Below, piece after piece: positions 1-64,000 of a stretch of DNA of 64,000 nucleotides. The notes beneath the pieces were generated by a model, which was given only the letters and a program-made list of their open reading frames with translations, made no database searches and was not told the DNA's origin. The number at the start of each line of letters is the position of its first letter. Position 1 is the first letter of the stretch. Both the position numbers and the translations under genes were made by a program. Origin of the DNA: Martelella mediterranea. GTDB lineage: Bacteria; Pseudomonadota; Alphaproteobacteria; Rhizobiales; Rhizobiaceae. The stretch spans positions 62,001-126,000 of the forward strand of contig NZ_JAINWJ010000011.1 of the NCBI RefSeq assembly GCF_021021415.1, in the 5' to 3' direction.

Positions 1-1260
1 GGCCAGTCCGCCGACCGAATCGAGTTGCGGAATGACGAAAAGGATGGCGAGCAGCCCGAAAAATGCTCCGATCAGGCAGCCGGTGATGCGCAGCACCAGT
101 TTGTGGACGGTGTCGCCGGTGGTGCCGAGCGCCGCGACATAGCAGGTGATCATCGCGGTGTGGATGCCCTGCCAGTCGATCGCGGTATAGATGAAGAAGC
201 AGGTGACGGCGGCAAGCGTCGTTTTCAGCGCGAAATGCAGGTGGCGCGGATGAGAAAAAATGTCGGGCGCGACCGGCGGATCATCAACCGGGGCGCCCTT
301 TTCAAGCGGTGCGACCCGGCTGATATCGGCGAGTGCGCCGGCGACCGGTTTAAACTCCACCGGCAGGTCGGCAACGGGTTCAGATTCGGGGAGGTCCTTC
401 CTGGACAGCACCGCCGCGGCAAGCGCGCGGCAGTGCGCCGCAAGCCGTTGCCGCGCTGGATCAGCCTCTTCCGCGGGGCCTTCCTCCGGCAGGGCCGAGA
501 CGGCCAGCATCAGGCGGTAGCTGTGGGACTGCGTCCGCTCCAGAAACGCATAGGCCGGGCCGCGCAGGATGGAGAGCAGCTTGATCAGCAGAAGTCGCTT
601 TTCCTGTTCGGCGGTTCCCTCTCCGATGAGGTCCATCAGCTTTTCCCGGGCGTCCTCCCTTCCTTCGAGAACATCGGCGGATTTCTCCAGCCGCTCGGCG
701 ATGGCTTCCCGCAACAGCTTTTGCGGCGGGATGCCGAACAGGAGGTTGTAGACCGCCATCACCGCCATCGGCACGAACACCATCGCCCAGGCGTAGAGCA
801 CGGCGCGGGTCGCGATCTCGCCGATCGGCACATTGCCGAGGAGCGTCAGCACGAAAGCGATGACGAGGGCCACGATACCGGCCTGCTCGCCGGCCTTGGT
901 AGCGGAATCGAGATAGAGGAAGATGAACGAGGCGATCACGATCGCCGCGATCTGCGCCGGTGGAAAATCGATGGTGAGGTTGATGATGCCGATCAGCAGG
1001 AACACCACGAGGCTGACCGCGATGATAATGCCGATGCCGGTGACGACGTTCTCGGCGGCGTTGGCGCGCATCAGGAAGATCACCAGATAGCAGCCGATGG
1101 CCGCTTCCGGAAAATGGTACATCATCGACAGCACGGTCGAGATCGCGCAGATCGCGCCGATCGACAGGGACAGCCTGAGCCGCCCCGGAAACGGCATCAG
1201 GTCCTCGATCAGGCGGTGGGACCGCCGCCTGAAGTCGCTGCGCTCAGCAGTGCTCGCCAT
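1..1260 (-). CDS. FUSC-family (MdtO/AaeB-like) inner-membrane efflux protein, C-terminus outside window
   Basis: Reading the minus strand from the ATG at 1258-1260 (MASTAERSDFRRRSHR) gives an open frame to the window edge, about 420 codons. It has the FUSC layout: an N-terminal block of hydrophobic helices (residues about 25-170), a long cytoplasmic stretch rich in charged residues (about 180-340), then the start of a second helix block (HFALKTTLAAVTCFFIYTAI onward). Such proteins pair with an HlyD-type adaptor to export aromatic acids or drugs across the envelope. The start overlaps the end of the adaptor gene by 17 bp, so the two are surely co-transcribed. Together with the YtcA-like gene upstream the order matches E. 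coli ytcA-mdtN-mdtO. The substrate is unknown. The 3' end, and any outer-membrane factor gene, lie beyond the window. Confidence 0.85.
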   Translation of the reverse strand, partial: MASTAERSDFRRRSHRLIEDLMPFPGRLRLSLSIGAICAISTVLSMMYHFPEAAIGCYLVIFLMRANAAENVVTGIGIIIAVSLVVFLLIGIINLTIDFPPAQIAAIVIASFIFLYLDSATKAGEQAGIVALVIAFVLTLLGNVPIGEIATRAVLYAWAMVFVPMAVMAVYNLLFGIPPQKLLREAIAERLEKSADVLEGREDAREKLMDLIGEGTAEQEKRLLLIKLLSILRGPAYAFLERTQSHSYRLMLAVSALPEEGPAEEADPARQRLAAHCRALAAAVLSRKDLPESEPVADLPVEFKPVAGALADISRVAPLEKGAPVDDPPVAPDIFSHPRHLHFALKTTLAAVTCFFIYTAIDWQGIHTAMITCYVAALGTTGDTVHKLVLRITGCLIGAFFGLLAILFVIPQLDSVGGLA

Positions 1261-2278
1261 GGCGAACCACTGTCGAGGCGGATGCGCCGATGCGCATCAG
1301 GTTTTCCGGCGGATCGATAAGCTTGATGCGCACCGGAAAGCGCTGCGCGATCCGGACCCAGTCGAGCTCCTTCGGCACGTAGGGAAGGGCGCTCGGAATG
1401 TCTATCTCGCCGCCGGAGACCACGCCCCAGCCGATGCCCTGCACCACGCCCTTGATCTCGACGGATCGGTCGGCCATCACATAGACCGAGGCGCAGGTGC
1501 CCGCCGGCAGTTTTTCCAGTTCGGCCTCCCGGTAGAGGGCGGAGGCGTACCAATCGCCGGTGTTGACCAGCGTGAACAGCGGCGCGCCGGAGGCCACGAA
1601 CTGGCCGCTCGATGTCGTCAGCCCGACCACGCGGCCATCATGGGGCGCGTAAATCTTCGTGTTGGCGAGATTGCGCCGGGCGATATCGAGCGCCGCCTGC
1701 CGGCTCTGGATCAGGGCCAGCGTCTCCTCGGGGGAGGAAACCAGCGCGTCGGCGGCCTTGCTCTGCTGCAGGGCCTGTTCGAGCGAGACTTCGGCATCGC
1801 GCTTGGCCGTGCGCGCGTCCTGAACTTCCTGATCGGTGACGTAGCCCTTGGGCTGGAGCGGCAGCAGGCGGTCGAGCGTTTCCTGCGCCAGTTCAAGATT
1901 GACGCGGGCGCGTTCGATCTGCTGCAGGGCGATCTCGGCGTTCGCCGCCTCGGCGTCGATATTGCGTTTCTGGGTCTCGTGCATCGCCTCGGCGGCCTTC
2001 AGGTCGCCTTCGGCCTGGACCACGAGGAGGCGGTAGGATTCGTCCTCGATCTCGAACAGCAATTGTCCCTTCTCGACCTTGTCGTTCTCCGCGACATGGA
2101 TCTCCGAGATCCGGCCGGGAACGGTGGAGGAAATCTGGGTGATCGGGGCCGTCAGCGTGGCGTCCTGCGACAGGATATCGGCGCCCATCCGGGCCATGTG
2201 TTTCCAGCCGAGAAAGGCGGTTGCGCCGATGACGACGACGGGGATGAGGGCGAGGGCGGCGGTCTTTGGGCTCAGCAT
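1244..2278 (-). CDS. HlyD-family periplasmic adaptor (MdtN-like)
   Basis: 344 residues starting MLSPKTAALALIPVVVIG. There is one N-terminal membrane anchor (residues about 5-22), a first lipoyl half (TAPITQISSTVPGRISEIHV), a long coiled coil (about 80-185), the second lipoyl half (NTKIYAPHDGRVVGLTTSSG) and a beta-barrel region. This is the usual layout of membrane-fusion proteins that link an inner-membrane pump to an outer-membrane channel. A longer reading to 2314 exists, but the first 12 residues do not look like an anchor, so the ATG at 2278 was chosen. The gene lies 4 bp after the YtcA-like gene and overlaps the FUSC gene by 17 bp. The family call is firm; the match to MdtN rests mainly on gene order. 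Confidence 0.88.
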   Translation of the reverse strand: MLSPKTAALALIPVVVIGATAFLGWKHMARMGADILSQDATLTAPITQISSTVPGRISEIHVAENDKVEKGQLLFEIEDESYRLLVVQAEGDLKAAEAMHETQKRNIDAEAANAEIALQQIERARVNLELAQETLDRLLPLQPKGYVTDQEVQDARTAKRDAEVSLEQALQQSKAADALVSSPEETLALIQSRQAALDIARRNLANTKIYAPHDGRVVGLTTSSGQFVASGAPLFTLVNTGDWYASALYREAELEKLPAGTCASVYVMADRSVEIKGVVQGIGWGVVSGGEIDIPSALPYVPKELDWVRIAQRFPVRIKLIDPPENLMRIGASASTVVRHGEHC

Positions 2279-2282
2279 GGCT

Positions 2283-2537
2283 CTACCGTCCGAACAGGAT
2301 GAGGGAGGCGGCAAGCCCGATGGCGATTGCCAGGAACAGGTAGACGATCACCCGCACGGGCATCACGTCATCGAGCCCGATCTTGATGAATACGAGCCGG
2401 ACGATAACAGCGCCGAAAATGCCGATCAGCGAACAGGCGATCCAGGACGGGAAATAGGCGCCGAAGAATGGAATCACGGGACTGCTGCTCGCGAATGCGC
2501 GAAAAGGCGTGAAAATTCCCGCCATGAGGAGAAGCAT
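2283..2537 (-). CDS. YtcA-family small membrane protein
   Basis: About 84 residues from the ATG at 2537; a GTG at 2555 would add six residues. After a hydrophobic N-terminus comes SSSPVIPFFGAYFPSWIACS, which closely resembles the SPAIPVIGAYYPSWF segment that I recall from E. coli YtcA, and then two membrane helices. YtcA-type genes lead efflux operons of the MdtNOP type, and this one sits 4 bp ahead of the HlyD gene. E. coli YtcA is a predicted lipoprotein. Here the residues before SSSP are RAFA with no cysteine, so a normal signal peptide or an uncleaved anchor is more likely. Its role is unknown in the family. Confidence 0.75.
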   Translation of the reverse strand: MLLLMAGIFTPFRAFASSSPVIPFFGAYFPSWIACSLIGIFGAVIVRLVFIKIGLDDVMPVRVIVYLFLAIAIGLAASLILFGR

Positions 2538-2638
2538 TGAACCCGTTATACGCACGCAAGCACCCAGTCTTGTTATTTTTCCGCCCCGAGGGTTGTGGCG
2601 CAGGAATGACTATCCTGCATAGCAGGAAAGCCTGTCAA

Positions 2639-2654
2639 CCGTCAGGGCTGACAG
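2639..2654. promoter_or_regulatory. Lux-box-like dyad upstream of the efflux operon
   Basis: The 16-mer CCGTCA-GGGC-TGACAG is a near-perfect dyad with the same length and right arm as the two CTGTCN-ATTC-TGACAG sites at 9781 and 9939 beside the LuxR gene. It lies about 100 bp upstream of the YtcA-like start, in a 124 bp gap. Because it also follows the end of the outer-membrane protein gene, it could instead be part of a terminator hairpin (CTGTCA at 2632-2637 can also pair with TGACAG). Regulatory role is inferred. Confidence 0.35.
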
Positions 2655-2661
2655 TCTGGGG

Positions 2662-3516
2662 CTAGAACCGGAAGCTCAGTCCGACCGTCGGGCCTTGCAG
2701 GACGGTGTCGAAGACATGCCCGTCATCATCGTAGTCGATGGACATGTATCTGTAGCCGAAGGAAAGCGCGGTCGCTTTCGTGATCCGGTAGTTGACCGTG
2801 GCCATCGCCTGCCATGTCAGGTCCGAGCCCACCGAGAAGCCGCCGACATCGGCCTGGCCGACGAGGCTGACGCGGTCGCCGGCATCATAGGCCATCCGGA
2901 ACCCGAGGGCGGGATCGACCCAGCCGAATTCGCTTTTCGCGCTGTAGCCGCGCGGGACCGAGGGGATAGAGGCCGTGACCTCCGTGGTGAGATGCGCGAA
3001 GCGGATGCCGCCAAGCGCATCGAGGCGGAAGGCATCGGTTTCGGCAAGCCGCACACCGCCAAACAACGCGCCGGAAAAGAGCTTGCTGTCGACGCTGACG
3101 TCGATACCGGGCACGGTGATGCCGTAAGCCGGGATCGCCACCGGGCCGGAGGCCTCGTTCGCGGTGGTGTCGACATACATCAGGTCGGCGTAGAAGCCGA
3201 ACGCACCGTTGGTCCCCCAGGCATTGGCGAAACCGGCGATATTCAGTTCCTCGAGGATATCCGAGAAGCTGCTGTCGATATGGACGGTGGGCGCCCGCCG
3301 GAAGGGCGATACATCGCCAGACATCCCGGTCATCCAGACATAGGGCGTGATCTCGAATTGCCAGCCCTCGGCCGGCGTCTCCATCACGGCTGTCGGCTGC
3401 GACGCGGGCGGTGCGGCCGACAGGTCGGCTGCCTCCGCGGTCAGGGCCATCGGGCATGCCAAAGCCGACAAGGCAAATAAAACGGACTTCAAATGTGCCC
3501 CCAATTGTCTAGCCAT
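2662..3516 (-). CDS. Outer-membrane beta-barrel protein
   Basis: 284 residues. A signal peptide (residues 1 to about 29, cleavage near TAEAADLS) is followed by a short Pro/Ala-rich linker and then alternating amphipathic strands with aromatic girdles (WQFEITPYVWMTGMSG, NGAFGFYADLMYVD, RMAYDAGDRVSLVG, ALSFGYRYMSIDYDDDG). It ends GPTVGLSFRF, with the terminal Phe typical of proteins inserted by the BAM complex. The size fits an 8 to 12 strand barrel of the OmpA/OmpW-like or rhizobial RopB-like class. Its first 8 bases overlap the end of the amidohydrolase gene, so the two are one transcript and may act on the same compound. The specific function is unknown. Confidence 0.75.
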   Translation of the reverse strand: MARQLGAHLKSVLFALSALACPMALTAEAADLSAAPPASQPTAVMETPAEGWQFEITPYVWMTGMSGDVSPFRRAPTVHIDSSFSDILEELNIAGFANAWGTNGAFGFYADLMYVDTTANEASGPVAIPAYGITVPGIDVSVDSKLFSGALFGGVRLAETDAFRLDALGGIRFAHLTTEVTASIPSVPRGYSAKSEFGWVDPALGFRMAYDAGDRVSLVGQADVGGFSVGSDLTWQAMATVNYRITKATALSFGYRYMSIDYDDDGHVFDTVLQGPTVGLSFRF

Positions 3517-4957
3517 GCAGGCTGTTCTTGAAAATGCGGCCGTCCTTCATGATTACCGCGAAATTGTCCGGATTTGCAACCAGAGCGATATTTTCAAGCG
3601 GATTGCCATCGACCAGCAGCATGTCCGCGAAAGCGCCCTTTTCGATCACGCCGAGACGACCGTCATAGGGGTTGCGCTCGCCCGACAGCGCCAGCAGTTC
3701 GCCGCTGCGGCTGGTCGCGAGCTTCAGCACCTCTGCCGGCGAGAACCATTCCGACAGTCTTGCGAGCTGGGCCCCTTGCGTTTCGGTTTTGGCCGGGTTG
3801 AACAGGATATCGGTGCCCCACACCATGCGCTCGAAATTGAACTTCTGCGCCCATTCGAAACAGCGTCTCGTGCCCTCGGCAATCATCTGCTGCTCGCCGC
3901 GTTGCTTGTCGGTGCTCATCGGGTTGGCGAACTCGCCGCCGAGGAAGGGCTGGATGCTCCACCAGATGCCCTTGTCGAGCATCATCCGCACCGTCTCCTC
4001 ATCGGCAAGCTGGCCATGCTCGATGCACTGGACGCCGTTGTCGATCGAACGGCGAATGCCCTTTGCGGTGTAGACATGGGTGCAGACATAGGTGCCCCAG
4101 TCGGTTGCCGCCTGCACCGCGGCGCGGATTTCATCCGGCGTGAATTGCAGGCTCGGCACGGGGTCGTAGAGCGAGGACACGCCGCCGCCGGTCATGATCT
4201 TGATCTGGCTGGCGCCGAGCAGCAACTGCTCGCGCACGCGGTTCAGGACCTGCGGCACGCCGTTGGCGATCGATGAAATGCCGGCCTCCTCGGCATGGCT
4301 GAGATTGCTCTGGTCGGAGGCAGGGATCTCGTATTCCATGCGGAAATCGCCATGGCCGGAGGTCTGGGAGATCATCGCGCCGGAGGGGTAGATGCGCGGG
4401 CCGACCGCCTTTCCGCCGTCGATCGCGCGCTTCAGGGCGAAGGACGGGCCGCCGACATCGCGCACCGTGGTGAAGCCGCGCATCAGAGTCTTTTCCGATT
4501 CGTTGGCGGCTACCAGATGAACATAGGGAACCTGCGCGGCCATGGCGGTCTGCATCGGAATGGCGCAGAGCAGCGAATGCCAGTGGGAATCGATCAGGCC
4601 CGGAATCAAGACCCGGTTGCCGCAATCGATGACGTCGACATTGGCGATATCCTCGCTGACCGGGACCAGCGCCTCGATGCGATTGCCGCGCACGAGCACG
4701 TTGCGGCCTTCGATGAGCGCATTGGAAAGGCCATCAAACACCCGGACATTCGAAAACAGGATCGCCCGTTCGCCGTCCTGCGCGAAGGCCGGGACCGAGG
4801 CGAACGCGCTGGCCGCAGCCGCCCCGATGATGGCCTTGAGCACCGAGCGCCGGTTGACGCCCTGCATCAGCCGCTCATTCAGCCGGATCACCTCCGGCGT
4901 GTGGCAAGGGCAGCCTGCATGGTGGACAAGGTGCTGGTATTTGGAGCCGGCGCGCAT
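3509..4957 (-). CDS. Tat-exported amidohydrolase (imidazolonepropionase/prolidase-like)
   Basis: 482 residues. A strong GGGAGG site lies 5 bases before the ATG at 4957, which fixes the start despite an unusual 34-residue leader (with CPCH) ahead of the twin-arginine motif NRRSVLKAIIG and hydrophobic stretch ending in VPAFAQ. The mature part has a small beta domain (FSNVRVFDG), the metal-binding PGLIDSHWH motif of the amidohydrolase superfamily, HVYTAKGIRRSID and ECIEHGQ for further metal ligands, and a C-terminal GRLGVIEKGAFADMLLVDGNP block. Members of this group hydrolyse dipeptides, lactams or similar substrates. Twin-arginine export implies folding with metal in the cytoplasm. It is translationally close to the barrel protein gene that overlaps its 3' end. 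Confidence 0.82.
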   Translation of the reverse strand: MRAGSKYQHLVHHAGCPCHTPEVIRLNERLMQGVNRRSVLKAIIGAAAASAFASVPAFAQDGERAILFSNVRVFDGLSNALIEGRNVLVRGNRIEALVPVSEDIANVDVIDCGNRVLIPGLIDSHWHSLLCAIPMQTAMAAQVPYVHLVAANESEKTLMRGFTTVRDVGGPSFALKRAIDGGKAVGPRIYPSGAMISQTSGHGDFRMEYEIPASDQSNLSHAEEAGISSIANGVPQVLNRVREQLLLGASQIKIMTGGGVSSLYDPVPSLQFTPDEIRAAVQAATDWGTYVCTHVYTAKGIRRSIDNGVQCIEHGQLADEETVRMMLDKGIWWSIQPFLGGEFANPMSTDKQRGEQQMIAEGTRRCFEWAQKFNFERMVWGTDILFNPAKTETQGAQLARLSEWFSPAEVLKLATSRSGELLALSGERNPYDGRLGVIEKGAFADMLLVDGNPLENIALVANPDNFAVIMKDGRIFKNSLHG

Positions 4958-5058
4958 TTTTTCCTCCCGAGGCTGTGACGATCTTGGGGACGATTGTTTG
5001 GGAAGATCGCCGCGATTGCAAGGCGGCGATCCCGAAACGGCACACGCCGAAGGCGCGT

Positions 5059-6153
5059 TCAGGGCGAAGGCGTCGCTGCGGCCTGCGCCGGTTCGAAGAA
5101 ACGTCCGCCGGCCTGGCGGAAGCCGCTGCTCACCATGTCGTCAGTGTCTTCCAACTCTTTGTATAGCGACGCCATGGCGGTGTAGCGGCTGTGGCGCAGG
5201 GCATCGGTCGAGGAAATCGAGGAGATGTCAAGAAGCAGGATATTCATCTCCTTGGCGGCTTCCACGACTTCCGGATCGGTGATGTCGAATTGGCCGGCGC
5301 GCTGGCGGTTGCCCTGCAAAAGGCGCGATACGCGCAAGGCGTAATCGTCGCTCGAAACCATCACCATCATCGGCGGATCGAGCGGTCCGATGGCTTCGAC
5401 CTGGGTGGCGAACACATCCTCGTCGATATCGGGCGCCGCCAGGATGACGTTGAGTTTTCTGAGCGCCTTGACGTCGCCCTCGAGGCTGAGTTGGCGAAGC
5501 GCCTCCATGGTCAGCCAGCCGCCCATGCTGTGGCCGAACAGGAGAACCGAGCGCACGCCCGGCTGGCCGGTGACCTGCTGCAGCACGTCCGTCAGGCCGT
5601 CGCGGGAGAAGGTCGCGGATTCCTTGTCGGTCACGTAGTCGAAGATGCGGGCCTGAGAGGGCCAGGAGAACAGGATCGGCACGCCGGATATGTTGGAATC
5701 GGCCGAAAGCTGCGCGATCCGGAACACCGCCTCCTGGAAGCTGACATTGAAGCCGTGGACGAACATCGCCGCCTTGCCGCTTTCGCGGGCGGCCCTGCCG
5801 ATCCGGCTGTCGAATGCGGCCCGGGAAAGCGCCGTATGGCGGAGCACGGTGAAATCCTCATCCGGGCGGGCCTTGCGGGAAAGCGGCCATTCGATCTCGC
5901 CGGGAACATGGTCCGGCGGGATCGAAATCACGAATTCGGCATAGCTTAATTCGTCTTCGCGCTCTCGCGTGTACCCTTCGATGCGGTTTTCGGCCGGCTC
6001 TCGCGTGGTCGCGACATAGATCGTCACGGTCCGTGCGGGCGCGGCGGCATCGGGATGCGGATAGAGGACTTCGGTTCCGGGCCGCTTTCCGCAGCCGGCG
6101 ACCGCGAACAGCAGCAGGCAAAGCGAGATCGCGCGCAGGGCGCCGGCCAGCAT
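5059..6153 (-). CDS. DUF900-type alpha/beta hydrolase lipoprotein
   Basis: About 364 residues from the ATG at 6153. This start gives a clean lipoprotein signal, MLAGALRAISLCLLLFAVAGC, with a lipobox ending AGC; the open frame continues to 6267, but those extra residues would bury the signal. The body has the DUF900 pattern: VTIYVATTREP near the start, AAMFVHGFNVSFQEAV, the nucleophile elbow GHSMGGW, APDIDEDVF as the probable acid and DALRHSRY as the probable histidine. DUF900 proteins are thought to be esterases, with substrates unknown. Membrane attachment is predicted from the lipobox. There is about 100 bp on the upstream side to the MgtE gene end, so it may be the distal gene of that unit. 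Confidence 0.8.
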   Translation of the reverse strand: MLAGALRAISLCLLLFAVAGCGKRPGTEVLYPHPDAAAPARTVTIYVATTREPAENRIEGYTREREDELSYAEFVISIPPDHVPGEIEWPLSRKARPDEDFTVLRHTALSRAAFDSRIGRAARESGKAAMFVHGFNVSFQEAVFRIAQLSADSNISGVPILFSWPSQARIFDYVTDKESATFSRDGLTDVLQQVTGQPGVRSVLLFGHSMGGWLTMEALRQLSLEGDVKALRKLNVILAAPDIDEDVFATQVEAIGPLDPPMMVMVSSDDYALRVSRLLQGNRQRAGQFDITDPEVVEAAKEMNILLLDISSISSTDALRHSRYTAMASLYKELEDTDDMVSSGFRQAGGRFFEPAQAAATPSP

Positions 6154-6324
6154 GCGGCGCGGATCTGCAAATTCCTGCTGTGACACAATGTCGTTTCCGC
6201 CGTAACGCGCGATCCGCATTGTCGCTGCTCCCGGTAAGTCGTGATTTGACGTCCTGCGGAAAGTCACCGCCGCATCCTTGCGTTTTTACTACGGACGAAC
6301 CCGCCGAAAATCAATGGCGTGTGC

Positions 6325-7350
6325 TTACGGCGCGGCCAGACCAAGCATGGAGGCGGTGATCGTGAAGTAGAGCAGCAGGCCGGTGAGGTCGACAATGGTG
6401 GTCAGCGCCGGGCCGGAGACGACGGCCGGATCCTGCCGGACGGCGACGGCCACCAGCGGCAGCACCGCTCCGATCAGCGTTGCGGAGATGACCTGGGCGG
6501 CGAGCGCGATCGCGATTGCGAAGCCGATCCCCTCGAGCGTCATCGTGGCGGGCACATCGGCGGCGTTGGAGATCAGCAGCACCTTCAGGAAGGCGAACAG
6601 GAACAAGGTGCCGGCCATCAACAGTGAGACGCGTGTCTCCCGCCATAATATCCAGAGCGTCTCGCGTGTCTTGACGTCGCCGGTCGTGAGCGCGCGCGTC
6701 ACAAGGCTCGCGGACTGGGTGCCGACATTGCCGCCGGTATCGGCGACCATCGGCATATAGAGGGCGAGGATCACCAGCGCGTCGAGCGCATCCTCATAGA
6801 TGTGGACCACATAGCCGGCGGCAAGGCCCGCAACGGCAAGCGCCAGCACCCAGGGAACCCGGCGGCGGAAGTCGGACCAGACGGTATGATCGAAATAATC
6901 ATCCTTCACCCCGCCCGCGATGCCGACCCAGCGATCGGCGTCCTCATGCAGTTCCTCGACCAGAAAGGCGTTGGCCTTTTCGGCGTGAACCACGCCGGCC
7001 ACGCGGCCATCCCGTTCCAGCACGGGCATGATGTCGATCCCGCGGTCGATCATGTCATAGGCCGTCCGTTCGGCCCCGGCTTCACCGCGCCTGACGGTCG
7101 GAACCTTGGTCGTCATGACCTGCTCGATGGGACCGCTTCCGTTGAGGCAGTCCCTGAGGCTGACAATGCCGAGCAGGCGGCCATCGCCATCGACCACGCA
7201 GGCGCTGGTGTGAAAGGCGCCGCTTCGGCTGGCAAAGCGATCCGTCGCCTCCGGGCAGGTGAGATCGGGGGCAAGCAGCAGCGGCGCGGCATCCCAGATC
7301 GCGTCCACCGGATGTTCCGGCGCGAGCATGGAACTGGCAATATCGGTCAT
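6325..7350 (-). CDS. mgtE: MgtE-type magnesium transporter lacking the N domain
   Basis: 341 residues from the ATG at 7350, which has GGGGG about 8 bases upstream; an in-frame start at 7377 is less well placed. Residues about 15-135 form two CBS repeats (ACVVDGDGRLLGIVSLRDCL and MPVLERDGRVAGVVH). The rest is the membrane domain with five helices and the diagnostic YMPMVADTGGNVGTQS segment that lines the Mg2+ pore, followed by the GPALTTIVDLTGLLLYF segment. Full-length MgtE is about 450 residues and carries an N-terminal helical Mg2+-sensing domain, which is absent here. The protein should still conduct Mg2+ (or Co2+), but gating may differ. Confidence 0.88.
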   Translation of the reverse strand: MTDIASSMLAPEHPVDAIWDAAPLLLAPDLTCPEATDRFASRSGAFHTSACVVDGDGRLLGIVSLRDCLNGSGPIEQVMTTKVPTVRRGEAGAERTAYDMIDRGIDIMPVLERDGRVAGVVHAEKANAFLVEELHEDADRWVGIAGGVKDDYFDHTVWSDFRRRVPWVLALAVAGLAAGYVVHIYEDALDALVILALYMPMVADTGGNVGTQSASLVTRALTTGDVKTRETLWILWRETRVSLLMAGTLFLFAFLKVLLISNAADVPATMTLEGIGFAIAIALAAQVISATLIGAVLPLVAVAVRQDPAVVSGPALTTIVDLTGLLLYFTITASMLGLAAP

Positions 7351-7502
7351 TTCGTCGTCCCCCATTTCCTTCGTCACAGGCCTTGCGGCGCTTTTTGCCG
7401 GTCATCGGCGCCGCAGCAATAGCGCTCCAGCATTAAAGTTTTTCGAAAGCCGCGAGCGCGGCAAACGACGAGCGTCAGACAGTATCAGCTTACCGTCACT
7501 CC

Positions 7503-7517
7503 TTGACCCGAAGTCAA
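7503..7517. promoter_or_regulatory. Short inverted repeat at the gadB promoter
   Basis: TTGAC-N5-GTCAA lies 46-60 bp upstream of the glutamate decarboxylase start. TTGACC could serve as the -35 box, with a poor -10 (TACTTC) 17 bases later. A regulator binding the dyad would block or assist polymerase. There is no second copy nearby, so the support is modest. Confidence 0.3.
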
Positions 7518-7562
7518 CCGCTGGGTACTTCTTTTGCTGGTTCCAGATTAGGGGAGAGACCT

Positions 7563-8957
7563 GTGGCTGACAAATCCGTCGAAGACGACCTGTTCGATCC
7601 GAATGACGAAACCTACGGTTCTGCAGATTTCCTGACCGTTTTGCCAAAAAGGGAATTCCCGCAAAAAGTCCGCGCGCCGCGTTCGGCCTATGCCGCGGTC
7701 AAGGACGAGTTGATGATGGACGGCAATGCCCGTCAGAACCTCGCCACCTTCTGCCAGACCTGGGAAGAGCCCGAAGTCCACCAGTTGATGGACGACTGCA
7801 TCGACAAGAACATGGTCGACAAGGACGAATATCCGCAGACCGCCGAGATCGAGGCGCGCTGCGTGAGCATGCTCGCCGATCTGTGGAACGCGCCCAAGGG
7901 GCCTGCGACCGGGGCCTCGACGACCGGTTCGTCCGAAGCCGCGATGCTGGGCGGCCTCGCCATGAAGCGGCGCTGGGAAGCGCGGCGCAAGGCCGAGGGC
8001 AAGCCCACCGACAAGCCCAACCTGATCACCGGACCGGTGCAGATCTGCTGGCACAAGTTCACGCGCTACTGGGATATCGAGCACCGCGAAATCCCGATGG
8101 AAAACGGGCGGCTGCTGATGACGCCCGAAGAGGTTCTGAAGCTCTGCGACGAGAACACGATCGGCGTGGTGCCGACGCTTGGCGTCACATTTACCGGCGA
8201 ATACGAGCCGGTGAAGGCCGTCGCGGAGGCGCTTGATGATCTTGAAGCACGCACCGGGCTGGATATCCCGATCCATGTGGATGGCGCCAGCGGGGGCTTT
8301 CTCGCGCCGTTCTGCGCCCCTGAGCTCGAATGGGATTTCCGGATTCCGCGAGTGAAATCCATCAACGCCTCCGGCCACAAGTTCGGTCTGGCGCCGCTTG
8401 GCGTGGGCTGGGTCGTGTGGCGCGAGGAACAGGACCTGCCCGAGGAGATGATCTTCTGGGTCAACTATCTCGGCGGCAATATGCGCGACATCACGCTGAA
8501 CTTTTCGCGGCCCGGCGGTCAGGTCGTCTGCCAGTACTATAATTTCCTCCGCCTCGGTCGTGACGGTTACCGCAAGGTGCACGAGGCCTGCTATCGCAGC
8601 GCCGCCTATCTGGCCGACGAGCTGGAAAAGACAGGGCTCGTCGATATCGTGTTCGACGGCGACATGAAGCGCGGCATTCCGGCGGTGTCATGGAAGCTCA
8701 AGGAGGGGGTGAAGACCGAATACACGCTGTTCGACCTTGCCGACAGGCTGCGTTCGCGCGGCTGGCAGGTGCCGGCCTACACGCTTCCGGCCAATTGCCA
8801 GGATCAGGCGGTGCAGCGCATTCTGGTGCGCAACGGCGTCAGCATCGATCTCTGCTCGCTGCTGATCCGGGACATCAAGGCGTCGGTGGACTATTTCAAA
8901 TCCCATCCGATCACCAGGTCGATCTCCGAGGAGGAGGCCTCCGGCTTCCATCATTGA
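7563..8957 (+). CDS. gadB: Glutamate decarboxylase
   Basis: 464 residues from the GTG at 7563, preceded by GGGGAG at a good distance; this length is close to the 466 of E. coli GadB. It converts glutamate and a proton to GABA and CO2 using PLP. Family marks are the [18 protein letters not shown] segment, the PLP-contacting HVDGASGGF, the Schiff-base lysine in INASGHKFG (residue about 273) and the C-terminal region ending in a His pair (SGFHH), as in acid-activated GadB. No GABA antiporter (gadC) lies beside it. A succinate-semialdehyde dehydrogenase, the last step of the GABA shunt, is at 52.8 kb. The neighbour is a convergent LuxR regulator. A role in acid resistance or GABA supply is inferred. 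Confidence 0.95.
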
Positions 8958-8970
8958 GCCGGCAAGGCGA

Positions 8971-8995
8971 CCGTCGCGCCCTTGAAGCGCGACGG
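8971..8995. terminator. Stem-loop between convergent gadB and luxR-type gene
   Basis: CCGTCGCGC and GCGCGACGG form a perfect 9 bp stem with a 7-base loop, placed in the 49 bp between two converging genes. No T-run follows on either strand, so intrinsic termination is only a likely guess. Confidence 0.45.
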
Positions 8996-9006
8996 CGCCG
9001 GTCCCG

Positions 9007-9726
9007 TCAGTCGCTGTGACCCATCGCGGCATAGAAGGCCGCCGCCTGGGCCCGCGAGGTGACGTCGAGCTTGGCGAGAATCTCGCTCACATGGTAGGCG
9101 ATGGCGCGTTCGGTGCGCCCGACAATGCTGGAAATTTCGTTGTTGGTCTTGCCTTTGGCCATCCAGCTCAGGATTTCCACCTGAAGGTCCGACAGCAATT
9201 CGAAACGGCGGAGATCATATTCGGTGAACTGGCCTTCCTTGAAGGCGGCCAGGCGCGCCACTGCCACGCTCGACAGGATCGTGACCTCCGGTATCACGTC
9301 AGGCGATTGCGGCGTCGGGTCGATGGACAGAAGCGTAATCGCACTGGCCTTTCCGTTGAGCGCTGGCAGCGACAGCGTCAAGCCGCCCATGATGCCCTGG
9401 AAACGGATATATTCGCAGTAGTCCTGATTGTTGGACGTATCCCAGGTCGTCAGGTGCCAGAGGAGAGGCGTCCTGTTTTGATGCAGATGCTCCATCAGCG
9501 GATCGCGTTGATGCCATTTGTCGTCGACATAGGTATCCAGTTGTTTTGTCGTCCAGGTTGTAAGGGTCGGCTTTTCCATGAACTCCGAGGTGGAGGATTT
9601 GTTGACGCTGATGTTGTAGCTGACGAAGCCCAGCCTGTTCAGGCTCTGTGTGAAGGCATTCTTGACCTCCGGAAGGCTTTCGGCAAAGGCGATTCTGGTG
9701 ACGTCTCTGGATAGCGATTTCAGCAT
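9007..9726 (-). CDS. LuxR-family quorum-sensing type transcription regulator (solo)
   Basis: 239 residues. The N-terminal two thirds match the autoinducer-binding domain: the DKWHQRDPLMEHL block with the invariant Asp-Pro pair, a Tyr nine residues before the Asp, PLLWHL and GIMGGLTLSLP. The C-terminal 60 residues are a GerE-type helix-turn-helix (LSDLQVEILSWMAKGKTNNEI ... TERAIAYHVSEILAKLDVTSRAQ). By hand alignment the tryptophan equivalent to TraR W57 appears to be Leu. No luxI-type synthase gene is in the window, so it is a solo or its partner is elsewhere. It is divergent from the nickel operon, and two matching dyads (9781, 9939) sit in the shared upstream region, suggesting autoregulation. 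Confidence 0.88.
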   Translation of the reverse strand: MLKSLSRDVTRIAFAESLPEVKNAFTQSLNRLGFVSYNISVNKSSTSEFMEKPTLTTWTTKQLDTYVDDKWHQRDPLMEHLHQNRTPLLWHLTTWDTSNNQDYCEYIRFQGIMGGLTLSLPALNGKASAITLLSIDPTPQSPDVIPEVTILSSVAVARLAAFKEGQFTEYDLRRFELLSDLQVEILSWMAKGKTNNEISSIVGRTERAIAYHVSEILAKLDVTSRAQAAAFYAAMGHSD

Positions 9727-9780
9727 GTTGTCCCCCGAAAACTCTATAGATTAGATCATCCTAATGTTTAAAATTGATCA

Positions 9781-9796
9781 CTGTCAATTCTGACAG
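9781..9796. promoter_or_regulatory. Lux-box-like perfect dyad, proximal site
   Basis: CTGTCA-ATTC-TGACAG is a perfect inverted repeat, 55-70 bp upstream of the LuxR-type start codon. Its size and half-site resemble lux/tra/cin boxes bound by LuxR-type regulators. The same spacer and right arm recur at 9939-9954. The surrounding 9727-10159 region has no gene; it also holds the nickel operon promoter. Confidence 0.6.
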
Positions 9797-9938
9797 TCGA
9801 TGCGTCGCGACGCTAGGGCAGCGGCCGTGAAAATCGAAAGCGCGCAGGACGTGCTTGAAGCGGATGCATGACGGATATGGCCCGCATCGGACGGTCTGTG
9901 GTCCCGTGGATCATCACGTCTCCGGTTTTTCCGCCCGA

Positions 9939-9954
9939 CTGTCCATTCTGACAG
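9939..9954. promoter_or_regulatory. Lux-box-like dyad, distal site
   Basis: CTGTCC-ATTC-TGACAG differs from the proximal site at one base. It lies 213 bp upstream of the LuxR-type gene and 205 bp upstream of nikA, so it could belong to either promoter. Confidence 0.5.
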
Positions 9955-10088
9955 TTTCCTCTTTTGCACGGTATCGTTTAGCTGTCGAAATGGGTCAAGC
10001 CGGACGGCCTCCAACTGGCCCTTGCGGTCTCAACGTCTGATTCCGCGTACCCTTTCCTGCGACCAGATCTCCCCTAGCCTCCGGAAAA

Positions 10089-10116
10089 GTATGATGTTTT
10101 TGTCTTGACGTCATAC
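10089..10116. promoter_or_regulatory. NikR operator upstream of the nickel transport operon
   Basis: GTATGA at 10089-10094 and TCATAC at 10111-10116 are separated by exactly 16 bases, the published E. coli NikR recognition pattern GTATGA-N16-TCATAC. The arms extend to 7 bp (AGTATGA/TCATACT). A further similar half-site, TCGTACT, follows one helical turn later at 10121. The operator covers the -35 box of the operon, so Ni-bound NikR should repress. nikR itself is the last gene of the same cluster. Confidence 0.85.
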
Positions 10117-10132
10117 TCGTTCGTACTAAACT
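10105..10132 (+). promoter_or_regulatory. Predicted sigma-70 promoter of nikABCDE
   Basis: TTGACG at 10105-10110 and TAAACT at 10127-10132 are 16 bases apart, placing transcription start about 20 bases before the nikA ATG. The -35 box lies inside the NikR operator. Confidence 0.5.
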
Positions 10133-10159
10133 GCTTACTCATTGAACCAGGGGCGTTTC

Positions 10160-11716
10160 ATGACAGTTTTCAGGGCAGGTGTGTTGATCGTATCGAGCGT
10201 GCTCGCCGCCGCGGTCCCCGCCGCCGCCAAATCCGAGCTGATCCTTGCCATCGGCGGCGAGCCGGATACCGGCTATGATCCGCTGCTGGGCTGGGGGCGC
10301 TATGGCCATCCGCTGTTTCAGTCGACCCTGCTGAAGCGCGATGCGGCGCTCGAAACCGTTCCCGACCTCGCCAGCGCGTGGTCGCTTTCTGACGACAGGC
10401 TGGTCTGGACCATCACTCTGCGGCCCGGCGTGACCTTCAGCGACGGGACGCCGCTTTCGGCCGAGGACGTGGCCTTCACCTTCAACGCGGCGGCCAAAGC
10501 CGGCGGCGTGCTCGACCTGACGGTGATGGACAGCGCCGAGGCGATCGACGACCTGACGGTGGAAATCCGCCTGAAGCGCCCCTGGGTAACGTTTTCGGAA
10601 AATTTCTATTCGCTCGGCATCGTGCCGTCGGAGGGCTATGGGCCCGGCTATGCCCGCAACCCGGTCGGCTCCGGTCCCTTCAAGATGGTCTCCTGGACGG
10701 AAGGTGAGCAGCTCATCGTCGAGGCCAATCCGGATTATTATGGCCAGAAGCCGGAATTCGAACGTCTGACCTTCGTATTCTCGGGCGAGGACACCAGTCT
10801 CGCAGCGGCCCGCACCGGTCAGGTCGATATGGTCTCCGTGCCGGCGTTGATGGCGGATGACGACATTGACGGGTTCCGGAAGGTCATCGTGCCCTCCGTC
10901 GACAATCGCGGTCTTTCCTTTCCAATGACCGCGCCCGGCGCGGTGAACGGCGAGACGGTTGGCAACGACGTGACGTCCGATCTCGCCATCCGCCGCGCCG
11001 TCAATCTCGGCGTCGACCGGGAGCAGCTTGTCGAGGTGGCGCTGAACGGCTATGGCCGCCCGGCCTATGGACCGGCGGACGGTTTGCCCTGGTCCAATCC
11101 CGATGCCGCCGTCGCCTATGATCCGGATGGCGCGCGCGCTTTGCTGGACGAGGCGGGGTGGACCGTCGGCGATGACGGCATCCGCGTTCGCGACGGCGTG
11201 AAGGCCGCGTTCGACATCTATTATCCGGCCTCCGATTCGGTGCGTCAGGCGCTTGCCGTTGTCACGGCGGAACAATTGAAATCGCTCGGGATCGCCGCCC
11301 GGCCGCTGGGTGCGACCTGGGAGCAGATCGGCCGCTTTGACCATCAGCAGCCGGTCATGTTCGGCTGGGGCAGCCACAGCCCGCTCGAGGTCTACAGCCT
11401 CTATAATTCCGCCTGGGGCGGCATCGAATTCTATAATCCCGGCTATTTTTCCGACGGAACCGTCGACGCCCATTTCGCCGATGCCCAGCAATCGGCAAGC
11501 CTCGAGGTGTCCTATCCCGACTGGCAGGCGGCGGAATGGGACGGGCAGACGGGCTTTTCCGCGCGCGGTCTTGCCGGCTGGGCCTGGCTCGTCAATCTCG
11601 ATCACGTCTATTTCGTCAATGAATGCCTCGATATCGGCGATACCCAGATCGAGCCGCACGGCCACGGATGGCCGATCACCGCGATGATCGAACAATGGAA
11701 ATGGACGTGTGAGTAA
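10160..11716 (+). CDS. nikA: Nickel ABC transporter substrate-binding protein (SBP family 5)
   Basis: 518 residues from the ATG at 10160, which has AGGGGC 7 bases upstream; a TTG 18 bases earlier is in frame but lacks a site. A Sec signal peptide (MTVFRAGVLIVSSVLAAAVPAAA) precedes the mature protein. Family 5 marks are ETVPDLASAWSLSDDRLVWT, the RPGVTFSDGTPLSAEDVAFTF block and NPVGSGPFKMVSW. It should capture nickel or a nickel chelate in the periplasm for the NikBC permease. The nickel assignment rests on the NikR operator in front and nikR behind; sequence alone would only say oligopeptide/nickel class. The gene overlaps nikB by 8 bp. Confidence 0.85.
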   Translation: MTVFRAGVLIVSSVLAAAVPAAAKSELILAIGGEPDTGYDPLLGWGRYGHPLFQSTLLKRDAALETVPDLASAWSLSDDRLVWTITLRPGVTFSDGTPLSAEDVAFTFNAAAKAGGVLDLTVMDSAEAIDDLTVEIRLKRPWVTFSENFYSLGIVPSEGYGPGYARNPVGSGPFKMVSWTEGEQLIVEANPDYYGQKPEFERLTFVFSGEDTSLAAARTGQVDMVSVPALMADDDIDGFRKVIVPSVDNRGLSFPMTAPGAVNGETVGNDVTSDLAIRRAVNLGVDREQLVEVALNGYGRPAYGPADGLPWSNPDAAVAYDPDGARALLDEAGWTVGDDGIRVRDGVKAAFDIYYPASDSVRQALAVVTAEQLKSLGIAARPLGATWEQIGRFDHQQPVMFGWGSHSPLEVYSLYNSAWGGIEFYNPGYFSDGTVDAHFADAQQSASLEVSYPDWQAAEWDGQTGFSARGLAGWAWLVNLDHVYFVNECLDIGDTQIEPHGHGWPITAMIEQWKWTCE

Positions 11717-12728
11717 CCCCGGCTTGAGCTCCGTCCCGAGGTTGGTGGCCACGCGCCTCGCGCGGCTTGCGGCCGTGCTTCTTCTCGTGGCCGTTGTCGC
11801 TTTCGCGCTCGCCAAAATCTCCCCGGTCGATCCGGTCAATGCCTATCTCGGCATCGATATCGCCCGGGTCGGGCCCGAACAGCGCGCCCTGATCGCGGCG
11901 CGCTGGGGGCTCGACCAGCCGCCACTGGCGCAGTTCACGCTGTGGGTGCGCAACCTCCTGCACGGCGATCTCGGCTATTCGATGATCTACAATGCGCCGG
12001 TCTCCGAGGTGATTGCCGCGCGGTTCTGGACCTCGCTGCCGCTTGTGGGTCTGGCATGGCTGTTTTCGGGCATTTTCGGTTTTGTGCTTGGCGTCGTCGC
12101 GGGCGCGAATTCGGGTTCCTGGGCCGACAGGGTGATCCGGCTCTATGCCTATTTCCTTTCCTCCGCGCCGACCTTCTGGATCGCGATCCTGCTCTTGATC
12201 GTATTCTCCGTGGAACTCGGCTGGGCGCCGGTCTGTTGCGCCGGACCGCTCGGCGTCGTGCCCGCCGATGTCACCTTCGCCGAGCGGCTGCAGCATCTCG
12301 CCCTGCCGCTCGCCGCCCTCACTTTGCTCGGCGTGGCGCAGGTCGCGCTGCACACGCGGGCCAAGATCGCCGAGATCCTGCAACTTGACGCCGCCCTTTA
12401 CGCCCGCGCCCAGGGGGCCGGCAAATGGGACGTCGTGCTTCGGCACGGGGTGCGCAATGCCGCGCTGCCGGCGATTACCATCCTGTTCGCCTCGCTTGGA
12501 GAACTGTTTGGCGGCTCGATCCTGGCGGAACAGGTCTTCGCCTATCCGGGTCTCGGGCAGGCCGCGGTCGCCGCAGGCGTGCGGGGCGACGTGCCGCTGC
12601 TGCTCGCCATTACCCTGTTCCTCACCTTGTTCGTGTCGATCGGCAATATGATCGCCGACATGCTCTATCATCTCGTCGATCCGCGGATCCGGGAGGCGGA
12701 ATTCACGGCGGGAGGCGCGCATGGCTGA
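11709..12728 (+). CDS. nikB: Nickel ABC transporter permease NikB
   Basis: 339 residues starting at the GTG at 11709. It has a long N-terminal helix, a periplasmic segment with DPVNAYLG and RWGLDQPPLAQFTLWVRNLLHGDLGYS typical of DppB/NikB permeases, and five further helices. The cytoplasmic ATPase-contact (EAA) loop reads AQGAGKWDVVLRHGVRNAALPAITIL. NikB pairs with NikC to form the inner-membrane channel. It overlaps both neighbours by 8 bp, showing translational coupling in the operon. Confidence 0.88.
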   Translation: MSNPGLSSVPRLVATRLARLAAVLLLVAVVAFALAKISPVDPVNAYLGIDIARVGPEQRALIAARWGLDQPPLAQFTLWVRNLLHGDLGYSMIYNAPVSEVIAARFWTSLPLVGLAWLFSGIFGFVLGVVAGANSGSWADRVIRLYAYFLSSAPTFWIAILLLIVFSVELGWAPVCCAGPLGVVPADVTFAERLQHLALPLAALTLLGVAQVALHTRAKIAEILQLDAALYARAQGAGKWDVVLRHGVRNAALPAITILFASLGELFGGSILAEQVFAYPGLGQAAVAAGVRGDVPLLLAITLFLTLFVSIGNMIADMLYHLVDPRIREAEFTAGGAHG

Positions 12729-13587
12729 AACCCTCCACGTGCCGGCGCAGGAACCGATGATCCTGCCGCGCATGGGCAACAGGGTCTGGACGCTGTCGGT
12801 CGCTTCGCTCGGGCTGGCGCTGATCCTGTTCGTTCCCGTTGCCGTGCTGATGGCGGGGTCGGCGGGCGTCGCCCCCGATTTCGCCGCCCGGCTGTCGCCG
12901 CCGGACTGGCAGCACTGGTTCGGAACCGACCAGATGGGCCACGACATGTTGGCGCGCACCTTGAAGGGCCTCAACACCAGCCTCTGGGTCGGGCTTGTGG
13001 CCTCGACCTGTTCGGTGCTGATCGCCACCGTTCTGGCGATTGTCTCCATCGTCGGCGGTAAGTGGGTCGACGGGCTGGTGTCGCTTTTGGTGGACGCCGC
13101 CATCGGCCTGCCGCACCTGGTGCTGCTGATCCTGATCTGCTTTGCGCTCGGCGGCGGACCTGTTGCCGTGACGCTCGCGGTCGCGCTGACCCACTGGCCG
13201 CGCCTGACGCGGATATTGCGGGCCGAAGTGCTGCAGATCCGGCAGGCGCCTTATGTCGTCGCGGCCCGCCATTTCGGCAGGTCCTGGGCGTCGATTGCAT
13301 TTGGGCATATCCTGCCGCATCTGCTGCCGCAGATGCTGGTCGGCCTGGTGCTGATGTTCCCGCATGCGATCCTGCACGAGGCGAGCCTGACCTTCCTCGG
13401 GTTCGGCCTCGACCCGACGCGACCGGCGATCGGCGTGATGCTGGCGGATTCGATGCGCTATCTGACCGCCGGAAAATGGTGGCTGGGCCTGTTTCCCGGC
13501 CTTAGCCTGCTGGCGCTGGTGCTCTGCTTCGATGCCGTCGGCAACGGCCTTCGTCTGATCCTCGATCCAAGGACGGCAGAGACATGA
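12721..13587 (+). CDS. nikC: Nickel ABC transporter permease NikC
   Basis: 288 residues of the DppC/NikC class. One N-terminal helix is followed by SPPDWQHWFGTDQMGHDMLARTLKG, the usual family segment, and then five helices with the EAA loop (VVAARHFGRSWASIAFGHILPHLLPQML) and FLGFGLDPTRPAIGVML. It forms the second half of the membrane channel. The start overlaps nikB by 8 bp and its stop overlaps nikD by 4 bp. Confidence 0.88.
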   Translation: MAETLHVPAQEPMILPRMGNRVWTLSVASLGLALILFVPVAVLMAGSAGVAPDFAARLSPPDWQHWFGTDQMGHDMLARTLKGLNTSLWVGLVASTCSVLIATVLAIVSIVGGKWVDGLVSLLVDAAIGLPHLVLLILICFALGGGPVAVTLAVALTHWPRLTRILRAEVLQIRQAPYVVAARHFGRSWASIAFGHILPHLLPQMLVGLVLMFPHAILHEASLTFLGFGLDPTRPAIGVMLADSMRYLTAGKWWLGLFPGLSLLALVLCFDAVGNGLRLILDPRTAET

Positions 13588-14381
13588 CGCTTCTTTCCTT
13601 CCACGATTTCGGCATCGGTTTCCGCCGCTACAGCGGCCTGCTTTCGATGCGGGAGGTGCCGGTCGTCAGCGGCATCGGCTTTTCGGTGCGGCGCGGCGAG
13701 GTGGTTGCCCTGATCGGCGCTTCCGGCGGCGGCAAGAGCCTGATCGCCCATGCGCTGTTCGGCGTGCTGCCGCCCAATGCCTGCACAACAGGTGCGATCC
13801 GCTTCGAAGGCCGGGTGGTCGATGAGCGGAGCCGGCCGGCCCTGCTGGGGCGACGCATGGCCCTGATGCCGCAATCGGTGAGCCATCTCGATCCGATGGC
13901 GCGCTGCATCAGCCAGCTTCGCTGGGCGGCGCGGCGGGCCGGTGCGCCGGCGGATGATGCCCGCCTTGCCGCAACCCTTGCGCAGTTCGGGCTCGGCAAG
14001 AAAGCCGGCAATGCCTTTCCCCACCAGCTTTCCGGCGGGATGGCGCGGCGCATGCTGATGGCGATTGCGACCATCGGCGATCCGGACCTGATCGTCGCGG
14101 ACGAGCCCACCAGCGGCCTCGACGACGACAATGCTGATATCGTGCTGGCGCGGCTTCGCAAGCTTGCCGGCGATGGCAAGGGCGTTCTGCTGGTCACGCA
14201 TTCGCTCGCCTCCGCGCTTGCCTATGCCGATCGGGTCTGCCTGATTCGCGATGGCCGGCTCGAGGGCGAGGAAGACGCCGCCGGGTTTTCGGGCGGCGGC
14301 GGCGGGCTGCGCACGGCCTATGCCCGCGTGCTGTGGCGGGCCCTGCCGCAGAACGAGTTTCGGGGTGGCGACCATGCTTGA
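13584..14381 (+). CDS. nikD: Nickel ABC transporter ATPase NikD
   Basis: 265 residues. Walker A is GASGGGKSL, the Q-loop LMPQSVSHLDPMAR, the signature LSGGMARRML, Walker B DLIVADEPTSGLD and the switch His in LLVTHS. The signature begins with SGGM, in place of the more usual SGGQ, as in many NikD proteins. It powers the NikBC channel together with NikE and overlaps nikE by 8 bp. Confidence 0.88.
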   Translation: MTLLSFHDFGIGFRRYSGLLSMREVPVVSGIGFSVRRGEVVALIGASGGGKSLIAHALFGVLPPNACTTGAIRFEGRVVDERSRPALLGRRMALMPQSVSHLDPMARCISQLRWAARRAGAPADDARLAATLAQFGLGKKAGNAFPHQLSGGMARRMLMAIATIGDPDLIVADEPTSGLDDDNADIVLARLRKLAGDGKGVLLVTHSLASALAYADRVCLIRDGRLEGEEDAAGFSGGGGGLRTAYARVLWRALPQNEFRGGDHA

Positions 14382-14961
14382 GGCGAGACGCGTTCGGTTC
14401 GGTTATGGCGTCAGAGCGCCGGTGGTCGACGGGGTCGACATTTTTGTCCGCCCGGGCGAGATCGTCGGCCTCACCGGCCGGTCGGGCGCCGGCAAGTCGA
14501 CGCTGGGGCGGCTTCTCGCCGGCTACCACAGGCCGGCCTCTGGCGAGGTGCTGGTCGATGGCAAGGCCCATGCGAAGGGCTACAACACGGTGCAGTATCT
14601 CCACCAGTCGCCGATCTTCGCCGTCGACCCGCGCTGGACGGTGGGCCGGATCATTGCGGAGGGCTGGTCGCCCGACGAGGAGACCCGGCAGGCGCTCGGC
14701 GTTTCGAAGAGTTGGTACGACCGCTTTCCGCACGAAATCTCGGGCGGGGAACTTCAGCGCATCGCGGTGTTGCGCGCGCTCGGTCCGCGCACAAGATACC
14801 TCGTGGCCGACGAGATCTCCGCGCCGCTCGACCCGCTGACCCAGGCCCAGATCTGGGACGCCCTTATCGGCGCGGTGCGCAAGCGCAATCTCGGCATGCT
14901 GGTCATCAGCCACGACCGTCCGCTGCTCGCCCGCCTGTCCGGCCGCCTCGTCACGCTTTGA
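14374..14961 (+). CDS. nikE: Nickel ABC transporter ATPase NikE
   Basis: 195 residues from the ATG at 14374 (MLEARRVRFGYG). Walker A is GRSGAGKSTLG, the Q-loop region YLHQSPIFAVDPRW, the signature ISGGELQRIAVL, Walker B YLVADEISAPLD and the switch His VISHDRP. It is shorter than typical NikE (about 260) because it lacks a C-terminal extension, but every catalytic motif is present. A longer in-frame reading to 14251 lies inside nikD and is not used. Confidence 0.87.
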   Translation: MLEARRVRFGYGVRAPVVDGVDIFVRPGEIVGLTGRSGAGKSTLGRLLAGYHRPASGEVLVDGKAHAKGYNTVQYLHQSPIFAVDPRWTVGRIIAEGWSPDEETRQALGVSKSWYDRFPHEISGGELQRIAVLRALGPRTRYLVADEISAPLDPLTQAQIWDALIGAVRKRNLGMLVISHDRPLLARLSGRLVTL

Positions 14962-15033
14962 CCCTCTCTGCCGGTTGGCGAACGATGAGAAGGCGGCTAT
15001 CAAGGGGTGGCGAAGCAATGAAGGAACCGAGCC

Positions 15034-15462
15034 ATGCAGCGCGTCACCGTAACCCTCGACGACAATCTGATGGACGAACTGGACAAGGTCGTTCGCGAAC
15101 GCGGCTACCAGAACCGCTCGGAAGCGATCCGCGACCTGACGCGCGCCGGCATGCAGCAGACCCTCGTCGACAGTGGCGCGGTGGAGGAATGCATCGGCGT
15201 GTTGAGTTATGTCTACGATCATGAAGCGCGCGATCTGGCGCGCCGGCTGACCAACACCTTCCACCACGATCACGACCTCTCGATTGTCAGCACCCATGTT
15301 CATCTCGACCATGACCGCTGCCTCGAGGTCTCGATCCTCAGGGGCGAGCCGCGCATGGTGAAACATCTCGCCGACCACGTGATCACCGAGCGACATGTGC
15401 TCCACGGCAAGCTGGTGCTGATCCCGGTGGAGGACAATGATGCCGGCGGCGAGGACGCCTGA
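15034..15462 (+). CDS. nikR: Nickel-responsive regulator NikR
   Basis: 142 residues. The N-terminal 45 form a ribbon-helix-helix domain (MQRVTVTLDDNLMDELDKVV ... YQNRSEAIRDLTR). The ACT-like C-terminal domain keeps the four high-affinity Ni ligands of E. coli NikR: H77, H88, H90 and C96 here, in HHDHDLSIVSTHVHLDHDRC, equivalent to H76, H87, H89 and C95. It follows nikE by 72 bp on the same strand and should repress the operon through the operator at 10089 when nickel is sufficient. Confidence 0.96.
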   Translation: MQRVTVTLDDNLMDELDKVVRERGYQNRSEAIRDLTRAGMQQTLVDSGAVEECIGVLSYVYDHEARDLARRLTNTFHHDHDLSIVSTHVHLDHDRCLEVSILRGEPRMVKHLADHVITERHVLHGKLVLIPVEDNDAGGEDA

Positions 15463-15570
15463 CCGTTTCTGTCGGCCGCTCAGGATTTCCTGGCGTTTGC
15501 CAGTAAAGGCAATATCAGCGCGGCAGGCGCGATCCCGCTTTCTTGGTATAACATCGTTCGGGAGCATGGC

Positions 15571-16212
15571 ATGATTACCGATCCGACGACGCTCTATCTC
15601 CTGCACATCATCTATCTCGTTGCCCTCGCAGCAGAAGCCATGACCGCGGCGCTCGCGGCCGGGCGGCGCAGCATGGATTGGGTCGGCGTGATCTTGCTCG
15701 CCTGTATCACCGGGCTCGGGGGAGGCTCGGTCCGGGACCTGGTTCTGGACCACCATCCGCTTTCATGGGTTGGTTCGCCGGAGCTTCTTTTGGTGACTGG
15801 CGGCGCCGCGATCCTGACGATCATCATTGCACGGCACATGCATCGGCTGAAACGCCTCTTTCTCTTTCTCGATGCGGTCGGGCTTGTTGTCTTCAGCATT
15901 ATCGGCAGCAACATCGCCATCGGCCTCGATCAGCCGTTTCTCGTCGTGGTCGCCGCCGGCATGATCACCGGCTGCGTCGGCGGCGTGTTGCGGGATATCC
16001 TGTGCAACGATGTCCCGCTGCTGTTCCATAAGGAACTTTATGCGACCGTCTCCGTCATCACGGTTGCGATCTTCGCAGGCGGCGGTCGGATTGGCCTCGA
16101 CCACAACCTCGTCCTGCTACTGGCTCTGAGTGCCGGCCTCTGCCTGCGTTTGCTGGCGCTCCGCTTCGGCTGGGGCATGCCGAAATTCGTCTACAAACAC
16201 GATCTGCATTGA
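15571..16212 (+). CDS. TRIC-family (UPF0126/YadS-like) cation channel
   Basis: 213 residues with seven hydrophobic segments. Two homologous halves each carry the glycine-rich bend seen in TRIC channels: ITGLGGGSVRDLVL in the first and ITGCVGGVLRDILC in the second, plus a conserved SPELLLVTGGAA after the first. Bacterial TRIC proteins are trimeric monovalent cation channels of the inner membrane. No operon partner is evident; the NikR gene ends 108 bp upstream. Confidence 0.88.
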   Translation: MITDPTTLYLLHIIYLVALAAEAMTAALAAGRRSMDWVGVILLACITGLGGGSVRDLVLDHHPLSWVGSPELLLVTGGAAILTIIIARHMHRLKRLFLFLDAVGLVVFSIIGSNIAIGLDQPFLVVVAAGMITGCVGGVLRDILCNDVPLLFHKELYATVSVITVAIFAGGGRIGLDHNLVLLLALSAGLCLRLLALRFGWGMPKFVYKHDLH

Positions 16213-16366
16213 GTTCAGCAACGGATATCAACACGCCTCCGGCCTTCCTTGGCTAAATTCCTCGATCTCGCCCTTGGACACGACACGCCTCCTCGTGCGG
16301 CAATCCGCAAAATCGTCAGGCAACTTTTTCGGACGGAAGACGTTCTTTCTTCAAAAGGAGAAAACA

Positions 16367-16825
16367 ATGTCAAAATCCGAATTCTGGAAAGAAATGGACG
16401 ATGTCCGCGCCGCGATGCTGGGCATTGGTTCGGCTCGCCATGTGCCGATGTCGCCCTACCCCAATGACAAGGAAGGCGTGATCTGGTTCATCACCGCAAA
16501 GGGCACCGAGCTGGTGAAGGCGATCGAGGCGGGCGAGACCGAAAGTTCGCTGATCGTCACCGGCAATGGCGAGATGCATGCCCGCGTGGAAGGTCGCTCC
16601 GAGGTGGTCCAGGACCGGGAAAAGCTCGAGGCGCTCTGGAACCCGGTTGCCTCGAGCTGGTTCGATGGCATCGACGATCCCGACATCCGTCTGATCCGGT
16701 TTACGCCCGACTTCGCCGAGGTCTGGGCCACCAAGGGCTCGATCGGGTTTGCCATCCAGATCGCAAAGGCCAAGGTGACGGACGAGGAACCCGATATGGG
16801 TGACCACTTCGAGGTCCGCTTCTAG
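16367..16825 (+). CDS. PNPOx-like general stress protein (FMN-binding split barrel)
   Basis: 152 residues from the ATG at 16367, which has a strong AAAGGAG site 6 bases upstream. The pattern resembles general stress protein 26: FWKEMDDVRAAMLGI, PMSPYPNDKEGVIWFITAKGTELVKAI, a central split barrel, and LWNPVASSWFDGIDDPDIRLIRFTPDFAEVW. Proteins of this group bind FMN or flavin-like cofactors, but most have no known reaction. It is monocistronic and convergent with the DUF2207 gene. Confidence 0.82.
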   Translation: MSKSEFWKEMDDVRAAMLGIGSARHVPMSPYPNDKEGVIWFITAKGTELVKAIEAGETESSLIVTGNGEMHARVEGRSEVVQDREKLEALWNPVASSWFDGIDDPDIRLIRFTPDFAEVWATKGSIGFAIQIAKAKVTDEEPDMGDHFEVRF

Positions 16826-16834
16826 CGAACCATC

Positions 16835-16851
16835 GAGGCCTGAACGGCCTC
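16835..16851. terminator. Small stem-loop between convergent genes
   Basis: GAGGCC-TGAAC-GGCCTC follows the PNPOx-like stop, 30 bp before the end of the DUF2207 gene. The T-run on the plus strand comes only about 10 bases later, so terminator function is uncertain. Confidence 0.35.
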
Positions 16852-16880
16852 ACTTGCGACGTTTTTGGTGGCGGCTTGAT

Positions 16881-18839
16881 TCACCAGCCGCCGCCGCCAC
16901 CGCCTCCGCCGCCCCCGCCGGAGAAGCCGCCACCCGAAAAGCCGCCGCCCGAGCCCGAGCCGTTGGGCGAGATGCAGGCCGTGAGGTTGGTGCTGAGCGC
17001 CTGGCAGGCGCCGAAGATGGTCGCGCCGTTCGCGCCCGTGTCGTAAAAGGTTGGGTGAAGGCCGAAGGGGATCGGGTTGATGGTGCCGGGGCCGGCGTCC
17101 ATGACGCTGTCGAAGGCGCGGCTCCATTCGGATTTCATGTTGAGTGCCACCGCAAACGGCAGCAGGGCGGGAAGCGCGTCCCTTTCGCTGCGATTGGCGT
17201 GGCGCATGTGGCCGACGCGTTCGAGATAAAGGCGAAGCCCGGCGATTTCCGCCTCGCGCGCCCGCCCCTCCTCCGTCGGCTGGCCGATCCGCGCGGCAAA
17301 CCACCAGAACAGCACCGGCGTCGCCACGAGGCCAAGCGCCGTCGCCCAGCCAAAGGCGCCGGTGAAGAAACCGGTCACCAGCCACAGACCCGCGCTCGCA
17401 ACCAGTCCCCCGCCCATGCCGTTTCCGGCGGCATTGCTGACCGTATCCGCCGAGGCGCGCGCATCGAAGCCCGCAAAGGCAAGGCCGAGCGCGATCGGCA
17501 GCAGCGGGCCATAGGCGAGGATCCACCCTTCGCCATCCATGCCGGTCAGCGCAAGCGCTGCGGCAAGGCCGGAGCAGAGGAAGGCGGCCGCCAGTTTCCA
17601 CTTGCCGTTGGGCGCGTAATAGCGGCGGCCATGGGTGGCGCGCACCACGCGGGCGAAGTCGCCGTAAAGTCGCCTCAGCGTCTGCCGGTTGTTGCGCTCG
17701 ACAAGGACGCTGCCGCCTTCGGCGCGCACGCCCAAAACCAGCGCTTCCTCTTCGGGCGCCAGCGTGCCGGTGTCGCCCCCGTCCAGCACGATCCGCCAGG
17801 CCTTGCCCTCGGGAACGATGGTCATCAGCCCGCGCAGGCCGAGATTGATAACCGTGGCGAGGAGCGCGGAATGGCCGAGCATGCGCCGCATCGAAATATA
17901 CTGCACCTGAGCCGGCGTCGTGCCGCGCGGCGGCTTTCGCCGTTCGACCACAGGGTATCGTGAGGCCTGCTCCTCTCCGGGCCGCCTGATCCGCCGGGAG
18001 ACCAACAGAAACAGCAGGCCGAGAGTGCCGAAGCCGATGACGGAAATCGCGACGCCCGGATTGCGGCACACCCACCACCGGAACCGCTCTGCGGCGGCCG
18101 GTTCGCTTACGAAACCTTTGGGAAATGCAATTGCGACCGTCAGCCCCTCCTCCGGGCGGAGAACGCGGTAGGTCGAGACATCGACCTTGCCGCCATCCGG
18201 GCTGAGGCGGCGGGACACCTCGGTGCGCGTCGAACCGAACGGGCCGGTATAGCCGGCAACCGCGGTGGCCGCAGCACCCTCCGGCAGACGAATGGTCGCG
18301 GCGGCGTTGTCGATCGGGAAGGCCCAATAGGTGCCGGTCACATTCCAGTAGAATTCGTCGTGACCGTCGCGGCTTTCGATCTGCGGTCCGGTGCGATAGG
18401 AAAGCCGGAAGGTGTGAACGCCCGGTTCGAGATCGGTTCCGGAATCTCCCAGAAAGATGCGGATATAGTCGCTGCGGCGGGCAACGCGCATGGGCACCGG
18501 CTTTCCGTCGAGCGTGGCCGACAGGATCTGCAGCGCGCCCGGATCGACGCCGCTCTCCGCCGTCCGTCCCGCGACCGGCAGATCGCGAAAGATACCGTGT
18601 TCGATCCGGTATCCCTCCGCCTTGATCGCGATGGTCTCGGTGATATCGAGGCGGCCGGTCGGGCCGATCGCAATATCGCTTTCGAAACGCTCGATCCGCT
18701 CGCGCGCCAAGGCCGGCGCGAGCCAGATCAGCACAAGCAGGAAGGCCGTGACGATCCGCTTCCCCGAGACCAAAAGGCCGCCATCCGATTTACCATGCCG
18801 GCGGGGAAAAACGGTCTGAAAGAGCGAGGATGGTCCCAT
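16881..18839 (-). CDS. DUF2207 membrane protein with Gly-rich C-terminal tail
   Basis: About 652 residues from the ATG at 18839; the frame is open to 18923 and the true start is uncertain. A signal sequence (IVTAFLLVLIWLAPALARE) is followed by the extracytoplasmic DUF2207 domain (RIERFESDIAIGPTGRLDITETI, HGIFRDLPV, YWNVTGTYWAFPI). Then come one helix, a cytoplasmic region, two further hydrophobic blocks and a tail made almost only of Gly with Ser, Phe and a final Trp. Such proteins are widespread and uncharacterised. The glycine tail resembles those of TPM/YgcG-type proteins. It is divergent from the exported-protein pair at 19.0 kb. Confidence 0.8.
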   Translation of the reverse strand: MGPSSLFQTVFPRRHGKSDGGLLVSGKRIVTAFLLVLIWLAPALARERIERFESDIAIGPTGRLDITETIAIKAEGYRIEHGIFRDLPVAGRTAESGVDPGALQILSATLDGKPVPMRVARRSDYIRIFLGDSGTDLEPGVHTFRLSYRTGPQIESRDGHDEFYWNVTGTYWAFPIDNAAATIRLPEGAAATAVAGYTGPFGSTRTEVSRRLSPDGGKVDVSTYRVLRPEEGLTVAIAFPKGFVSEPAAAERFRWWVCRNPGVAISVIGFGTLGLLFLLVSRRIRRPGEEQASRYPVVERRKPPRGTTPAQVQYISMRRMLGHSALLATVINLGLRGLMTIVPEGKAWRIVLDGGDTGTLAPEEEALVLGVRAEGGSVLVERNNRQTLRRLYGDFARVVRATHGRRYYAPNGKWKLAAAFLCSGLAAALALTGMDGEGWILAYGPLLPIALGLAFAGFDARASADTVSNAAGNGMGGGLVASAGLWLVTGFFTGAFGWATALGLVATPVLFWWFAARIGQPTEEGRAREAEIAGLRLYLERVGHMRHANRSERDALPALLPFAVALNMKSEWSRAFDSVMDAGPGTINPIPFGLHPTFYDTGANGATIFGACQALSTNLTACISPNGSGSGGGFSGGGFSGGGGGGGGGGGW

Positions 18840-19029
18840 GAAGAATGCCGCTGACGGCCCTGGCTTCTGGTGTGGCGAATCCGGGTGACGGGGCCTTATA
18901 GCCCGACCAAAAAGCATAAACAAATCCGCTTGTTACAACGGTCTTTCCCGACAGGGTGTAAATCTCAACTTACAGTTACTTGCCTCTCTCAGCCCGCCCC
19001 TTCATGACTGCGCCATCGAAGGAGAAAGC

Positions 19030-21180
19030 ATGATCGAACGACGTTTCTGGTTCGCCCTGCTTGTCGCCGCCATTCCCGGCATGGCGAAGGCCGAGACCAT
19101 CATTTTCGACCCGACGGTCGGCAGCGAACGGACCTATCACCTCGAAATTTCCATCGCTTCCGGCTTCACCGATTCGGACGGTTTTTACGACAACCAGTAC
19201 GTTTCGGCACTGACCCGCTTTGCGGTCACCGACCGCGACGATGATGGCGGCATCAGCATGGATGTCTTCCCTTTGTGGTTCGCCTATGACGAGGGATCGC
19301 GCGTGACCAGCACCGCCTTCGGCGACGCGCCCGACGATCTTGCCCTGCTGATGCGCGAGGGCTTTTCCGCCACGATCGATCCGGAAAATCACGGGCTCAA
19401 GGATTTCGCCCCGCGCGGCGGTGCCGAGATGCCGGAAGCCATGCTCGCCCAGATGCGCGACCAGCTCGGCCAGCCGGTCCTGCCGGTCGAAATCGAAGCC
19501 GAGAAAGGCTGGTCCACCACCACCACGCTGCCGGGCGTCGCCGATGTCGAAATCACCGTCAGCGCGGTGACGCCGGATGCGGTTTTCCTCAGCTATGAAG
19601 GCGCCTCGGCGAATACGCGACTGTCCGGCGTTTCGGTGCTGGCGCGCGACAGCGGCTGGGTCGAGCGCTCGGTGATGACCTATGATACCCGCATCAATCC
19701 CGGCGCGGAGGATGAGCGTTTCTCGCGCCAGACCATCGCGATGGCGAACACGGAAAGCCCCTTCCCGCTCTACACCCACGCATTTCGGGGCGAGCCGCAG
19801 TGGCATGACATGCCGACCTTTCCGTTTTCAACCATCGTCATGCCGCCCGAGCCGGACATGGTGTTCCCCGGCAATCCGGGAGAGGCCGACAAGCACGGCA
19901 AGACCTACACGCTGAGCTTCGCCCACGATCCCGCAGCGGGCAGCAATATCGGCCGCTTCGCGCTTCATGATCTCCGTCTCTTGGACGGCGACACCGAACT
20001 GCCGACCGCGTTCATCGCCACCATGCCCGTAACTGTTCCGGACGCCGACGGTTTCCGGACGGTCTCGCGCGCGCGTCCCGTCGGCATCGGCGATGTTAGC
20101 GAAGATCTGGAGACTGCAACCGAGCTCAGCGCCAAGGTCGACTGGTATCCCTCCGAGCCGTTCACCCTGACGCTGCGACCGGACGCGGACGCGACGGCTA
20201 GTGTCACGCGCAACGGCGCCTCGGCCGAGTTCCGGCCAACCGATGATGGTTATGAACTTCTCCTGTCCGGCAAAACCTGGGATTTCTTCGGCCTTTCCTT
20301 CCCGGAAGGAAGCGACGTCAAGGGCCAGATCTATGCCGCCGACAGCGGCGCGGACTGGCTGACGCCAGAAGAAAGCCAGGCGCGCCGGCTGGCGCTGCCG
20401 GATTACAGCGGCATTAGGGTGGCGCTCAAGGCTGAAACCGTGCCGGAAAAGATCGACATCCGCGTCGAACGCTATGCCGAAACGCCAGCCGCGACCCGCG
20501 CGGTCACCTTCCGCACCGAACGCGGCAAACGCCTCGATCCCGACACCGAACCCGAGATGCGGGCGCTTTATCCTGACGGCGCCCCGCCGGCGCTCGATGC
20601 GCTCACGCCTGAAGGCCTCGATCTGGCCGCGCTGCGTTTCAGGCTCGCGACGACGCAGGCGAAGCACTGCAAGGCGGGGCTGGATGAGCCCGTATCGCTT
20701 GCCGGTCACGACCTTGTCTTCGAAGCGCAGGCGGACGAACGGACCGGCACGACGACGCTTCAGCTTGAAACCGATGACGGCATCCGCACCCATTTCTACG
20801 GGCACGACCCGATCACCGTCGTCATCGATTGCGAGACCACCGTCGCATGGCGGGAGGCGAGCGAGGCGCTTGATCCCGCGCGGCCATGGCTGATCGAACC
20901 GGAAGCGCTCGGCGCGGACAGCACCATGACGATTGGCGCATTCAACGCGCGCTTCCGGCTGGTCGATGCCGAGGGCACCGCACTGGCGCTGGTCGCGCCG
21001 GATGGCACGCCCCTCACCCCCGACGACACGCTCGCTTCGGCGCTCTTCGAAGACGGCCATATCCGCGCCGCCGGCCGGCCCGAACGCATCCTTGAAGCGG
21101 ATACCGGTTCCGACCCGGTGACCCGGCGCTTCGAGATCCGCTTTCCCGATCTGCCCGAACCGAGGGAGGACGCCCGATGA
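19030..21180 (+). CDS. Exported protein of unknown function
   Basis: 716 residues with a Sec signal peptide (MIERRFWFALLVAAIPGMAKA). I do not recognise a family. The mature protein is acidic and strand-rich, with no further membrane segment. It looks like several beta-sandwich modules: residues about 20-260 (VGSERTYHLEISIASGF ...), 290-420 and 590-700. A lone CKAG and a CETT may form a disulfide. The last four bases (ATGA) overlap the start of the MORN-like gene, so the two are translationally coupled and probably work together in the periplasm or outside the cell. The distance to the divergent DUF2207 gene is about 190 bp. Confidence 0.7.
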   Translation: MIERRFWFALLVAAIPGMAKAETIIFDPTVGSERTYHLEISIASGFTDSDGFYDNQYVSALTRFAVTDRDDDGGISMDVFPLWFAYDEGSRVTSTAFGDAPDDLALLMREGFSATIDPENHGLKDFAPRGGAEMPEAMLAQMRDQLGQPVLPVEIEAEKGWSTTTTLPGVADVEITVSAVTPDAVFLSYEGASANTRLSGVSVLARDSGWVERSVMTYDTRINPGAEDERFSRQTIAMANTESPFPLYTHAFRGEPQWHDMPTFPFSTIVMPPEPDMVFPGNPGEADKHGKTYTLSFAHDPAAGSNIGRFALHDLRLLDGDTELPTAFIATMPVTVPDADGFRTVSRARPVGIGDVSEDLETATELSAKVDWYPSEPFTLTLRPDADATASVTRNGASAEFRPTDDGYELLLSGKTWDFFGLSFPEGSDVKGQIYAADSGADWLTPEESQARRLALPDYSGIRVALKAETVPEKIDIRVERYAETPAATRAVTFRTERGKRLDPDTEPEMRALYPDGAPPALDALTPEGLDLAALRFRLATTQAKHCKAGLDEPVSLAGHDLVFEAQADERTGTTTLQLETDDGIRTHFYGHDPITVVIDCETTVAWREASEALDPARPWLIEPEALGADSTMTIGAFNARFRLVDAEGTALALVAPDGTPLTPDDTLASALFEDGHIRAAGRPERILEADTGSDPVTRRFEIRFPDLPEPREDAR

Positions 21181-22859
21181 AAACCGCTCTCGCCCTTCTG
21201 CTCGCCCTTGCCGCGAGCGCGGCACATGCCGCCAATGTCGATGAAAATCTGGCCCCTTCCCCAGACGGCGCCTACAGCTACACCCCGCCGGAAAAGGCAA
21301 AGGACGGCGTCTATATTATTGATATCTACGACGAAGACGATGACCGTTATGCCCGCGTCTGGAACACCGCCCCGACGCTGGATGAGGGCCGCAAGGTCGG
21401 AAAAATCGAGACCTTCTATCCCGGCTCGGGCTATCTCAAAACCCGCGTTCCGCTCAACGAGGACGGCCGCCGCGACGGCGAGATGCTGACCTTCGATGAG
21501 GATGAGAATGTCATGGGCCGCACGCCCTATGATGACGGCAGCAAAAACGGTACGGAGGTCCGGTACTGGGCGGATGGCAAGACCCAGCGTGAAACCACTT
21601 GGAAGGATGGCGTGCTAAACGGCCCGTGGCGCCTCTATTATGAGGACGGCACGCTTTCGACCGAAAACAACCATGTCGACGGCCATATTGACGGCGTGGA
21701 ACACAAATACCACGAGAACGGCAAGCTTGCCGCCGAAATCCACTGGTCGATGAGCCGGCGCGATGGCCCCTACAGGGACTACGACAAGGACGGAAACCTT
21801 ATCGAGGAAGGCCATTATGTCGACGGCGCGGCCGATGGGGTCGTCACCGAATACTGGCCCTCCGGCGCGCGCCGAGCCGAGCGCCACTATGACATGGGCA
21901 CGCCGACCGGCAGCGCAAAACGCTGGTCGGAATCCGGCGAACTCGTGGCCCAGACCGATTATGCCGAAGATGGCAGCGCGTTGAGAAACCGGAAATGGAA
22001 GGACGGTGAGCTGATCTGGCTCGAAGAGCCGGTGCAGATCGAAGGCCGTGGCGAAGGGCGGAAAACCGTCGAGCATTACGGCAACTTCACCGAAACCGAG
22101 ATCAAGGCCGACGGCTATCTCCTGTTCACGAAGGATCTCAACGATAAGCTTCTCGACCGCACCGAACTGGTTGACGGCGAATATCGCGGGCTGTTCGTCT
22201 CGACCACCGAGAGCGACCAGATCACCACCCGCGTGCACTATGTCGACGGCAAGGAGGACGGTCTTTACACCCGCGTCTGGCGCGGCCGGGAGTTGGACCG
22301 GGGCTATTACGACCACGGCAAACGCGTCGGCGACTGGCGCCGCATCGAACACTCCAGCGACGTCATCCACGAGACCTATGACGATGACGGAAAGCTGACA
22401 GGTGAGCAGCGCACCTTCACGATGAACGGCGAGTTGAAGAAGCTCGCCACCTATGAGGCGGGCGTCTTGAACGGTCCCTACAAGGAACTGGATGGCGACC
22501 GGATGATTGCCGGCGGCCGTTATGTCGACGGCGAGAAGCACGGCGAATGGCTGGAACAGGTGCCCTACCGCGACGAAACGCGACAGGGCCGCTACGACCA
22601 CGGTATCCGGGAAGGCCGCTGGACGACCTTTGACGGCAACGGCTACCGCATCGCGGTCACAAGCTTCAGCAACGGTATGAAGGACGGGCCGAGCTACATC
22701 CTGGCGGAAAACGGCGCGCTTGAGGAAATGCAGATGTGGAAGGACGACAAGCGCGACGGCGCCACCACCTATTACGACGCCGACGGCCCCGTTTCACATC
22801 AGCCCTGGCGCGATGGACGGCTGCAAGGGGACGCGGTTCCCGCCCGGGATGCGCGATAA
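21177..22859 (+). CDS. Exported MORN/YwqK-like repeat protein
   Basis: 560 residues with a signal peptide (MKTALALLLALAASAAHAANV). The mature protein is built of tandem repeats of about 20-25 residues with the pattern DGxxNGxWxxYYxDGxL (for example KDGVLNGPWRLYYEDGTL, VDGHIDGVEHKYHENGKL, YVDGEKHGEWLEQ). This is the MORN variant seen in YwqK-type proteins. Such repeats form long beta-hairpin ribbons that bind lipid or protein. YwqK is sometimes annotated as an antitoxin, but no toxin partner is recognisable here. It overlaps the preceding gene by 4 bp and is followed by a strong bidirectional terminator. Confidence 0.8.
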   Translation: MKTALALLLALAASAAHAANVDENLAPSPDGAYSYTPPEKAKDGVYIIDIYDEDDDRYARVWNTAPTLDEGRKVGKIETFYPGSGYLKTRVPLNEDGRRDGEMLTFDEDENVMGRTPYDDGSKNGTEVRYWADGKTQRETTWKDGVLNGPWRLYYEDGTLSTENNHVDGHIDGVEHKYHENGKLAAEIHWSMSRRDGPYRDYDKDGNLIEEGHYVDGAADGVVTEYWPSGARRAERHYDMGTPTGSAKRWSESGELVAQTDYAEDGSALRNRKWKDGELIWLEEPVQIEGRGEGRKTVEHYGNFTETEIKADGYLLFTKDLNDKLLDRTELVDGEYRGLFVSTTESDQITTRVHYVDGKEDGLYTRVWRGRELDRGYYDHGKRVGDWRRIEHSSDVIHETYDDDGKLTGEQRTFTMNGELKKLATYEAGVLNGPYKELDGDRMIAGGRYVDGEKHGEWLEQVPYRDETRQGRYDHGIREGRWTTFDGNGYRIAVTSFSNGMKDGPSYILAENGALEEMQMWKDDKRDGATTYYDADGPVSHQPWRDGRLQGDAVPARDAR

Positions 22860-22907
22860 GCTGTTTTCGGGCGGCCGCGAGCGCCGGCGAACGGCCGCAC
22901 GCAAGAA

Positions 22908-22931
22908 ACGCCCGGCACACGCGCCGGGCGT
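22908..22931. terminator. Bidirectional intrinsic terminator
   Basis: ACGCCCGGC and GCCGGGCGT form a 9 bp GC-rich stem with a 6-base loop. TCTTTCT follows on the plus strand and TTTCTTGC on the minus strand. It separates the converging MORN-like and amino-acid binding protein genes. Confidence 0.8.
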
Positions 22932-22971
22932 CTTTCTGTCTTCGGAAGCGGAAGGCAATCCGTGGTCCCGA

Positions 22972-23796
22972 TCAGCCGCCGAAGCCGAAGCCGGGAGGCA
23001 TGTCCGTCAGCGAGATGCCGAACGGCTCCAGGCTCTTCAGGATCCAGGTCTGGTTGTTGCCGATTCGGCGGTTATACTCGGCCCAGGCGGATACGAAGCT
23101 CTTGAAGGTCTCGTCCGCGCCGTAGTTCACGGCAATCACCGAGGGCGTGGACAGGACCGGGGTCGGCACCTTGACGCTGCCCACGCTTGCGGCCTTCTTG
23201 GAGATCACCAGCCCGTTGAGCATGGTGTTGATCAGCCCCTGGGCCTTGCCGGTGGTGACGGCGACGATCGCCTCATCGCGGGTCTTGAAGCGGAGAATGT
23301 TGGCCTTGGGCAGATATTGCTGCGCCATCAGATCCTGCGCGGAGCCGAGATCAACTGCGAAGGTGTATTGCGGGTCGTTGAGTTCGTTCCAGCTCTTGCC
23401 CGCAAGCGCTTCATCGGCGGAGATCAGCACGAAACTGTTGTAATAGGTCGGGTCGGAAAACGAAACCGACAGCGCGCGCACCGGCGTCGCGGTCACGGCG
23501 AAGGCCATGTCGACCTTGCCGCTCTGGACATCCAGAATGGCGTTGGACCAGCTCGATTCCACCACTTCAAGCTCGACATCGAGCGTCTTGGCGATATCCG
23601 ACGCCATATCGATGACGAAGCCGGTCCATTCGCCCGTGCGCGGGTCCTTGTTGAAATAGGGCACTTCGTTCAGGATCGCCGGAATACGCAGCTTGCCGCG
23701 CTCGCGAATATCACTGACCGTGTCGGCGCTGGCGGCGGCTGAAAACAGCGAAAGCGCCACCGCCGTCGCGCCACAGATCTTGGCAAACAAATTCAT
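22972..23796 (-). CDS. Amino-acid ABC transporter substrate-binding protein (SBP family 3)
   Basis: 274 residues from the ATG at 23796, with GGAG about 9 bases upstream; the longer frame to 23844 has no signal-like start. The signal peptide is MNLFAKICGATAVALSLFSAAASA. The mature part has the family 3 marks IRERGKLRIPAILN, GFVIDMASDIAKTL, KVDMAFAVTATPVRALSVSFSDPTYYN and YFNKDP. It should bind a polar amino acid for the permease and ATPase at 31.1-32.6 kb, whose own operon lacks a binding protein. It lies on the minus strand 145 bp downstream of the LysR gene, so it may be transcribed with it. Confidence 0.88.
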   Translation of the reverse strand: MNLFAKICGATAVALSLFSAAASADTVSDIRERGKLRIPAILNEVPYFNKDPRTGEWTGFVIDMASDIAKTLDVELEVVESSWSNAILDVQSGKVDMAFAVTATPVRALSVSFSDPTYYNSFVLISADEALAGKSWNELNDPQYTFAVDLGSAQDLMAQQYLPKANILRFKTRDEAIVAVTTGKAQGLINTMLNGLVISKKAASVGSVKVPTPVLSTPSVIAVNYGADETFKSFVSAWAEYNRRIGNNQTWILKSLEPFGISLTDMPPGFGFGG

Positions 23797-23905
23797 TGAG
23801 AGATCTCCATAATTCCCCGGATTGATCGTTTTTTCGAACCGCAACCCCCATCGGTCACGTCCGGGAGCAGGCTAGCGGCTCAGCCGATCGAGACAATGCT
23901 AGAGA

Positions 23906-23930
23906 AAAGACGGCGCTTGTGCGCTTTTTT
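23906..23930. terminator. Weak terminator-like hairpin between LysR and binding-protein genes
   Basis: AAAGACGGCGC-TTGT-GCGCTTTTTT is a short GC stem flanked by A and T runs in the 145 bp gap. It could attenuate read-through from the LysR gene, but the stem is only about 4-5 bp. Confidence 0.3.
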
Positions 23931-23941
23931 GTATGTTCGGG

Positions 23942-24865
23942 TCATAGAGGCGGCAGGATATCGCCGCTTGGCGGGTCCAGAACCGGCCCCACCAGTTCGC
24001 GCTGGCAATCCTCGTAAAGCTGCTGGACCATGGGGTGGGTTTGCAGGAAGCCGGCACTGCCGAAATAGACCCGGATTTCCGGCAGGCTGGTGAGGCGGAG
24101 CGAGGCGACCTTCTCGTCATCGGCAGCCACGCACCATGATGGAATGATGGAAAAGCCGAGCCCCTCCTCCACGCACAGCTTCACGCTGGAACTGCCCGAC
24201 GTCGAAATCGCGGGATGAACCGCCCTGCCCTCGCGGCCGAGAAAATCGACCGAGACATTGCGCAGGGTCTGCCCGGGTTCATAGGTCACGAACGGCTTGT
24301 CCGCTGCCCAGTCCGGAATATCCTCCTGCGCCGGAACATCGCCCCAGGCGCGCGGGAAGACAAGCGAGAGCCGGTAGCTTCCGAGCATGCGCTGCGGCAC
24401 CACCGGGTCGCCGAAATAGCGTTCCGAGATGCAAACATCGAGGCTGCCGTTCTTCACCAGTTCGGCCAGCACCGTATCGCGCTCGTAGACGGAAAACTCC
24501 ATCTCGGGAAAAGCCTCGCGGAAGCGGGCCAGAACCTTCGGAAACAGATAGAAGAAGATCGCCTGCGGCATGCCCACGCGGAGCGCGGAACGCTGGTTCT
24601 CGATCAGCGTCGTCAGCCGCTCCAGCATGATGTCGAGTTCGGGATGCAGCAGATTGTACAGCGCGCGCCCGCGCGGCGTGAGCGTGATGCGCTTGGCGCC
24701 CTGTTCGGATTCGATCAGTTTGTTCTTCAGTATCTGCTCAAGCCGGCGCACGTGATTGGCAGCGGACTGATAGGACAGGTTCAACTCGCGCGCCGCCGCC
24801 GAGAACGAGCCGTTGCGCGCCACATGATAGAAGGTCTGCACCAGCGTAAGACTGATCTTTGCCAT
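23942..24865 (-). CDS. LysR-family regulator of the amine-catabolism cluster
   Basis: 307 residues. A winged helix-turn-helix (LTLVQTFYHVARNGSFSAAARELNLSYQSAANHVRRLEQ) is followed by a linker helix and the effector-binding domain (SALRVGMPQAIFFYLFPKVLARFREAFPEMEFSVYE, TSGSSSVKLCVEEGLGFSIIP). It starts 154 bp from the divergent dehydrogenase operon, the normal arrangement for a LysR activator and its target. The inducer is probably the imported compound or its imine. Confidence 0.9.
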   Translation of the reverse strand: MAKISLTLVQTFYHVARNGSFSAAARELNLSYQSAANHVRRLEQILKNKLIESEQGAKRITLTPRGRALYNLLHPELDIMLERLTTLIENQRSALRVGMPQAIFFYLFPKVLARFREAFPEMEFSVYERDTVLAELVKNGSLDVCISERYFGDPVVPQRMLGSYRLSLVFPRAWGDVPAQEDIPDWAADKPFVTYEPGQTLRNVSVDFLGREGRAVHPAISTSGSSSVKLCVEEGLGFSIIPSWCVAADDEKVASLRLTSLPEIRVYFGSAGFLQTHPMVQQLYEDCQRELVGPVLDPPSGDILPPL

Positions 24866-25019
24866 CGCGAAAATCCCCTTTCTTCTCTTTTAAGGGGTGG
24901 CCGGCCGCTAACCTGATACAAAAAACATGACCTTTGAAGGCCATTCTCTTGTATCGACGCCCGAAGCCGACAGCCGTCAATATGACCGATATCGAACGTC
25001 ATCATACCGGTCAAACCAA

Positions 25020-26195
25020 ATGCACTCCCGCTCCTCACCATCCGCCATCGTTATCGGTTCCGGCATCGTCGGCGCGGCGACCGCCTATTTTCTGGCGAAG
25101 AAGGGCGTCCGCGTCACTCTGATCGACAGCAGCGCGCCGGCGGCGGAAGCGACCGGCGCTGCCGATGGCGCGGTCTCCGTGGCCAGCAAGCGTCCCGGCC
25201 CGATGATGACGACGGCCCTGGAGGGCATTGCGCTTTACCGCAGGCTGGCCGAAGAGGGACTGTTCGCCGGCCTGTTCAAGCAGCGCTCGACCTTCATCAT
25301 CGCCTCCAGCGCGGAAGAATGCACGGTGCTGGAGGCGCATGCGGCGGCCCTTTCATCCGCCGGCGTGAGCGTGGAGCATCTCAACAGCTGCGCATTGCGC
25401 CGGCGCTTTCCGGCGCTTTCCGAAAGCGCGTCCCTTGCCGTTGAAGTTCATGCGGAGGGACACGCGATCGGCTACCGGATCGTTCATCGGTTGATCGAAG
25501 CCGCCGGCATCGCCGTCAACCGCAACACCCGCGCCAGCCGCCTGCGGCTTGCCGGCAATGGCGAACGGGTCGAGGGCGTTGAGACCGACAACGGGTTTCT
25601 CTCCGCCGACGCTGTCATCATCTGCGCCGGTTCCGGCTCCGAGCGTCTGGTCAATGTCGGCGCCGGGCTCATTCCGCGAAAGGGGCAATTGCTCGTCACC
25701 GAACGCGCCGTCGCCCTCAACGAATCCATGCCCGGCGCGATCATGTCGGGCCGTTATCTGCTTTCCAAGCGTTCCGGCAACAGCGATGCCGCCCCGCCCG
25801 GACGCGGGTTTGGGCTGGTCATCGACCCCCTGGAGACGGGGCAATTCCTGATCGGCGGCACGCGCGAAGCCTTCGGCGACCGCAAGGTCAATGATCTCGA
25901 GGCCGTGTCCCGCATCCTGAGCGATGCCGTCGCGCTGGTACCGGGGCTCGCGCGGCTTCGGCTTCTCAGGGCCTTTGCCGGCGCGCGCACCGCGGTTTCC
26001 GACGGATTGCCGCTGATCGGCAGGCTTCCCGGCATAGAAAACGGCTTCATCGCCACCGGCTTTGAAGGTGATGGCATCTGCCTTGGCCCGGTCACCGGCA
26101 GGACGATCGCCGAACTTGTCACCGGAGAGCGTCCATCGATCGATATCAGCCCGTTCGATCCCGCCCGCTTCGGCATCTGCGAGGTGGCGGCATGA
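25020..26195 (+). CDS. FAD-dependent amine/imino-acid dehydrogenase, DAO-type catalytic subunit
   Basis: 391 residues from the ATG at 25020 (MHSRSSPSAIVIGSG). There is no clear ribosome site, and an upstream in-frame ATG at 24927 is possible. The Rossmann motif VIGSGIVGAATAYFLAKKG and ending GLPLIGRLPGIENGFIATGFEGDGICLGP are typical of the D-amino-acid oxidase fold that oxidises C-N bonds of amino acids (sarcosine, D-hydroxyproline, opines). It overlaps the small ferredoxin-like gene by 4 bp. With the next two genes it forms a beta/gamma/alpha set like HcnCAB, octopine oxidase or D-hydroxyproline dehydrogenase, which pass electrons to the respiratory chain. The substrate is unknown. Confidence 0.88.
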   Translation: MHSRSSPSAIVIGSGIVGAATAYFLAKKGVRVTLIDSSAPAAEATGAADGAVSVASKRPGPMMTTALEGIALYRRLAEEGLFAGLFKQRSTFIIASSAEECTVLEAHAAALSSAGVSVEHLNSCALRRRFPALSESASLAVEVHAEGHAIGYRIVHRLIEAAGIAVNRNTRASRLRLAGNGERVEGVETDNGFLSADAVIICAGSGSERLVNVGAGLIPRKGQLLVTERAVALNESMPGAIMSGRYLLSKRSGNSDAAPPGRGFGLVIDPLETGQFLIGGTREAFGDRKVNDLEAVSRILSDAVALVPGLARLRLLRAFAGARTAVSDGLPLIGRLPGIENGFIATGFEGDGICLGPVTGRTIAELVTGERPSIDISPFDPARFGICEVAA

Positions 26196-26446
26196 GCCGG
26201 GGGACATTCTTCTTCATGGGGCGCGAAATCGTCTTCCGCCCGGGCGAAACCATCGCTGCCGCCCTTGCCGCCGAAGGCGTGATGCAGCTTGGCGCCGACG
26301 GTCTCGGCCAGCCGACCCGCTATTTCTGCGGCATCGGCGCTTGCCAGGGCTGTGTCGCGCGGGTCGACGGGATCGCGCGGGAAACCTGTCTTACCCCTGC
26401 CCGCGACGGCATGCAGGTGGAAAGCATGGAGGGCGGTTATGTCTGA
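26192..26446 (+). CDS. Small (2Fe-2S) subunit of the amine dehydrogenase
   Basis: 84 residues. FMGREIVFRPGETIAAALAAEG resembles the ferredoxin fold start. The cluster ligands are YFCGIGACQGC plus the later RETCLTP cysteine, the HcnA/SoxA-gamma pattern. It overlaps the genes on both sides (4 bp and 8 bp), consistent with a heteromeric enzyme made in fixed ratio. Confidence 0.92.
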   Translation: MSRGTFFFMGREIVFRPGETIAAALAAEGVMQLGADGLGQPTRYFCGIGACQGCVARVDGIARETCLTPARDGMQVESMEGGYV

Positions 26447-27782
26447 GCCGGCAAAAACAGCCGAAGTGCTTGTCATCGGCGCCGGTCCGGCAGGGCTTGC
26501 GGCCGCCGCTACGCTGAAGCGCGCCGGCGTTTCGGTCGAGATCATCGAACAACGGCCAACGATCGGCGGCGCGATCTACCGCCAGCCCATCGACGGCGTC
26601 ACGCCGGTTGCCCAGCCGCGCGCGGCCAAGGCGCGTTTCGCGCGGCTGAGACGGGCCGCCGAAAACATCCCGATCCACCATGAACAGGTCTTCATCGCGG
26701 TCGACGGCGACGGCTGGGTGGTCACCGAAAACCGCCGGACGGGCCGTATCGAAACACGCCGGCCGCAGGCGGTGATCATCGCAACCGGGGCGATCGAAAA
26801 GGTCCTGCCACGCCCCGGCTGGCACCTGCCCGGCATTTCCACCGCCGGCGGCCTGCAGGTGATGATGAAGGAAACCGGACGACCGCCGCAAGGCCGCGTT
26901 CTGCTCGCCGGCAATGGCCCGCTCCTTTTCGCCGTGGCCGCGCAGATGGCGCGGCTCGGCAATCCGCCGGTGGCGGTCGTCGAGGCGGGCGCGCCCTTCA
27001 GGGCGGTTGCCGCCGGCTTGCAGCTTTTCCGGTTTCCCCGATTGCTGACGGAATCCCTCGGCTACATGGCGACGCTGCTCACGCGGCGGATACCGGTTCT
27101 GCAGGCGACCACGGTGCGCGATATCCGTCGGACCGACGACGGCTTTACCGTCACGCTGGCCGGGCGGGATGACCGCACCCGGGAGATCATCGTCGATCGC
27201 GTAGGCCTGCATGACGGCATCCGGCCCAATGATTTCGCATTGCCGTCCGAGGGTCAGCCTTCCCCAAGCCACCCCTTGATCCTCCATGCCGGCGACGGGC
27301 GCGAGGCGCTTGGCGCGATTGCCGCCGAAGCCGACGGGCGCAAGGCTGCGGGCCAGGTGATTGCCGCGCTGTCCGGACATGCGCCAAGGCCCGAAGCAAT
27401 GCTGGCGCACATGCGCACGGCGCAGGCGGTGCTCGACCGGATATTCGCGCCCGCATCAGGCGCATCCCCGTTCGCGGCGTTGCCCGATGACACGATCCTC
27501 TGCCGCTGCGAGGGCAAGACCGCGGGCGATCTGAAGCGGCTCGTGATCGGCGTCGATGCGCCCTCGGAGCGCGAGATCAAGCACAATGGCCGCTTCGCCA
27601 TGGGCGCCTGCCAGGGGCGGTTCTGCGCCCACAATACCGCAGCCTTCATGGCCGAGATCAGACCCGGCCAGACCATCCCCGCGGCTGAAAACCTTGCCGG
27701 CAGGCGATGGCCGGTGCGCCCGGTCCCGATCGACGCGATGATCACCGCGGCTTCCTCCCCAATTGAACCGAAAGACCAGTGA
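26439..27782 (+). CDS. NAD(P)/FAD-dependent oxidoreductase subunit with C-terminal BFD-like (2Fe-2S) domain
   Basis: 447 residues from the ATG at 26439. The N-terminal FAD motif is EVLVIGAGPAGLAAAATLKRAG, followed by TIGGAIYRQP and a second nucleotide-binding segment (GRVLLAGNGPLLFAVAAQMA). The C-terminal domain has CRCEGKT and, 33 residues on, MGACQGRFC, four cysteines for a (2Fe-2S) centre like the BFD fold. This is the alpha subunit type of HcnB, OoxA and hydroxyproline dehydrogenases. It carries electrons from the DAO-type subunit to an acceptor. It overlaps the ferredoxin-like gene by 8 bp. Confidence 0.9.
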   Translation: MSEPAKTAEVLVIGAGPAGLAAAATLKRAGVSVEIIEQRPTIGGAIYRQPIDGVTPVAQPRAAKARFARLRRAAENIPIHHEQVFIAVDGDGWVVTENRRTGRIETRRPQAVIIATGAIEKVLPRPGWHLPGISTAGGLQVMMKETGRPPQGRVLLAGNGPLLFAVAAQMARLGNPPVAVVEAGAPFRAVAAGLQLFRFPRLLTESLGYMATLLTRRIPVLQATTVRDIRRTDDGFTVTLAGRDDRTREIIVDRVGLHDGIRPNDFALPSEGQPSPSHPLILHAGDGREALGAIAAEADGRKAAGQVIAALSGHAPRPEAMLAHMRTAQAVLDRIFAPASGASPFAALPDDTILCRCEGKTAGDLKRLVIGVDAPSEREIKHNGRFAMGACQGRFCAHNTAAFMAEIRPGQTIPAAENLAGRRWPVRPVPIDAMITAASSPIEPKDQ

Positions 27783-27789
27783 GGCATCT

Positions 27790-29190
27790 ATGGCACAGGC
27801 ACAGGCGGCGATCCTGCCGAAAACAGAAACGATTTCCGTCCGCAACCCGTTTTCCGGCGCGCCGGTGGGCGAGCTTTGCGTGAACACGCCGGTGGAGATC
27901 GACGCCGCCGTGATCAACGCCAAGGCCGCCGCCCGCGCCTTCCGTTTCTCGACCCCGGCCACGCGCCGCGCGCTGCTGAACGCGCTTGCCGCCGAAATGG
28001 CCACTGACGCCGAAAACCTGGCGCGCCTCGTCTCTTCGGAAATGGGCAAGACCATAAGGGAGGCGCGCAACGAAATCCGCCGCGCCCAGAACACGCTGAA
28101 GCTTGCCGGCGACGCCGCCACCTTCCTCGACGGCGAGGCCCTGCACTGCGCCATCGTCGAAGGCGGCGCCGACCGGCTTGCGACCGTCACCTACGAGCCC
28201 GTCGGCGTTGTCGGGGCGATCACGCCCTTCAACTATCCGGTCAATCTCCTCTGCCACAAGCTCGGGCCGGCAATTGCCGCCGGCAACGCCGTCGTCGCCA
28301 AGCCCTCGCCGAAGGCGCCGCTTGCGGCCAACAGGCTCTGCGAACTGGCCCGCAAGGCCGGCTGGCCGGACGACCTGTTCCAGGTCGTCCATGGCGGGGC
28401 GGAGGCGGCCCTTGCTCTTGCCCGCGCGCCGATCGACCTGTTGTCGTTCACGGGCGGCCCGGCGGCCGGGCTGGCGCTCAAGAACGCCAGCGGTCTGGTG
28501 CGCTGCCTGATGGAGCTTGGCGGCAATGATCCGCTGTTCGTCTTGCCCGATGCCGATCTCGATCGTGCCGTCGCCACCACGATCGGACACCGCTTCGAGA
28601 TCGCCGGCCAGAGCTGCGCCGCCGTCAAGAAACTCTATCTTCACGCCGATATTGAAAAAGCCTTCACCGAAAAACTGATGGCCGCCGTGGACGCAATCGA
28701 GTTCGGCGACCCCTCGCGTGACGACACCGACATGGGCACCGTGATCGACCTGCCTGCCGCCCGTCTGGTCGCCGGCAGGATCGAGGCCACGGTCGGCGCC
28801 GGCAAGGGCAGGCTTCTGACTGGCGGTAATCATGATGGCACCGTTTTCGCGCCGACCGTGCTTGCCGATGTCGCCGCCAATGCTCCGGTCATTGCCGAGG
28901 AGACCTTCGGCCCCGTGATCGCGATCCGCCGCTTTTCCGACGCCGGCGCGGCGATCGCGGAGGTCAATGCCGGGGAATACGGGCTGCAGGCGGGCGTCTT
29001 CACCAACGACCATGCCCTGGTCCGGATGTTTTCCCGCAACCTCGCCGTTGGCGGCGTGATGATAAACGAGGGGCCGGATTTCCGCGCCGAGCATGTGCCC
29101 TTCGGCGGCATCAAGCGTTCCGGCCTCGGCCGCGAGGGCGTGCGCGTCGCCATCAGGGAAATGTCGGAACAGAAGGTCGTGATCGACTAA
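27790..29190 (+). CDS. NAD(P)-dependent aldehyde dehydrogenase
   Basis: 466 residues from the ATG at 27790, with GAGG 7 bases upstream. ALDH marks are ITPFNYPVNLLCHKLGPAIAAGN, KPSPKAPL, SFTGGPAAG, the general-base region LMELGGNDPLFVLPDAD and the catalytic cysteine in AGQSCAAVKKLYLH. The subgroup looks like lactaldehyde/succinate- or 2-oxoglutarate-semialdehyde dehydrogenases. It starts 7 bp after the amine dehydrogenase genes and probably oxidises the semialdehyde formed when the product imine opens. Confidence 0.9.
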   Translation: MAQAQAAILPKTETISVRNPFSGAPVGELCVNTPVEIDAAVINAKAAARAFRFSTPATRRALLNALAAEMATDAENLARLVSSEMGKTIREARNEIRRAQNTLKLAGDAATFLDGEALHCAIVEGGADRLATVTYEPVGVVGAITPFNYPVNLLCHKLGPAIAAGNAVVAKPSPKAPLAANRLCELARKAGWPDDLFQVVHGGAEAALALARAPIDLLSFTGGPAAGLALKNASGLVRCLMELGGNDPLFVLPDADLDRAVATTIGHRFEIAGQSCAAVKKLYLHADIEKAFTEKLMAAVDAIEFGDPSRDDTDMGTVIDLPAARLVAGRIEATVGAGKGRLLTGGNHDGTVFAPTVLADVAANAPVIAEETFGPVIAIRRFSDAGAAIAEVNAGEYGLQAGVFTNDHALVRMFSRNLAVGGVMINEGPDFRAEHVPFGGIKRSGLGREGVRVAIREMSEQKVVID

Positions 29191-29200
29191 GGAGAGCACA

Positions 29201-29947
29201 ATGCGTATCGGAATTCTCGGCGCTTCGGGCCGTGTCGGAACCAGTCTCGTGGAGCTGATCGTCTCCAATCCCGGACTTGAGCTTGCGGCGGCGTTGGTGT
29301 CACCGGGTTCAAGGCTTGTCGGCAAGCCCGTCGCCGGCAGCAGCATCGAATATCGCCCCGCCGATGCGGCGATGAAGAGCCATTGCGACGTCATCATCGA
29401 TTTTTCGACGCCTGAGGCCAGCATGGCGCTTCAGGAGGCCATAGGCCTGAAGAACATACCCGTGGTCATCGGCACGACCGGGTTCTCCGCCGAGGACGAT
29501 GCCCGCCTTTCTGCCTGCTGCGCCCACCGGCCTATGCTGATCAGCGCGAATTTCGCCCGCGGCTTCGAGGCCTTTCGCCTGAACGTTCTCGGCTTTGCCC
29601 GGATGATGCCGGAGGGCGAGCCGCGCGTGAGCGAGACCTATCACGTCCGCAAGAAGGCCGAGCCTTCGGGAACGTCCAGACTGCTGGCCGGACAGATCGA
29701 AGAGGCGAGAAGCGCCGTCATGGGCTTTGCCGCCGCAAAAACGCCGATCACCGTGTTCCGCGAAGGCGATACCGTCGGCATCAACGCCGTCAGCTTCGAT
29801 CTCGGTTCGGCGGAGGCCCGTTTCACCTATCAGGTCCACACGCTTTCGGCCTATGCCGAGGGCGCCATCGCCGCAGCGCAGTGGCTGAGCTCCGGTCATC
29901 GCGAACCCCGCCGCTATTCACTCGCCGACAGCCTCGCCGCCCGGTGA
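29201..29947 (+). CDS. DapB-like dihydrodipicolinate reductase paralogue
   Basis: 248 residues. It has the Rossmann start RIGILGASGRVGTSLVEL, VIIDFSTPEAS, VVIGTTGF and the substrate-site segment ETYHVRKKAEPSGTSRLL. In biosynthetic DapB this segment is usually EAHHxxKxDAPSGTA. Here the first of the two histidines is Tyr while the second His, the Lys and SGT remain. SANFARGFEAF replaces the usual SPNMSLGVN. The enzyme therefore looks like a diverged reductase of a cyclic imine and not the housekeeping DapB. It lies 10 bp after the aldehyde dehydrogenase gene and 23 bp before the DapA-like gene. Confidence 0.8.
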   Translation: MRIGILGASGRVGTSLVELIVSNPGLELAAALVSPGSRLVGKPVAGSSIEYRPADAAMKSHCDVIIDFSTPEASMALQEAIGLKNIPVVIGTTGFSAEDDARLSACCAHRPMLISANFARGFEAFRLNVLGFARMMPEGEPRVSETYHVRKKAEPSGTSRLLAGQIEEARSAVMGFAAAKTPITVFREGDTVGINAVSFDLGSAEARFTYQVHTLSAYAEGAIAAAQWLSSGHREPRRYSLADSLAAR

Positions 29948-29970
29948 TATTCCAATCAGAGGAGAACACA

Positions 29971-30888
29971 ATGAACGAACTCAGGAGCCGCTTTACCGGC
30001 GTTTTCACCGCCCTCGTGACCCCGTTTCGCGATGGAACGATCGACTTTGCCGCCTTCGATGCGCTTGTGGAGCGGCAGATCGCCGCCGGCGTCGCCGGTC
30101 TCGTGCCCGTCGGCACCACCGGCGAGGCCGCGACCCTTTCCGATGACGAGGCCGATCAACTGATCGCCCGCACGGTCGAAAAGGCCAGAGGCCGCGCGCT
30201 CGTCATGGCGGGCGCCGGCGCCAACGACACGAAGAAGGCGGTTGAAAAGGTTCGCCGCGCCGAAGCGGCCGGCGCCGATGCCGTGCTGGTCGTCACGCCC
30301 TATTACAACAAGCCGACCCAGGCGGGCCTGATCGCCCATTACGGCGCGGTGGCCGAGGCGACCGCGCTGCCCGTCATGCTCTATTCCGTGCCCGGCCGCT
30401 GCGGCGTCGAGATCGCGCCGGAAACCTGCGCGACGCTGATGCGCAATCACGCCAATATCTTCTCCATCAAGGAGGCCGGCGGCTCCGCCGCCCGGGTCAG
30501 CGAGTTACGCCGCACCTGCGGCGACGAGTTGATCGTGCATTCGGGCGATGACGGGCTGACATTGCCGTTCCTGTCGCTCGGCGCGGTCGGGGTCACCTCC
30601 GTCGTCGCCAATGTCGCGCCGGACACGATGGTCGCCATGGTCCGGGCCTGGCACGAGGGCAACACTGCCCACGCGCTTGCGCTGCACGATCTGGTGGCCG
30701 AACTCACTGATGGCATGTTCGTCGAAAGCAATCCCGGCCCCGTCAAGGCGGCGCTGGCGCTGAACAACCTTTCGGGTCCGGAAATGCGGCTGCCGATGGT
30801 ACCGGTCTCCGACGCCAACCGCGAGCGCCTCGCCGGCATCCTGAACCGCTATACGTCGGCGGCCTCCGGCGTGCTCGGCGCGCGGTGA
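29971..30888 (+). CDS. DapA-family lyase/synthase
   Basis: 305 residues from the ATG at 29971 with GAGGAG 6 bases upstream. It is a (beta/alpha)8 barrel with GTTGEAATL, PYYNKPTQAGLIAHY, the Tyr in MLYSVPGRCGVE, and the Schiff-base lysine K167 in FSIKEAGG. All residues that define true 4-hydroxy-tetrahydrodipicolinate synthase seem present, including the GTTGE loop and the Arg after VPG. The family also includes lyases and deaminases, such as the pyrroline-hydroxy-carboxylate deaminase of hydroxyproline catabolism. Its place in a catabolic operon suggests a lyase or deaminase role; a second biosynthetic DapA is the alternative. Confidence 0.85.
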   Translation: MNELRSRFTGVFTALVTPFRDGTIDFAAFDALVERQIAAGVAGLVPVGTTGEAATLSDDEADQLIARTVEKARGRALVMAGAGANDTKKAVEKVRRAEAAGADAVLVVTPYYNKPTQAGLIAHYGAVAEATALPVMLYSVPGRCGVEIAPETCATLMRNHANIFSIKEAGGSAARVSELRRTCGDELIVHSGDDGLTLPFLSLGAVGVTSVVANVAPDTMVAMVRAWHEGNTAHALALHDLVAELTDGMFVESNPGPVKAALALNNLSGPEMRLPMVPVSDANRERLAGILNRYTSAASGVLGAR

Positions 30889-31059
30889 GGCATCGCGGCA
30901 ACCCGACGGAAATCCGCCGGCTTTCGGTTCGGATTTGAGCAAGGACAATTGCTCGGCGCGCGGCAACCGCTAACAGAATGTCGGTTCAGCGCGCCGGCGA
31001 CAGACGCCGGTTCCTTATCTCGGAAGGGGCCGGGCTTCACCATAACGAGGGGAACCGAA

Positions 31060-31146
31060 ATGAACGAGAAACGGCATCAAGAGCAGTGTTCCGGGCGAAG
31101 ATTGGCCCTGACAAGGCATCGACATGACAGCCAGGGAGCAAAGTGA
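31060..31146 (+). other. 28-codon ORF coupled to the permease gene; possible leader or remnant
   Basis: ATG at 31060 has GAGGGG 7 bases upstream. The reading (MNEKRHQEQCSGRRLAL ...) ends in TGA at 31144-31146, overlapping the permease ATG in TGATG. It is basic and has no homology that I recognise. The position, where a binding-protein gene normally sits, suggests the scar of a deleted gene or a coupling leader. The rest of the 30889-31145 spacer has only an inverted repeat GAGCAA-N6-TTGCTC at 30937-30954. Confidence 0.4.
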
Positions 31147-31811
31147 TGCAGTATAACTGGGACTTTCATTCGGTATGGCAGTATCGCGACCTGTTCCTCT
31201 ACGGGCTCGGGATCAGCGTCGTCTACACGTTCGGATCGATCTTTTTCGGCGTGATCCTCGGCTTCGTCACCTGCGCGGCGCGGCTGTCGCGGTTCAGGGT
31301 GTTCAACTGGATCGGGCGGATCTATCAGGAAATCTTCCGCTGCAGCCCGCTCCTGGTGCAACTGCTGTGGTTCTACTACGCCTTCCCGCTGCTGATCGGC
31401 GTCAACATCGACAACCGGTTCGCCGCCATGCTGACCCTGTCGCTCTATGTCGGCGCCTTTTACGCGGAAATCTTCCGCGGCGGGATCGTGTCGATCGACA
31501 AGGGCCAGCGCGAGGCGGCGGCGGCCATCGGCATGAGCCCATTCCAGTCGATGCGCCGGATCATTCTGCCGCAGGCGCTGAAACGGGTGCTGCCATCCTT
31601 CATCAACCAGTCGGTCATCCAGTTCAAGAACACCTCGCTCGTCTCCGTCATTTCGGTTGCCGACCTCGCCTATATGGCCGCGGTGGTGAACGGCCAGACC
31701 TACCGGCCGCTGGAATCCTACACGGTCATGGCCGTGCTCTACATCGTCGTGCTGCTGCCTCTGATGCAGGCCGCGGACTGGTTTGAAAAACGGCTCAGGG
31801 TCAGCGACTGA
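31146..31811 (+). CDS. Amino-acid ABC transporter permease (HisM/GlnP type)
   Basis: 221 residues from the ATG at 31146; a GTG one codon earlier is also possible. Five hydrophobic helices are present. The N-terminal part is [20 protein letters not shown] and the EAA loop is [35 protein letters not shown], which contacts the ATPase. Probably a homodimeric channel, since only one permease gene is present. It is followed by the ATPase gene after 10 bp. Confidence 0.92.
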
Positions 31812-31821
31812 GGGAAGGAAG

Positions 31822-32601
31822 ATGAACATGACACAGCAAAGCCAGACCGGCGCGCCGGTTCTCGAAGCTGCCGGCCTTCAGAAAAGCTACGGCATTCACG
31901 AGGTCCTGAAAGGGATCGACCTGACCCTGACGCGCGGCGAGGTCGTCGCCCTGATCGGCCCCTCGGGGTCCGGCAAGTCCACCTTCATCCGCTGCCTCAA
32001 CGTCATGGAGATGCCCACCGGCGGCACGATCCGCTTTCGTGGGCGCGATGTCGGCGCAAGCTTCCGGGATGCCGGCGACAAGATCGGGATCGGCACGCTT
32101 CGCCGCCATGTCGGCATGGTGTTCCAGCATTTCAATTTGTTTCCGCACAAGACGGTGCTGGAAAACGTGATCGAAGGGCCGGTGATCGTCTGCCGCAAGC
32201 CGAAGAAGGAGGCCATCGCCCACGCAATGGAACTTCTCGGCCAGGTCGGCCTCGCCGAAAAACACGCCGCCTACCCCAATCATCTCTCCGGCGGCCAGAA
32301 GCAGCGCGTCGCGATTGCCCGCGCGCTGGCGATGGAGCCGGAGGTGCTGCTGCTCGACGAGGTGACCAGCGCGCTTGACCCCGAACTCGTCGGCGAGGTT
32401 CTCGCCGTTATCCGCAAGCTCGCCGAAGACGGCATGACCATGGCGATCGTGACCCATGAAATGGCCTTTGCCGCCGATGTATCGAGCCGGGTCCTGTTCC
32501 TGGACCAGGGCGTGATCGCGGAAACCGGCTCGCCCGACCAGGTGATCCTCAATCCGCAGAACCCAAGGCTTCAGGCCTTCGTTTCCCGTTTCAGGGGGTA
32601 G
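31822..32601 (+). CDS. Amino-acid ABC transporter ATPase
   Basis: 259 residues from the ATG at 31822, with AGGGAAGGA just upstream. Walker A is GPSGSGKST, the Q-loop [18 protein letters not shown], the signature [15 protein letters not shown], Walker [13 protein letters not shown] and the switch His VTHEM. This is the GlnQ/HisP class that drives polar amino-acid import. It forms the transporter with the adjacent permease and probably the binding protein at 22972. Confidence 0.94.
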
Positions 32602-32604
32602 ACC

Positions 32605-33678
32605 ATGGACAGGTTCAAGATTGCGATCTTCGGCGCGGGCAAGGTCGGTTCGGCGCTTGCGGCAACGCTGTGTCTTACCTCAGACATCGACGTCACGATC
32701 ATCGACCCTTCCGAAGAAGCGCTCGACGCGTTTGCGTCGCTCGGCCTTCCGGTCAAGGCGCTGCGCCAGCGCCAGAATGAGAAGATGCCCGCCGAGGCGC
32801 GCGGCAGCGATCTGATCGTTGCCGCCGCCCCCGACTGGGCTTCATCCGGCATTGCCGAGCTTGCCGGCGCTTCGACCGCGCATTTTCTGGATTTCTCCCC
32901 GATCCGGCCGGAAAATCTTTCCCTGCTGCAACAACTCGCCAAAACGCGCGTCGTGCTTTCGGGCACCGGCGTGGCGCCGGGGCTGGTGGACAACATCGCC
33001 TCGGGGCTGATGGAGCCCGGCCGCACGATCAGCGATCTGACGATCCGGGTCGGCTCGCTGCCGCGCTACCCCACAAACCGGCTGGGTTACGGCCAGATCT
33101 GGGATATCGACGCGATGATCGAGGAATATACCCGGGCCTGCGAAGCCGTGCAGGACGGCAAGGCGGTGTTCCTGAAACCGCTGGAGCATCTGGAAAAGGT
33201 CATTCTCGACGGAACGGCCTATGAGTGCTTCACCACCGCGCGCGGCCTGTCCGACCTAACGCCCTATCTGGAGGCCGGGGTGAGGAACGTCACCTTCAAG
33301 ACCCTGCGCTATCCCGGCCATCTCGACTATATGCGCTTTCTTCTGGACGATCTGGGGCTGAAAACCCGCCGCGACATGCTCAGATCCCTGCTGATGAACG
33401 GGCTGCCCGTCATCGACAAGGACGAACTCCTGCTGTTCCTGACGGCGCGCAGCACGCATCGCAACCGTCCCGCCGAACGATCGCTGTCGCTGCGCTTCCG
33501 CTCCGACCGGCATCAGCCGTTCAACGCCATGACCTCGGTCGCCGCCGCCTACGCCGCAAGCCTGATCGACCTTTTGCGACAGGGCGCTTTCGGCCCAAGC
33601 GGCATGGTGGCCCACAACCGGATCGAGAGCGAACAATTGCTGGAAAACCCCTTCCTCAAGCGGCTGCTCGTGGCGTGA
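32605..33678 (+). CDS. Saccharopine-dehydrogenase-family oxidoreductase, lysine 6-dehydrogenase-like
   Basis: 357 residues starting 3 bp after the ATPase gene. The N-terminal Rossmann motif is KIAIFGAGKVGSALAATL. The central LSGTGVAPGLVDNIASGLM and the later NVTFKTLRYPGHLDYMRFLLDDLGL match the pattern of lysine 6-dehydrogenases, which deaminate lysine to aminoadipate semialdehyde (cyclising to piperideine-6-carboxylate). Saccharopine reductases share the fold. The gene ends the catabolic run. It supports a lysine-like or cyclic imino-acid substrate, though the exact reaction cannot be read from sequence. Confidence 0.75.
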   Translation: MDRFKIAIFGAGKVGSALAATLCLTSDIDVTIIDPSEEALDAFASLGLPVKALRQRQNEKMPAEARGSDLIVAAAPDWASSGIAELAGASTAHFLDFSPIRPENLSLLQQLAKTRVVLSGTGVAPGLVDNIASGLMEPGRTISDLTIRVGSLPRYPTNRLGYGQIWDIDAMIEEYTRACEAVQDGKAVFLKPLEHLEKVILDGTAYECFTTARGLSDLTPYLEAGVRNVTFKTLRYPGHLDYMRFLLDDLGLKTRRDMLRSLLMNGLPVIDKDELLLFLTARSTHRNRPAERSLSLRFRSDRHQPFNAMTSVAAAYAASLIDLLRQGAFGPSGMVAHNRIESEQLLENPFLKRLLVA

Positions 33679-33812
33679 ACGGCAAATAGCGGCCCGGCTG
33701 AAGATTCGCTTCTAGCGTTTCGGCCCGAAATCGGGGCTTCGCAACGCGACTTGATTTGCAGAAGGCTGGGGCTGTCGAGTGGCGGCTCTGGCCTTCGTGC
33801 CGATTCATCGAG

Positions 33813-33828
33813 TGAAACGGCCGTTTCA
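33813..33828. promoter_or_regulatory. Perfect 16 bp palindrome upstream of the giant autotransporter
   Basis: TGAAACGGCCGTTTCA reads the same on both strands and lies about 105 bp before the autotransporter ATG. A possible -35 (TTGACC, 33840-33845) starts 12 bp later, with a poor -10 (TACAGC) 17 bases on. It may be an operator for a dimeric regulator, unknown here. Confidence 0.45.
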
Positions 33829-33931
33829 TCGGCGACGCGTTGACCGGTTTTGGCCCGCTCTTTACAGCCATCATGCACTTTTCCATTGTTAACATCGCCG
33901 CTGCGGCGAGCTGAGGGACGAGGACAGACTG

Positions 33932-36900
33932 ATGGCCAAGGGTTGGAAGCGTCTGGGGGGCGAGCGCGGCGCGGTTCGCGGAACCGGAAACAACGGAGCG
34001 ACCGGAGCGGCGCTCCTCCTGACAACGGTCTCCGCCCTCGCCCTGCTGATGCCGCCGGCAGCCGGGGCGCAGACCGTGTTCTGCCTCTCTCCCGACGACG
34101 CCAGTTCCTGCACGATTTCGAGCGGCACCTACACGGCCAGCTATCCGCTGGTCGGCGAGGGCGATGATGGCGACGACGACAGCAATGGCGATGACGGCCC
34201 CGATTATCGGCTCGATAATTACGGCACGATCACCATCGGCGATGACGGCCGCTACGGACTGGCGCTCTCCTCCAGCGGCGGCGACGGCGACGATGATGGC
34301 CACACCGATGGCGGCGATGGCGGCAATCTCTCGGTCTACAACTACGCCTCGATCACCATTGCCGGATCCTCGAACGACGAGGTCTACGGCATTCTCGTCC
34401 AGAGCCTCGGCGGCCATGGCGGCGGCGACGAGGACGATACCGGCGCCGGCGGCGATGATGGCGGGCGCGGCGGCGACAGTGGCACGATCACCATCGAGAA
34501 CAATTCCACCATCTCGCTCCAGCAGGCGCTTCCGAACGGCGGCGCGGGCATCTATGCGCTCGCCCATGCCGGCAAGGGCGGTGATCAGGATTCGACGGTC
34601 GGTGACCAGCGCGGCGGCAGTAGCGGCGACGCCAAGGACATGGCCATCGTCAACAATGGCGCGATCACGCTCGGCACGAGCAGCGCCCATATCGATGGCC
34701 GCGACTTCGGCTGGGGCATTGCCGCGATCGCCGAGGGCAACAAGGGCGGCCATGACAATGGCAATGGCGGCACGGGCGGCAATATCTCCGTCACCAACAA
34801 TGGCACGATCGACATCTACTGGAACGACCATAACGGCTCCGATGACGGCGTGCGCGGCATCTACGCGCTGAGCAAGGGCGGCGATGGTCGGGATTCCGAA
34901 GACAACAGCGACAAGGGCGGAAAGGGCGAGGCCGGCTACCAGGTCGAGGTCTACGTCAACAACGACATCCATATCGTTTCCGACAACCATGTCGACGGGC
35001 TTTCCGGCGCGGTGGTGGCCATCAGCCAGGGCGGCGATGGCGGCGAGGCGCCCGGCAGCAACAAGGGCGGAGACGGCGGCAATGCCGGCGACACCAGCGG
35101 CGATGTCGCCGGCCTCAGCAAGGTCGAACTGCATGGCAGCGCCAACATCACCACCCAGGGCGAGGCGATTTCGGGCGTCGTGATGCGCAGCAAGGGCGGC
35201 GATGGCGGCGATGGCGAGGACGGCTCGCGCGACAGTTCCGGCGGCGATGGCGGCAATGGCGGCGCGCTTTCCGTCGGCATCTACGATACCGCGTCGATCA
35301 CCACGTCCGGCACCTCCGCCTATGGCTTCCTCGCCCAGTCGATCGGCGGGACAGGCGGCGATGGCGGCGACAATACAGCACTCGTCGGCCAGACCGGCGG
35401 CGGCGGCGTTGGCGGCGATGGCGGGCGCATCACCTTTGCGACCGACAGCGGCACGCAGACCGAGACCTTTGGCGACTATTCCGCGGCCATTGCCCTGCAG
35501 TCGATCGGCGGCGGCGGGGGTACCGGCGGCGATTTCATCACCGTGCTCGGGGCTGGCGGCGCTGGCGGCCAGGGCGGCGATGGCGGCGCGATCACCGCGT
35601 CCAATGCCGGCTTGATCTACACAAGCGGCAACCTGGCGCCCGGCATGCTGGTGCAGTCGATCGCCGGCAGCGGCGGCGCTGGCGACCTGCCGGTCGCCTC
35701 GATCATCAGCCTTGGCGGCGATGGCGGCCTCGGCGGCGATGGCGGCCATGTCTCCGTCACCAATACCGGCATCATCGCGACCTTCGGCTATGGTTCGCGC
35801 GGCATCATCGCCCAATCGATCAGCGGTGGCGGGGGTGCTGCCGGCACGCTTGGCGGCGGCAAGCTGATCGTCGGCGGCAGCGGCGGCGGCGGCGGGGCCG
35901 GCGGCCTCGTCCAGGTTTACAATCGCGGTTCCGTGCAGACCTCGCGCAACGCCTCGACCGGCATTCTGGCGCAGTCGATCGGCGGCGGCGGCGGCGCGGG
36001 CGCCGGCGGTTTCGGCCTGCTTTCCGTCGGCGGCGATGGCGGCGAAGGCGGCGATGCCGGCGCGGTTCAGGCCTTCCTCGAAGACGGTTCGATCTATACC
36101 GGCGGCGATTTCTCCTATGGCCTATCCGCCCAGTCGATCGGCGGCGGCGGCGGCGATGGCGGCGACGTGCTCGATTTCGGCGTGCTCATCGGCGTCGGCG
36201 TCGGCGGCAGCGGCGGGATCGGCGGCGATGGCGGCCTTGTTTCCGTCGGTAACCGCAATCTCGCCACCGGCGCCTATAGCGGCGCGCCGGCCGTCGCCAC
36301 CGCCGGCGACAATGCCTCGGCCATTCTCGCGCAGTCGATCGGCGGCGGCGGTGGCACGGGCGGCAATGCGGTCAGCGAAGCGGTGTTGACGGTCGCTCAG
36401 CTTACGGTCGGCGGCGATGCCGGCGATGGCAGCACCGGCGGCAGGGTCGACGTCGCCTTCGACAATCTGCAGGCCTCGACGCTCGGTTCCAATTCCAACG
36501 GTATCGTGGCGCAATCGATCGGCGGCGGCGGCGGCATCGGCGGTGCGGCTTACGGCGCGAATGAATCGCTGGTGTTCGCCTCGACCTTCTCGCTCGGCGG
36601 CACGGGCGGCCAGGGCGGCGATGGCGGCCGGGTCAATGTCGACCTCACCGACAGCATCATTTCCACCGGCACGGCCGGCGACGACACTTCGGATTCGATT
36701 GGCATCCTCGCCCAGTCCATCGGCGGCGGCGGCGGCATTGGCGGGCGCGCCATGTCCGCGGCAATCGCCCAGGTTATCCCGGTCGAGGTGCCGGTTTCGA
36801 TGAGCTTTACCCTCTCGGCGGGCGGCGATGGCGGCGCGGCCGGCAAGGGCGGCGATGTCGATGTCGGCCTCAACGGCACGACCGGCGTGGCGACCGCCGG

Positions 36901-39900
36901 CGACGGCTCGCACGGCCTTCTCGCACAGTCGGTTGGCGGCGGCGGCGGCACGGGCGGCAATTCCTGGACCTATGCCATGACCAGCGGCCTCGGCGCCGGC
37001 GTGTTCTCCGCATCCTTCGGCGAGACGCTCGGCAGCACGGGCGGGGCCGGCGGCAATGGCGACACCGTCACGGTGGCGCTCAACGACACCGCCTCGGTCG
37101 TGACCAGCGGCAACAATGCCGATGGCATCGTGGCGCAATCGATCGGCGGCGGCGGCGGCAATGCCGGGCGAGCGTCGACCGGGGCCTCGGCCTCGTTCGG
37201 GTTTGTCGGCTTCACCGGCAAGAAACAGCTTGGCGGCGATGGCGGCGCGGGCGGCAACGGCGACTATGTCACGGTCACGCTTGCCAATGGCGCCGGCGTT
37301 CAGACCTCGGGCGACAATTCCCACGGCATCGTGGCGCAGTCGATCGGCGGCGGCGGCGGCACCTCGCAGGGCAGCGCCTTCGGCATTTCCGGCAAGGTCG
37401 GCGTTACGGGCACGCCGATGACGGTGACCGGCTCGCTGTCGATGACGCTCGGCCTGCAGGGCGGCGTGGGCGGCGACGGCTCCGACGTGACGATCTCCGA
37501 CTACGGCACCATCACCACGACCGGTGTCGGCTCCATCGGCATCGCGGCGCAGTCGATCGGCGGCGGCGGCGGTATCGGCGGCTCGGTCGCCGGCAATGAT
37601 GTCGCGGCGGGCTCCTACCTCTCGCTGCTCTACCAGACCTATCAGGGCAATGTCGGCATCGGCGGCGCGGGCGGCACGGGCGGCGTTGGCAAGGCGGTCG
37701 ACGTCACCTTCGGCGGCTCCATCGGCACCCAGGGCGATCATGCGATCGGCATCATGGCGCAGTCGATCGGCGGCGGCGGCGGCCTCGGCGGGGCGGCGAC
37801 CATCCCCGGCGGCCGTGTGACCGGCGAGGCCAACCTCCTGCTCGGCGGCACGGGCGGCGACGGCGGCGACGGCGGCAAGGTGACGGCAACCTTCGAAAAC
37901 GCCAATGCGATCGTGACCAACGGCGTGATGGCGCATGGCGTGCTGCTGCAATCGATCGGCGGCGGCGGCGGCGTTGGCGGCGATGCGACCGACAATCCTT
38001 TCGGCGCGATGGTGCTCGGCGCCAATTTCGGCGGCGATGGCGGTGAAGGCTCGGATGGCGACACCGTCACCGTGAAGGGGGGCACAGCCAATATCGCGAC
38101 CTATGGCAATGACGCGATGGGCCTGGTGGCCCAGTCGGTCGGCGGCGGCGGCGGGCTTGGCGCGATCGGCAGCGGACAGGATTCCTACCGCCTGCGCGAC
38201 GCGACGCTGCAAATTCAGGTCGGCGGCAATGGCGGAAGAAGCGCCCATGGCGGCGACGTGAATATCCAGTCCGGCCTCGACATCACCACCAATGGCAGCC
38301 GCGCCTTCGGCGTGCTCGCCCAGTCGGTGGGCGGCGGCGGCGGCATGGGCGCGGTCGGCGCGTCCGATGTCATCCTGTCGCTCGGCGTCGGCGGCCGCGG
38401 CGGTTCCGGCGGCGATGGCGGCGATGTCACCGTGATCGCGGGCAATGGCAGTTCCATCGAAACCCATGGCAGCGGCGCGCACGGCCTCTTCGCCCAGTCG
38501 GTCGGCGGCGGCGGCGGCATTGCCGGCGATGCGACGACGTCGACGCTCTCGCTCGACCGCAAGTTCGACAGCATCAACGGCAGCGGCGACGGCGGCGATG
38601 TCGGCGTAGAGTTCGACGGCACGATCAACGTCTCGGGCGTCGACGCCTACGGCATCGTCGCGCAGTCGATCGGCGGCGGCGGCGGGTTTGGCGGCGACAG
38701 TTCCGGCGCGTTCGCCGGCTCGACCAGCCTGTTCGGCGATGGTCACGGCGGCGACGTCAACGTCGTCCAGAGCGGCGAGGTCAACGCGATCGGCTCGAAC
38801 GGCATCGGCATTTTCGCGCAGAGCCAGGGGGCTGCTAATACGGATGCGTCCGATCTCGGAACGATCAGCATCGAGGTCGGCGGCAATGTTGGCGGCGGCA
38901 CAAACCAGGGCGCCGGTGTCTTCGTCAGCGGCGGGCGCGACAATGTGCTGCTCGTCGATAACGGCGCCATGGTCAGCGCCTATTCCGGCACGGCGGTCCG
39001 CTTCGTCGGCGACAGGTCGTCGGCGGACGGCAGCAGGCTCGACATCTACAATTACGGCGTTGTCGCGGGCGATGTCATGCTGGAGAATGCCGACGGCAAC
39101 GGTTCGGGCGCGGGCTATGAATACGACCTTGCGACCCAGAGCCTGGCGACGACCGCGTTCATCGCGGTGCCCTACAACGCCGGCACGTTCAACAATTTCG
39201 GCGTCAGCCGGGGCGCGCGGACGCTGCAGGCCAATGTGGTCAACCACGGCCAGCTGTTCGTCGGCGACGAGAATGGCATCGGCGAGACCCGCGTGACCGG
39301 TAATTTCCGGCAGGCGGACAGCGGAACGCTGGTCGTCGATGCCGATTTCGAGAACAACCGGATCGACCAGCTCATCCTGCAACAGGACGCGACGCTTTCG
39401 GGCACGCTCGACGTCGCGCCGATCTCGCTGCTGCCGCGCAAGCTCCCCTTCCTCACGGTGGGTGGCGCGCGCACCGGCACGCTGACCGGCAAGCTGCATG
39501 ACATCTTCACCTACAGGGTTCTGGAGGAAGGCTCATCGCTGGCATTGTCCGTGGATGCTGACTTCGACGGTTCGCGCTTCGGCCTGACCGGCAACCGCGC
39601 CCGCATTGCCGACTATTTCCAGCGGGTCTGGGACACGGGCGGCGAAGGCTTCGGCACTGCCTTTGCCGAACTCGCCAGGGCCGGCGGCGGCGGACTTTCC
39701 AATGCCATCGAGGCGATCCACTCGCCGATGCCGGCGGTGCCGGCGGCGCAGTCCGCGACGATGGCCGCGCAGCGTCTCGACCGGCTGATGAGCTGCCCGG
39801 TCTTCGACGGACCGACGGCGATGATCGTGCAGACGGAATGCGTCTGGGCGCAGTTCGGCGGCCAGCGGTTCAACCAGGGCACGATCGACGGCGTCAGCGG

Positions 39901-40669
39901 CTATGACGACACCACCTACAGCTACGCCCTTGGCGGGCAGTTCGCCATTGCCGATGATCTGTTCATGGGGCTGACGGCGGCTTATGAGAACAGCGACATC
40001 AACGGCGCGGACGGCCGCACCTCTGTCAACGGCGACACATTCGCGGTCGGCGCAAGCCTGAAATACAATCCCGGGCCATGGCTTTTTGCCGGCGCGGTTT
40101 CGGGGAGCTACGGCTCGTTCGACAACAGCCGCCAGTCGATCCTCGGTTCGACGGGCGGCCTGGCGACCAGCTCCAGCGACGTGACCACCTTCGCCGCCCG
40201 CGGGCGCATGGCCTACACCTTCGCGCAGGACAGTTTCTACGCCAAGCCCTATGTCGATATCGACCTGATCTACGCCAATGCCGGCGGTTACGCCGAAACC
40301 GGAGCCGGCGTCTTCAACCAGACGGTGGAAGACAGCGACCAGTGGGCGATCATGGCCTCGCCCTCGTTCGAAGTCGGCTCGCGCTTCGCTCTCTCGGAAA
40401 CCTACCAGCTTCGCAGCTATGCGCGGGCCGGCGTGACCTTCTCGTCGGCTGACGACTGGTCCACCAAGGCCCGTTTCACCGCGGCCCCGGCCGGCGCGGG
40501 AACATTCGACCTCACCCTGCCGATGGACGATGTGTTCGGTCGGGTGAGCCTCGGCGCGGAGCTGACCAATCTCAACAACGGCATGCATCTGCGCGCCGAA
40601 TATGACGGGGCGTTCTCGGAGAACACCTCCAGCAATTCCGGAATGCTCCGGTTCTCCTACGATTTCTGA
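33932..40669 (+). CDS. Giant glycine-rich autotransporter (type V secretion)
   Basis: 2245 residues. An extended signal (MAKGWKRLGG... with a hydrophobic core LLLTTVSALALLMPPAAGAQ) leads to a passenger of beta-helix type. Residues about 50-450 contain degenerate GGDGG-rich turns. Residues about 467-1580 contain about 19 copies of a turn with AQS(I/V)GGGGG every 50-70 residues, separated by TVTxNG(S)IxTxG-type rungs. Residues about 1650-1900 hold a smoother beta-helix end. The last 270 residues form the 12-strand autotransporter barrel (QFGGQRFNQGTIDGVSGYDDTTYSYALGG onward) ending MLRFSYDF. It should be displayed on or released from the surface; a role in adhesion or biofilm is inferred from related proteins. 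The gene stands alone, with a palindrome upstream. Confidence 0.93.
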   Translation: MAKGWKRLGGERGAVRGTGNNGATGAALLLTTVSALALLMPPAAGAQTVFCLSPDDASSCTISSGTYTASYPLVGEGDDGDDDSNGDDGPDYRLDNYGTITIGDDGRYGLALSSSGGDGDDDGHTDGGDGGNLSVYNYASITIAGSSNDEVYGILVQSLGGHGGGDEDDTGAGGDDGGRGGDSGTITIENNSTISLQQALPNGGAGIYALAHAGKGGDQDSTVGDQRGGSSGDAKDMAIVNNGAITLGTSSAHIDGRDFGWGIAAIAEGNKGGHDNGNGGTGGNISVTNNGTIDIYWNDHNGSDDGVRGIYALSKGGDGRDSEDNSDKGGKGEAGYQVEVYVNNDIHIVSDNHVDGLSGAVVAISQGGDGGEAPGSNKGGDGGNAGDTSGDVAGLSKVELHGSANITTQGEAISGVVMRSKGGDGGDGEDGSRDSSGGDGGNGGALSVGIYDTASITTSGTSAYGFLAQSIGGTGGDGGDNTALVGQTGGGGVGGDGGRITFATDSGTQTETFGDYSAAIALQSIGGGGGTGGDFITVLGAGGAGGQGGDGGAITASNAGLIYTSGNLAPGMLVQSIAGSGGAGDLPVASIISLGGDGGLGGDGGHVSVTNTGIIATFGYGSRGIIAQSISGGGGAAGTLGGGKLIVGGSGGGGGAGGLVQVYNRGSVQTSRNASTGILAQSIGGGGGAGAGGFGLLSVGGDGGEGGDAGAVQAFLEDGSIYTGGDFSYGLSAQSIGGGGGDGGDVLDFGVLIGVGVGGSGGIGGDGGLVSVGNRNLATGAYSGAPAVATAGDNASAILAQSIGGGGGTGGNAVSEAVLTVAQLTVGGDAGDGSTGGRVDVAFDNLQASTLGSNSNGIVAQSIGGGGGIGGAAYGANESLVFASTFSLGGTGGQGGDGGRVNVDLTDSIISTGTAGDDTSDSIGILAQSIGGGGGIGGRAMSAAIAQVIPVEVPVSMSFTLSAGGDGGAAGKGGDVDVGLNGTTGVATAGDGSHGLLAQSVGGGGGTGGNSWTYAMTSGLGAGVFSASFGETLGSTGGAGGNGDTVTVALNDTASVVTSGNNADGIVAQSIGGGGGNAGRASTGASASFGFVGFTGKKQLGGDGGAGGNGDYVTVTLANGAGVQTSGDNSHGIVAQSIGGGGGTSQGSAFGISGKVGVTGTPMTVTGSLSMTLGLQGGVGGDGSDVTISDYGTITTTGVGSIGIAAQSIGGGGGIGGSVAGNDVAAGSYLSLLYQTYQGNVGIGGAGGTGGVGKAVDVTFGGSIGTQGDHAIGIMAQSIGGGGGLGGAATIPGGRVTGEANLLLGGTGGDGGDGGKVTATFENANAIVTNGVMAHGVLLQSIGGGGGVGGDATDNPFGAMVLGANFGGDGGEGSDGDTVTVKGGTANIATYGNDAMGLVAQSVGGGGGLGAIGSGQDSYRLRDATLQIQVGGNGGRSAHGGDVNIQSGLDITTNGSRAFGVLAQSVGGGGGMGAVGASDVILSLGVGGRGGSGGDGGDVTVIAGNGSSIETHGSGAHGLFAQSVGGGGGIAGDATTSTLSLDRKFDSINGSGDGGDVGVEFDGTINVSGVDAYGIVAQSIGGGGGFGGDSSGAFAGSTSLFGDGHGGDVNVVQSGEVNAIGSNGIGIFAQSQGAANTDASDLGTISIEVGGNVGGGTNQGAGVFVSGGRDNVLLVDNGAMVSAYSGTAVRFVGDRSSADGSRLDIYNYGVVAGDVMLENADGNGSGAGYEYDLATQSLATTAFIAVPYNAGTFNNFGVSRGARTLQANVVNHGQLFVGDENGIGETRVTGNFRQADSGTLVVDADFENNRIDQLILQQDATLSGTLDVAPISLLPRKLPFLTVGGARTGTLTGKLHDIFTYRVLEEGSSLALSVDADFDGSRFGLTGNRARIADYFQRVWDTGGEGFGTAFAELARAGGGGLSNAIEAIHSPMPAVPAAQSATMAAQRLDRLMSCPVFDGPTAMIVQTECVWAQFGGQRFNQGTIDGVSGYDDTTYSYALGGQFAIADDLFMGLTAAYENSDINGADGRTSVNGDTFAVGASLKYNPGPWLFAGAVSGSYGSFDNSRQSILGSTGGLATSSSDVTTFAARGRMAYTFAQDSFYAKPYVDIDLIYANAGGYAETGAGVFNQTVEDSDQWAIMASPSFEVGSRFALSETYQLRSYARAGVTFSSADDWSTKARFTAAPAGAGTFDLTLPMDDVFGRVSLGAELTNLNNGMHLRAEYDGAFSENTSSNSGMLRFSYDF
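35330..38700 (+). repeat. Internal coding repeats, AQS(I/V)GGGGG units
   Basis: About 19 near-identical DNA blocks with the core CAGTCGATCGGCGGCGGCGG (I or V variants) recur every 150-210 bp. Each encodes AQS(I/V)GGGGG plus a variable GG-rich tail. They are in frame throughout. The nucleotide identity makes this stretch prone to recombination and copy-number change, and hard to assemble from short reads. Confidence 0.9.
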
Positions 40670-40674
40670 AGCTC

Positions 40675-40699
40675 GAGACGCCCCGGCAAGGGGCGTCTC
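40675..40699. terminator. Strong stem-loop after the autotransporter gene
   Basis: GAGACGCCCC and GGGGCGTCTC form a perfect 10 bp stem with a 5-base loop directly after the stop and before the end of the converging HlyD fragment. AAAAA follows on the plus strand, not T, so it may be a transcript-stabilising hairpin or a rho-independent terminator lacking its U-tract. Confidence 0.4.
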
Positions 40700-40709
40700 A
40701 AAAACGCGA

Positions 40710-41327
40710 TCAGCTCTGGTTCGTGTCGACGCGGGCGATGACCGAAAGGCCGGGGGCGAGCTTGTCGGCATCGGTCTGGCCCGGATCAATTTCGATCCTG
40801 ACGGGGACACGCTGGGCGACCTTGGTGAAATTGCCGGTGGCATTGTCCGGCGTGATCACCGAGAACTGCGAGCCTGAGGCCGGCGAGAAGCTCTCGATAT
40901 GGCCGGTGAAGGCCTCGCCGTTGAGGGCATCGACGGTGAAGGTGACCTTCTGACCCGGCTTCAATCCCTTGAGCTGTGTTTCCTTGTAATTCGCGATCAA
41001 CCAGGGGCTGTCTGGCACGAGCGCCACGAGCTGGGCGCCGGCGGTGACATACTGCGCCACGCGCGCCTTGACCTGACCGAGCGTGCCATCGCGCGGGGCG
41101 GTGATTTTCGTGTTTTCCAGGTTGATTTCGGCAAGCGAGCGCGCAGCCTCGGCCGCGGCCACGCTGGCTTTGAGGGCGCGGCGGTTGACGATCGTGGTCT
41201 GGGCAAGCTGCTGGCTATGGACGCTGTCGTCGAAAAGGACAGGAGATCGCCCTTCGTCACTGTCGCCGCGCACGATGCGCAACCACACTGTGCGAACCAA
41301 CAGGATGCCGAGCGCGGTCGAGATCAT
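40710..41327 (-). pseudogene. HlyD/EmrA-family adaptor, 5'-truncated remnant
   Basis: The 205-residue frame contains only the C-terminal half of an EmrA-like adaptor: the end of the coiled coil (FDDSVHSQQLAQ ...), the second lipoyl half (NLENTKITAPRDGTLGQVKARVAQYV) and the beta-barrel domain (PGQKVTFTVDALNGEAFTGHIESFSPASGSQF ... VAQRVPVRIEIDPGQ). A whole protein would be about 350 residues with a membrane anchor and first lipoyl half. The N-terminal 25 residues here look unrelated. The 188 bp to fdsD shows no recognisable gene. The natural partner, an MFS pump of the EmrB type, is also absent. Confidence 0.7.
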
Positions 41328-41515
41328 TCAGGGCGCGCCTTGCGGGGTTCCGACGGCAAGATGGTTCGACCACGTCCTCGAACGCAACACTGTGCATCCT
41401 CTGCGGGTCCATGAAAGCCGGGTATTGTGCTCCGGCGCCGTCTTCCCGCGCAGCAACGCCCTGCGCTCGCTCGACAAGCGCCTTTCCATGCTGTGGTCAA
41501 TCGCCGCCGGAGCGC

Positions 41516-41740
41516 TCAGCCCCGCTTCGCCACCGCACGAATGCTGTTTCCGGCCTCGATCACCAGCGGGTCAAATCCGCTGTCGGGCTGTTCCAGCATC
41601 TCGAAAAGCTGGGCGCGCATGCGTGGTTCCCAGAATTTGCTGATGTGGTCGGCCACGCCGGCCACCGCCTCGTCATGCGGGCGGGTGCGGAAAAAGGCGG
41701 CAATCTGGTTTGCCATATGCGTGAGCTTTTCAGGCGCCAT
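41516..41740 (-). CDS. fdsD: Formate dehydrogenase delta subunit
   Basis: 74 residues from the ATG at 41740, with AAGGA upstream. MAPEKLTHMANQIAAFF and HISKFWEPRMRAQL are characteristic of the small FdsD protein, a non-catalytic subunit or maturation partner of soluble NAD-dependent formate dehydrogenase. It lies 43 bp after fdsA. In many bacteria fdsC (FdhD-like) lies between these two genes; here it does not. Confidence 0.9.
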   Translation of the reverse strand: MAPEKLTHMANQIAAFFRTRPHDEAVAGVADHISKFWEPRMRAQLFEMLEQPDSGFDPLVIEAGNSIRAVAKRG

Positions 41741-41783
41741 TTATTTGTCCTTAGCCAGAGGGGGATGCCGGTGGGCGACAGAT

Positions 41784-44657
41784 CTACTCTGCCGCCTCGA
41801 CCCGCCGTGCCTGTCTTGAAAAGCGCTCATAGTCTTCCTGCCAGTCCGTCGGCCCGTTGGACGGCGAAACCTGAACGGCCGTCACCTTGTATTCCGGGCA
41901 GTTCGTCGCCCAGTCGGAGAAATCCGTGGTGATGACATTGGCCTGCGTGGCCGGATGGTGGAAGGTGGTATAGACGACGCCCGGCGACATCCGGTCGGTG
42001 ATCTTTGCGCGCAGGCTGGTTTCGCCGGAGCGGCTTTGCAGCTTCACCCAGTCGCCATTCTTGACGCCGCGAAGCTCGGCGTCATGCGGATGGATTTCCA
42101 GGACGTCCTCCTCGTGCCAGACGACATTGTCGGTGCGCCGCGTCTGCGCGCCGACATTATACTGGCTGAGAATGCGCCCGGTGGTCAGAAGCAGCGGGAA
42201 GCGCGGCCCGGTCTTTTCGTCGGTCGCCACATAATCGGTGCGGATGAAGCGCCCCTTGCCGCGCACGAAGCCGTCTATATGCATGATCGGCGTGCCCTCC
42301 GGCGTCTTGTCATTGCAGGGCCACTGGACCGAGCCCTTTTCGTCAAGCAGGTCATAGGTGACATTGGCAAAGCTCGGCGTGGTCGCGGCAATCTCCGCCA
42401 TGATCTCGGATGGATGCGCGTAGGACCAGTTGCCGCCCATCGCATTTGCGAGCAGTTGCGTCACCTCCCAGTCGGCATAGCCGGCCTTGGGCGACATCAC
42501 CCGGCGCACCCGGTTGATGCGCCGCTCGGCATTGGTGAAGGTGCCGTCCTTTTCCAGGAAGGTCGAACCGGGCAGGAAGACATGGGCGTAATTCGCGGTC
42601 TCGTTCAGGAAGATGTCGTGGACGATGACGCATTCCATCGCGGCCAGTCCGGCCGACACATGCTTGGTATCGGGGTCGGACTGCAGAATGTCCTCGCCCT
42701 GGCAGTAGAGCCCCTTGAACGTGCCATCGACGGCGGCATCCAGCATGTTGGGAATGCGCAGGCCCGGCTCGTCCGAGATCGAAACACCCCAGGCCTTTTC
42801 AAAGATATCGCGGACATCCGCATTGTTGACATGGCGATAGCCGGGCAATTCGTGCGGGAAAGAGCCCATGTCGCAGGAGCCCTGCACATTGTTCTGGCCG
42901 CGCAGCGGGTTCACGCCAACGCCGCGACGGCCGATATTGCCGGTCATCATCGCGAGGTTGGCAAGGCCGATAACGGTGGTCGAGCCCTGCGAATGTTCGG
43001 TGACCCCGAGACCGTAATAAATCGCCGCATTGCCGCCCTTCGCATAAAGCCTTGCCGCTTCGCGAACGGTTTCGGCCGGAACGCCGGTGAGTTCTTCCAC
43101 GGTTTCCGGGCTGTTGGCGGGCTCGGCAGCGAAGGCGGCGTAATCCTGAAACTCGTCCCAGTCGCAACGCTCGCGGATAAAGGTCTCGTCATAAAGCCCC
43201 TCGGTGACGATCACATGCGCCAGCGCGGTGACGACGGCGACATTGGTGCCCGGGCGCAGCGCCAGATGATGACTTGCGGCCACATGCGGCGTCTTCACCA
43301 GATCGATGCGGCGCGGATCGATGACGATCAGCTTCGCGCCCTGGCGCAGCCGCTTTTTGAGCCGCGAGGCAAATACCGGATGCCCGTCGGTTGGATTGGC
43401 GCCGATGACCAGCGCGACATCGACGTCTTCGACGCTGTCGAAATCCTGCGTTCCCGCCGAGGTGCCGAATGTCTGGCCGAGGCCGTAGCCGGTCGGTGAA
43501 TGGCAGACGCGGGCGCAGGTATCGGTATTGTTGTTGCCGAAGACCGCGCGGGCAAGTTTTTGTACCAGATAGGTCTCTTCATTGGTGCAGCGCGACGAGG
43601 TGATGACGCCGATCGAGTCCTGTCCGTAATCCGCCTGAAGACGGCGCAGCTTCGACGCGGCAAAGCCGAGCGCCTCCTCCCATGAGACTTCCCGCCAGGG
43701 GTCGTTGATGTTCTCGCGGATCATCGGTTTCAGGACACGGTCCTTGTGGCTGGCATAGCCATAGGCGAAACGGCCCTTGACGCAGGAGTGGCCGTGATTG
43801 GCCTTGCCATCCTTGTAGGGCACCATGCGCACCAGTTCCTCGCCGCGCATTTCCGCCTTGAACGAGCAGCCGACGCCGCAATAGGCGCAGGTGGTGACGA
43901 CCGAATGCTCCGGCTGGCCGATGTCGATGATCGACTTTTCCTGCAGCGTTGCCGTCGGGCAGGCCTGAACGCAGGCCCCGCAGGACACGCATTCGGAGCC
44001 GAGGAAATCATCGCCGAAACTGCCGGGCGACACGCGGGATTCAAAACCGCGTCCCTCGATCGTCAGCGCGAATGTGCCCTGCACTTCCTCGCAGGCGCGC
44101 ACGCAGCGCGAACAGACGATGCATTTCGACGGATCATAGGTGAAATAGGGGTTGCTTTCATCCTTCGGCAGATAGCGGGCATTGACTTCGCCAACGCCGT
44201 CGCGCGTCTTCACGTGGTTGCCGCCGTCATAGCCGTAGCGCACATCGCGCAGGCCCACCGCGCCGGCCATATCCTGCAATTCGCAATCGCCGTTCGCAGC
44301 GCAGGTGAGGCAATCGAGCGGATGGTCGGAGATATAGAGCTCCATCACCCCGCGACGCAGCGTCTTCAACTGGTCGGTTTGGGTCGAGACCACCATGCCA
44401 TCGGCAACCGGCGTGGTGCAGGAGGCCGGCGTGCCGCGCCGCCCCTCGATTTCCACCAGGCAGAGCCGGCAGGAGCCGAAGGCGTCGACCATATCGGTCG
44501 AGCACAACTTGGGAATGGCGATCCCGGTTTCCATGGCCGCCCGCATCACCGATGTTCCCTCGGGAACGGTGACATCAAAACCGTCGATGGTGAGGGTAAC
44601 CGTCGCCTCCGCTTTCGAAGCCGGTGTGCCGTAATCGATTTCCTTGATCAGGGACAT
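41784..44657 (-). CDS. fdsA: NAD-dependent formate dehydrogenase alpha subunit (Mo-bis-MGD)
   Basis: 957 residues from the ATG at 44657 (MSLIKEIDYG), preceded by GGAG 8 bases upstream. The N-terminal ferredoxin-like domain carries CSTDMVDAFGSCRLC for a (2Fe-2S) centre. A NuoG-like region follows with further cysteines and two 4Fe-4S motifs (CIVCSRCVRACEEVQG and CVSCGACVQACPT). The molybdopterin domain begins at CAYCGVGC, and the probable Mo-ligand cysteine lies in DTCARVCHSPT (about residue 385). There is no sign of selenocysteine. It oxidises formate to CO2; electrons pass through FdsG and FdsB to NAD+. It follows fdsB after 4 bp. Confidence 0.95.
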   Translation of the reverse strand: MSLIKEIDYGTPASKAEATVTLTIDGFDVTVPEGTSVMRAAMETGIAIPKLCSTDMVDAFGSCRLCLVEIEGRRGTPASCTTPVADGMVVSTQTDQLKTLRRGVMELYISDHPLDCLTCAANGDCELQDMAGAVGLRDVRYGYDGGNHVKTRDGVGEVNARYLPKDESNPYFTYDPSKCIVCSRCVRACEEVQGTFALTIEGRGFESRVSPGSFGDDFLGSECVSCGACVQACPTATLQEKSIIDIGQPEHSVVTTCAYCGVGCSFKAEMRGEELVRMVPYKDGKANHGHSCVKGRFAYGYASHKDRVLKPMIRENINDPWREVSWEEALGFAASKLRRLQADYGQDSIGVITSSRCTNEETYLVQKLARAVFGNNNTDTCARVCHSPTGYGLGQTFGTSAGTQDFDSVEDVDVALVIGANPTDGHPVFASRLKKRLRQGAKLIVIDPRRIDLVKTPHVAASHHLALRPGTNVAVVTALAHVIVTEGLYDETFIRERCDWDEFQDYAAFAAEPANSPETVEELTGVPAETVREAARLYAKGGNAAIYYGLGVTEHSQGSTTVIGLANLAMMTGNIGRRGVGVNPLRGQNNVQGSCDMGSFPHELPGYRHVNNADVRDIFEKAWGVSISDEPGLRIPNMLDAAVDGTFKGLYCQGEDILQSDPDTKHVSAGLAAMECVIVHDIFLNETANYAHVFLPGSTFLEKDGTFTNAERRINRVRRVMSPKAGYADWEVTQLLANAMGGNWSYAHPSEIMAEIAATTPSFANVTYDLLDEKGSVQWPCNDKTPEGTPIMHIDGFVRGKGRFIRTDYVATDEKTGPRFPLLLTTGRILSQYNVGAQTRRTDNVVWHEEDVLEIHPHDAELRGVKNGDWVKLQSRSGETSLRAKITDRMSPGVVYTTFHHPATQANVITTDFSDWATNCPEYKVTAVQVSPSNGPTDWQEDYERFSRQARRVEAAE

Positions 44658-44661
44658 ATCA

Positions 44662-46233
44662 CTACTCCGCTGCTTCTGCCGGTTGGGGCCGTGATTGGGG
44701 GCGCGGTCCGAAGTCTTCCGGGAAATGGGTGAGCGCGCTTGAAACGGGATATGGCGTGAAGCCGCCCAGCGCGCAGAGCGAGCCAAGCCGCATCGTGTTG
44801 CAGAGATCGTCCAGAAGCGTCTTTTGCTCGGCCAGTCCTGCGCCCGCCGCGATCTTGTCGATTACCTCCGCGCCGCGCACCGCACCGATGCGACAGGGCG
44901 TGCATTTGCCGCAGCTTTCCACCGCGCAGAACTCGAAGGCAAACCGCGCCTGCTTCATCATGTCGGCGGTATCGTCGAAGACGACGATGCCGGCATGGCC
45001 AATCAGCCCGTTATTGGCGGTGAAGGCCTCGTAGTCGAAGGGGATATCGAAATGGCTCGTCGGAAAATAAGCGCCGAGCGGGCCGCCCACCTGCACCGCC
45101 TTCACCGGCCGTCCGCTGGCCGTGCCACCGCCGATATCGTAGATCAGCTCATTCAGCGTGATCCCGAAGGCGGTCTCGAACAGCCCGCCATGTTTGATAT
45201 TCCCGGCAAGCTGGATCGGCATGGTGCCGCGTGATTTGCCGATACCGAAATCGCGATAATACTCAGCGCCGCGATCCAGGATCAGCGGAACGGAGGCCAG
45301 CGACAGCACATTGTTGACCACGGTCGGACAGCCGAACAGGCCTTCGAGTGCCGGAAGCGGCGGCTTGGCGCGCACAACGCCGCGCTTGCCTTCGAGGCTG
45401 TTGAGCATGGAGGTTTCCTCGCCGCAGACATAGGCGCCTGCCCCCACGCGCATTTCCATATCGAAAGCATGCTCGGAGCCGAGCACCGAAGGTCCCAGAA
45501 TGCCCTCGCGGCGCGCGATCTCGATCGCCTTCCGCATGGTTTGGATCGCATGCGGATATTCCGAGCGGGTGTAGATATAGCCCCTGGTCGCGCCCGTCGC
45601 GAGGCCGGCAATCGCCATGCCCTCGATCAGAACGAAGGGATCGCCTTCCATGATCATCCGGTCGGCAAAGGTGCCGCTGTCGCCCTCATCGGCATTGCAG
45701 ACGATATATTTCTGCGGGCCTTCCGCCTTGCGCACCGTGTCCCACTTGATGCCGGTGGGAAAACCCGCGCCGCCGCGACCGCGAAGCCCGCTGTCGGTCA
45801 CCACCCGAACGATATCCGCGCCTTGCATGGCAATCGCGTTTTCCAGACCGCGCAGGCCCTTGTAATGGCGATAGTCGGCGACGGATAGCGGGTCCGTCAC
45901 GCCGCAGCGGGCAAAGGTCAGCCGCGTCTGCCGCTTCAGGAACGGCAGTTCCCGCGTCTCGCCAAGAAAAAGCGGATGCTCCGCGCCATCCAGAAAGCCC
46001 GCATCGAACAGGCTTTCGACATCGGACGGCTTCACCGGGCCATAGGCAACGCGGCCGTGGCCGGTGCGTACTTCGATCATCGGCTCAAGCCAATGCAGGC
46101 CGCGCGAGCCGTTGCGCACGATTTCAGCGTCCAGTCCGCGCGCGGCAAGCATTTCGGCAATGGCCGATGCCACCCTGTCGGCACCAACGGCGAGGGCCGC
46201 GGCATCGCAAGGGATGAAAATGACGGGTTTCAT
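44662..46233 (-). CDS. fdsB: Formate dehydrogenase beta subunit (NADH:FMN, NuoF-like)
   Basis: 523 residues from the ATG at 46233. The N-terminal part is a thioredoxin-like domain fused to NuoF. The NADH/FMN motif is SGLRGRGGAGFPTGIKWD, followed by YIVCNADEGDSGTFADR and CGEETSMLNSLEGKRG. ESCGKCTPCRIG supplies the 4Fe-4S centre. It reduces NAD+ with electrons from formate. It overlaps fdsG by 4 bp. Confidence 0.95.
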   Translation of the reverse strand: MKPVIFIPCDAAALAVGADRVASAIAEMLAARGLDAEIVRNGSRGLHWLEPMIEVRTGHGRVAYGPVKPSDVESLFDAGFLDGAEHPLFLGETRELPFLKRQTRLTFARCGVTDPLSVADYRHYKGLRGLENAIAMQGADIVRVVTDSGLRGRGGAGFPTGIKWDTVRKAEGPQKYIVCNADEGDSGTFADRMIMEGDPFVLIEGMAIAGLATGATRGYIYTRSEYPHAIQTMRKAIEIARREGILGPSVLGSEHAFDMEMRVGAGAYVCGEETSMLNSLEGKRGVVRAKPPLPALEGLFGCPTVVNNVLSLASVPLILDRGAEYYRDFGIGKSRGTMPIQLAGNIKHGGLFETAFGITLNELIYDIGGGTASGRPVKAVQVGGPLGAYFPTSHFDIPFDYEAFTANNGLIGHAGIVVFDDTADMMKQARFAFEFCAVESCGKCTPCRIGAVRGAEVIDKIAAGAGLAEQKTLLDDLCNTMRLGSLCALGGFTPYPVSSALTHFPEDFGPRPQSRPQPAEAAE

Positions 46234-46709
46234 TGTCCGGCCTCCGCAACGACATCCTTCAGCGTCGCTTCGTCGAGTCGTCCATAGAGAGCATCGTCCA
46301 GCATCGCCGCCGGCGCGCAGGAACACAAGCCCAGACAGTAGACGGGTTCGAGCGTCAGCCTGCCGTCCGCCGTTGTCTCGTGCCAGTCAAGGCCAAGGGC
46401 GGCGCGCAGACCATCGGCCAGCGCCTCGCCGCCCATGGACTGGCAGGCCTCGGCGCGACAGATCTTCAACACGTGATGACCGACGGGTTCGCGGCGAAAA
46501 TCGTGGTAAAAGCTCATCACGCCATGCACTTCGGCGCGGCTGAGGTTTAGCTTTTCCGCGACAAGCCGCAATGCGGTTTCCGGCACATAGCCGAATTCCA
46601 CCTGTATATCGTGCAGGATCGGCAGCAGCGGCGCTTCGCGCTGCAGATGATCTTCGATAATTGCGGCTGTGCCTGCGGAAACCGCTTCCCGCTCAGTATT
46701 CAAATCCAT
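46230..46709 (-). CDS. fdsG: Formate dehydrogenase gamma subunit (NuoE-like)
   Basis: 159 residues from the ATG at 46709, preceded by GGAGG. It is a thioredoxin-like (2Fe-2S) protein: ILHDIQVEFGYVPETALRLVAEKLNLSRAEVHGVMSFYHDF, then cysteines in ICRAEACQSMGG and YCLGLCSCAP. It is the first gene of the fds operon (G-B-A-D). The 92 bp in front of it hold the promoter region and the end of the LysR gene. Confidence 0.94.
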   Translation of the reverse strand: MDLNTEREAVSAGTAAIIEDHLQREAPLLPILHDIQVEFGYVPETALRLVAEKLNLSRAEVHGVMSFYHDFRREPVGHHVLKICRAEACQSMGGEALADGLRAALGLDWHETTADGRLTLEPVYCLGLCSCAPAAMLDDALYGRLDEATLKDVVAEAGQ

Positions 46710-46801
46710 CAAGTCACTCCTCCCAGGAGACAGAACTTGAAAAATGTCACATCTGACGGCGTTTAATCAATGCAGCAGTTCCGTTGATCAATGGAATTTG
46801 C

Positions 46802-47710
46802 TTATAGATGAGTTTCCAAATCAGGTTTATTTGTTTCGGCCAGATGCCGCGCCTGTCGCAACAGTGCTGAAATGATCGGCGCATGGGGCTCGCGATGCGG
46901 CGCAACGAGACCGACCAGCGCTCCGGCCACCGGCTCGACGAGGGGGATGACCTTCAATGCCTCGTTTGCGAGCGTCGTGGCCAGACTTTCCGGCATGATG
47001 GTCGACCACAGACCAGTCTGCACATGGGCGAACAGCGTCACAATGGAATCCGATTCAAGCGTCGGCGCAACATCGGCGGAAATCTCGGTCAGTATCCCGT
47101 CGAGGATCCGCCGGTTCTGCATATCCTTTGTCAAAAGGCACAACGGCAGACGGCTGGCATCCTGCCAGGAAATCTTCTTGCGGGCCGCCTGCTCTGTATC
47201 CGCGCGGGTCACCAGACAATAGGTTTCGCGGTAGAGCGGCATCTGCATGACCTTTCCCACCGGCTCGTTTTCGAGATAGGTGATGCCGACGTCGATCTCG
47301 AGATTTTCCAGAAGCGAAAGAATCTCGGCGGATGAACGCGACAGCACGGATACGGTAACGCCGGGATTGCCTGCCACAAAAGGCGCCGTCAACGCCGGAA
47401 CATAGGATAGCGCCGTGGGGATGGTCGCCATCTTCAGGTGACCGCTCAGCCCATCGCGAATGGTCTTCAGTTCCTGCTGCATGGTGCGCGCGTCGCCGAC
47501 AAGCCGCCGGGCCCACTCCAGCACCCGCTGGCCTTCAGGCGTCAGCCCCTGATAGCGGGATCCGCGCAGCACCAGAAGAACGCCCAGCTGTTCCTCCAAT
47601 TGCTTGATGGATGCCGAAAGCGCCGGCTGCGACACGCCGCATGCTTCCGCCGCATGCCCGAAATGCCGCTCGCGCGCCAGGGTTATGAACATCTCCAGCT
47701 TTTCGATCAT
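46802..47710 (-). CDS. LysR-family regulator, FdsR-like
   Basis: 302 residues. The N-terminal helix-turn-helix is MFITLARERHFGHAAEACGVSQPALSASIKQLEEQLGVLLV, with an effector domain starting GHLKMATIPTALSYVPALTAPF. A LysR regulator next to fdsGBACD is common and controls it in response to formate in other Proteobacteria. Here it is on the same strand, 92 bp upstream of fdsG. Confidence 0.9.
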   Translation of the reverse strand: MIEKLEMFITLARERHFGHAAEACGVSQPALSASIKQLEEQLGVLLVLRGSRYQGLTPEGQRVLEWARRLVGDARTMQQELKTIRDGLSGHLKMATIPTALSYVPALTAPFVAGNPGVTVSVLSRSSAEILSLLENLEIDVGITYLENEPVGKVMQMPLYRETYCLVTRADTEQAARKKISWQDASRLPLCLLTKDMQNRRILDGILTEISADVAPTLESDSIVTLFAHVQTGLWSTIMPESLATTLANEALKVIPLVEPVAGALVGLVAPHREPHAPIISALLRQARHLAETNKPDLETHL

Positions 47711-47821
47711 GCATCTTCCATCCGGGGCAATCGCTCATATAGCCCGTATCCGTGCATTCTGCCCCGGCGGCGGCAATGGCGCCACCGCCGGGGTCTGGAT
47801 TTTCGCCGGTTGGCCAGAACC

Positions 47822-49504
47822 TCACATGTAGTGCTTTTCGTGCACCGGCTTCACCAGCACATTGGCGATCAGCGCGATGACGAGCAGCCCGGCCATGGCA
47901 TACATGGTCGTGTTGTAGAGGCTCGGCGTCGGATCGACGGTGCCCGCCGGCGCGATCTCCATCAGTTGCGCGATGGTCACCGTCTTGGCGGCGATCAACT
48001 GGTCGAGCTGATCGATACCGGCGCCGAATTTGTCGGCGAAGGCTGCCGGATCGACCTTCGACGCCAGATTGTGGAGCGCGCTGTTCAGCGACATGTTGCG
48101 CAGGCCGGTGATGGCCAGCGGGCCGAGAACGCCCGCCGTGCTCCACGCCGTCAGCAGCCGTCCGTGGATGCCGCCGACGAACTTGGTGCCGAAGATATCC
48201 GCCAGATAGGCCGGGATGGTCGCGAAACCGCCGCCATACATTGTGAAGATGATCATCGTCGCGGCATAGAACATCACCAGCCAGAGCACTGCGGGATTCA
48301 TGCTGACCTGATGCGCGGCGAACGGGATCGACAGATAGAGGATCGTGCCGAGCACGAAGAAGCAGTAATAGGTGTTCTTGCGTCCGACATAGTCCGACAT
48401 CGAGGCCCAGAAGAACCGGCCGAGCATGTTGAACACCGAAATCATGAACACATAGGTTGCCGCGAAGGCGGAATTGACGATCAGCGGCAGCGTGGTGCCG
48501 AAAATCTCCGTCATCATCGTCTTGGCGACGCCGATAACGCCGATGCCGGCCGTCACGTTGAAGCAGAGGATGATCCACAGCAGATAGAATTGCGGCGTCT
48601 TCAGCGCCTGATCGATGTGAACATGGTTCTGGGTGATCATCTTGCGCGAGGCGGCATCCGCCGTCGGCGGCGTCCAGCCTTCCGGCTTCCAGCCCTCCCG
48701 CGGCACCCGATAGGAGAAGGCGGCAATCATGATGACGACGAAGTAGACGATGCCGAGCGTGAAGAACGTCCCTTCGGCGCCGGTATTGCCGGTGCCCACG
48801 ACGTAGACGCCGGGGTCAATGGCGATCGGCGCTTCGGCGGCCTGCCGGGCGGTGGCCACCACCACTTCGACAAGCTGGCCATTGACCTCGGCCATGCGCT
48901 TGCCGCCCTCGATGACGATGTTCACGGCGTCCTGCGGTCCGAGAAACTGCGGCGCCTTGTAGTAGAGCCCCAGAAGGAATTCCTGGATCGGCGTGGCTAT
49001 CATCGCGCCGCCGCCAAAACCCATGATCGCGAGGCCGGTCGCCATGCCGCGCCGGTCGGGGAACCACCGGATCAGCGTCGAGACCGGCGAGACATAGCCA
49101 AGCCCGAGCCCGCAGCCGCCGATGGCCCCATAGCCGAGATAAAGCAGCCAGAGCTGGTGGGTCATGATGCCGATGCCGCCAATGATCAGCCCGCCGCCCC
49201 AGCAGAACGCGGCGACAACGCCGACCATGCGCGGGCCGACCTCCTCCAGCCACTTGCCGGCGAAGGCGGCCGACAGCCCGAGAAACACGATTGCCACGGA
49301 GAAAATCCAGACGACGGAGGACAGGCTCCAGTCGCCCGGCGCCGGCGCGACCACGCCGAACTGCTTGACCAGCGGCGGGTTGAAAATGCTCCACGCATAG
49401 ACGGAGCCAATACACAGATGGATCGCGATGGATGCCGGTGGAACCTTCCAGCGGTTGAACCCGTCTTTCGCGACGATGTGTTCCTTCTTCAGCTTGTCAA
49501 ACAT
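47822..49504 (-). CDS. OFA-family MFS transporter (oxalate/formate antiporter-like)
   Basis: 560 residues from the ATG at 49504, with GGGAGG upstream. Twelve or more membrane helices; marks include AIHLCIGSVYAWSIFNPPL, WVFS-type VWIFSVAIVFLGLSAAF, GYGAIGGCGLGLGYVSPVSTLIRWFPDRRGMATG and MSDYVGRKNTYY. It is longer than OxlT (418) because of two insertions, about residues 215-270 and 480-530, probably periplasmic. It may import or exchange formate, oxalate or another small carboxylate. Position just upstream of lysR and fdsGBA suggests coupling to formate oxidation. Confidence 0.86.
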   Translation of the reverse strand: MFDKLKKEHIVAKDGFNRWKVPPASIAIHLCIGSVYAWSIFNPPLVKQFGVVAPAPGDWSLSSVVWIFSVAIVFLGLSAAFAGKWLEEVGPRMVGVVAAFCWGGGLIIGGIGIMTHQLWLLYLGYGAIGGCGLGLGYVSPVSTLIRWFPDRRGMATGLAIMGFGGGAMIATPIQEFLLGLYYKAPQFLGPQDAVNIVIEGGKRMAEVNGQLVEVVVATARQAAEAPIAIDPGVYVVGTGNTGAEGTFFTLGIVYFVVIMIAAFSYRVPREGWKPEGWTPPTADAASRKMITQNHVHIDQALKTPQFYLLWIILCFNVTAGIGVIGVAKTMMTEIFGTTLPLIVNSAFAATYVFMISVFNMLGRFFWASMSDYVGRKNTYYCFFVLGTILYLSIPFAAHQVSMNPAVLWLVMFYAATMIIFTMYGGGFATIPAYLADIFGTKFVGGIHGRLLTAWSTAGVLGPLAITGLRNMSLNSALHNLASKVDPAAFADKFGAGIDQLDQLIAAKTVTIAQLMEIAPAGTVDPTPSLYNTTMYAMAGLLVIALIANVLVKPVHEKHYM

Positions 49505-49695
49505 GGGTCGTTCCCTCCCAAGAACGCATTTCGCCACGCCCACTCGCCGGCCTAATCGGACGGCCTCCCGGGCGCAGTTCGATTTCCTCCGGAGCCGATT
49601 GCGTTGTAACGCCTCTGAAACTGGCGGCTACGATCCACATGGCCCCCAAATCAGTCATGCCTCGGAGAGTCGGTATTCTATGTCTATTTTGTTTA

Positions 49696-49730
49696 TAGTA
49701 AATAAATTACTCTTTCTTATTTATTTACTA
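49696..49730. repeat. Perfect 12 bp inverted repeat in AT-rich spacer
   Basis: TAGTAAATAAAT (49696-49707) and ATTTATTTACTA (49719-49730) are exact complements with 11 bases between. It could form a cruciform, a terminator-like hairpin or a regulator site. Confidence 0.7.
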
Positions 49731-50029
49731 TTAATTATTATTGTTTAATATTTTAATTTATATAATACAAATTGATAAAATCAGTAAATTGTAATGAATA
49801 TAAATTTTACAGGAATGAGGGGCTTGAGCTTTGTCGTTTTTATGCGCTGTGCCGAGCGAACTAGGAAACGACGTTCTTCACCTTCTTGTCGAGGACAGCT
49901 TCTTCTGCTGCTAAATTTTGCTCTTGGCGGCGGTGACCGCTGTGACTTGTAATTGTCGCCGCCGGCAAAGGCATCTGTCTGATAACGCTGCTCGTGCGTT
50001 CAAATGAGCGAGGTTAGCTCCGACCATGT

Positions 50030-50045
50030 CATCCCGATCGGGATG
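50030..50045. promoter_or_regulatory. Perfect palindrome upstream of hipBA
   Basis: CATCCCGATCGGGATG is a 16 bp perfect palindrome about 190 bp before the hipB ATG. HipB operators in E. coli are ATCC-N8-GGAT dyads; here the arms are ATCC-N6-GGAT, so the match is partial. A candidate autoregulatory operator. Confidence 0.4.
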
Positions 50046-50067
50046 TTATGGGGTCTCGACACGAAAG

Positions 50068-50122
50068 CTTCCTTTTCGGTAAGTTTCTCTTTCAATGCCG
50101 CCAAACTTCCTGTACGGTAAGT
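50068..50122. promoter_or_regulatory. Direct repeats CTTCC-N4-CGGTAAGT upstream of hipB
   Basis: CTTCCTTTTCGGTAAGT (50068-50084) and CTTCCTGTACGGTAAGT (50106-50122) agree at 15 of 17 positions and are spaced 38 bp apart. Each is itself a rough dyad (ACTTCC ... GGTAAGT). They may be paired antitoxin-binding sites in the hipBA promoter. Confidence 0.45.
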
Positions 50123-50234
50123 CCAGTTCGGGCTGCACGGCGTCTCATAATGGCCGGAAGCTGCTCTGCTCCACTTGCGTTAAGCTATTTCGCCAGGTCA
50201 GCGATCTGAACGTGAAGTGTTCCAGGGAACGCAT

Positions 50235-50507
50235 ATGATAAAGTCGGCCAAGGATTTCGGAGAACTGATCAGGGTGAAGCGCAAGGAGTGCGGCTGGACC
50301 CAGACCGAACTTGCGCGGCGCGCCGGCACGGGCGAACGCTTCATCGTGGACCTTGAGGCCGGAAAGCCGAGCTGCCAGCTCGGAAAGGCGCTGACAGTCG
50401 CCCGCACGGTTGGCCTGGAGCTGGGCGATCTGAAGGCCCGAGCGCCCTTTGATGACGGGGAGGATACAGGCCTCGACTTCCTGCCGACATTCGGTAACCG
50501 TCAATGA
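50235..50507 (+). CDS. hipB: HipB-like XRE-family antitoxin
   Basis: 90 residues from the ATG at 50235 with AGGGAA 7 bases upstream. The whole N-terminal half is an XRE helix-turn-helix: FGELIRVKRKECGWTQTELARRAGTGERFIVDLEAGKPSCQLGKALTVARTVGLELGDL. The C-terminal tail is short and acidic. Its stop overlaps the HipA-like start by 4 bp (ATGA), as is usual for these modules. It should bind the promoter and neutralise the kinase. Confidence 0.87.
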   Translation: MIKSAKDFGELIRVKRKECGWTQTELARRAGTGERFIVDLEAGKPSCQLGKALTVARTVGLELGDLKARAPFDDGEDTGLDFLPTFGNRQ

Positions 50508-51757
50508 TCCCGTTTTTCTATGAAAACCTGTCCGTCGGGCGCCTCATCACGGATGAGCCATGGCGGTTTGTCTATGAACCAGCCTGGGAGAGCCGGCGAT
50601 CGGCCTTCCCGATCTCACTGACCATGCCGCTCCGATCCGGTCCGATAGGCCCTGAAAGACTGCTGCCCTGGCTTGCCAACCTGCTGCCGGAAACGCACCT
50701 TGCCGAGATCGGCTTCCGGCTAAAGGTGTCGCCGCAGGATATTGTCGGCATGTTGGCCCATATTGGCCGCGACACTGCCGGCGCTCTTTCAATCGGCCAG
50801 CCGCGAGAAACGGGTCTGCATCTGCACCCCGTTGACGACGAGGCCGCGCTGGAGCGCATACTCGACGAGCTGCCGTCAAAGCCGTTTCTCGTCGGCGAGC
50901 GCGGCGTCTCGATGTCGCTTGCGGGCGTGCAGGAAAAACTTCCTGTCTTCGTCGATAGCGCGGGGAAGATTGCCATCCCCGTCAACGGCACCCCCTCCAC
51001 CCACATCATCAAGCCGGACACCCAGCGTCTGGCGGGAAGCGTCGAAAACGAAGCCTTCTGCCTCGCGCTTGCACGGAGCTGCGGGTTGGAAGCGGCGCAA
51101 GCCGAGATTGGCACGGCAGGCCGAAGGCGCTACCTGCTGGTCGAGCGCTATGATCGCTTCAAGGATAAGCAAGGCCTTATCCGCAGGCTCCACCAGGAAG
51201 ATCTCTGCCAGCTGAATGGCCGATTTCCGGCGCAGAAATACCAGCGCTCCGCAACGGGCGGCGGACTTTCCCTGCCGATGCTCTTCCGCGCGGTCGAAGA
51301 GTTCGTCTCGCCCGCGGAGCGGCCCGCCCTCCTGGACGCCGTGATATTCAATGTGCTGATCTGCAACTCGGATTCCCATGCGAAGAACTATTCGGTGCTG
51401 ATCGGCGCGAGCGGAACGGCCAGAATGGCGCCGCTTTATGATCTGATGTGCGCCGCAATCTATCCCCAGGTCGACCAGAGCCTTCCCCAGAGCATTGCGG
51501 GCAAGTTTCAGGCGACGGATCTGCATGCCGATGACTGGAAGGCGCTGGCGGCCGACATCGGATTGAGCGGGGCATCGACAGTTCGGCGCGTTGAAGAACT
51601 GGCCGTGCGGGTGCAAGCAGCCTGCAGCGATGTGGCCGGTCAATTGCTGGAATCGGCCGGAGATCCGACGAGATCCCTGGAACGGATCGTTCACGAGATC
51701 AAAAAACGCTGCCGTCGCATCGAGCGGCAGCTCAGCAATCAGCGCTCTTCTGGCTGA
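50504..51757 (+). CDS. hipA: HipA-family serine/threonine kinase toxin
   Basis: 417 residues. Family marks are PWLANLLPE, the ATP-binding/autophosphorylation segment GVSMSLAGVQEKLPVF, THIIKPD, EAFCLALARSCGLE, LVERYDR, HQEDLCQLNG, the catalytic loop FNVLICNSDSHAKNYS (Asp of the NxDxHxKN motif) and LYDL as the metal-binding part. HipA of E. coli phosphorylates GltX and induces persistence; targets vary in other bacteria. It is near the usual length (about 440) and has all motifs, so it looks active. Confidence 0.9.
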   Translation: MIPFFYENLSVGRLITDEPWRFVYEPAWESRRSAFPISLTMPLRSGPIGPERLLPWLANLLPETHLAEIGFRLKVSPQDIVGMLAHIGRDTAGALSIGQPRETGLHLHPVDDEAALERILDELPSKPFLVGERGVSMSLAGVQEKLPVFVDSAGKIAIPVNGTPSTHIIKPDTQRLAGSVENEAFCLALARSCGLEAAQAEIGTAGRRRYLLVERYDRFKDKQGLIRRLHQEDLCQLNGRFPAQKYQRSATGGGLSLPMLFRAVEEFVSPAERPALLDAVIFNVLICNSDSHAKNYSVLIGASGTARMAPLYDLMCAAIYPQVDQSLPQSIAGKFQATDLHADDWKALAADIGLSGASTVRRVEELAVRVQAACSDVAGQLLESAGDPTRSLERIVHEIKKRCRRIERQLSNQRSSG

Positions 51758-52015
51758 GCGGCAAGCCTCAATATGACGTTCGGAATGAGGTTTTCAGGCG
51801 ATTTGCGCCTTGATCGCGAAGATCATGGCGAAGCGCACCTGTCACCGTCCAGGCATGATAGTGAACGTGAACTCTGACCAGCTCTGTTGCAGCCTGCACA
51901 TCGCCCGCCAGACCGTGATCGCGCATCCGCGCGGAACATAGCCCCTCTCCTATCCATTTGAGAGGTGATGGCTCCCGCGAGCGGGCCATCATCGGATCGA
52001 AGGATAAGCCGCGCG

Positions 52016-52777
52016 ATGCAGCAACTGGCCGACAATTTCTGGACTTTCCGCGGCGACTTCAAGGTTGCCGACGTGATCAATCTCGGCACCCATATGTCGC
52101 TCGTACGAATGGCGAACGGCAGGTACCTGCTTCTCGACAGCTATGAGCTTGATGATGGCGAGCGCGACGCGTTGCTGTCGCTGACCAATGGCGGGCGCGC
52201 CATCGAGGCTGTTCTCAACGTCCACCCGTTTCATACGCTTCATTGCGCTGCCATCCATGCGCTCCTCCCTGATGCCCGGCTATTCGGCACGTGCCGCCAC
52301 CACAGGAAAGCGCCGGATTTGCCTTGGGAAGCGGAATTTATCGAGGACACCGCGACACGGGATGCGTTTGCCGAGGACCTTGCATTCTCGGTGCCTGAGG
52401 GCGTCGACTTTGTCTGCGACGACGACAGCGTCCATGTCGCCTCGGTGCTGGTGCGTCACCGGGAGAGCGGCATCGTCCATGTCGACGACACGATCAATGT
52501 GCTGGCCGCGCCCGGCTTTCTCGGCAAGCTGCTGCCGCAATCGAAACTGAAGTTCCATCCCCAGCTTTCAAAGGCGTTGCAGAAGCGGCCCGGCGCCGCC
52601 GACGATTATGCGCGATGGGCGCGCGGCCTTGCCGAGGACTGGGCCGGAACACCCGTCGTCTGCGCCGCCCACTCCTCCATCCGCAAGCTGCCACGGGACG
52701 GCTGGCGAACCGAGGTCCTCAAGGCCCTGGCGGCCGTAGAGACAACCCTTTCCAAACACCGCAGCGAACACGGTTGA
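52016..52777 (+). CDS. Metallo-beta-lactamase-like protein (DUF4336-like)
   Basis: 253 residues from the ATG at 52016. LGTHMSLVRMANGRYLLLDSYELD, VLNVHPFHTLHCAAIHALLPDARLFGTCRHH and IVHVDDTINVLAAP follow the strand and ligand order of the MBL-fold proteins, with HPFHTLHC in place of the usual HxHxDH. The catalytic set seems incomplete, as in DUF4336 proteins. The last segment VVCAAHSSIRKL probably supplies the final His. Function unknown. The gap after hipA (51758-52015) holds no gene I can support. It is 46 bp upstream of the aldehyde dehydrogenase, possibly an operon. Confidence 0.6.
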   Translation: MQQLADNFWTFRGDFKVADVINLGTHMSLVRMANGRYLLLDSYELDDGERDALLSLTNGGRAIEAVLNVHPFHTLHCAAIHALLPDARLFGTCRHHRKAPDLPWEAEFIEDTATRDAFAEDLAFSVPEGVDFVCDDDSVHVASVLVRHRESGIVHVDDTINVLAAPGFLGKLLPQSKLKFHPQLSKALQKRPGAADDYARWARGLAEDWAGTPVVCAAHSSIRKLPRDGWRTEVLKALAAVETTLSKHRSEHG

Positions 52778-52823
52778 TGTTCGTTGCCAGGCGAAGAAAA
52801 ACGAAACACGAGGAAACATTCCC

Positions 52824-54197
52824 ATGTCCAATTCTCTGACGACCATCAATCCGCTGACCGAAGAAGAGCTCGAATCCTATCCGCAGATGTCGGACGAGGA
52901 AGCTTCGGCGGTCGTTGAAGCCAGCCACACGGCGTTTCTCGAATGGCGCCTGAAACCGCTTGAGGAACGCGCAAAGGTGATCGCGGCGATCGCCGAAGAA
53001 ATGCGCAAGTCGAAGGATGAATTCGCCAAGCTGATGACCGACGAAGTCGGCAAGCTGCTCAAGGACAGCCGCGAAGAGGTCGAGCTCTGCGCGGCGATCT
53101 GCGACTACACCGCCAAGATCGGCCCCGATACGCTGGCGGACGAGGAACGCGAGGTCGACAGCGGCAAGGGCATCGTCACCCATTCGCCGATCGGCGTGGT
53201 CTACGGCATCCAGCCGTGGAACTTTCCCGCCTATCAGGCCGTGCGCTATTCGATTGCGAGCCTGATGGCCGGCAATGGCGTGCTGCTGAAACATGCCTCG
53301 GCCTGCACCGGCAGCGGGTTGTTCCTGCGCGATCTTTACGAACGGGCCGGCCTGCCGAAGGGGCTGTTCGGCGTTCTGCTGATCTCGCACGACCAGTCGG
53401 ACAGGATCATCGAGGACGAGCGCGTGCGCGGCGTGACACTGACGGGCAGCGACAAGGCCGGGCGGACCGTGGCCGGCAAGGCTGCCGAACTGGTCAAGAA
53501 GACCGTGCTGGAACTCGGCTCCAACGACGCCTATCTGGTGCTCGACGACGCCGACCTGGATCTGGCGGTCAAGACCTGCGTTCAGGGCCGCATCTACAAT
53601 AACGGCCAGACCTGCGTGAACGCCAAGCGCTTCATTGTGACGGAGAAGAATTACGATGCCTTCGTCAAGGCCTATGCCGAGGCCTTTGAGGAGATCAAGA
53701 TGGGCGATCCTTCCGAGGACGACACCGAACTCGGCCCGATGGTGACCGAGGAGCAGCGCGACAAGCTGCATAAACAGGTCGAGGAAAGCATCGAGAAGGG
53801 CGCGCGGCTCGTTGCCGGCGGCAAGATCCCGGATCGCAAGGGCTGGTTCTATCCGGCGACCGTGCTCGCCGATGTCGCGCCCGGTCAGCCCGCCTACAAG
53901 GATGAGATGTTCGGACCCGCCGCGTCCATCATCCGCGCCAAGGATGAAGAGGATGCGATGCGGATCGCCAACAGCAGCCGCTATGGTCTCGGCGGCGGAA
54001 TATTCAGCCGGGATGTCGAGCGCGCCCGCAAGCTGGCGGCGGATTATTTCGACACCGGCATGGTGTTCATCAACACGTTCGATGTCGCCTACCCGACCAT
54101 GCCCTTCGGCGGCGTGAAGACCTCCGGCTATGGCCGCGAGCACGGTCCGGAAGGGCTCAAGGAGTTCGTCAATATCAAGTCGATCCGGATCGGCTGA
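52824..54197 (+). CDS. NAD(P)-dependent succinate-semialdehyde dehydrogenase (GabD/Sad-like)
   Basis: 457 residues. ALDH marks are GVVYGIQPWNFPAYQAVRYSIASLMAGN, LKHASACTGSG, LTGSDKAGRTVAGKA, the Glu in VLELGSNDAYLVLDDAD, the catalytic Cys in NNGQTCVNAKRF and PFGGVKTSGYGREHG. The short form of about 457 residues resembles the Sad/YneI and Rv0234-type succinate-semialdehyde dehydrogenases. It would complete GABA breakdown from the GadB at 7.6 kb, though no GABA aminotransferase lies in the window. A strong terminator follows. Confidence 0.88.
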   Translation: MSNSLTTINPLTEEELESYPQMSDEEASAVVEASHTAFLEWRLKPLEERAKVIAAIAEEMRKSKDEFAKLMTDEVGKLLKDSREEVELCAAICDYTAKIGPDTLADEEREVDSGKGIVTHSPIGVVYGIQPWNFPAYQAVRYSIASLMAGNGVLLKHASACTGSGLFLRDLYERAGLPKGLFGVLLISHDQSDRIIEDERVRGVTLTGSDKAGRTVAGKAAELVKKTVLELGSNDAYLVLDDADLDLAVKTCVQGRIYNNGQTCVNAKRFIVTEKNYDAFVKAYAEAFEEIKMGDPSEDDTELGPMVTEEQRDKLHKQVEESIEKGARLVAGGKIPDRKGWFYPATVLADVAPGQPAYKDEMFGPAASIIRAKDEEDAMRIANSSRYGLGGGIFSRDVERARKLAADYFDTGMVFINTFDVAYPTMPFGGVKTSGYGREHGPEGLKEFVNIKSIRIG

Positions 54198-54212
54198 TCG
54201 GCCAGAACGCCG

Positions 54213-54238
54213 AAAAGGGCCGGAAATCCGGCCCTTTT
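54213..54238. terminator. Bidirectional intrinsic terminator
   Basis: AAAAGGGCCGG and CCGGCCCTTTT form a perfect 11 bp stem with a 4-base loop (AAAT), and T-runs are present on both strands. It serves the converging aldehyde dehydrogenase and subtilase-autotransporter genes. Confidence 0.9.
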
Positions 54239-54270
54239 CTTTGCGACGCACCCGTTTTTCTGGCTCGCTG

Positions 54271-57200
54271 TCAGAAGCTGAGGCTGGCCTTGGCGGAGAA
54301 CATGTGGCTCTCCAGGTTTTCCCGGAACTCGCCCTCATAGGCGGCTTCGAAGGTGAAGCGGTCATCGGCAAAGGCCGTCACCGAAACCCGGCCGATAAAG
54401 GCATCGGCGCCGATATCCGCGCCCGCGACATCGAAATCGCTTCCGAAAATGCCGAGCGTCGAGGAGCGGCCGGTATCGCCGTAATCATGCCGCCAGCCGG
54501 CGCTGATTGCCGGCAGAAGCCGTACGCCATTGTCGAAGCTTATATCCTTGGAAAGCGCGACCGCCAGTGTGGTCTGGGTTTCATCGAACGTCTGTGAGGG
54601 AATGGCGAGCGCAAAGCTGCTTCCGCTTTCCTGCATGCTGTCACGGTGAAACGCGCGGTAGCCGAGCGTCGCCGAGGGCGTCAGCGTAAACGCGTCCATG
54701 TCGAGGTCCGAGAACGCCGCGGCCTCGATGAACCCGCCAGTGCCATGGCCGCTGGCGGACGCCGTGGCCGAATATGCGCCAAGCGTGGTGATCCGGCTGG
54801 TCGACAGGTCGCCATAGCCGAGGCCGGCGCGGCCGGCAAAGGTCATCATGCCGGCATCGAAACTGCCGTAGAGCGCCGCCTGATAGGTGCCGACATCGCC
54901 GGAGCCGTTGGCGCTTGCCGAGACATCGGCATATTCATAGGAGGCGGCGACGCCGGCAACGCCCTGGCCGAACCGCCAGTCGTAACCGAAGACGCCGTTG
55001 CCACCGGAGACATCATAGCCTGAAAGGCCGTTTGCCGAACCGACGCTGGTCGAGAGCGAATTGCCGCTCGCCCAGAGCGTTCCCTCGCCGGCGGAGCGGT
55101 CGCCCGTTCCGGCAAGACCGTTCGTCAGCTGCATCTGTCTCGTGCCGACGGCATCCGCAAACCGGCCAACGGCGCGCACCGCGGTCGTTCCGATCTCGGC
55201 ATGCAACTGTCCGGTCATCGACGGAAGACCGGCCGCCAGCGCATCGAGATCGGCCGCATAGAGCGTGTTGTAGGCATCGTTATAGGCCGCGTCCGGACGC
55301 ACACCCGCAGCCGGCCGCGCCCTGTCGATCGCGGTGCCCAGCGCGGTCTCGTTTACCGTACCGGCGATGCCGAGGGCGGCGAGATCGCCATAGCGTTCCG
55401 GGGTGGCGGCCAGTGACAGCGCATTGTCGAAATAGAGCACGTCGAAACGCGTGTTCGCCGCAAGGCCCGAAGCCGGCTGGGCGAGACTGTCGAAACTGCC
55501 TGCCACGCTGCCATTGGGCGCGGAAACGAAGGTGAAGAGCTCGCCCGGCTGAGGCGTGAAGCTGTTGGTCGCCGACCCTGAAATGCCGCGCAGCTGCGGG
55601 GCAAGCGTGCCGCCCGCCGTGAACACATTGCCGCTGCCGGCAAGGATCAGGCGGTCATAATTGCCGGCGCCGTTGCCAGTGCCGGTCCCGTCGACCTCGA
55701 TTGTCGCCACGGCCGAAGAATTGAGCGTGACATCGCCATAGACGGTCAGCGTTCCGGGCGAATTGCCCGGCGACAGTTCACCGGAGACGTTGATGTCGCC
55801 CCTCACAACGCCGACGCCGCCGAGCGTGCCCTTGCTGCCGACCATCAGAACCGGCGTTGCCAGCGCGCCATCGACCGACAACAGGCCGCCGGTGACCGAA
55901 CTGCCCTTCTTGAAGGCTGCCGCACTGGCGATCTCGAGCGTGCCGCTGCCCTGCTTTTCCAGGCTGCCCTCGCTTTCGAAGGAAACGAGCCAGGTCGCGT
56001 CGCCATTGCCCGCGCCAACCGTGTAGACGCCGTCCCCGCTCATGCCGACCGGTCCGACCGAAAGCGCGCGGTCGAGCCGGATCAGGCCATGGCCATAGAC
56101 CGAGTCGATGCCTTCCGCGCCCAAATCCTCGGCCGTCATGAACAGGATGTCGACGATCTTTGCCGGCGAGAAGGTCGGGTAGGCTTCCGTCAGCACGGCC
56201 ACGGCGCCCGAGACGTTCGGGGCGGCCATCGACGTTCCGCTGTAGGAGTCGTATCCGCCCATATCTTCGGGAACCGTGGAATAGATGCCGCTGTCGGTAT
56301 AGGTGGGCTGGTCGCCGCCGGGCGCGGCGACGCACCATTCCTTTGCCACGCCGCAATGATTGGAGTAGCCGGCGATATGGTTATAGGCATCGAGCGCCAC
56401 GACGACGATGATACGGCCGCGCTCGATCCCGTCGGCCTTCTCGGCCGCGGCCAGCGCCTCGGCGGATGTAAAGCTCAGGTCAAGTCCGACGCCATGATCA
56501 TCATAGATCAGGTCGCCCGCCGAATTGGTCGCGCCCTCGTTTTTCGGCTGAATGAAGGGGTAAAGCCCGCCGCCCGCCGGGTTTTCCGCATAGATCGGGG
56601 CATCGAGCATGTCGTTGCCGGCCGCCACGACGAGGATCTGGCCGGCGTCCATATTGGCCCTCAAAGCTTTGGCTTCGCTCATCAGTTCATCCGGCTCGTC
56701 GATGTCCCAGCTTGTCTGTCCGGGATCGGAGCTCGGGCCATAGCTCATATTGATGACGGCGATATCGTCGAACTGGGCAAGGTAGCGACTGGCGTCCGTT
56801 GCAGGGTCCTGCATGTTCCCGGAGACGGGATTGCACGTGTCGTAGATCCAGTTCGGACCGCAGGCTTCCAGGTCGTCGATGTCGACCGTCTTAAAGACGC
56901 CGCCGCCGAGGTCGACCGTCAGCGCATCATCATTCCCGGGGATTGCCTTCACCGCCAGGATCGTCGCTTCCGGCGCAACGCCTTCCATGCCGAAACCGTT
57001 ATGCCCGGCCGCGATAATGCCGGAAACATGGGTGCCGTGACCGTCGGTATCGAGGGAATCCGTCCAACCCTGTTGGAACCCGGCTTCGAACTCCGCAAGC
57101 GTAATGGTCTTGCCCTCGAGATCCCTGTCGAACCAGTAGAGGTAGGAACTCGCCCGTTCGTCGACGCGGCCTTCAAATTCAGGGTGCACCGTGCCGTCGG

Positions 57201-57756
57201 GCCGCATATCGAGACCTGTATCGATAACGCCGACAACGACATCCTTTCCGGTAAAGCCGAGTTCGCGCGCCGTCCTGGCGTGAATGGCATCGAGCGAATA
57301 ATTGCGCTGGTACTCACTGAGCGCGCTCTTGGGAATGTTCGGATTGCCGCCGGGATACGGCAAAGCCCGTTCGCCCGGCGCAGACGTCAGCGAACGGGAC
57401 GGATAGACGTCGGCAAGATGGCGTCCGCTATCGACCGCGCGCGCGATGTTCTGCGCCAGATCCGGCCGCAGACCGATGGCCGTTGCCTTGATCTGATCGG
57501 CGCGATTCGGCGTCAGCCGGGTATTCTCCACAATGCTGGCGAGGAAGGACGTCGTGCCGTAGCCGGCCGCCTGACCAAGCGCGTCCTCGATGGCCGATGC
57601 CGAGAACCAGGATTGCGAGCCTGCCGGGACGCTGGCTTCCGCGGCCTGGGCCGGGCTGAAGGCGGGCGCTATCAGCGCCGAGGCCATCAGAAGAGCAAGT
57701 GTGCGGCAGCGCAGAACCTTGCGGCCACGAGCGTGTGAAGCAGTACCAGAAAACAT
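54271..57756 (-). CDS. Subtilisin-like serine protease autotransporter
   Basis: 1161 residues from the ATG at 57756 (GGGG 8 bases upstream; longer frame to 57849 is less likely). A signal peptide ends near PAQAAE. The S8 protease domain has the triad D179 (VGVIDTGLD), H240 (DGHGTHVSG) and S509 (SGTSMAAPNVSG), with N381 (AAGND) for the oxyanion hole. A beta-helix linker follows (DGVYTVGAGNGDATWLVSFE, GTLGGVGVVRGDINVSG, LSPGNSPGTLTVYGDV, typical autotransporter repeats). The barrel (WASGNSLSTSVGS ...) ends AKASLSF. It should secrete and display or release its own protease domain. It resembles AprA/SphB1-type subtilase autotransporters. The AraC gene ends 263 bp upstream. Confidence 0.93.
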   Translation of the reverse strand: MFSGTASHARGRKVLRCRTLALLMASALIAPAFSPAQAAEASVPAGSQSWFSASAIEDALGQAAGYGTTSFLASIVENTRLTPNRADQIKATAIGLRPDLAQNIARAVDSGRHLADVYPSRSLTSAPGERALPYPGGNPNIPKSALSEYQRNYSLDAIHARTARELGFTGKDVVVGVIDTGLDMRPDGTVHPEFEGRVDERASSYLYWFDRDLEGKTITLAEFEAGFQQGWTDSLDTDGHGTHVSGIIAAGHNGFGMEGVAPEATILAVKAIPGNDDALTVDLGGGVFKTVDIDDLEACGPNWIYDTCNPVSGNMQDPATDASRYLAQFDDIAVINMSYGPSSDPGQTSWDIDEPDELMSEAKALRANMDAGQILVVAAGNDMLDAPIYAENPAGGGLYPFIQPKNEGATNSAGDLIYDDHGVGLDLSFTSAEALAAAEKADGIERGRIIVVVALDAYNHIAGYSNHCGVAKEWCVAAPGGDQPTYTDSGIYSTVPEDMGGYDSYSGTSMAAPNVSGAVAVLTEAYPTFSPAKIVDILFMTAEDLGAEGIDSVYGHGLIRLDRALSVGPVGMSGDGVYTVGAGNGDATWLVSFESEGSLEKQGSGTLEIASAAAFKKGSSVTGGLLSVDGALATPVLMVGSKGTLGGVGVVRGDINVSGELSPGNSPGTLTVYGDVTLNSSAVATIEVDGTGTGNGAGNYDRLILAGSGNVFTAGGTLAPQLRGISGSATNSFTPQPGELFTFVSAPNGSVAGSFDSLAQPASGLAANTRFDVLYFDNALSLAATPERYGDLAALGIAGTVNETALGTAIDRARPAAGVRPDAAYNDAYNTLYAADLDALAAGLPSMTGQLHAEIGTTAVRAVGRFADAVGTRQMQLTNGLAGTGDRSAGEGTLWASGNSLSTSVGSANGLSGYDVSGGNGVFGYDWRFGQGVAGVAASYEYADVSASANGSGDVGTYQAALYGSFDAGMMTFAGRAGLGYGDLSTSRITTLGAYSATASASGHGTGGFIEAAAFSDLDMDAFTLTPSATLGYRAFHRDSMQESGSSFALAIPSQTFDETQTTLAVALSKDISFDNGVRLLPAISAGWRHDYGDTGRSSTLGIFGSDFDVAGADIGADAFIGRVSVTAFADDRFTFEAAYEGEFRENLESHMFSAKASLSF

Positions 57757-58019
57757 TTTTGACCCCAGTTTCTTTCGAACCCTCACCTTGGAAAGGCGGG
57801 TTTCGATTATCCTTGCGCGAACGCGCGCAGTTTCCCCAAACCTGGCCACCCCTGTCGCCAGCCCCGAACGCGATCTCTTTTTCGGGAAGCGGCGACGCGC
57901 GCTGCCCGGATCGATCGTTTGTGACTAAAGGAAGGCCAATCGCTTGTATCGCCCGCACGTCCCCAATGATGTGCAGAACGTACCGAAATGGGTTTCTTCA
58001 AGCGGAGGCCCGCCCCGCG

Positions 58020-59084
58020 TCAGACGCCTGCAAACCATGCAGGCCAGGTATATCTTGTCGCGGCGCCGGAAGCGGCGGACATCGCGGCTGCGTGGCGTTG
58101 CCGCCTGGCCTCGCCCGGCGTCATGTCATAGCGGCGGCGGAAGGCCCGGATAAAGGCGCTTTCGGACTGGAACCCGACCGAGGCGGCGATGGCGTTGTTG
58201 TTGAACGGCAGTGCATACGGATCTGTGAGCTTGTGATAGGCCGCCGCGAGCCGCCGCTCCCGCACAAAGGCCGCGACGCCGCCATAGGGTTCGAAATGGC
58301 GATAAAGCTTCGTCCGCGAGATGCCGAAGCGGGCGGCGATATCCTCCACCGTCAGATTTTCGCTTTCGAGATTGGCGTCGATATGCCGGCGCACCTCCTG
58401 CAGCACGCTTTGTTGCAGCAAGGACGTCTGTTCGTCGGAAAGCTCGCGGCCGTTATTGATGACGGCGGCAAGAAAATGGACCAGCGCCGAAAACACCTGG
58501 GGACCGTCCGCTGCCCGGATTGCAGGGGCCATGCGATAGACATCCAGAACATGGGTGCGGAACAGATGGGCCAGCGGCGTGTCGCGGCGCACGCGCCGGT
58601 AATGCAGCCCATCGGGCTCGTGCAGCAGCGGCGCAAGCCGGTCACGCGGCACGGCAAGCGCCATAAGGTCGAAATCCTCGTTGACGGTGTCGAGCGGCTC
58701 GGCATTGTCGAAGATACAGATGTCGCCGGCATCGAGAATGACATCGCCGCGCGCGGTGCGCGCGTGGCAGCGCCCCTTGAGGAATATCTGGATCATGTAG
58801 TTGTCGACCCCATCGCGGCCGATCTGCGTGCGACTGCGCGAAAAGGCCTGCTGCACGCTTGCGCAACGCCCCAGCGTCCCTGAACCGAGCAGGAAACCGT
58901 TCACTTCCGCGCGGAACGGTTCGTCCGCGGCGGCATCCAAAGTGGGCAGGTAGAGCTGGCTCATGGCGTCGCGCCATTCCTGGTAGTCTGTGCTCGCAAA
59001 GACGTCGTTTGGGACGACGTCCTCCACCATTGGCTTGGCTGTGGTCTCTTCCGGCAATTTGCGTCTCCCCCAAGGCGGCGGCAT
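58020..59084 (-). CDS. AraC-family transcription regulator
   Basis: 354 residues from the ATG at 59084, with AAAGGAG 11 bases upstream. The N-terminal part is an AraC-binding-like (cupin) domain (VDNYMIQIFLKGRCHARTARGDVILDAGDICIFDNAEP), of the AraC_binding_2 type. The C-terminal helix-turn-helix pair is ENLTVEDIAARFGISRTKLYRHFEP and FNNNAIAASVGFQSESAFIRAFRRRYDMTPGEARR. It is on the same strand as the GMC gene and is the last gene of that series. Confidence 0.9.
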   Translation of the reverse strand: MPPPWGRRKLPEETTAKPMVEDVVPNDVFASTDYQEWRDAMSQLYLPTLDAAADEPFRAEVNGFLLGSGTLGRCASVQQAFSRSRTQIGRDGVDNYMIQIFLKGRCHARTARGDVILDAGDICIFDNAEPLDTVNEDFDLMALAVPRDRLAPLLHEPDGLHYRRVRRDTPLAHLFRTHVLDVYRMAPAIRAADGPQVFSALVHFLAAVINNGRELSDEQTSLLQQSVLQEVRRHIDANLESENLTVEDIAARFGISRTKLYRHFEPYGGVAAFVRERRLAAAYHKLTDPYALPFNNNAIAASVGFQSESAFIRAFRRRYDMTPGEARRQRHAAAMSAASGAATRYTWPAWFAGV

Positions 59085-59239
59085 CACCGCCGCTTGCTCC
59101 TTTCCAATCAACTCAATAAAGACCCGCCCGGGCGCGCGGCCTTTGATGATCGTCAGCTTAAATACTGTAAAGCATTCCGCCGCTATCCTCAAATCGCGCC
59201 GGTTTCCGCCGGCCTTCGAAGGGAGTGCGAGCGCTTCCT

Positions 59240-60856
59240 CTATCGCGACGCCAGCATCATCTCGGCGGCCTTCTCCGCGATCATCGTCACCGGCGCATGG
59301 GTGTTGCCGGAGGGGATCGTGGGCATGATCGAGGCGTCGGCGATGCGCAGATTGGCGAGGCCGCGCAGTTTCAGCGCCGGATCGACTACGCTTGCGGGGT
59401 CGTTGCCCATGCGGGCCGTGCCGACGGGGTGGAAAATGGTGGTGCCGAGCCTGCCCGCCGCCGCCAGCAGCTCTTCATCCGACTGCACATCCGGCCCAGG
59501 TTTGATCTCGCGCGGGTTGAGCCCCACCAGACCAGCGGCGGCCATCAGACGTCGGGCGTGGCGGAGACTGTCGACGGCGATGATCTGGTCGGCGTGCGCG
59601 GAAAGATAGCGAGGCCGGATTTCGGGCGGGCGATCTGGCGCGGGCGCGGTGATATGGATCGTGCCGCGACTTTCCGGCCGCAGATTGCAGACGGAAACCG
59701 TCACCCCCGGCTCCTTGTCGAGCGGCTGCCCGAAGGCTTCCAGCGAAAGCGGCTGGATATGATATTCGAGATTGGCCCGATCATGCTCGGGCGAGGACCG
59801 GGTGAAGATGCCGAGCTGGCTCGGCGCCATTGACATCGGCCCGGTGCGGCGAAAGGCATATTCGAGGGCAATGCCGGCCTTGCCCGCAAGCGTTGCGAGA
59901 CGATCGTTCAGGGTGAGCGCGCCGGTGATGCGGAACACGGTGCGGATTTGCAGATGGTCCTGGAGGTTTCCGCCCACGGCTGGAATATCGAGCGCCACGG
60001 GAAGACCGAGGGATTGCAGCAGGCCGCCATCGCCAATGCCGGAAAGCTCCAGAAGCTGCGGCGTGTTCACCGCGCCGGCGGCAAGCACGATCTCGCCCCG
60101 GCAGGCGGCCCGTTTGAGCCGGCCGTTCTGGCGGTAGATCACGGCCTCCGCCCGCCCCTGTGACAGGGCAACGCGCTCAACCTGGGCCTTCGTCTCGATG
60201 CACAGATTGCGGCGCGACCGGGCGGGGTTCAGGAACGCCTTGCGGGCATTCCAGCGCAACCCGCCGCGCTGGTTCACCGGAAAATAGCCGACGCCCTCAT
60301 TGTCGCCATCGTTGAAGTCGTCGGTTGCGGGAATGCCGATCTCCTCGGCCGCCGCGGCCAGCGCATCGAGTACGGGCCAGTGCAGGCGCTGCTCGCAGAC
60401 GTCCAGCTCGCCGCCCTTGCCGTGGACCGCGCTCTCCGGGCCAAAGTGATTTTCCGATTTGCGAAACAGCGGCAGCACATCGTCCCAGCCCCAACCGGTG
60501 CAGCCGGCCTGCCGCCACTGGTCGTAATCCGCCGCCTGTCCGCGCATGTAGATCATGCCGTTGATCGAGGAGCACCCGCCCAGCACCTTGCCGCGCGGAT
60601 AGGCGAGCGCGCGGCCGTTCAGCCCCGCCTCCGGCTCCGTGCGATAACACCAGTCGAGCCGGGGATTGCCCATGGCATAGAGATAGCCGACCGGGATGTG
60701 GACCCAATGGTGGTTGTCGCGCCCACCCGCCTCCAGCAGCAGAACCCGGTTGGCCGGGTTGGCGCTGAGCCGGTTGGCCAGCACGCAGCCGGCAGACCCC
60801 GCCCCGACGACGATATAATCGAATTCGCCCTCGTCGACGATATCCGTTTCAACCAT
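59240..60856 (-). CDS. GMC-family FAD oxidoreductase (choline dehydrogenase-like)
   Basis: 538 residues from the ATG at 60856; an ATG at 60862 is an alternative. N-terminal FAD motif DYIVVGAGSAGCVLANRLS, then LLLEAGG, GKVLGGCSSINGMIYMRGQAADYD and FNDGDNEGVGYFPVNQRGGLRWNARKAFLNPAR, all typical of BetA-like GMC proteins. The catalytic pair is H in HPVGTARMG and H in SGNTHAPVTMIAEKAAEMM. It oxidises an alcohol to an aldehyde or ketone; the substrate is unknown. Near a Liv-type binding protein and a hydrolase, it may act on an imported alcohol. Confidence 0.9.
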   Translation of the reverse strand: MVETDIVDEGEFDYIVVGAGSAGCVLANRLSANPANRVLLLEAGGRDNHHWVHIPVGYLYAMGNPRLDWCYRTEPEAGLNGRALAYPRGKVLGGCSSINGMIYMRGQAADYDQWRQAGCTGWGWDDVLPLFRKSENHFGPESAVHGKGGELDVCEQRLHWPVLDALAAAAEEIGIPATDDFNDGDNEGVGYFPVNQRGGLRWNARKAFLNPARSRRNLCIETKAQVERVALSQGRAEAVIYRQNGRLKRAACRGEIVLAAGAVNTPQLLELSGIGDGGLLQSLGLPVALDIPAVGGNLQDHLQIRTVFRITGALTLNDRLATLAGKAGIALEYAFRRTGPMSMAPSQLGIFTRSSPEHDRANLEYHIQPLSLEAFGQPLDKEPGVTVSVCNLRPESRGTIHITAPAPDRPPEIRPRYLSAHADQIIAVDSLRHARRLMAAAGLVGLNPREIKPGPDVQSDEELLAAAGRLGTTIFHPVGTARMGNDPASVVDPALKLRGLANLRIADASIMPTIPSGNTHAPVTMIAEKAAEMMLASR

Positions 60857-60990
60857 GCTCATCACTCCAGGCACGCCCGCAGGGTCGATGCCTCTGGAGC
60901 GGCTCCGCGTTTCATCGAACGCAAACCCGCTCCAACATCATGCTTTGTCATTGTGGCAGAGGGCAGACGCTCCCGCCGACCGAGAGCGCC

Positions 60991-62262
60991 CTAAAGCGCC
61001 TCCATCGTGCCGCCGGTCGGAATTTCGGGGGCCGCGCCGTTTTCGACGATCACCAGATCATAACCGCCGTCATCCTTGATCCGCCACTGGCCGCCGGTGA
61101 GCGGGGTCTTGCAGACGTTTTTGGCAGCAAACGGCGGCACGCCCTTGCCATTCCAGGCGATCGGGCCGACGACGCATTCCATGTCGGTGGCGGCAATCGC
61201 CTCGGCGACGAGCTCTCCGTCGGTGGGGTCTTCGGCGCGTCCCATGACATCGGCGGCGACCTCGAACAGCGAGTGGACGAAGCCGATCGGCTGGGTCCAT
61301 GGCCGACCGGTCTTGGCCGTGAAATCCGCCGCAAGCTCGGCCGAGCTCTGCCCGGTCACGGAGGATGAGAATGGGTGGTTCGGCGTCCACCACACTTCCG
61401 AGGACAGATTGTTGCCCGCCTCGCCGAGCGCTTCGACCGATTGCGGGAACAGCAGCGCCTTGGCAACCGTGACGGCCTTCGGCTGCATGCCCTGCTGGCG
61501 CAGCTGATTCCAGAAGGTGGTGAAATCCGGCGGAATGAGAACGCCGGTGATGATATCGGTGTTCGCCGCCTTGAACGCGTTGATCTGGGCCGAGAAATCA
61601 TCTGACAGGTTCTGGAAACTGCCGGGATTGGTCAGCGCATAGCCGCGTTCGGCTAGCCCCGGCTTCAGGCCGGTCTCGGGATCGCCCCAGGCATTACCGT
61701 CGGCATCGTTGGGGAACAGGCCGCCGACGGACTTGTTGGTCTGAAGCTGATCCCACATGGCTGTGTAGACCGCGATGATATCTTCCATGCCCCAGAAATA
61801 GTGGAACGCGAACTCGAAAGGTTGCCAGCTTGACGGATCGCGCGGATTGGCCTGCTGGCCGATAAACCAGGGCTGCCAGGGCGCAACGGTCGAAAGCACC
61901 GGAATCCCCTCGGACTCGCACACGCCTGAAACCGGATTGGTGGTTTCCGGCGTCGAGGCGACCAGCATCAGATTGACCTCGTCGCTCAGGATCAGTTCCT
62001 TGGCAACGTCGGCGGCGCGGTTGGGATTGGACTGGCTGTCCTTGACAATCACCTCGAAATTCTTGCCGACCGACGATGTCAGGAAGGCCTCGATATTGTA
62101 ATTGTCGCTTTCGGCAAAGCCGGCCAGCGGCCCGGTCTGCGGCGAGACATAGCCGAGCTTGATCTTGCTGCCCTGGGCGATCGCGGGCGCGGCGAGCCCG
62201 GGTGCTGCAAGCATCAGCCCGGTGGCTGCCGTGGAGCGCAGAAACTTACGTCTGTTGATCAT
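60991..62262 (-). CDS. Liv/BraC-type ABC substrate-binding protein with Tat signal
   Basis: 423 residues. The N-terminus MINRRKFLRSTAATGLMLAAPGLAAPAIAQG has the twin-arginine motif RRKFLR. The mature protein is the type I periplasmic fold (KIKLGYVSPQTGPLAGFAESD, NPNRAADVAKELILSDEVNLMLVASTPETTNPVSGVCE, IPVLSTVAPWQPWF, EVAADVMGRAEDPTDGELVAEAIAATD). Such proteins bind branched-chain amino acids, urea, amides or aromatic compounds. No permease or ATPase gene is next to it within the window. Confidence 0.9.
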   Translation of the reverse strand: MINRRKFLRSTAATGLMLAAPGLAAPAIAQGSKIKLGYVSPQTGPLAGFAESDNYNIEAFLTSSVGKNFEVIVKDSQSNPNRAADVAKELILSDEVNLMLVASTPETTNPVSGVCESEGIPVLSTVAPWQPWFIGQQANPRDPSSWQPFEFAFHYFWGMEDIIAVYTAMWDQLQTNKSVGGLFPNDADGNAWGDPETGLKPGLAERGYALTNPGSFQNLSDDFSAQINAFKAANTDIITGVLIPPDFTTFWNQLRQQGMQPKAVTVAKALLFPQSVEALGEAGNNLSSEVWWTPNHPFSSSVTGQSSAELAADFTAKTGRPWTQPIGFVHSLFEVAADVMGRAEDPTDGELVAEAIAATDMECVVGPIAWNGKGVPPFAAKNVCKTPLTGGQWRIKDDGGYDLVIVENGAAPEIPTGGTMEAL

Positions 62263-62355
62263 TCTTCCTCTCCCTTTTTGTAACGATCCCTCTGCCCGAC
62301 CGCTGCCATCCGCATCGCGAACGCCTCCGCAGCGGCGGCTCGGGAAAATATGCAG

Positions 62356-63006
62356 CTAGCGGGCCGCCCCCATGCCAATGGACCCGCCGGCAGCCAGATC
62401 CTGCAACAGATTTTGCAGCATGGCCACTTCCGCGTCCGAGACCTCATGGCCGCGACCGGGGAAAATGTCCGCGCGCAACCGGCCCTTGCCCGCGCCAAGT
62501 TCGCATGCGGCCTCGGCGAAGGCGGTGACGGGTATCCACGGATCGGCATCCGAGCCCGTCAGATAGACCGGCAGTTCGGGCGCCAGCCGATGGGGCCGGT
62601 CATCCGTCGCAACGCCCACGCGGCAGCCGGTGAAAGCTGCGAGCGCCTGCGGGGCGGCAAGCCCTGCAAAGGCATATTCCAGCGCGAGACAGGCCCCTTG
62701 CGAAAATCCGGCGAGCAGCAACGGCAGTTCGCCGAAGGCGGCGCGCGCCTCGGCGACATCACCGGCAAGCTGATCCAGCGCCGCCTGGAGCGCGGTGCGC
62801 GTCCCGTCGGTCAGGGCGTCGATGGCCCGGGCGTCATACCACGAGCCGCCTGCGGCCCGCGGTAGAACGAAAGCGACATCCGGCGCATCAAGGCGGGCCA
62901 GAACATGGGATTGCATCTCCTCGGGCGATTGCCCGCGGCCATGCACAAACACACAGATCGCTCTGGCCTGTTTTTCCGCCGCAAGATGAAGCGCGCTTGA
63001 TGACAT
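62356..63006 (-). CDS. Alpha/beta hydrolase, phospholipase/carboxylesterase type (MhqD-like)
   Basis: 216 residues from the ATG at 63006, which overlaps the stop of the dioxygenase gene in TGATG. Marks are AICVFVHGRGQSPEEMQSHVLARL, the oxyanion and Ser elbow LLAGFSQGACLALEYAF, the Asp in GSDADPWIP and the His in FPGRGHEVSDAEV. The size and motifs fit the carboxylesterase family of B. subtilis MhqD. Coupled to a VOC ring-cleaving dioxygenase gene, it may work on quinone or catechol products. Confidence 0.88.
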   Translation of the reverse strand: MSSSALHLAAEKQARAICVFVHGRGQSPEEMQSHVLARLDAPDVAFVLPRAAGGSWYDARAIDALTDGTRTALQAALDQLAGDVAEARAAFGELPLLLAGFSQGACLALEYAFAGLAAPQALAAFTGCRVGVATDDRPHRLAPELPVYLTGSDADPWIPVTAFAEAACELGAGKGRLRADIFPGRGHEVSDAEVAMLQNLLQDLAAGGSIGMGAAR

Positions 63007-63965
63007 CAGGCGAACTCGGCCTCTTCCAGCCCGGCGCGCAGCTCTTCCTCCCGATCCTTGAACCATGGCGGGAACACAAGCGTCTTGCCGATCTGACCCG
63101 GAGGCTCGTCGCGGGCCCAGCCCTCCGGCGTGGTCCAGGCCAGTTCGAACAGCGCGCCGCCCGGCGAGCGGACATAGCAGGACTTGAAGTAGTTGCGGTC
63201 CTTCTGCTCGGAAATGTCGGTGAAGCCGAGACCCTCGATATGGGCCCTCAAATTCATCTGGTTTTCCTCATCGCCGGTGTTCAGCGCCAGATGATGGATC
63301 GTGCCGCCCGCCAGCGTCCATGTGCCCTGCGGGCTCTCCCGGTCATCAATAACCTCGACGCGCTGGATGATGCCATCGGCGTCCGGGACCCGATAGACCG
63401 TGCCCTCATGCGTATCGGCCTCCTTGGTCAAAGGCAGGGCGATGGTCATGAAATCATCCATCGCGGCGCGATCGAAGCAGGCGACCAGCGCGCCGTAAAT
63501 GCCCTTGATGCCGTGCTCGGCGCTCACGCCCTGCGCCTCGTTGGCAATCGGCGTGCGGTTGTCGCTGTCGCTTTCCACCAGCTCATGCGGAATGCCGCAG
63601 GGATGGGCGAAGACGATGCGGTCCGCGCCGAAACGGGTGACCTTCTCGGCCTTGATGCCCCGCTCGTTCAGCCGGTCGACCCAGAAGTTCGCAGCCCCCT
63701 TCGGGATCGCCTGCATGATGGTGCGCGACTGGTTCGTGCCGCGGCGGCCATAGACGCCGGGCTTGCGGAACGGGAAGGTGGTGATGATGGTCGAGGCGTC
63801 GCCATCGGGCGAGCCGTAATAGAGGTGATAGACCGGGATCACGCCGTCAAACAGCACCGTGCGCTTGACCGAGTGAAGTCCCAGGGTCTTGGTGTAGAAG
63901 TCGAAATCCTCCTGCGCGCCATCCGTGGAAAGCGTCAGATGATGATAGCCGCTGATTTGTGCCAA
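63006..63965 (-). CDS. VOC-family ring-cleaving dioxygenase (MhqO-like)
   Basis: 319 residues starting at a TTG at 63965, with GGGAGG 9 bases upstream, so the unusual start is well supported. Two tandem VOC halves: the first with ISGYHHLTLSTDGAQEDFDFYTKTLGLHSVKRTV and the second with GTIHHLALNTGDEENQMNLRAHIEGLGFTDISEQKDRNYFKSCYVRSPGGALFELAW. The metal ligands His, His and Glu are visible (YHHLTL, HHLAL and LFELAW). The layout matches MhqO, a dioxygenase for hydroquinones and catechols. It is the first gene of the pair with the esterase. Confidence 0.88.
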   Translation of the reverse strand: MAQISGYHHLTLSTDGAQEDFDFYTKTLGLHSVKRTVLFDGVIPVYHLYYGSPDGDASTIITTFPFRKPGVYGRRGTNQSRTIMQAIPKGAANFWVDRLNERGIKAEKVTRFGADRIVFAHPCGIPHELVESDSDNRTPIANEAQGVSAEHGIKGIYGALVACFDRAAMDDFMTIALPLTKEADTHEGTVYRVPDADGIIQRVEVIDDRESPQGTWTLAGGTIHHLALNTGDEENQMNLRAHIEGLGFTDISEQKDRNYFKSCYVRSPGGALFELAWTTPEGWARDEPPGQIGKTLVFPPWFKDREEELRAGLEEAEFA

Positions 63966-64000
63966 GATACAATCCTCCCAAAATGCAGTCTGTCCGTGCG

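What the first reader, a model, noticed from the sequence alone, without database searches (positions are those of the whole stretch)
22972..33678. Possible undescribed catabolic pathway: amine dehydrogenase, DapA/DapB paralogues and a lysine-dehydrogenase-like enzyme with its own ABC importer
Eight enzyme or transport genes run head to tail from 25020 to 33678 opposite a LysR regulator: three-part FAD/(2Fe-2S) amine dehydrogenase, ALDH, DapB-like, DapA-like, importer and lysine 6-dehydrogenase-like. D-hydroxyproline operons share the dehydrogenase, DapA-type deaminase and ALDH, but they have no DapB or lysine dehydrogenase, and this locus has no proline-racemase-family epimerase. The mix points to a lysine-derived or cyclic imino acid (pipecolate, diaminopimelate, lysine opine or a piperideine), with DapB and DapA used catabolically. 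The family calls are established; the pathway and substrate are inference.
Basis: partly seen in the sequence, partly recalled or inferred. Interest (0 to 1): 0.78.

Follow-up and report, generated by a model that had tools for sequence, protein, structure and literature searches.

The report
Conserved lysine-like amino acid catabolic operon
A self-contained set of eleven genes, found together in many soil and marine bacteria, appears to import an unidentified lysine-like acid and break it down using altered copies of lysine-making enzymes, a pathway we could not find described.

Summary
Eleven genes (window 22972-33678) form a self-contained module: 35 of the 36 clade loci found through DapB carry all eleven; the other is a 3.5 kb contig. 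A 42-bp operator before the operon matches once per genome in 17 of 17 cluster-bearing genomes searched. DapA and DapB are not housekeeping copies. DapA keeps the six dihydrodipicolinate-synthase residues checked, including the Arg that binds aspartate semialdehyde, but changed four lysine-feedback residues (41 of 41). The last gene is a lysine 6-dehydrogenase paralogue: it keeps the carboxylate Arg, lacks the Tyr modelled to hold the alpha-amine, and has an invariant extra Arg (40 of 40). DapB is accessory: absent from four variant clusters of two lineages, two of which carry an Asp/Glu-type racemase. My best reading is catabolism of a diaminopimelate-like diamino acid to pyruvate plus aspartate, with DapA working as a lyase. 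The module is firm; the substrate is inference (about 0.33). DapB's role is unexplained.

The parts
22972..23796 (-). periplasmic binding protein of the importer (SBP_bac_3)
   Evidence: Pfam SBP_bac_3; present in 35 of 36 clade loci; lies between dapA and the permease in L078 and L080 and in L161; the residue at the usual alpha-amine Asp position is not Asp (position recalled)
23942..24865 (-). LysR-type regulator, divergent
   Evidence: Pfam HTH_1 and LysR_substrate; conserved in position
24916..24957 (.). 42-bp operator-like site ATACAAA-N26-TTGYATCGA in the LysR/FAD-dehydrogenase intergenic region
   Evidence: one match in the window, none in 100 shuffles; one match per genome in 17 of 17 cluster-bearing genomes searched, reversed-pattern control zero; intergenic sequences of 37 rows. 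Binding by LysR is inferred
25020..26195 (+). FAD (DAO-family) beta subunit of a heterotrimeric amine dehydrogenase
   Evidence: Pfam DAO 5.9e-51 for the longer ORF 24927-26195; start at 25020 as annotated in M. mediterranea
26192..26446 (+). small 2Fe-2S gamma subunit, CX4CX2CX11C
   Evidence: Pfam Fer2_4; motif read from the translation and compared with Watanabe 2015
26439..27782 (+). FAD/NAD alpha subunit with CXC...CX4C
   Evidence: Pfam Pyr_redox_2; translation; motif as in Watanabe 2015
27790..29190 (+). aldehyde dehydrogenase; best NCBIfam models SafD, lactaldehyde and phosphonoacetaldehyde dehydrogenases, all below cut-off
   Evidence: conservation n=38
29201..29947 (+). DapB-like reductase, His159 position is Tyr147, Lys163 and SGT kept; accessory
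   Evidence: Pfam DapB_N/C, below TIGR00036 cut-off; tree and residue table; absent from L161, L222, L223, L224
29971..30888 (+). DapA-like aldolase/lyase with DHDPS active-site residues and changed lysine-feedback residues
   Evidence: TIGR00674 313 bits against cut-off 206; tree; residue table
31146..31811 (+). permease of the polar amino acid ABC importer
   Evidence: Pfam BPD_transp_1, TIGR01726 over cut-off
31828..32601 (+). ATPase of the importer
   Evidence: Pfam ABC_tran
32605..33678 (+). lysine 6-dehydrogenase paralogue with altered pocket positions (F231, invariant R159)
   Evidence: phmmer 3abi 1.9e-20; AlphaFold pLDDT 91.2; Foldseek best hit 3abi; residue table

Best explanation
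A LysR-controlled import and catabolism module for a lysine-like diamino acid that carries a second carboxylate; meso-diaminopimelate (DAP) or a close analogue is the best candidate. Proposed route: the importer brings the acid in; the lysine-dehydrogenase paralogue deaminates one end with NAD+, so that the product closes to a tetrahydrodipicolinate-type cyclic imine; the FAD/2Fe-2S amine dehydrogenase oxidises the remaining (D) alpha-carbon and passes electrons to the respiratory chain, giving dihydrodipicolinate, which hydrates to HTPA; DapA, freed from lysine inhibition, cleaves HTPA to pyruvate and aspartate semialdehyde; the ALDH oxidises the semialdehyde to aspartate. Shown here: the module, its conserved operator-like site, the separate evolution of DapA and DapB, the residue changes. 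Inferred: substrate, order of steps, direction of DapA. Not explained: DapB, which is accessory; its normal reaction run backwards with NAD(P)+ should be strongly uphill (recalled energetics), so it may only remove stray dihydrodipicolinate or feed lysine synthesis.
For: The genes travel together without flanking genes that recur beyond close relatives, as far as a crude ORF caller could show, so the set may be complete from uptake to central metabolites. DapA keeps T44, T45, Y107, Y133, R138 and K161 in 41 of 41 and has changed S48, H53, H56 and E84 in 41 of 41 (N80 is kept), while the 13 housekeeping DapAs keep S48, H56 and E84 in 13 and H53 in 12. R138 binds aspartate semialdehyde and is Asn in the hydroxyoxoglutarate aldolase HOGA. 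The lysine-dehydrogenase paralogue keeps the R242 equivalent in 40 of 40, lacks Tyr at the Y238 equivalent in 40 of 40 (Tyr in 30 of 30 homologues outside the cluster) and has R159 in 40 of 40 (A, G or V in 30 of 30); in the published LysEDH model Y238 helps to hold the alpha-NH3+ and R242 the carboxylate. R159 lies in the loop that leads to W166 and E174. The racemase in two DapB-less clusters is of the Asp/Glu family, which suits a dicarboxylic amino acid. FAD trimers of this family act on D-hydroxyproline and opines.
Against: No substrate was tested. DHDPS enzymes prefer condensation. DapB has no role in this scheme and would undo the FAD step. The LysEDH residues were mapped onto the cluster by the motif Y-X-T-X-R, since the LysEDH sequence was in no call; and the proven lysine dehydrogenase of P. 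horikoshii has Glu, not Tyr, at that position and Pro at the R159 position (alignment), so Tyr is not universal among lysine dehydrogenases, although Glu could also hold an amine and Phe could not. R159 could not be placed relative to the active site, since no coordinates were available. The binding protein lacks the Asp that usually holds an alpha-amine (position recalled), which is odd for DAP unless it is bound by its D end. The ALDH models do not point to aspartate semialdehyde.
Confidence: 0.33

Rival explanations
1. Catabolism of a 4-hydroxylated six-carbon imino or amino acid (4-hydroxypipecolate, 4-hydroxylysine). The FAD dehydrogenase makes a 4-hydroxy cyclic imine, open form 2-keto-4-hydroxy-6-aminohexanoate; the lysine-dehydrogenase paralogue removes the terminal amine; ALDH gives 2-keto-4-hydroxyadipate; DapA cleaves it to pyruvate and malonate semialdehyde.
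For: Uses all four core enzymes once. The missing alpha-amine Tyr fits a keto acid substrate, and LysEDH does not need the alpha-amine. The ALDH resembles enzymes for two-carbon aldehydes with an acidic group.
Against: Does not explain Arg159 or DapB. DapA keeps R138 and has Ala at the 163 position, as in DHDPS and not as in HOGA. Racemases of the Asp/Glu family are not expected to act on cyclic imino acids (recalled).
Confidence: 0.15
2. Catabolism of a lysine opine such as lysopine. The trimer acts as an opine dehydrogenase that frees pyruvate; the lysine-dehydrogenase paralogue acts on the lysine part, its extra Arg binding the additional carboxylate of the N-substituent.
For: The trimer has the subunit order and cysteine motifs of flavin opine dehydrogenase OdhB-C-A. 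A secondary alpha-amine would explain both the missing Tyr and the missing Asp of the binding protein.
Against: Leaves DapA and DapB without a task although DapA was present in every complete cluster seen and keeps its catalytic residues. The binding protein is only weakly related to nopaline-binding NocT (E 4e-8 to 9e-8).
Confidence: 0.15
3. The module is anabolic: lysine-insensitive DapA, DapB and the dehydrogenase make DAP or a related compound from pyruvate and aspartate semialdehyde.
For: Changed lysine-feedback residues are what a diverted biosynthetic DapA would show; condensation is the preferred direction.
Against: An importer gene set is present in every complete cluster seen, with ALDH and a respiratory-type amine dehydrogenase; DapB can be missing.
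Confidence: 0.1
4. An ordinary hydroxyproline (D-Hyp) operon with hitch-hiking genes.
For: Same beta-gamma-alpha dehydrogenase, DapA-family member and ALDH (Watanabe 2015 introduction).
Against: No proline-racemase-family gene at the locus; the genome has one elsewhere beside another DHDPS paralogue whose active-site motifs are unlike this one.
Confidence: 0.04

Closest known systems
Bacterial trans-4-hydroxy-L-proline pathway (D-HypDH, Pyr4H2C deaminase, KGSA dehydrogenase)
   Same: Heterotrimeric FAD/2Fe-2S amine dehydrogenase, a DapA-superfamily enzyme and an ALDH in one operon
   Different: No proline-racemase-family epimerase; DapA has the DHDPS residue set; extra lysine-dehydrogenase paralogue, DapB and own importer
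Flavin-containing opine dehydrogenase OdhABC (PMC4575208)
   Same: Subunit order beta-gamma-alpha and the [2Fe-2S] cysteine motifs; putative opine transporters in those gene clusters
   Different: Where the paper places an Arg-X-Trp FMN motif in the beta subunit, the closest match I see here is Arg-X-Phe; no DapA, DapB or lysine dehydrogenase is mentioned for opine clusters in the abstract and two sections I read
Lysine biosynthesis DapA/DapB
   Same: DapA catalytic residues; DapB Lys163 and SGT
   Different: Separate clades; four lysine-feedback residues changed; DapB His159 is Tyr; the genome has its own housekeeping pair
L-lysine 6-dehydrogenase (3ABI; LysEDH)
   Same: Fold, carboxylate Arg, Trp/Glu/Thr of the pocket
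   Different: No Tyr at the alpha-amine position in 40 of 40 (Glu in 3ABI); invariant extra Arg; the five plasmid homologues viewed have other neighbours (Lrp/AsnC regulator in two, an ALDH in one)
Human-type 4-hydroxy-2-oxoglutarate aldolase (HOGA, DHDPS superfamily used as a lyase)
   Same: Superfamily precedent for catabolic cleavage
   Different: HOGA-specific Asn/Ser/Asn residues absent; R138 kept

Membership tests
D-hydroxyproline catabolic operon | proline-racemase-family epimerase in the operon | tested here: not met
   None at the locus; the genome's only match at E <= 0.001 is at C2:82846-83763
D-hydroxyproline catabolic operon | heterotrimeric FAD/2Fe-2S dehydrogenase | tested here: met
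D-hydroxyproline catabolic operon | DapA-family deaminase of the Pyr4H2C type | tested here: inconclusive
   Active-site motifs match housekeeping DHDPS, not the paralogue next to the epimerase-family gene, which leans against; but no characterised deaminase sequence was compared
4-hydroxy-tetrahydrodipicolinate synthase (DHDPS) | T44, T45, Y107, Y133, R138, K161 | tested here: met
   41 of 41 cluster rows; residue roles
Biosynthetic, lysine-regulated DapA | lysine-feedback residues S48, H53, H56, E84 and placement with housekeeping copies | tested here: not met
   changed in 41 of 41 rows; separate clade 100/99. H53 and H56 as allosteric residues; S48 and E84 recalled
4-hydroxy-tetrahydrodipicolinate reductase (DapB) | catalytic His159 and Lys163, SGT loop | tested here: inconclusive
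   Lys in 38 of 39, SGT in 38 of 38 filled rows, His159 position Tyr in 38 of 39 and Arg in one; roles recalled; below TIGR00036 cut-off
L-lysine 6-dehydrogenase | fold and alpha-carboxylate Arg | tested here: met
L-lysine 6-dehydrogenase | alpha-amine-binding Tyr238 of the LysEDH model | tested here: not met
   F, V, I, S or C in 40 of 40, mapped by motif; but the P. horikoshii enzyme has Glu there, so the feature may not define the family
Flavin opine dehydrogenase | beta-gamma-alpha order and [2Fe-2S] motifs | tested here: met
Flavin opine dehydrogenase | oxidation of an opine | not testable with these tools
   needs enzyme assay
HOGA | Asn78, Ser198, Asn173 | tested here: not met
   Thr, Ala, Arg at these positions

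The most novel reading that the evidence does not exclude
The first dedicated catabolic pathway for diaminopimelate, the cell-wall amino acid: bacteria take it up and take it apart with copies of the enzymes that make it, DapA working as a lysine-insensitive lyase that yields pyruvate and aspartate semialdehyde.
Probability: 0.28. Interest if true: 0.82.

Novelty: new variant of a known kind. Interest (0 to 1): 0.62.

Why it matters
The operon combines a hydroxyproline/opine-type dehydrogenase with re-purposed lysine-biosynthesis enzymes and a modified lysine dehydrogenase, altered at identifiable residues in the rows compared. If the reading is right, it shows how a biosynthetic aldolase is turned into a degradative one (catalytic residues kept, feedback residues changed) and how soil and marine bacteria could use a major cell-wall amino acid. 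In the annotated record viewed, the DapA and DapB genes carry lysine-biosynthesis GO terms, so the finding also bears on annotation.

Tried and rejected
Rejected: (1) duplicated lysine biosynthesis: trees and residue tables place DapA and DapB apart from housekeeping copies. (2) Hydroxyproline operon: no epimerase, different DapA motifs. (3) Hydroxyoxoglutarate cleavage: HOGA residues absent. (4) DapB run backwards with NAD(P)+ as the step that makes HTPA: expected to be strongly uphill (recalled), and DapB is missing from four clusters.

Led nowhere: recurrent flanking genes (near-identical flanks of close relatives, one ABC ATPase family in five loci, spurious antisense ORFs; the ORF caller was crude and found the DapB gene in only 25 and the 2Fe-2S gene in only 18 of the 40 loci given, so rare recurrent neighbours could be missed); RNA families and tRNAs (none); binding-protein model (pLDDT 66; one search gives general amino acid binding proteins); sigma-70-type promoter scan (none). 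Literature: seven searches were aimed at the cluster or at DAP catabolism and three at components; none of the titles or abstract starts listed names such a cluster. Searches listed 20 of 88 and 20 of 39 papers. Only open-licence PubMed Central papers are covered.

Limits of the counts: the 36 clade loci were found by the DapB-like protein, so DapB presence there is by selection. In a sample not chosen by DapB, 8 of 397 genomes have a binding protein at least 62% identical; of these 4 have DapB, 3 (one genus) do not, and 1 is split over contigs and undecided. Of the 80 loci (L051-L081) are clade members; of the 49 others (27-35% identity) only L082-L085 were checked for the cassette (none) and 14 were offered as far rows for a tree. 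L071 is a 3.5 kb contig with 4 of the genes. L022 (G077), counted among the 39 DapB rows, lies on a 4.3 kb contig whose neighbourhood was not examined. L046, L050 and L224 were left out of the residue tables; several rows are near-identical, so counts are not independent events. The 13 housekeeping DapA rows are the clade that holds the genome's own copy. In the DapA tree the cluster and housekeeping clades join by long branches, and in the DapB tree the bootstrap had not settled and 14 ungrouped rows may lie inside a group; I claim separation, not sisterhood. The 30 lysine-dehydrogenase-like comparison rows are defined by homology, not by assay; neighbourhoods of 11 of the 25 genome rows were looked at, none with the cassette. 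In one search one of 18 handles (L069) was not held, G116 and G869 look like the same assembly, all 17 genomes were chosen because they carry the cluster, and no genome without it was searched.

Papers: PMC4575208 abstract, outline and sections 3 and 22; PMC10413350, PMC6697735, PMC5109050 and PMC3188589 passages only; PMC4113996 requested but nothing read (one search failed); PMC2832993 not held; all others search listings only.

Full report
OBSERVATION. The genes are present as described. Window 22972-23796 (binding protein) and 23942-24865 (LysR) lie on the minus strand; nine genes follow on the plus strand from 25020 to 33678: three dehydrogenase subunits, ALDH, DapB-like, DapA-like, permease, ATPase and a lysine-dehydrogenase-like gene. 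Neighbours overlap by 4 or 8 bp or lie 23 bp apart or less, except 257 bp before the permease. The source is a Martelella-type genome: the window lies in a 5.4 Mb assembly, and the nearest named record is plasmid pMM593 of Martelella mediterranea DSM 17316, 92-99% identical protein by protein.

CONSERVATION. A scan of 84,980 species genomes with the DapB-like alignment gave 80 loci, of which 31 (40-77% identity to the window protein) belong to the clade. With five plasmid records, 35 of 36 loci carry all eleven genes; the last is a 3.5 kb contig holding four. These loci were chosen by DapB. In 33 of the 35 the binding protein is divergent beside LysR as in the window; in Azospirillum halopraeferens (L078) and Hyphomicrobiales UR115 (L080) it sits between dapA and the permease, which ties it to the importer. 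The hosts include Rhizobiaceae, Phyllobacteriaceae, Stappiaceae, Ancalomicrobiaceae, Martelella and Azospirillaceae (titles, labels). Flanking genes were not seen to recur beyond close relatives, with a crude ORF caller. Distribution is patchy: 6 of 151 genomes have a DapB-like match of at least 55% identity (4 of 13 genomes of the genus), plus two at 38-46%; the other matches listed are at housekeeping level. In a sample not chosen by DapB, 8 of 397 genomes of the order have a binding protein at least 62% identical. Plasmid carriage was seen in five records with DapB and in Chelatococcus. This is what a self-sufficient, transferable catabolic module looks like; transfer itself is inferred.

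OPERATOR. The LysR/FAD-dehydrogenase intergenic regions of 36 loci and the window contain the 7-mer ATACAAA on one strand or the other in 37 of 37. The pattern ATACAAA-N(22-32)-TTGYATCGA matches once in the window (24916-24957; 100 shuffles gave none) and exactly once in each of 17 cluster-bearing genomes, always with a 26-base spacer; the reversed-pattern control gave none. Two of the 17 look like one assembly, and genomes without the cluster were not searched. In L078, L080/L198 and L161 the left half is degenerate (read). LysR binding is inferred.

DAPA. The 41 cluster sequences form one clade (100/99) apart from the housekeeping clade, which includes the genome's own copy. T44, T45, Y107, Y133, R138 and K161 are kept in 41 of 41 and in 13 of 13 housekeeping rows; S48, H53, H56 and E84 are changed in 41 of 41, whereas housekeeping rows keep S48, H56 and E84 in 13 of 13 and H53 in 12; N80 is kept in all, and N134 is Ser in 41 of 41. 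R138 binds aspartate semialdehyde and is replaced by Asn in the hydroxyoxoglutarate aldolase. Of the twelve DHDPS-family genes in this genome only the housekeeping copy and this one show the full motif set. So this DapA should still join or split pyruvate and aspartate semialdehyde, probably without lysine control.

DAPB. The 39 rows fall together (100/100) apart from 23 housekeeping rows; His159 is Tyr in 38 and Arg in one, against His in 23 of 23; Lys163 is kept in 38 of 39 and the SGT loop in 38 of 38 filled rows. It is absent from Chelatococcus sp. CO-6 (L161) and from L222, L223 and L224, three genomes of one genus. L161 carries a PRK07475-type, Asp/Glu racemase-family gene in the operon and L222 one 60% identical to it; L223 and L224 have neither. 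The more distant cluster L197 has all eleven genes rearranged. L161 and L222/L223 lie in different parts of the DapA tree, so DapB was probably lost more than once. It is accessory.

LYSINE-DEHYDROGENASE PARALOGUE. Sequence and fold point to L-lysine dehydrogenase 3ABI (model pLDDT 91.2). In a published LysEDH model H181, Y238 and T240 hold the alpha-NH3+ and R242 the carboxylate, and the enzyme needs the carboxylate but not the alpha-amine (passages only). Mapped by the motif Y-X-T-X-R, 40 of 40 cluster rows keep the R242 and T240 equivalents; the Y238 equivalent is never Tyr (F 34, V 3, I, S, C) against Tyr in 30 of 30 homologues outside the cluster; and R159 is invariant against A 28, G 1, V 1. 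The proven P. horikoshii enzyme has Glu and Pro at these two positions, so Tyr is not required of a lysine dehydrogenase, though an amine-holding side chain is still lacking in most of the cluster rows. R159 lies in the loop between strand 141-153 and helix 168-176 that carries W166 and E174. The simplest reading is a lysine-like substrate whose alpha-amine is missing, masked or of the other hand, and which has an extra acidic group. The binding protein also lacks the usual alpha-amine Asp (position recalled), but so do distant relatives, at least some of which sit with D-amino acid dehydrogenase-like genes, so this is weaker.

DEHYDROGENASE. The trimer has the subunit order and both [2Fe-2S] motifs of flavin opine and D-hydroxyproline dehydrogenases. 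A 55%-identical beta subunit sits on S. meliloti pSymA with a different importer and an amidase.

MECHANISM. The constraints are: an importer, a D-amine or secondary-amine dehydrogenase linked to respiration, an NAD lysine-dehydrogenase paralogue, an aldolase with the residues for aspartate semialdehyde, and an ALDH; optional DapB or a racemase. A DAP-like acid satisfies most of them: dehydrogenase paralogue on one centre, ring closure, FAD oxidation of the D centre to dihydrodipicolinate, hydration to HTPA, DapA cleavage to pyruvate and aspartate semialdehyde, oxidation to aspartate. Racemase and DapB would then be two functions that the housekeeping set can also supply. Against it: DHDPS favours condensation, DapB would work against the FAD step, the Tyr argument is weakened by 3ABI, and nothing shows that DAP is bound. 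Rivals are given with their tests. I put the DAP-like route at 0.33 and a dedicated catabolic module of some kind at about 0.9.

NOVELTY. None of the ten paper searches listed a description of this cluster (details under Tried and rejected; open-licence literature only, listings capped). Every enzyme family is known; the combination and the residue changes are new to me. I file it as a new variant of the hydroxyproline/opine type of operon; it fails the hydroxyproline membership test on the epimerase, and the DapA type leans against it too.

Noticed in passing
   Followed up: yes
L161 11086-11796, L222 about 16646-17320: PRK07475-type Asp/Glu racemase-family gene in two DapB-less versions of the operon (60% identity between the two)
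   Followed up: partly
L193 6082-8495: A racemase 38% identical to the Chelatococcus one lies next to a lysine-dehydrogenase homologue outside the cluster
   Followed up: no
L167 8896-15330 (A. tumefaciens pAt2), L226, L227, L229, L200: A related system: binding protein about 42% identical, racemase, DadA-like FAD oxidoreductase and a TPP enzyme resembling acetolactate synthase or guanidino-oxopentanoate decarboxylase; looks like catabolism of an L-amino acid through its D-form
   Followed up: partly
L231, L233 (Sinorhizobium pSymA): Trimer relatives (beta subunit 54-55% identical) with LysR, a second ABC importer and an amidase in S. meliloti and S. medicae; function unknown
   Followed up: partly
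L064 about 5550-6980: Insertion between the first two operon genes in Rhizobiales bacterium AFS003181, with an ORF resembling an IS110-type transposase (recalled motif); the closely related Ciceribacter lividus locus L065 lacks it
   Followed up: partly
L051: Labelled Arenimonas (Gammaproteobacteria) MAG but cassette and flanks match Ciceribacter/Rhizobium loci L054, L056 and L077; probably a mis-binned contig
   Followed up: partly
L288 8838-10782 (G000:C2): Hydroxyproline-type pair elsewhere in the same genome: proline-racemase-family gene next to a DHDPS paralogue
   Followed up: yes
L163 8165-10125: In Rhizobium phaseoli pRphaN841d a lysine-dehydrogenase homologue sits next to a gene annotated as ectoine synthase
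   Followed up: no
window 33932-40669: 2245-residue ORF directly downstream, annotated as autotransporter in M. mediterranea; no Pfam match at 1e-5
   Followed up: no
window 50504-51757: HipA-family gene (HipA_C and Couple_hipA)
   Followed up: no
window 21177-22859: MORN-repeat protein, annotated in M. mediterranea as YwqK-family antitoxin
   Followed up: no
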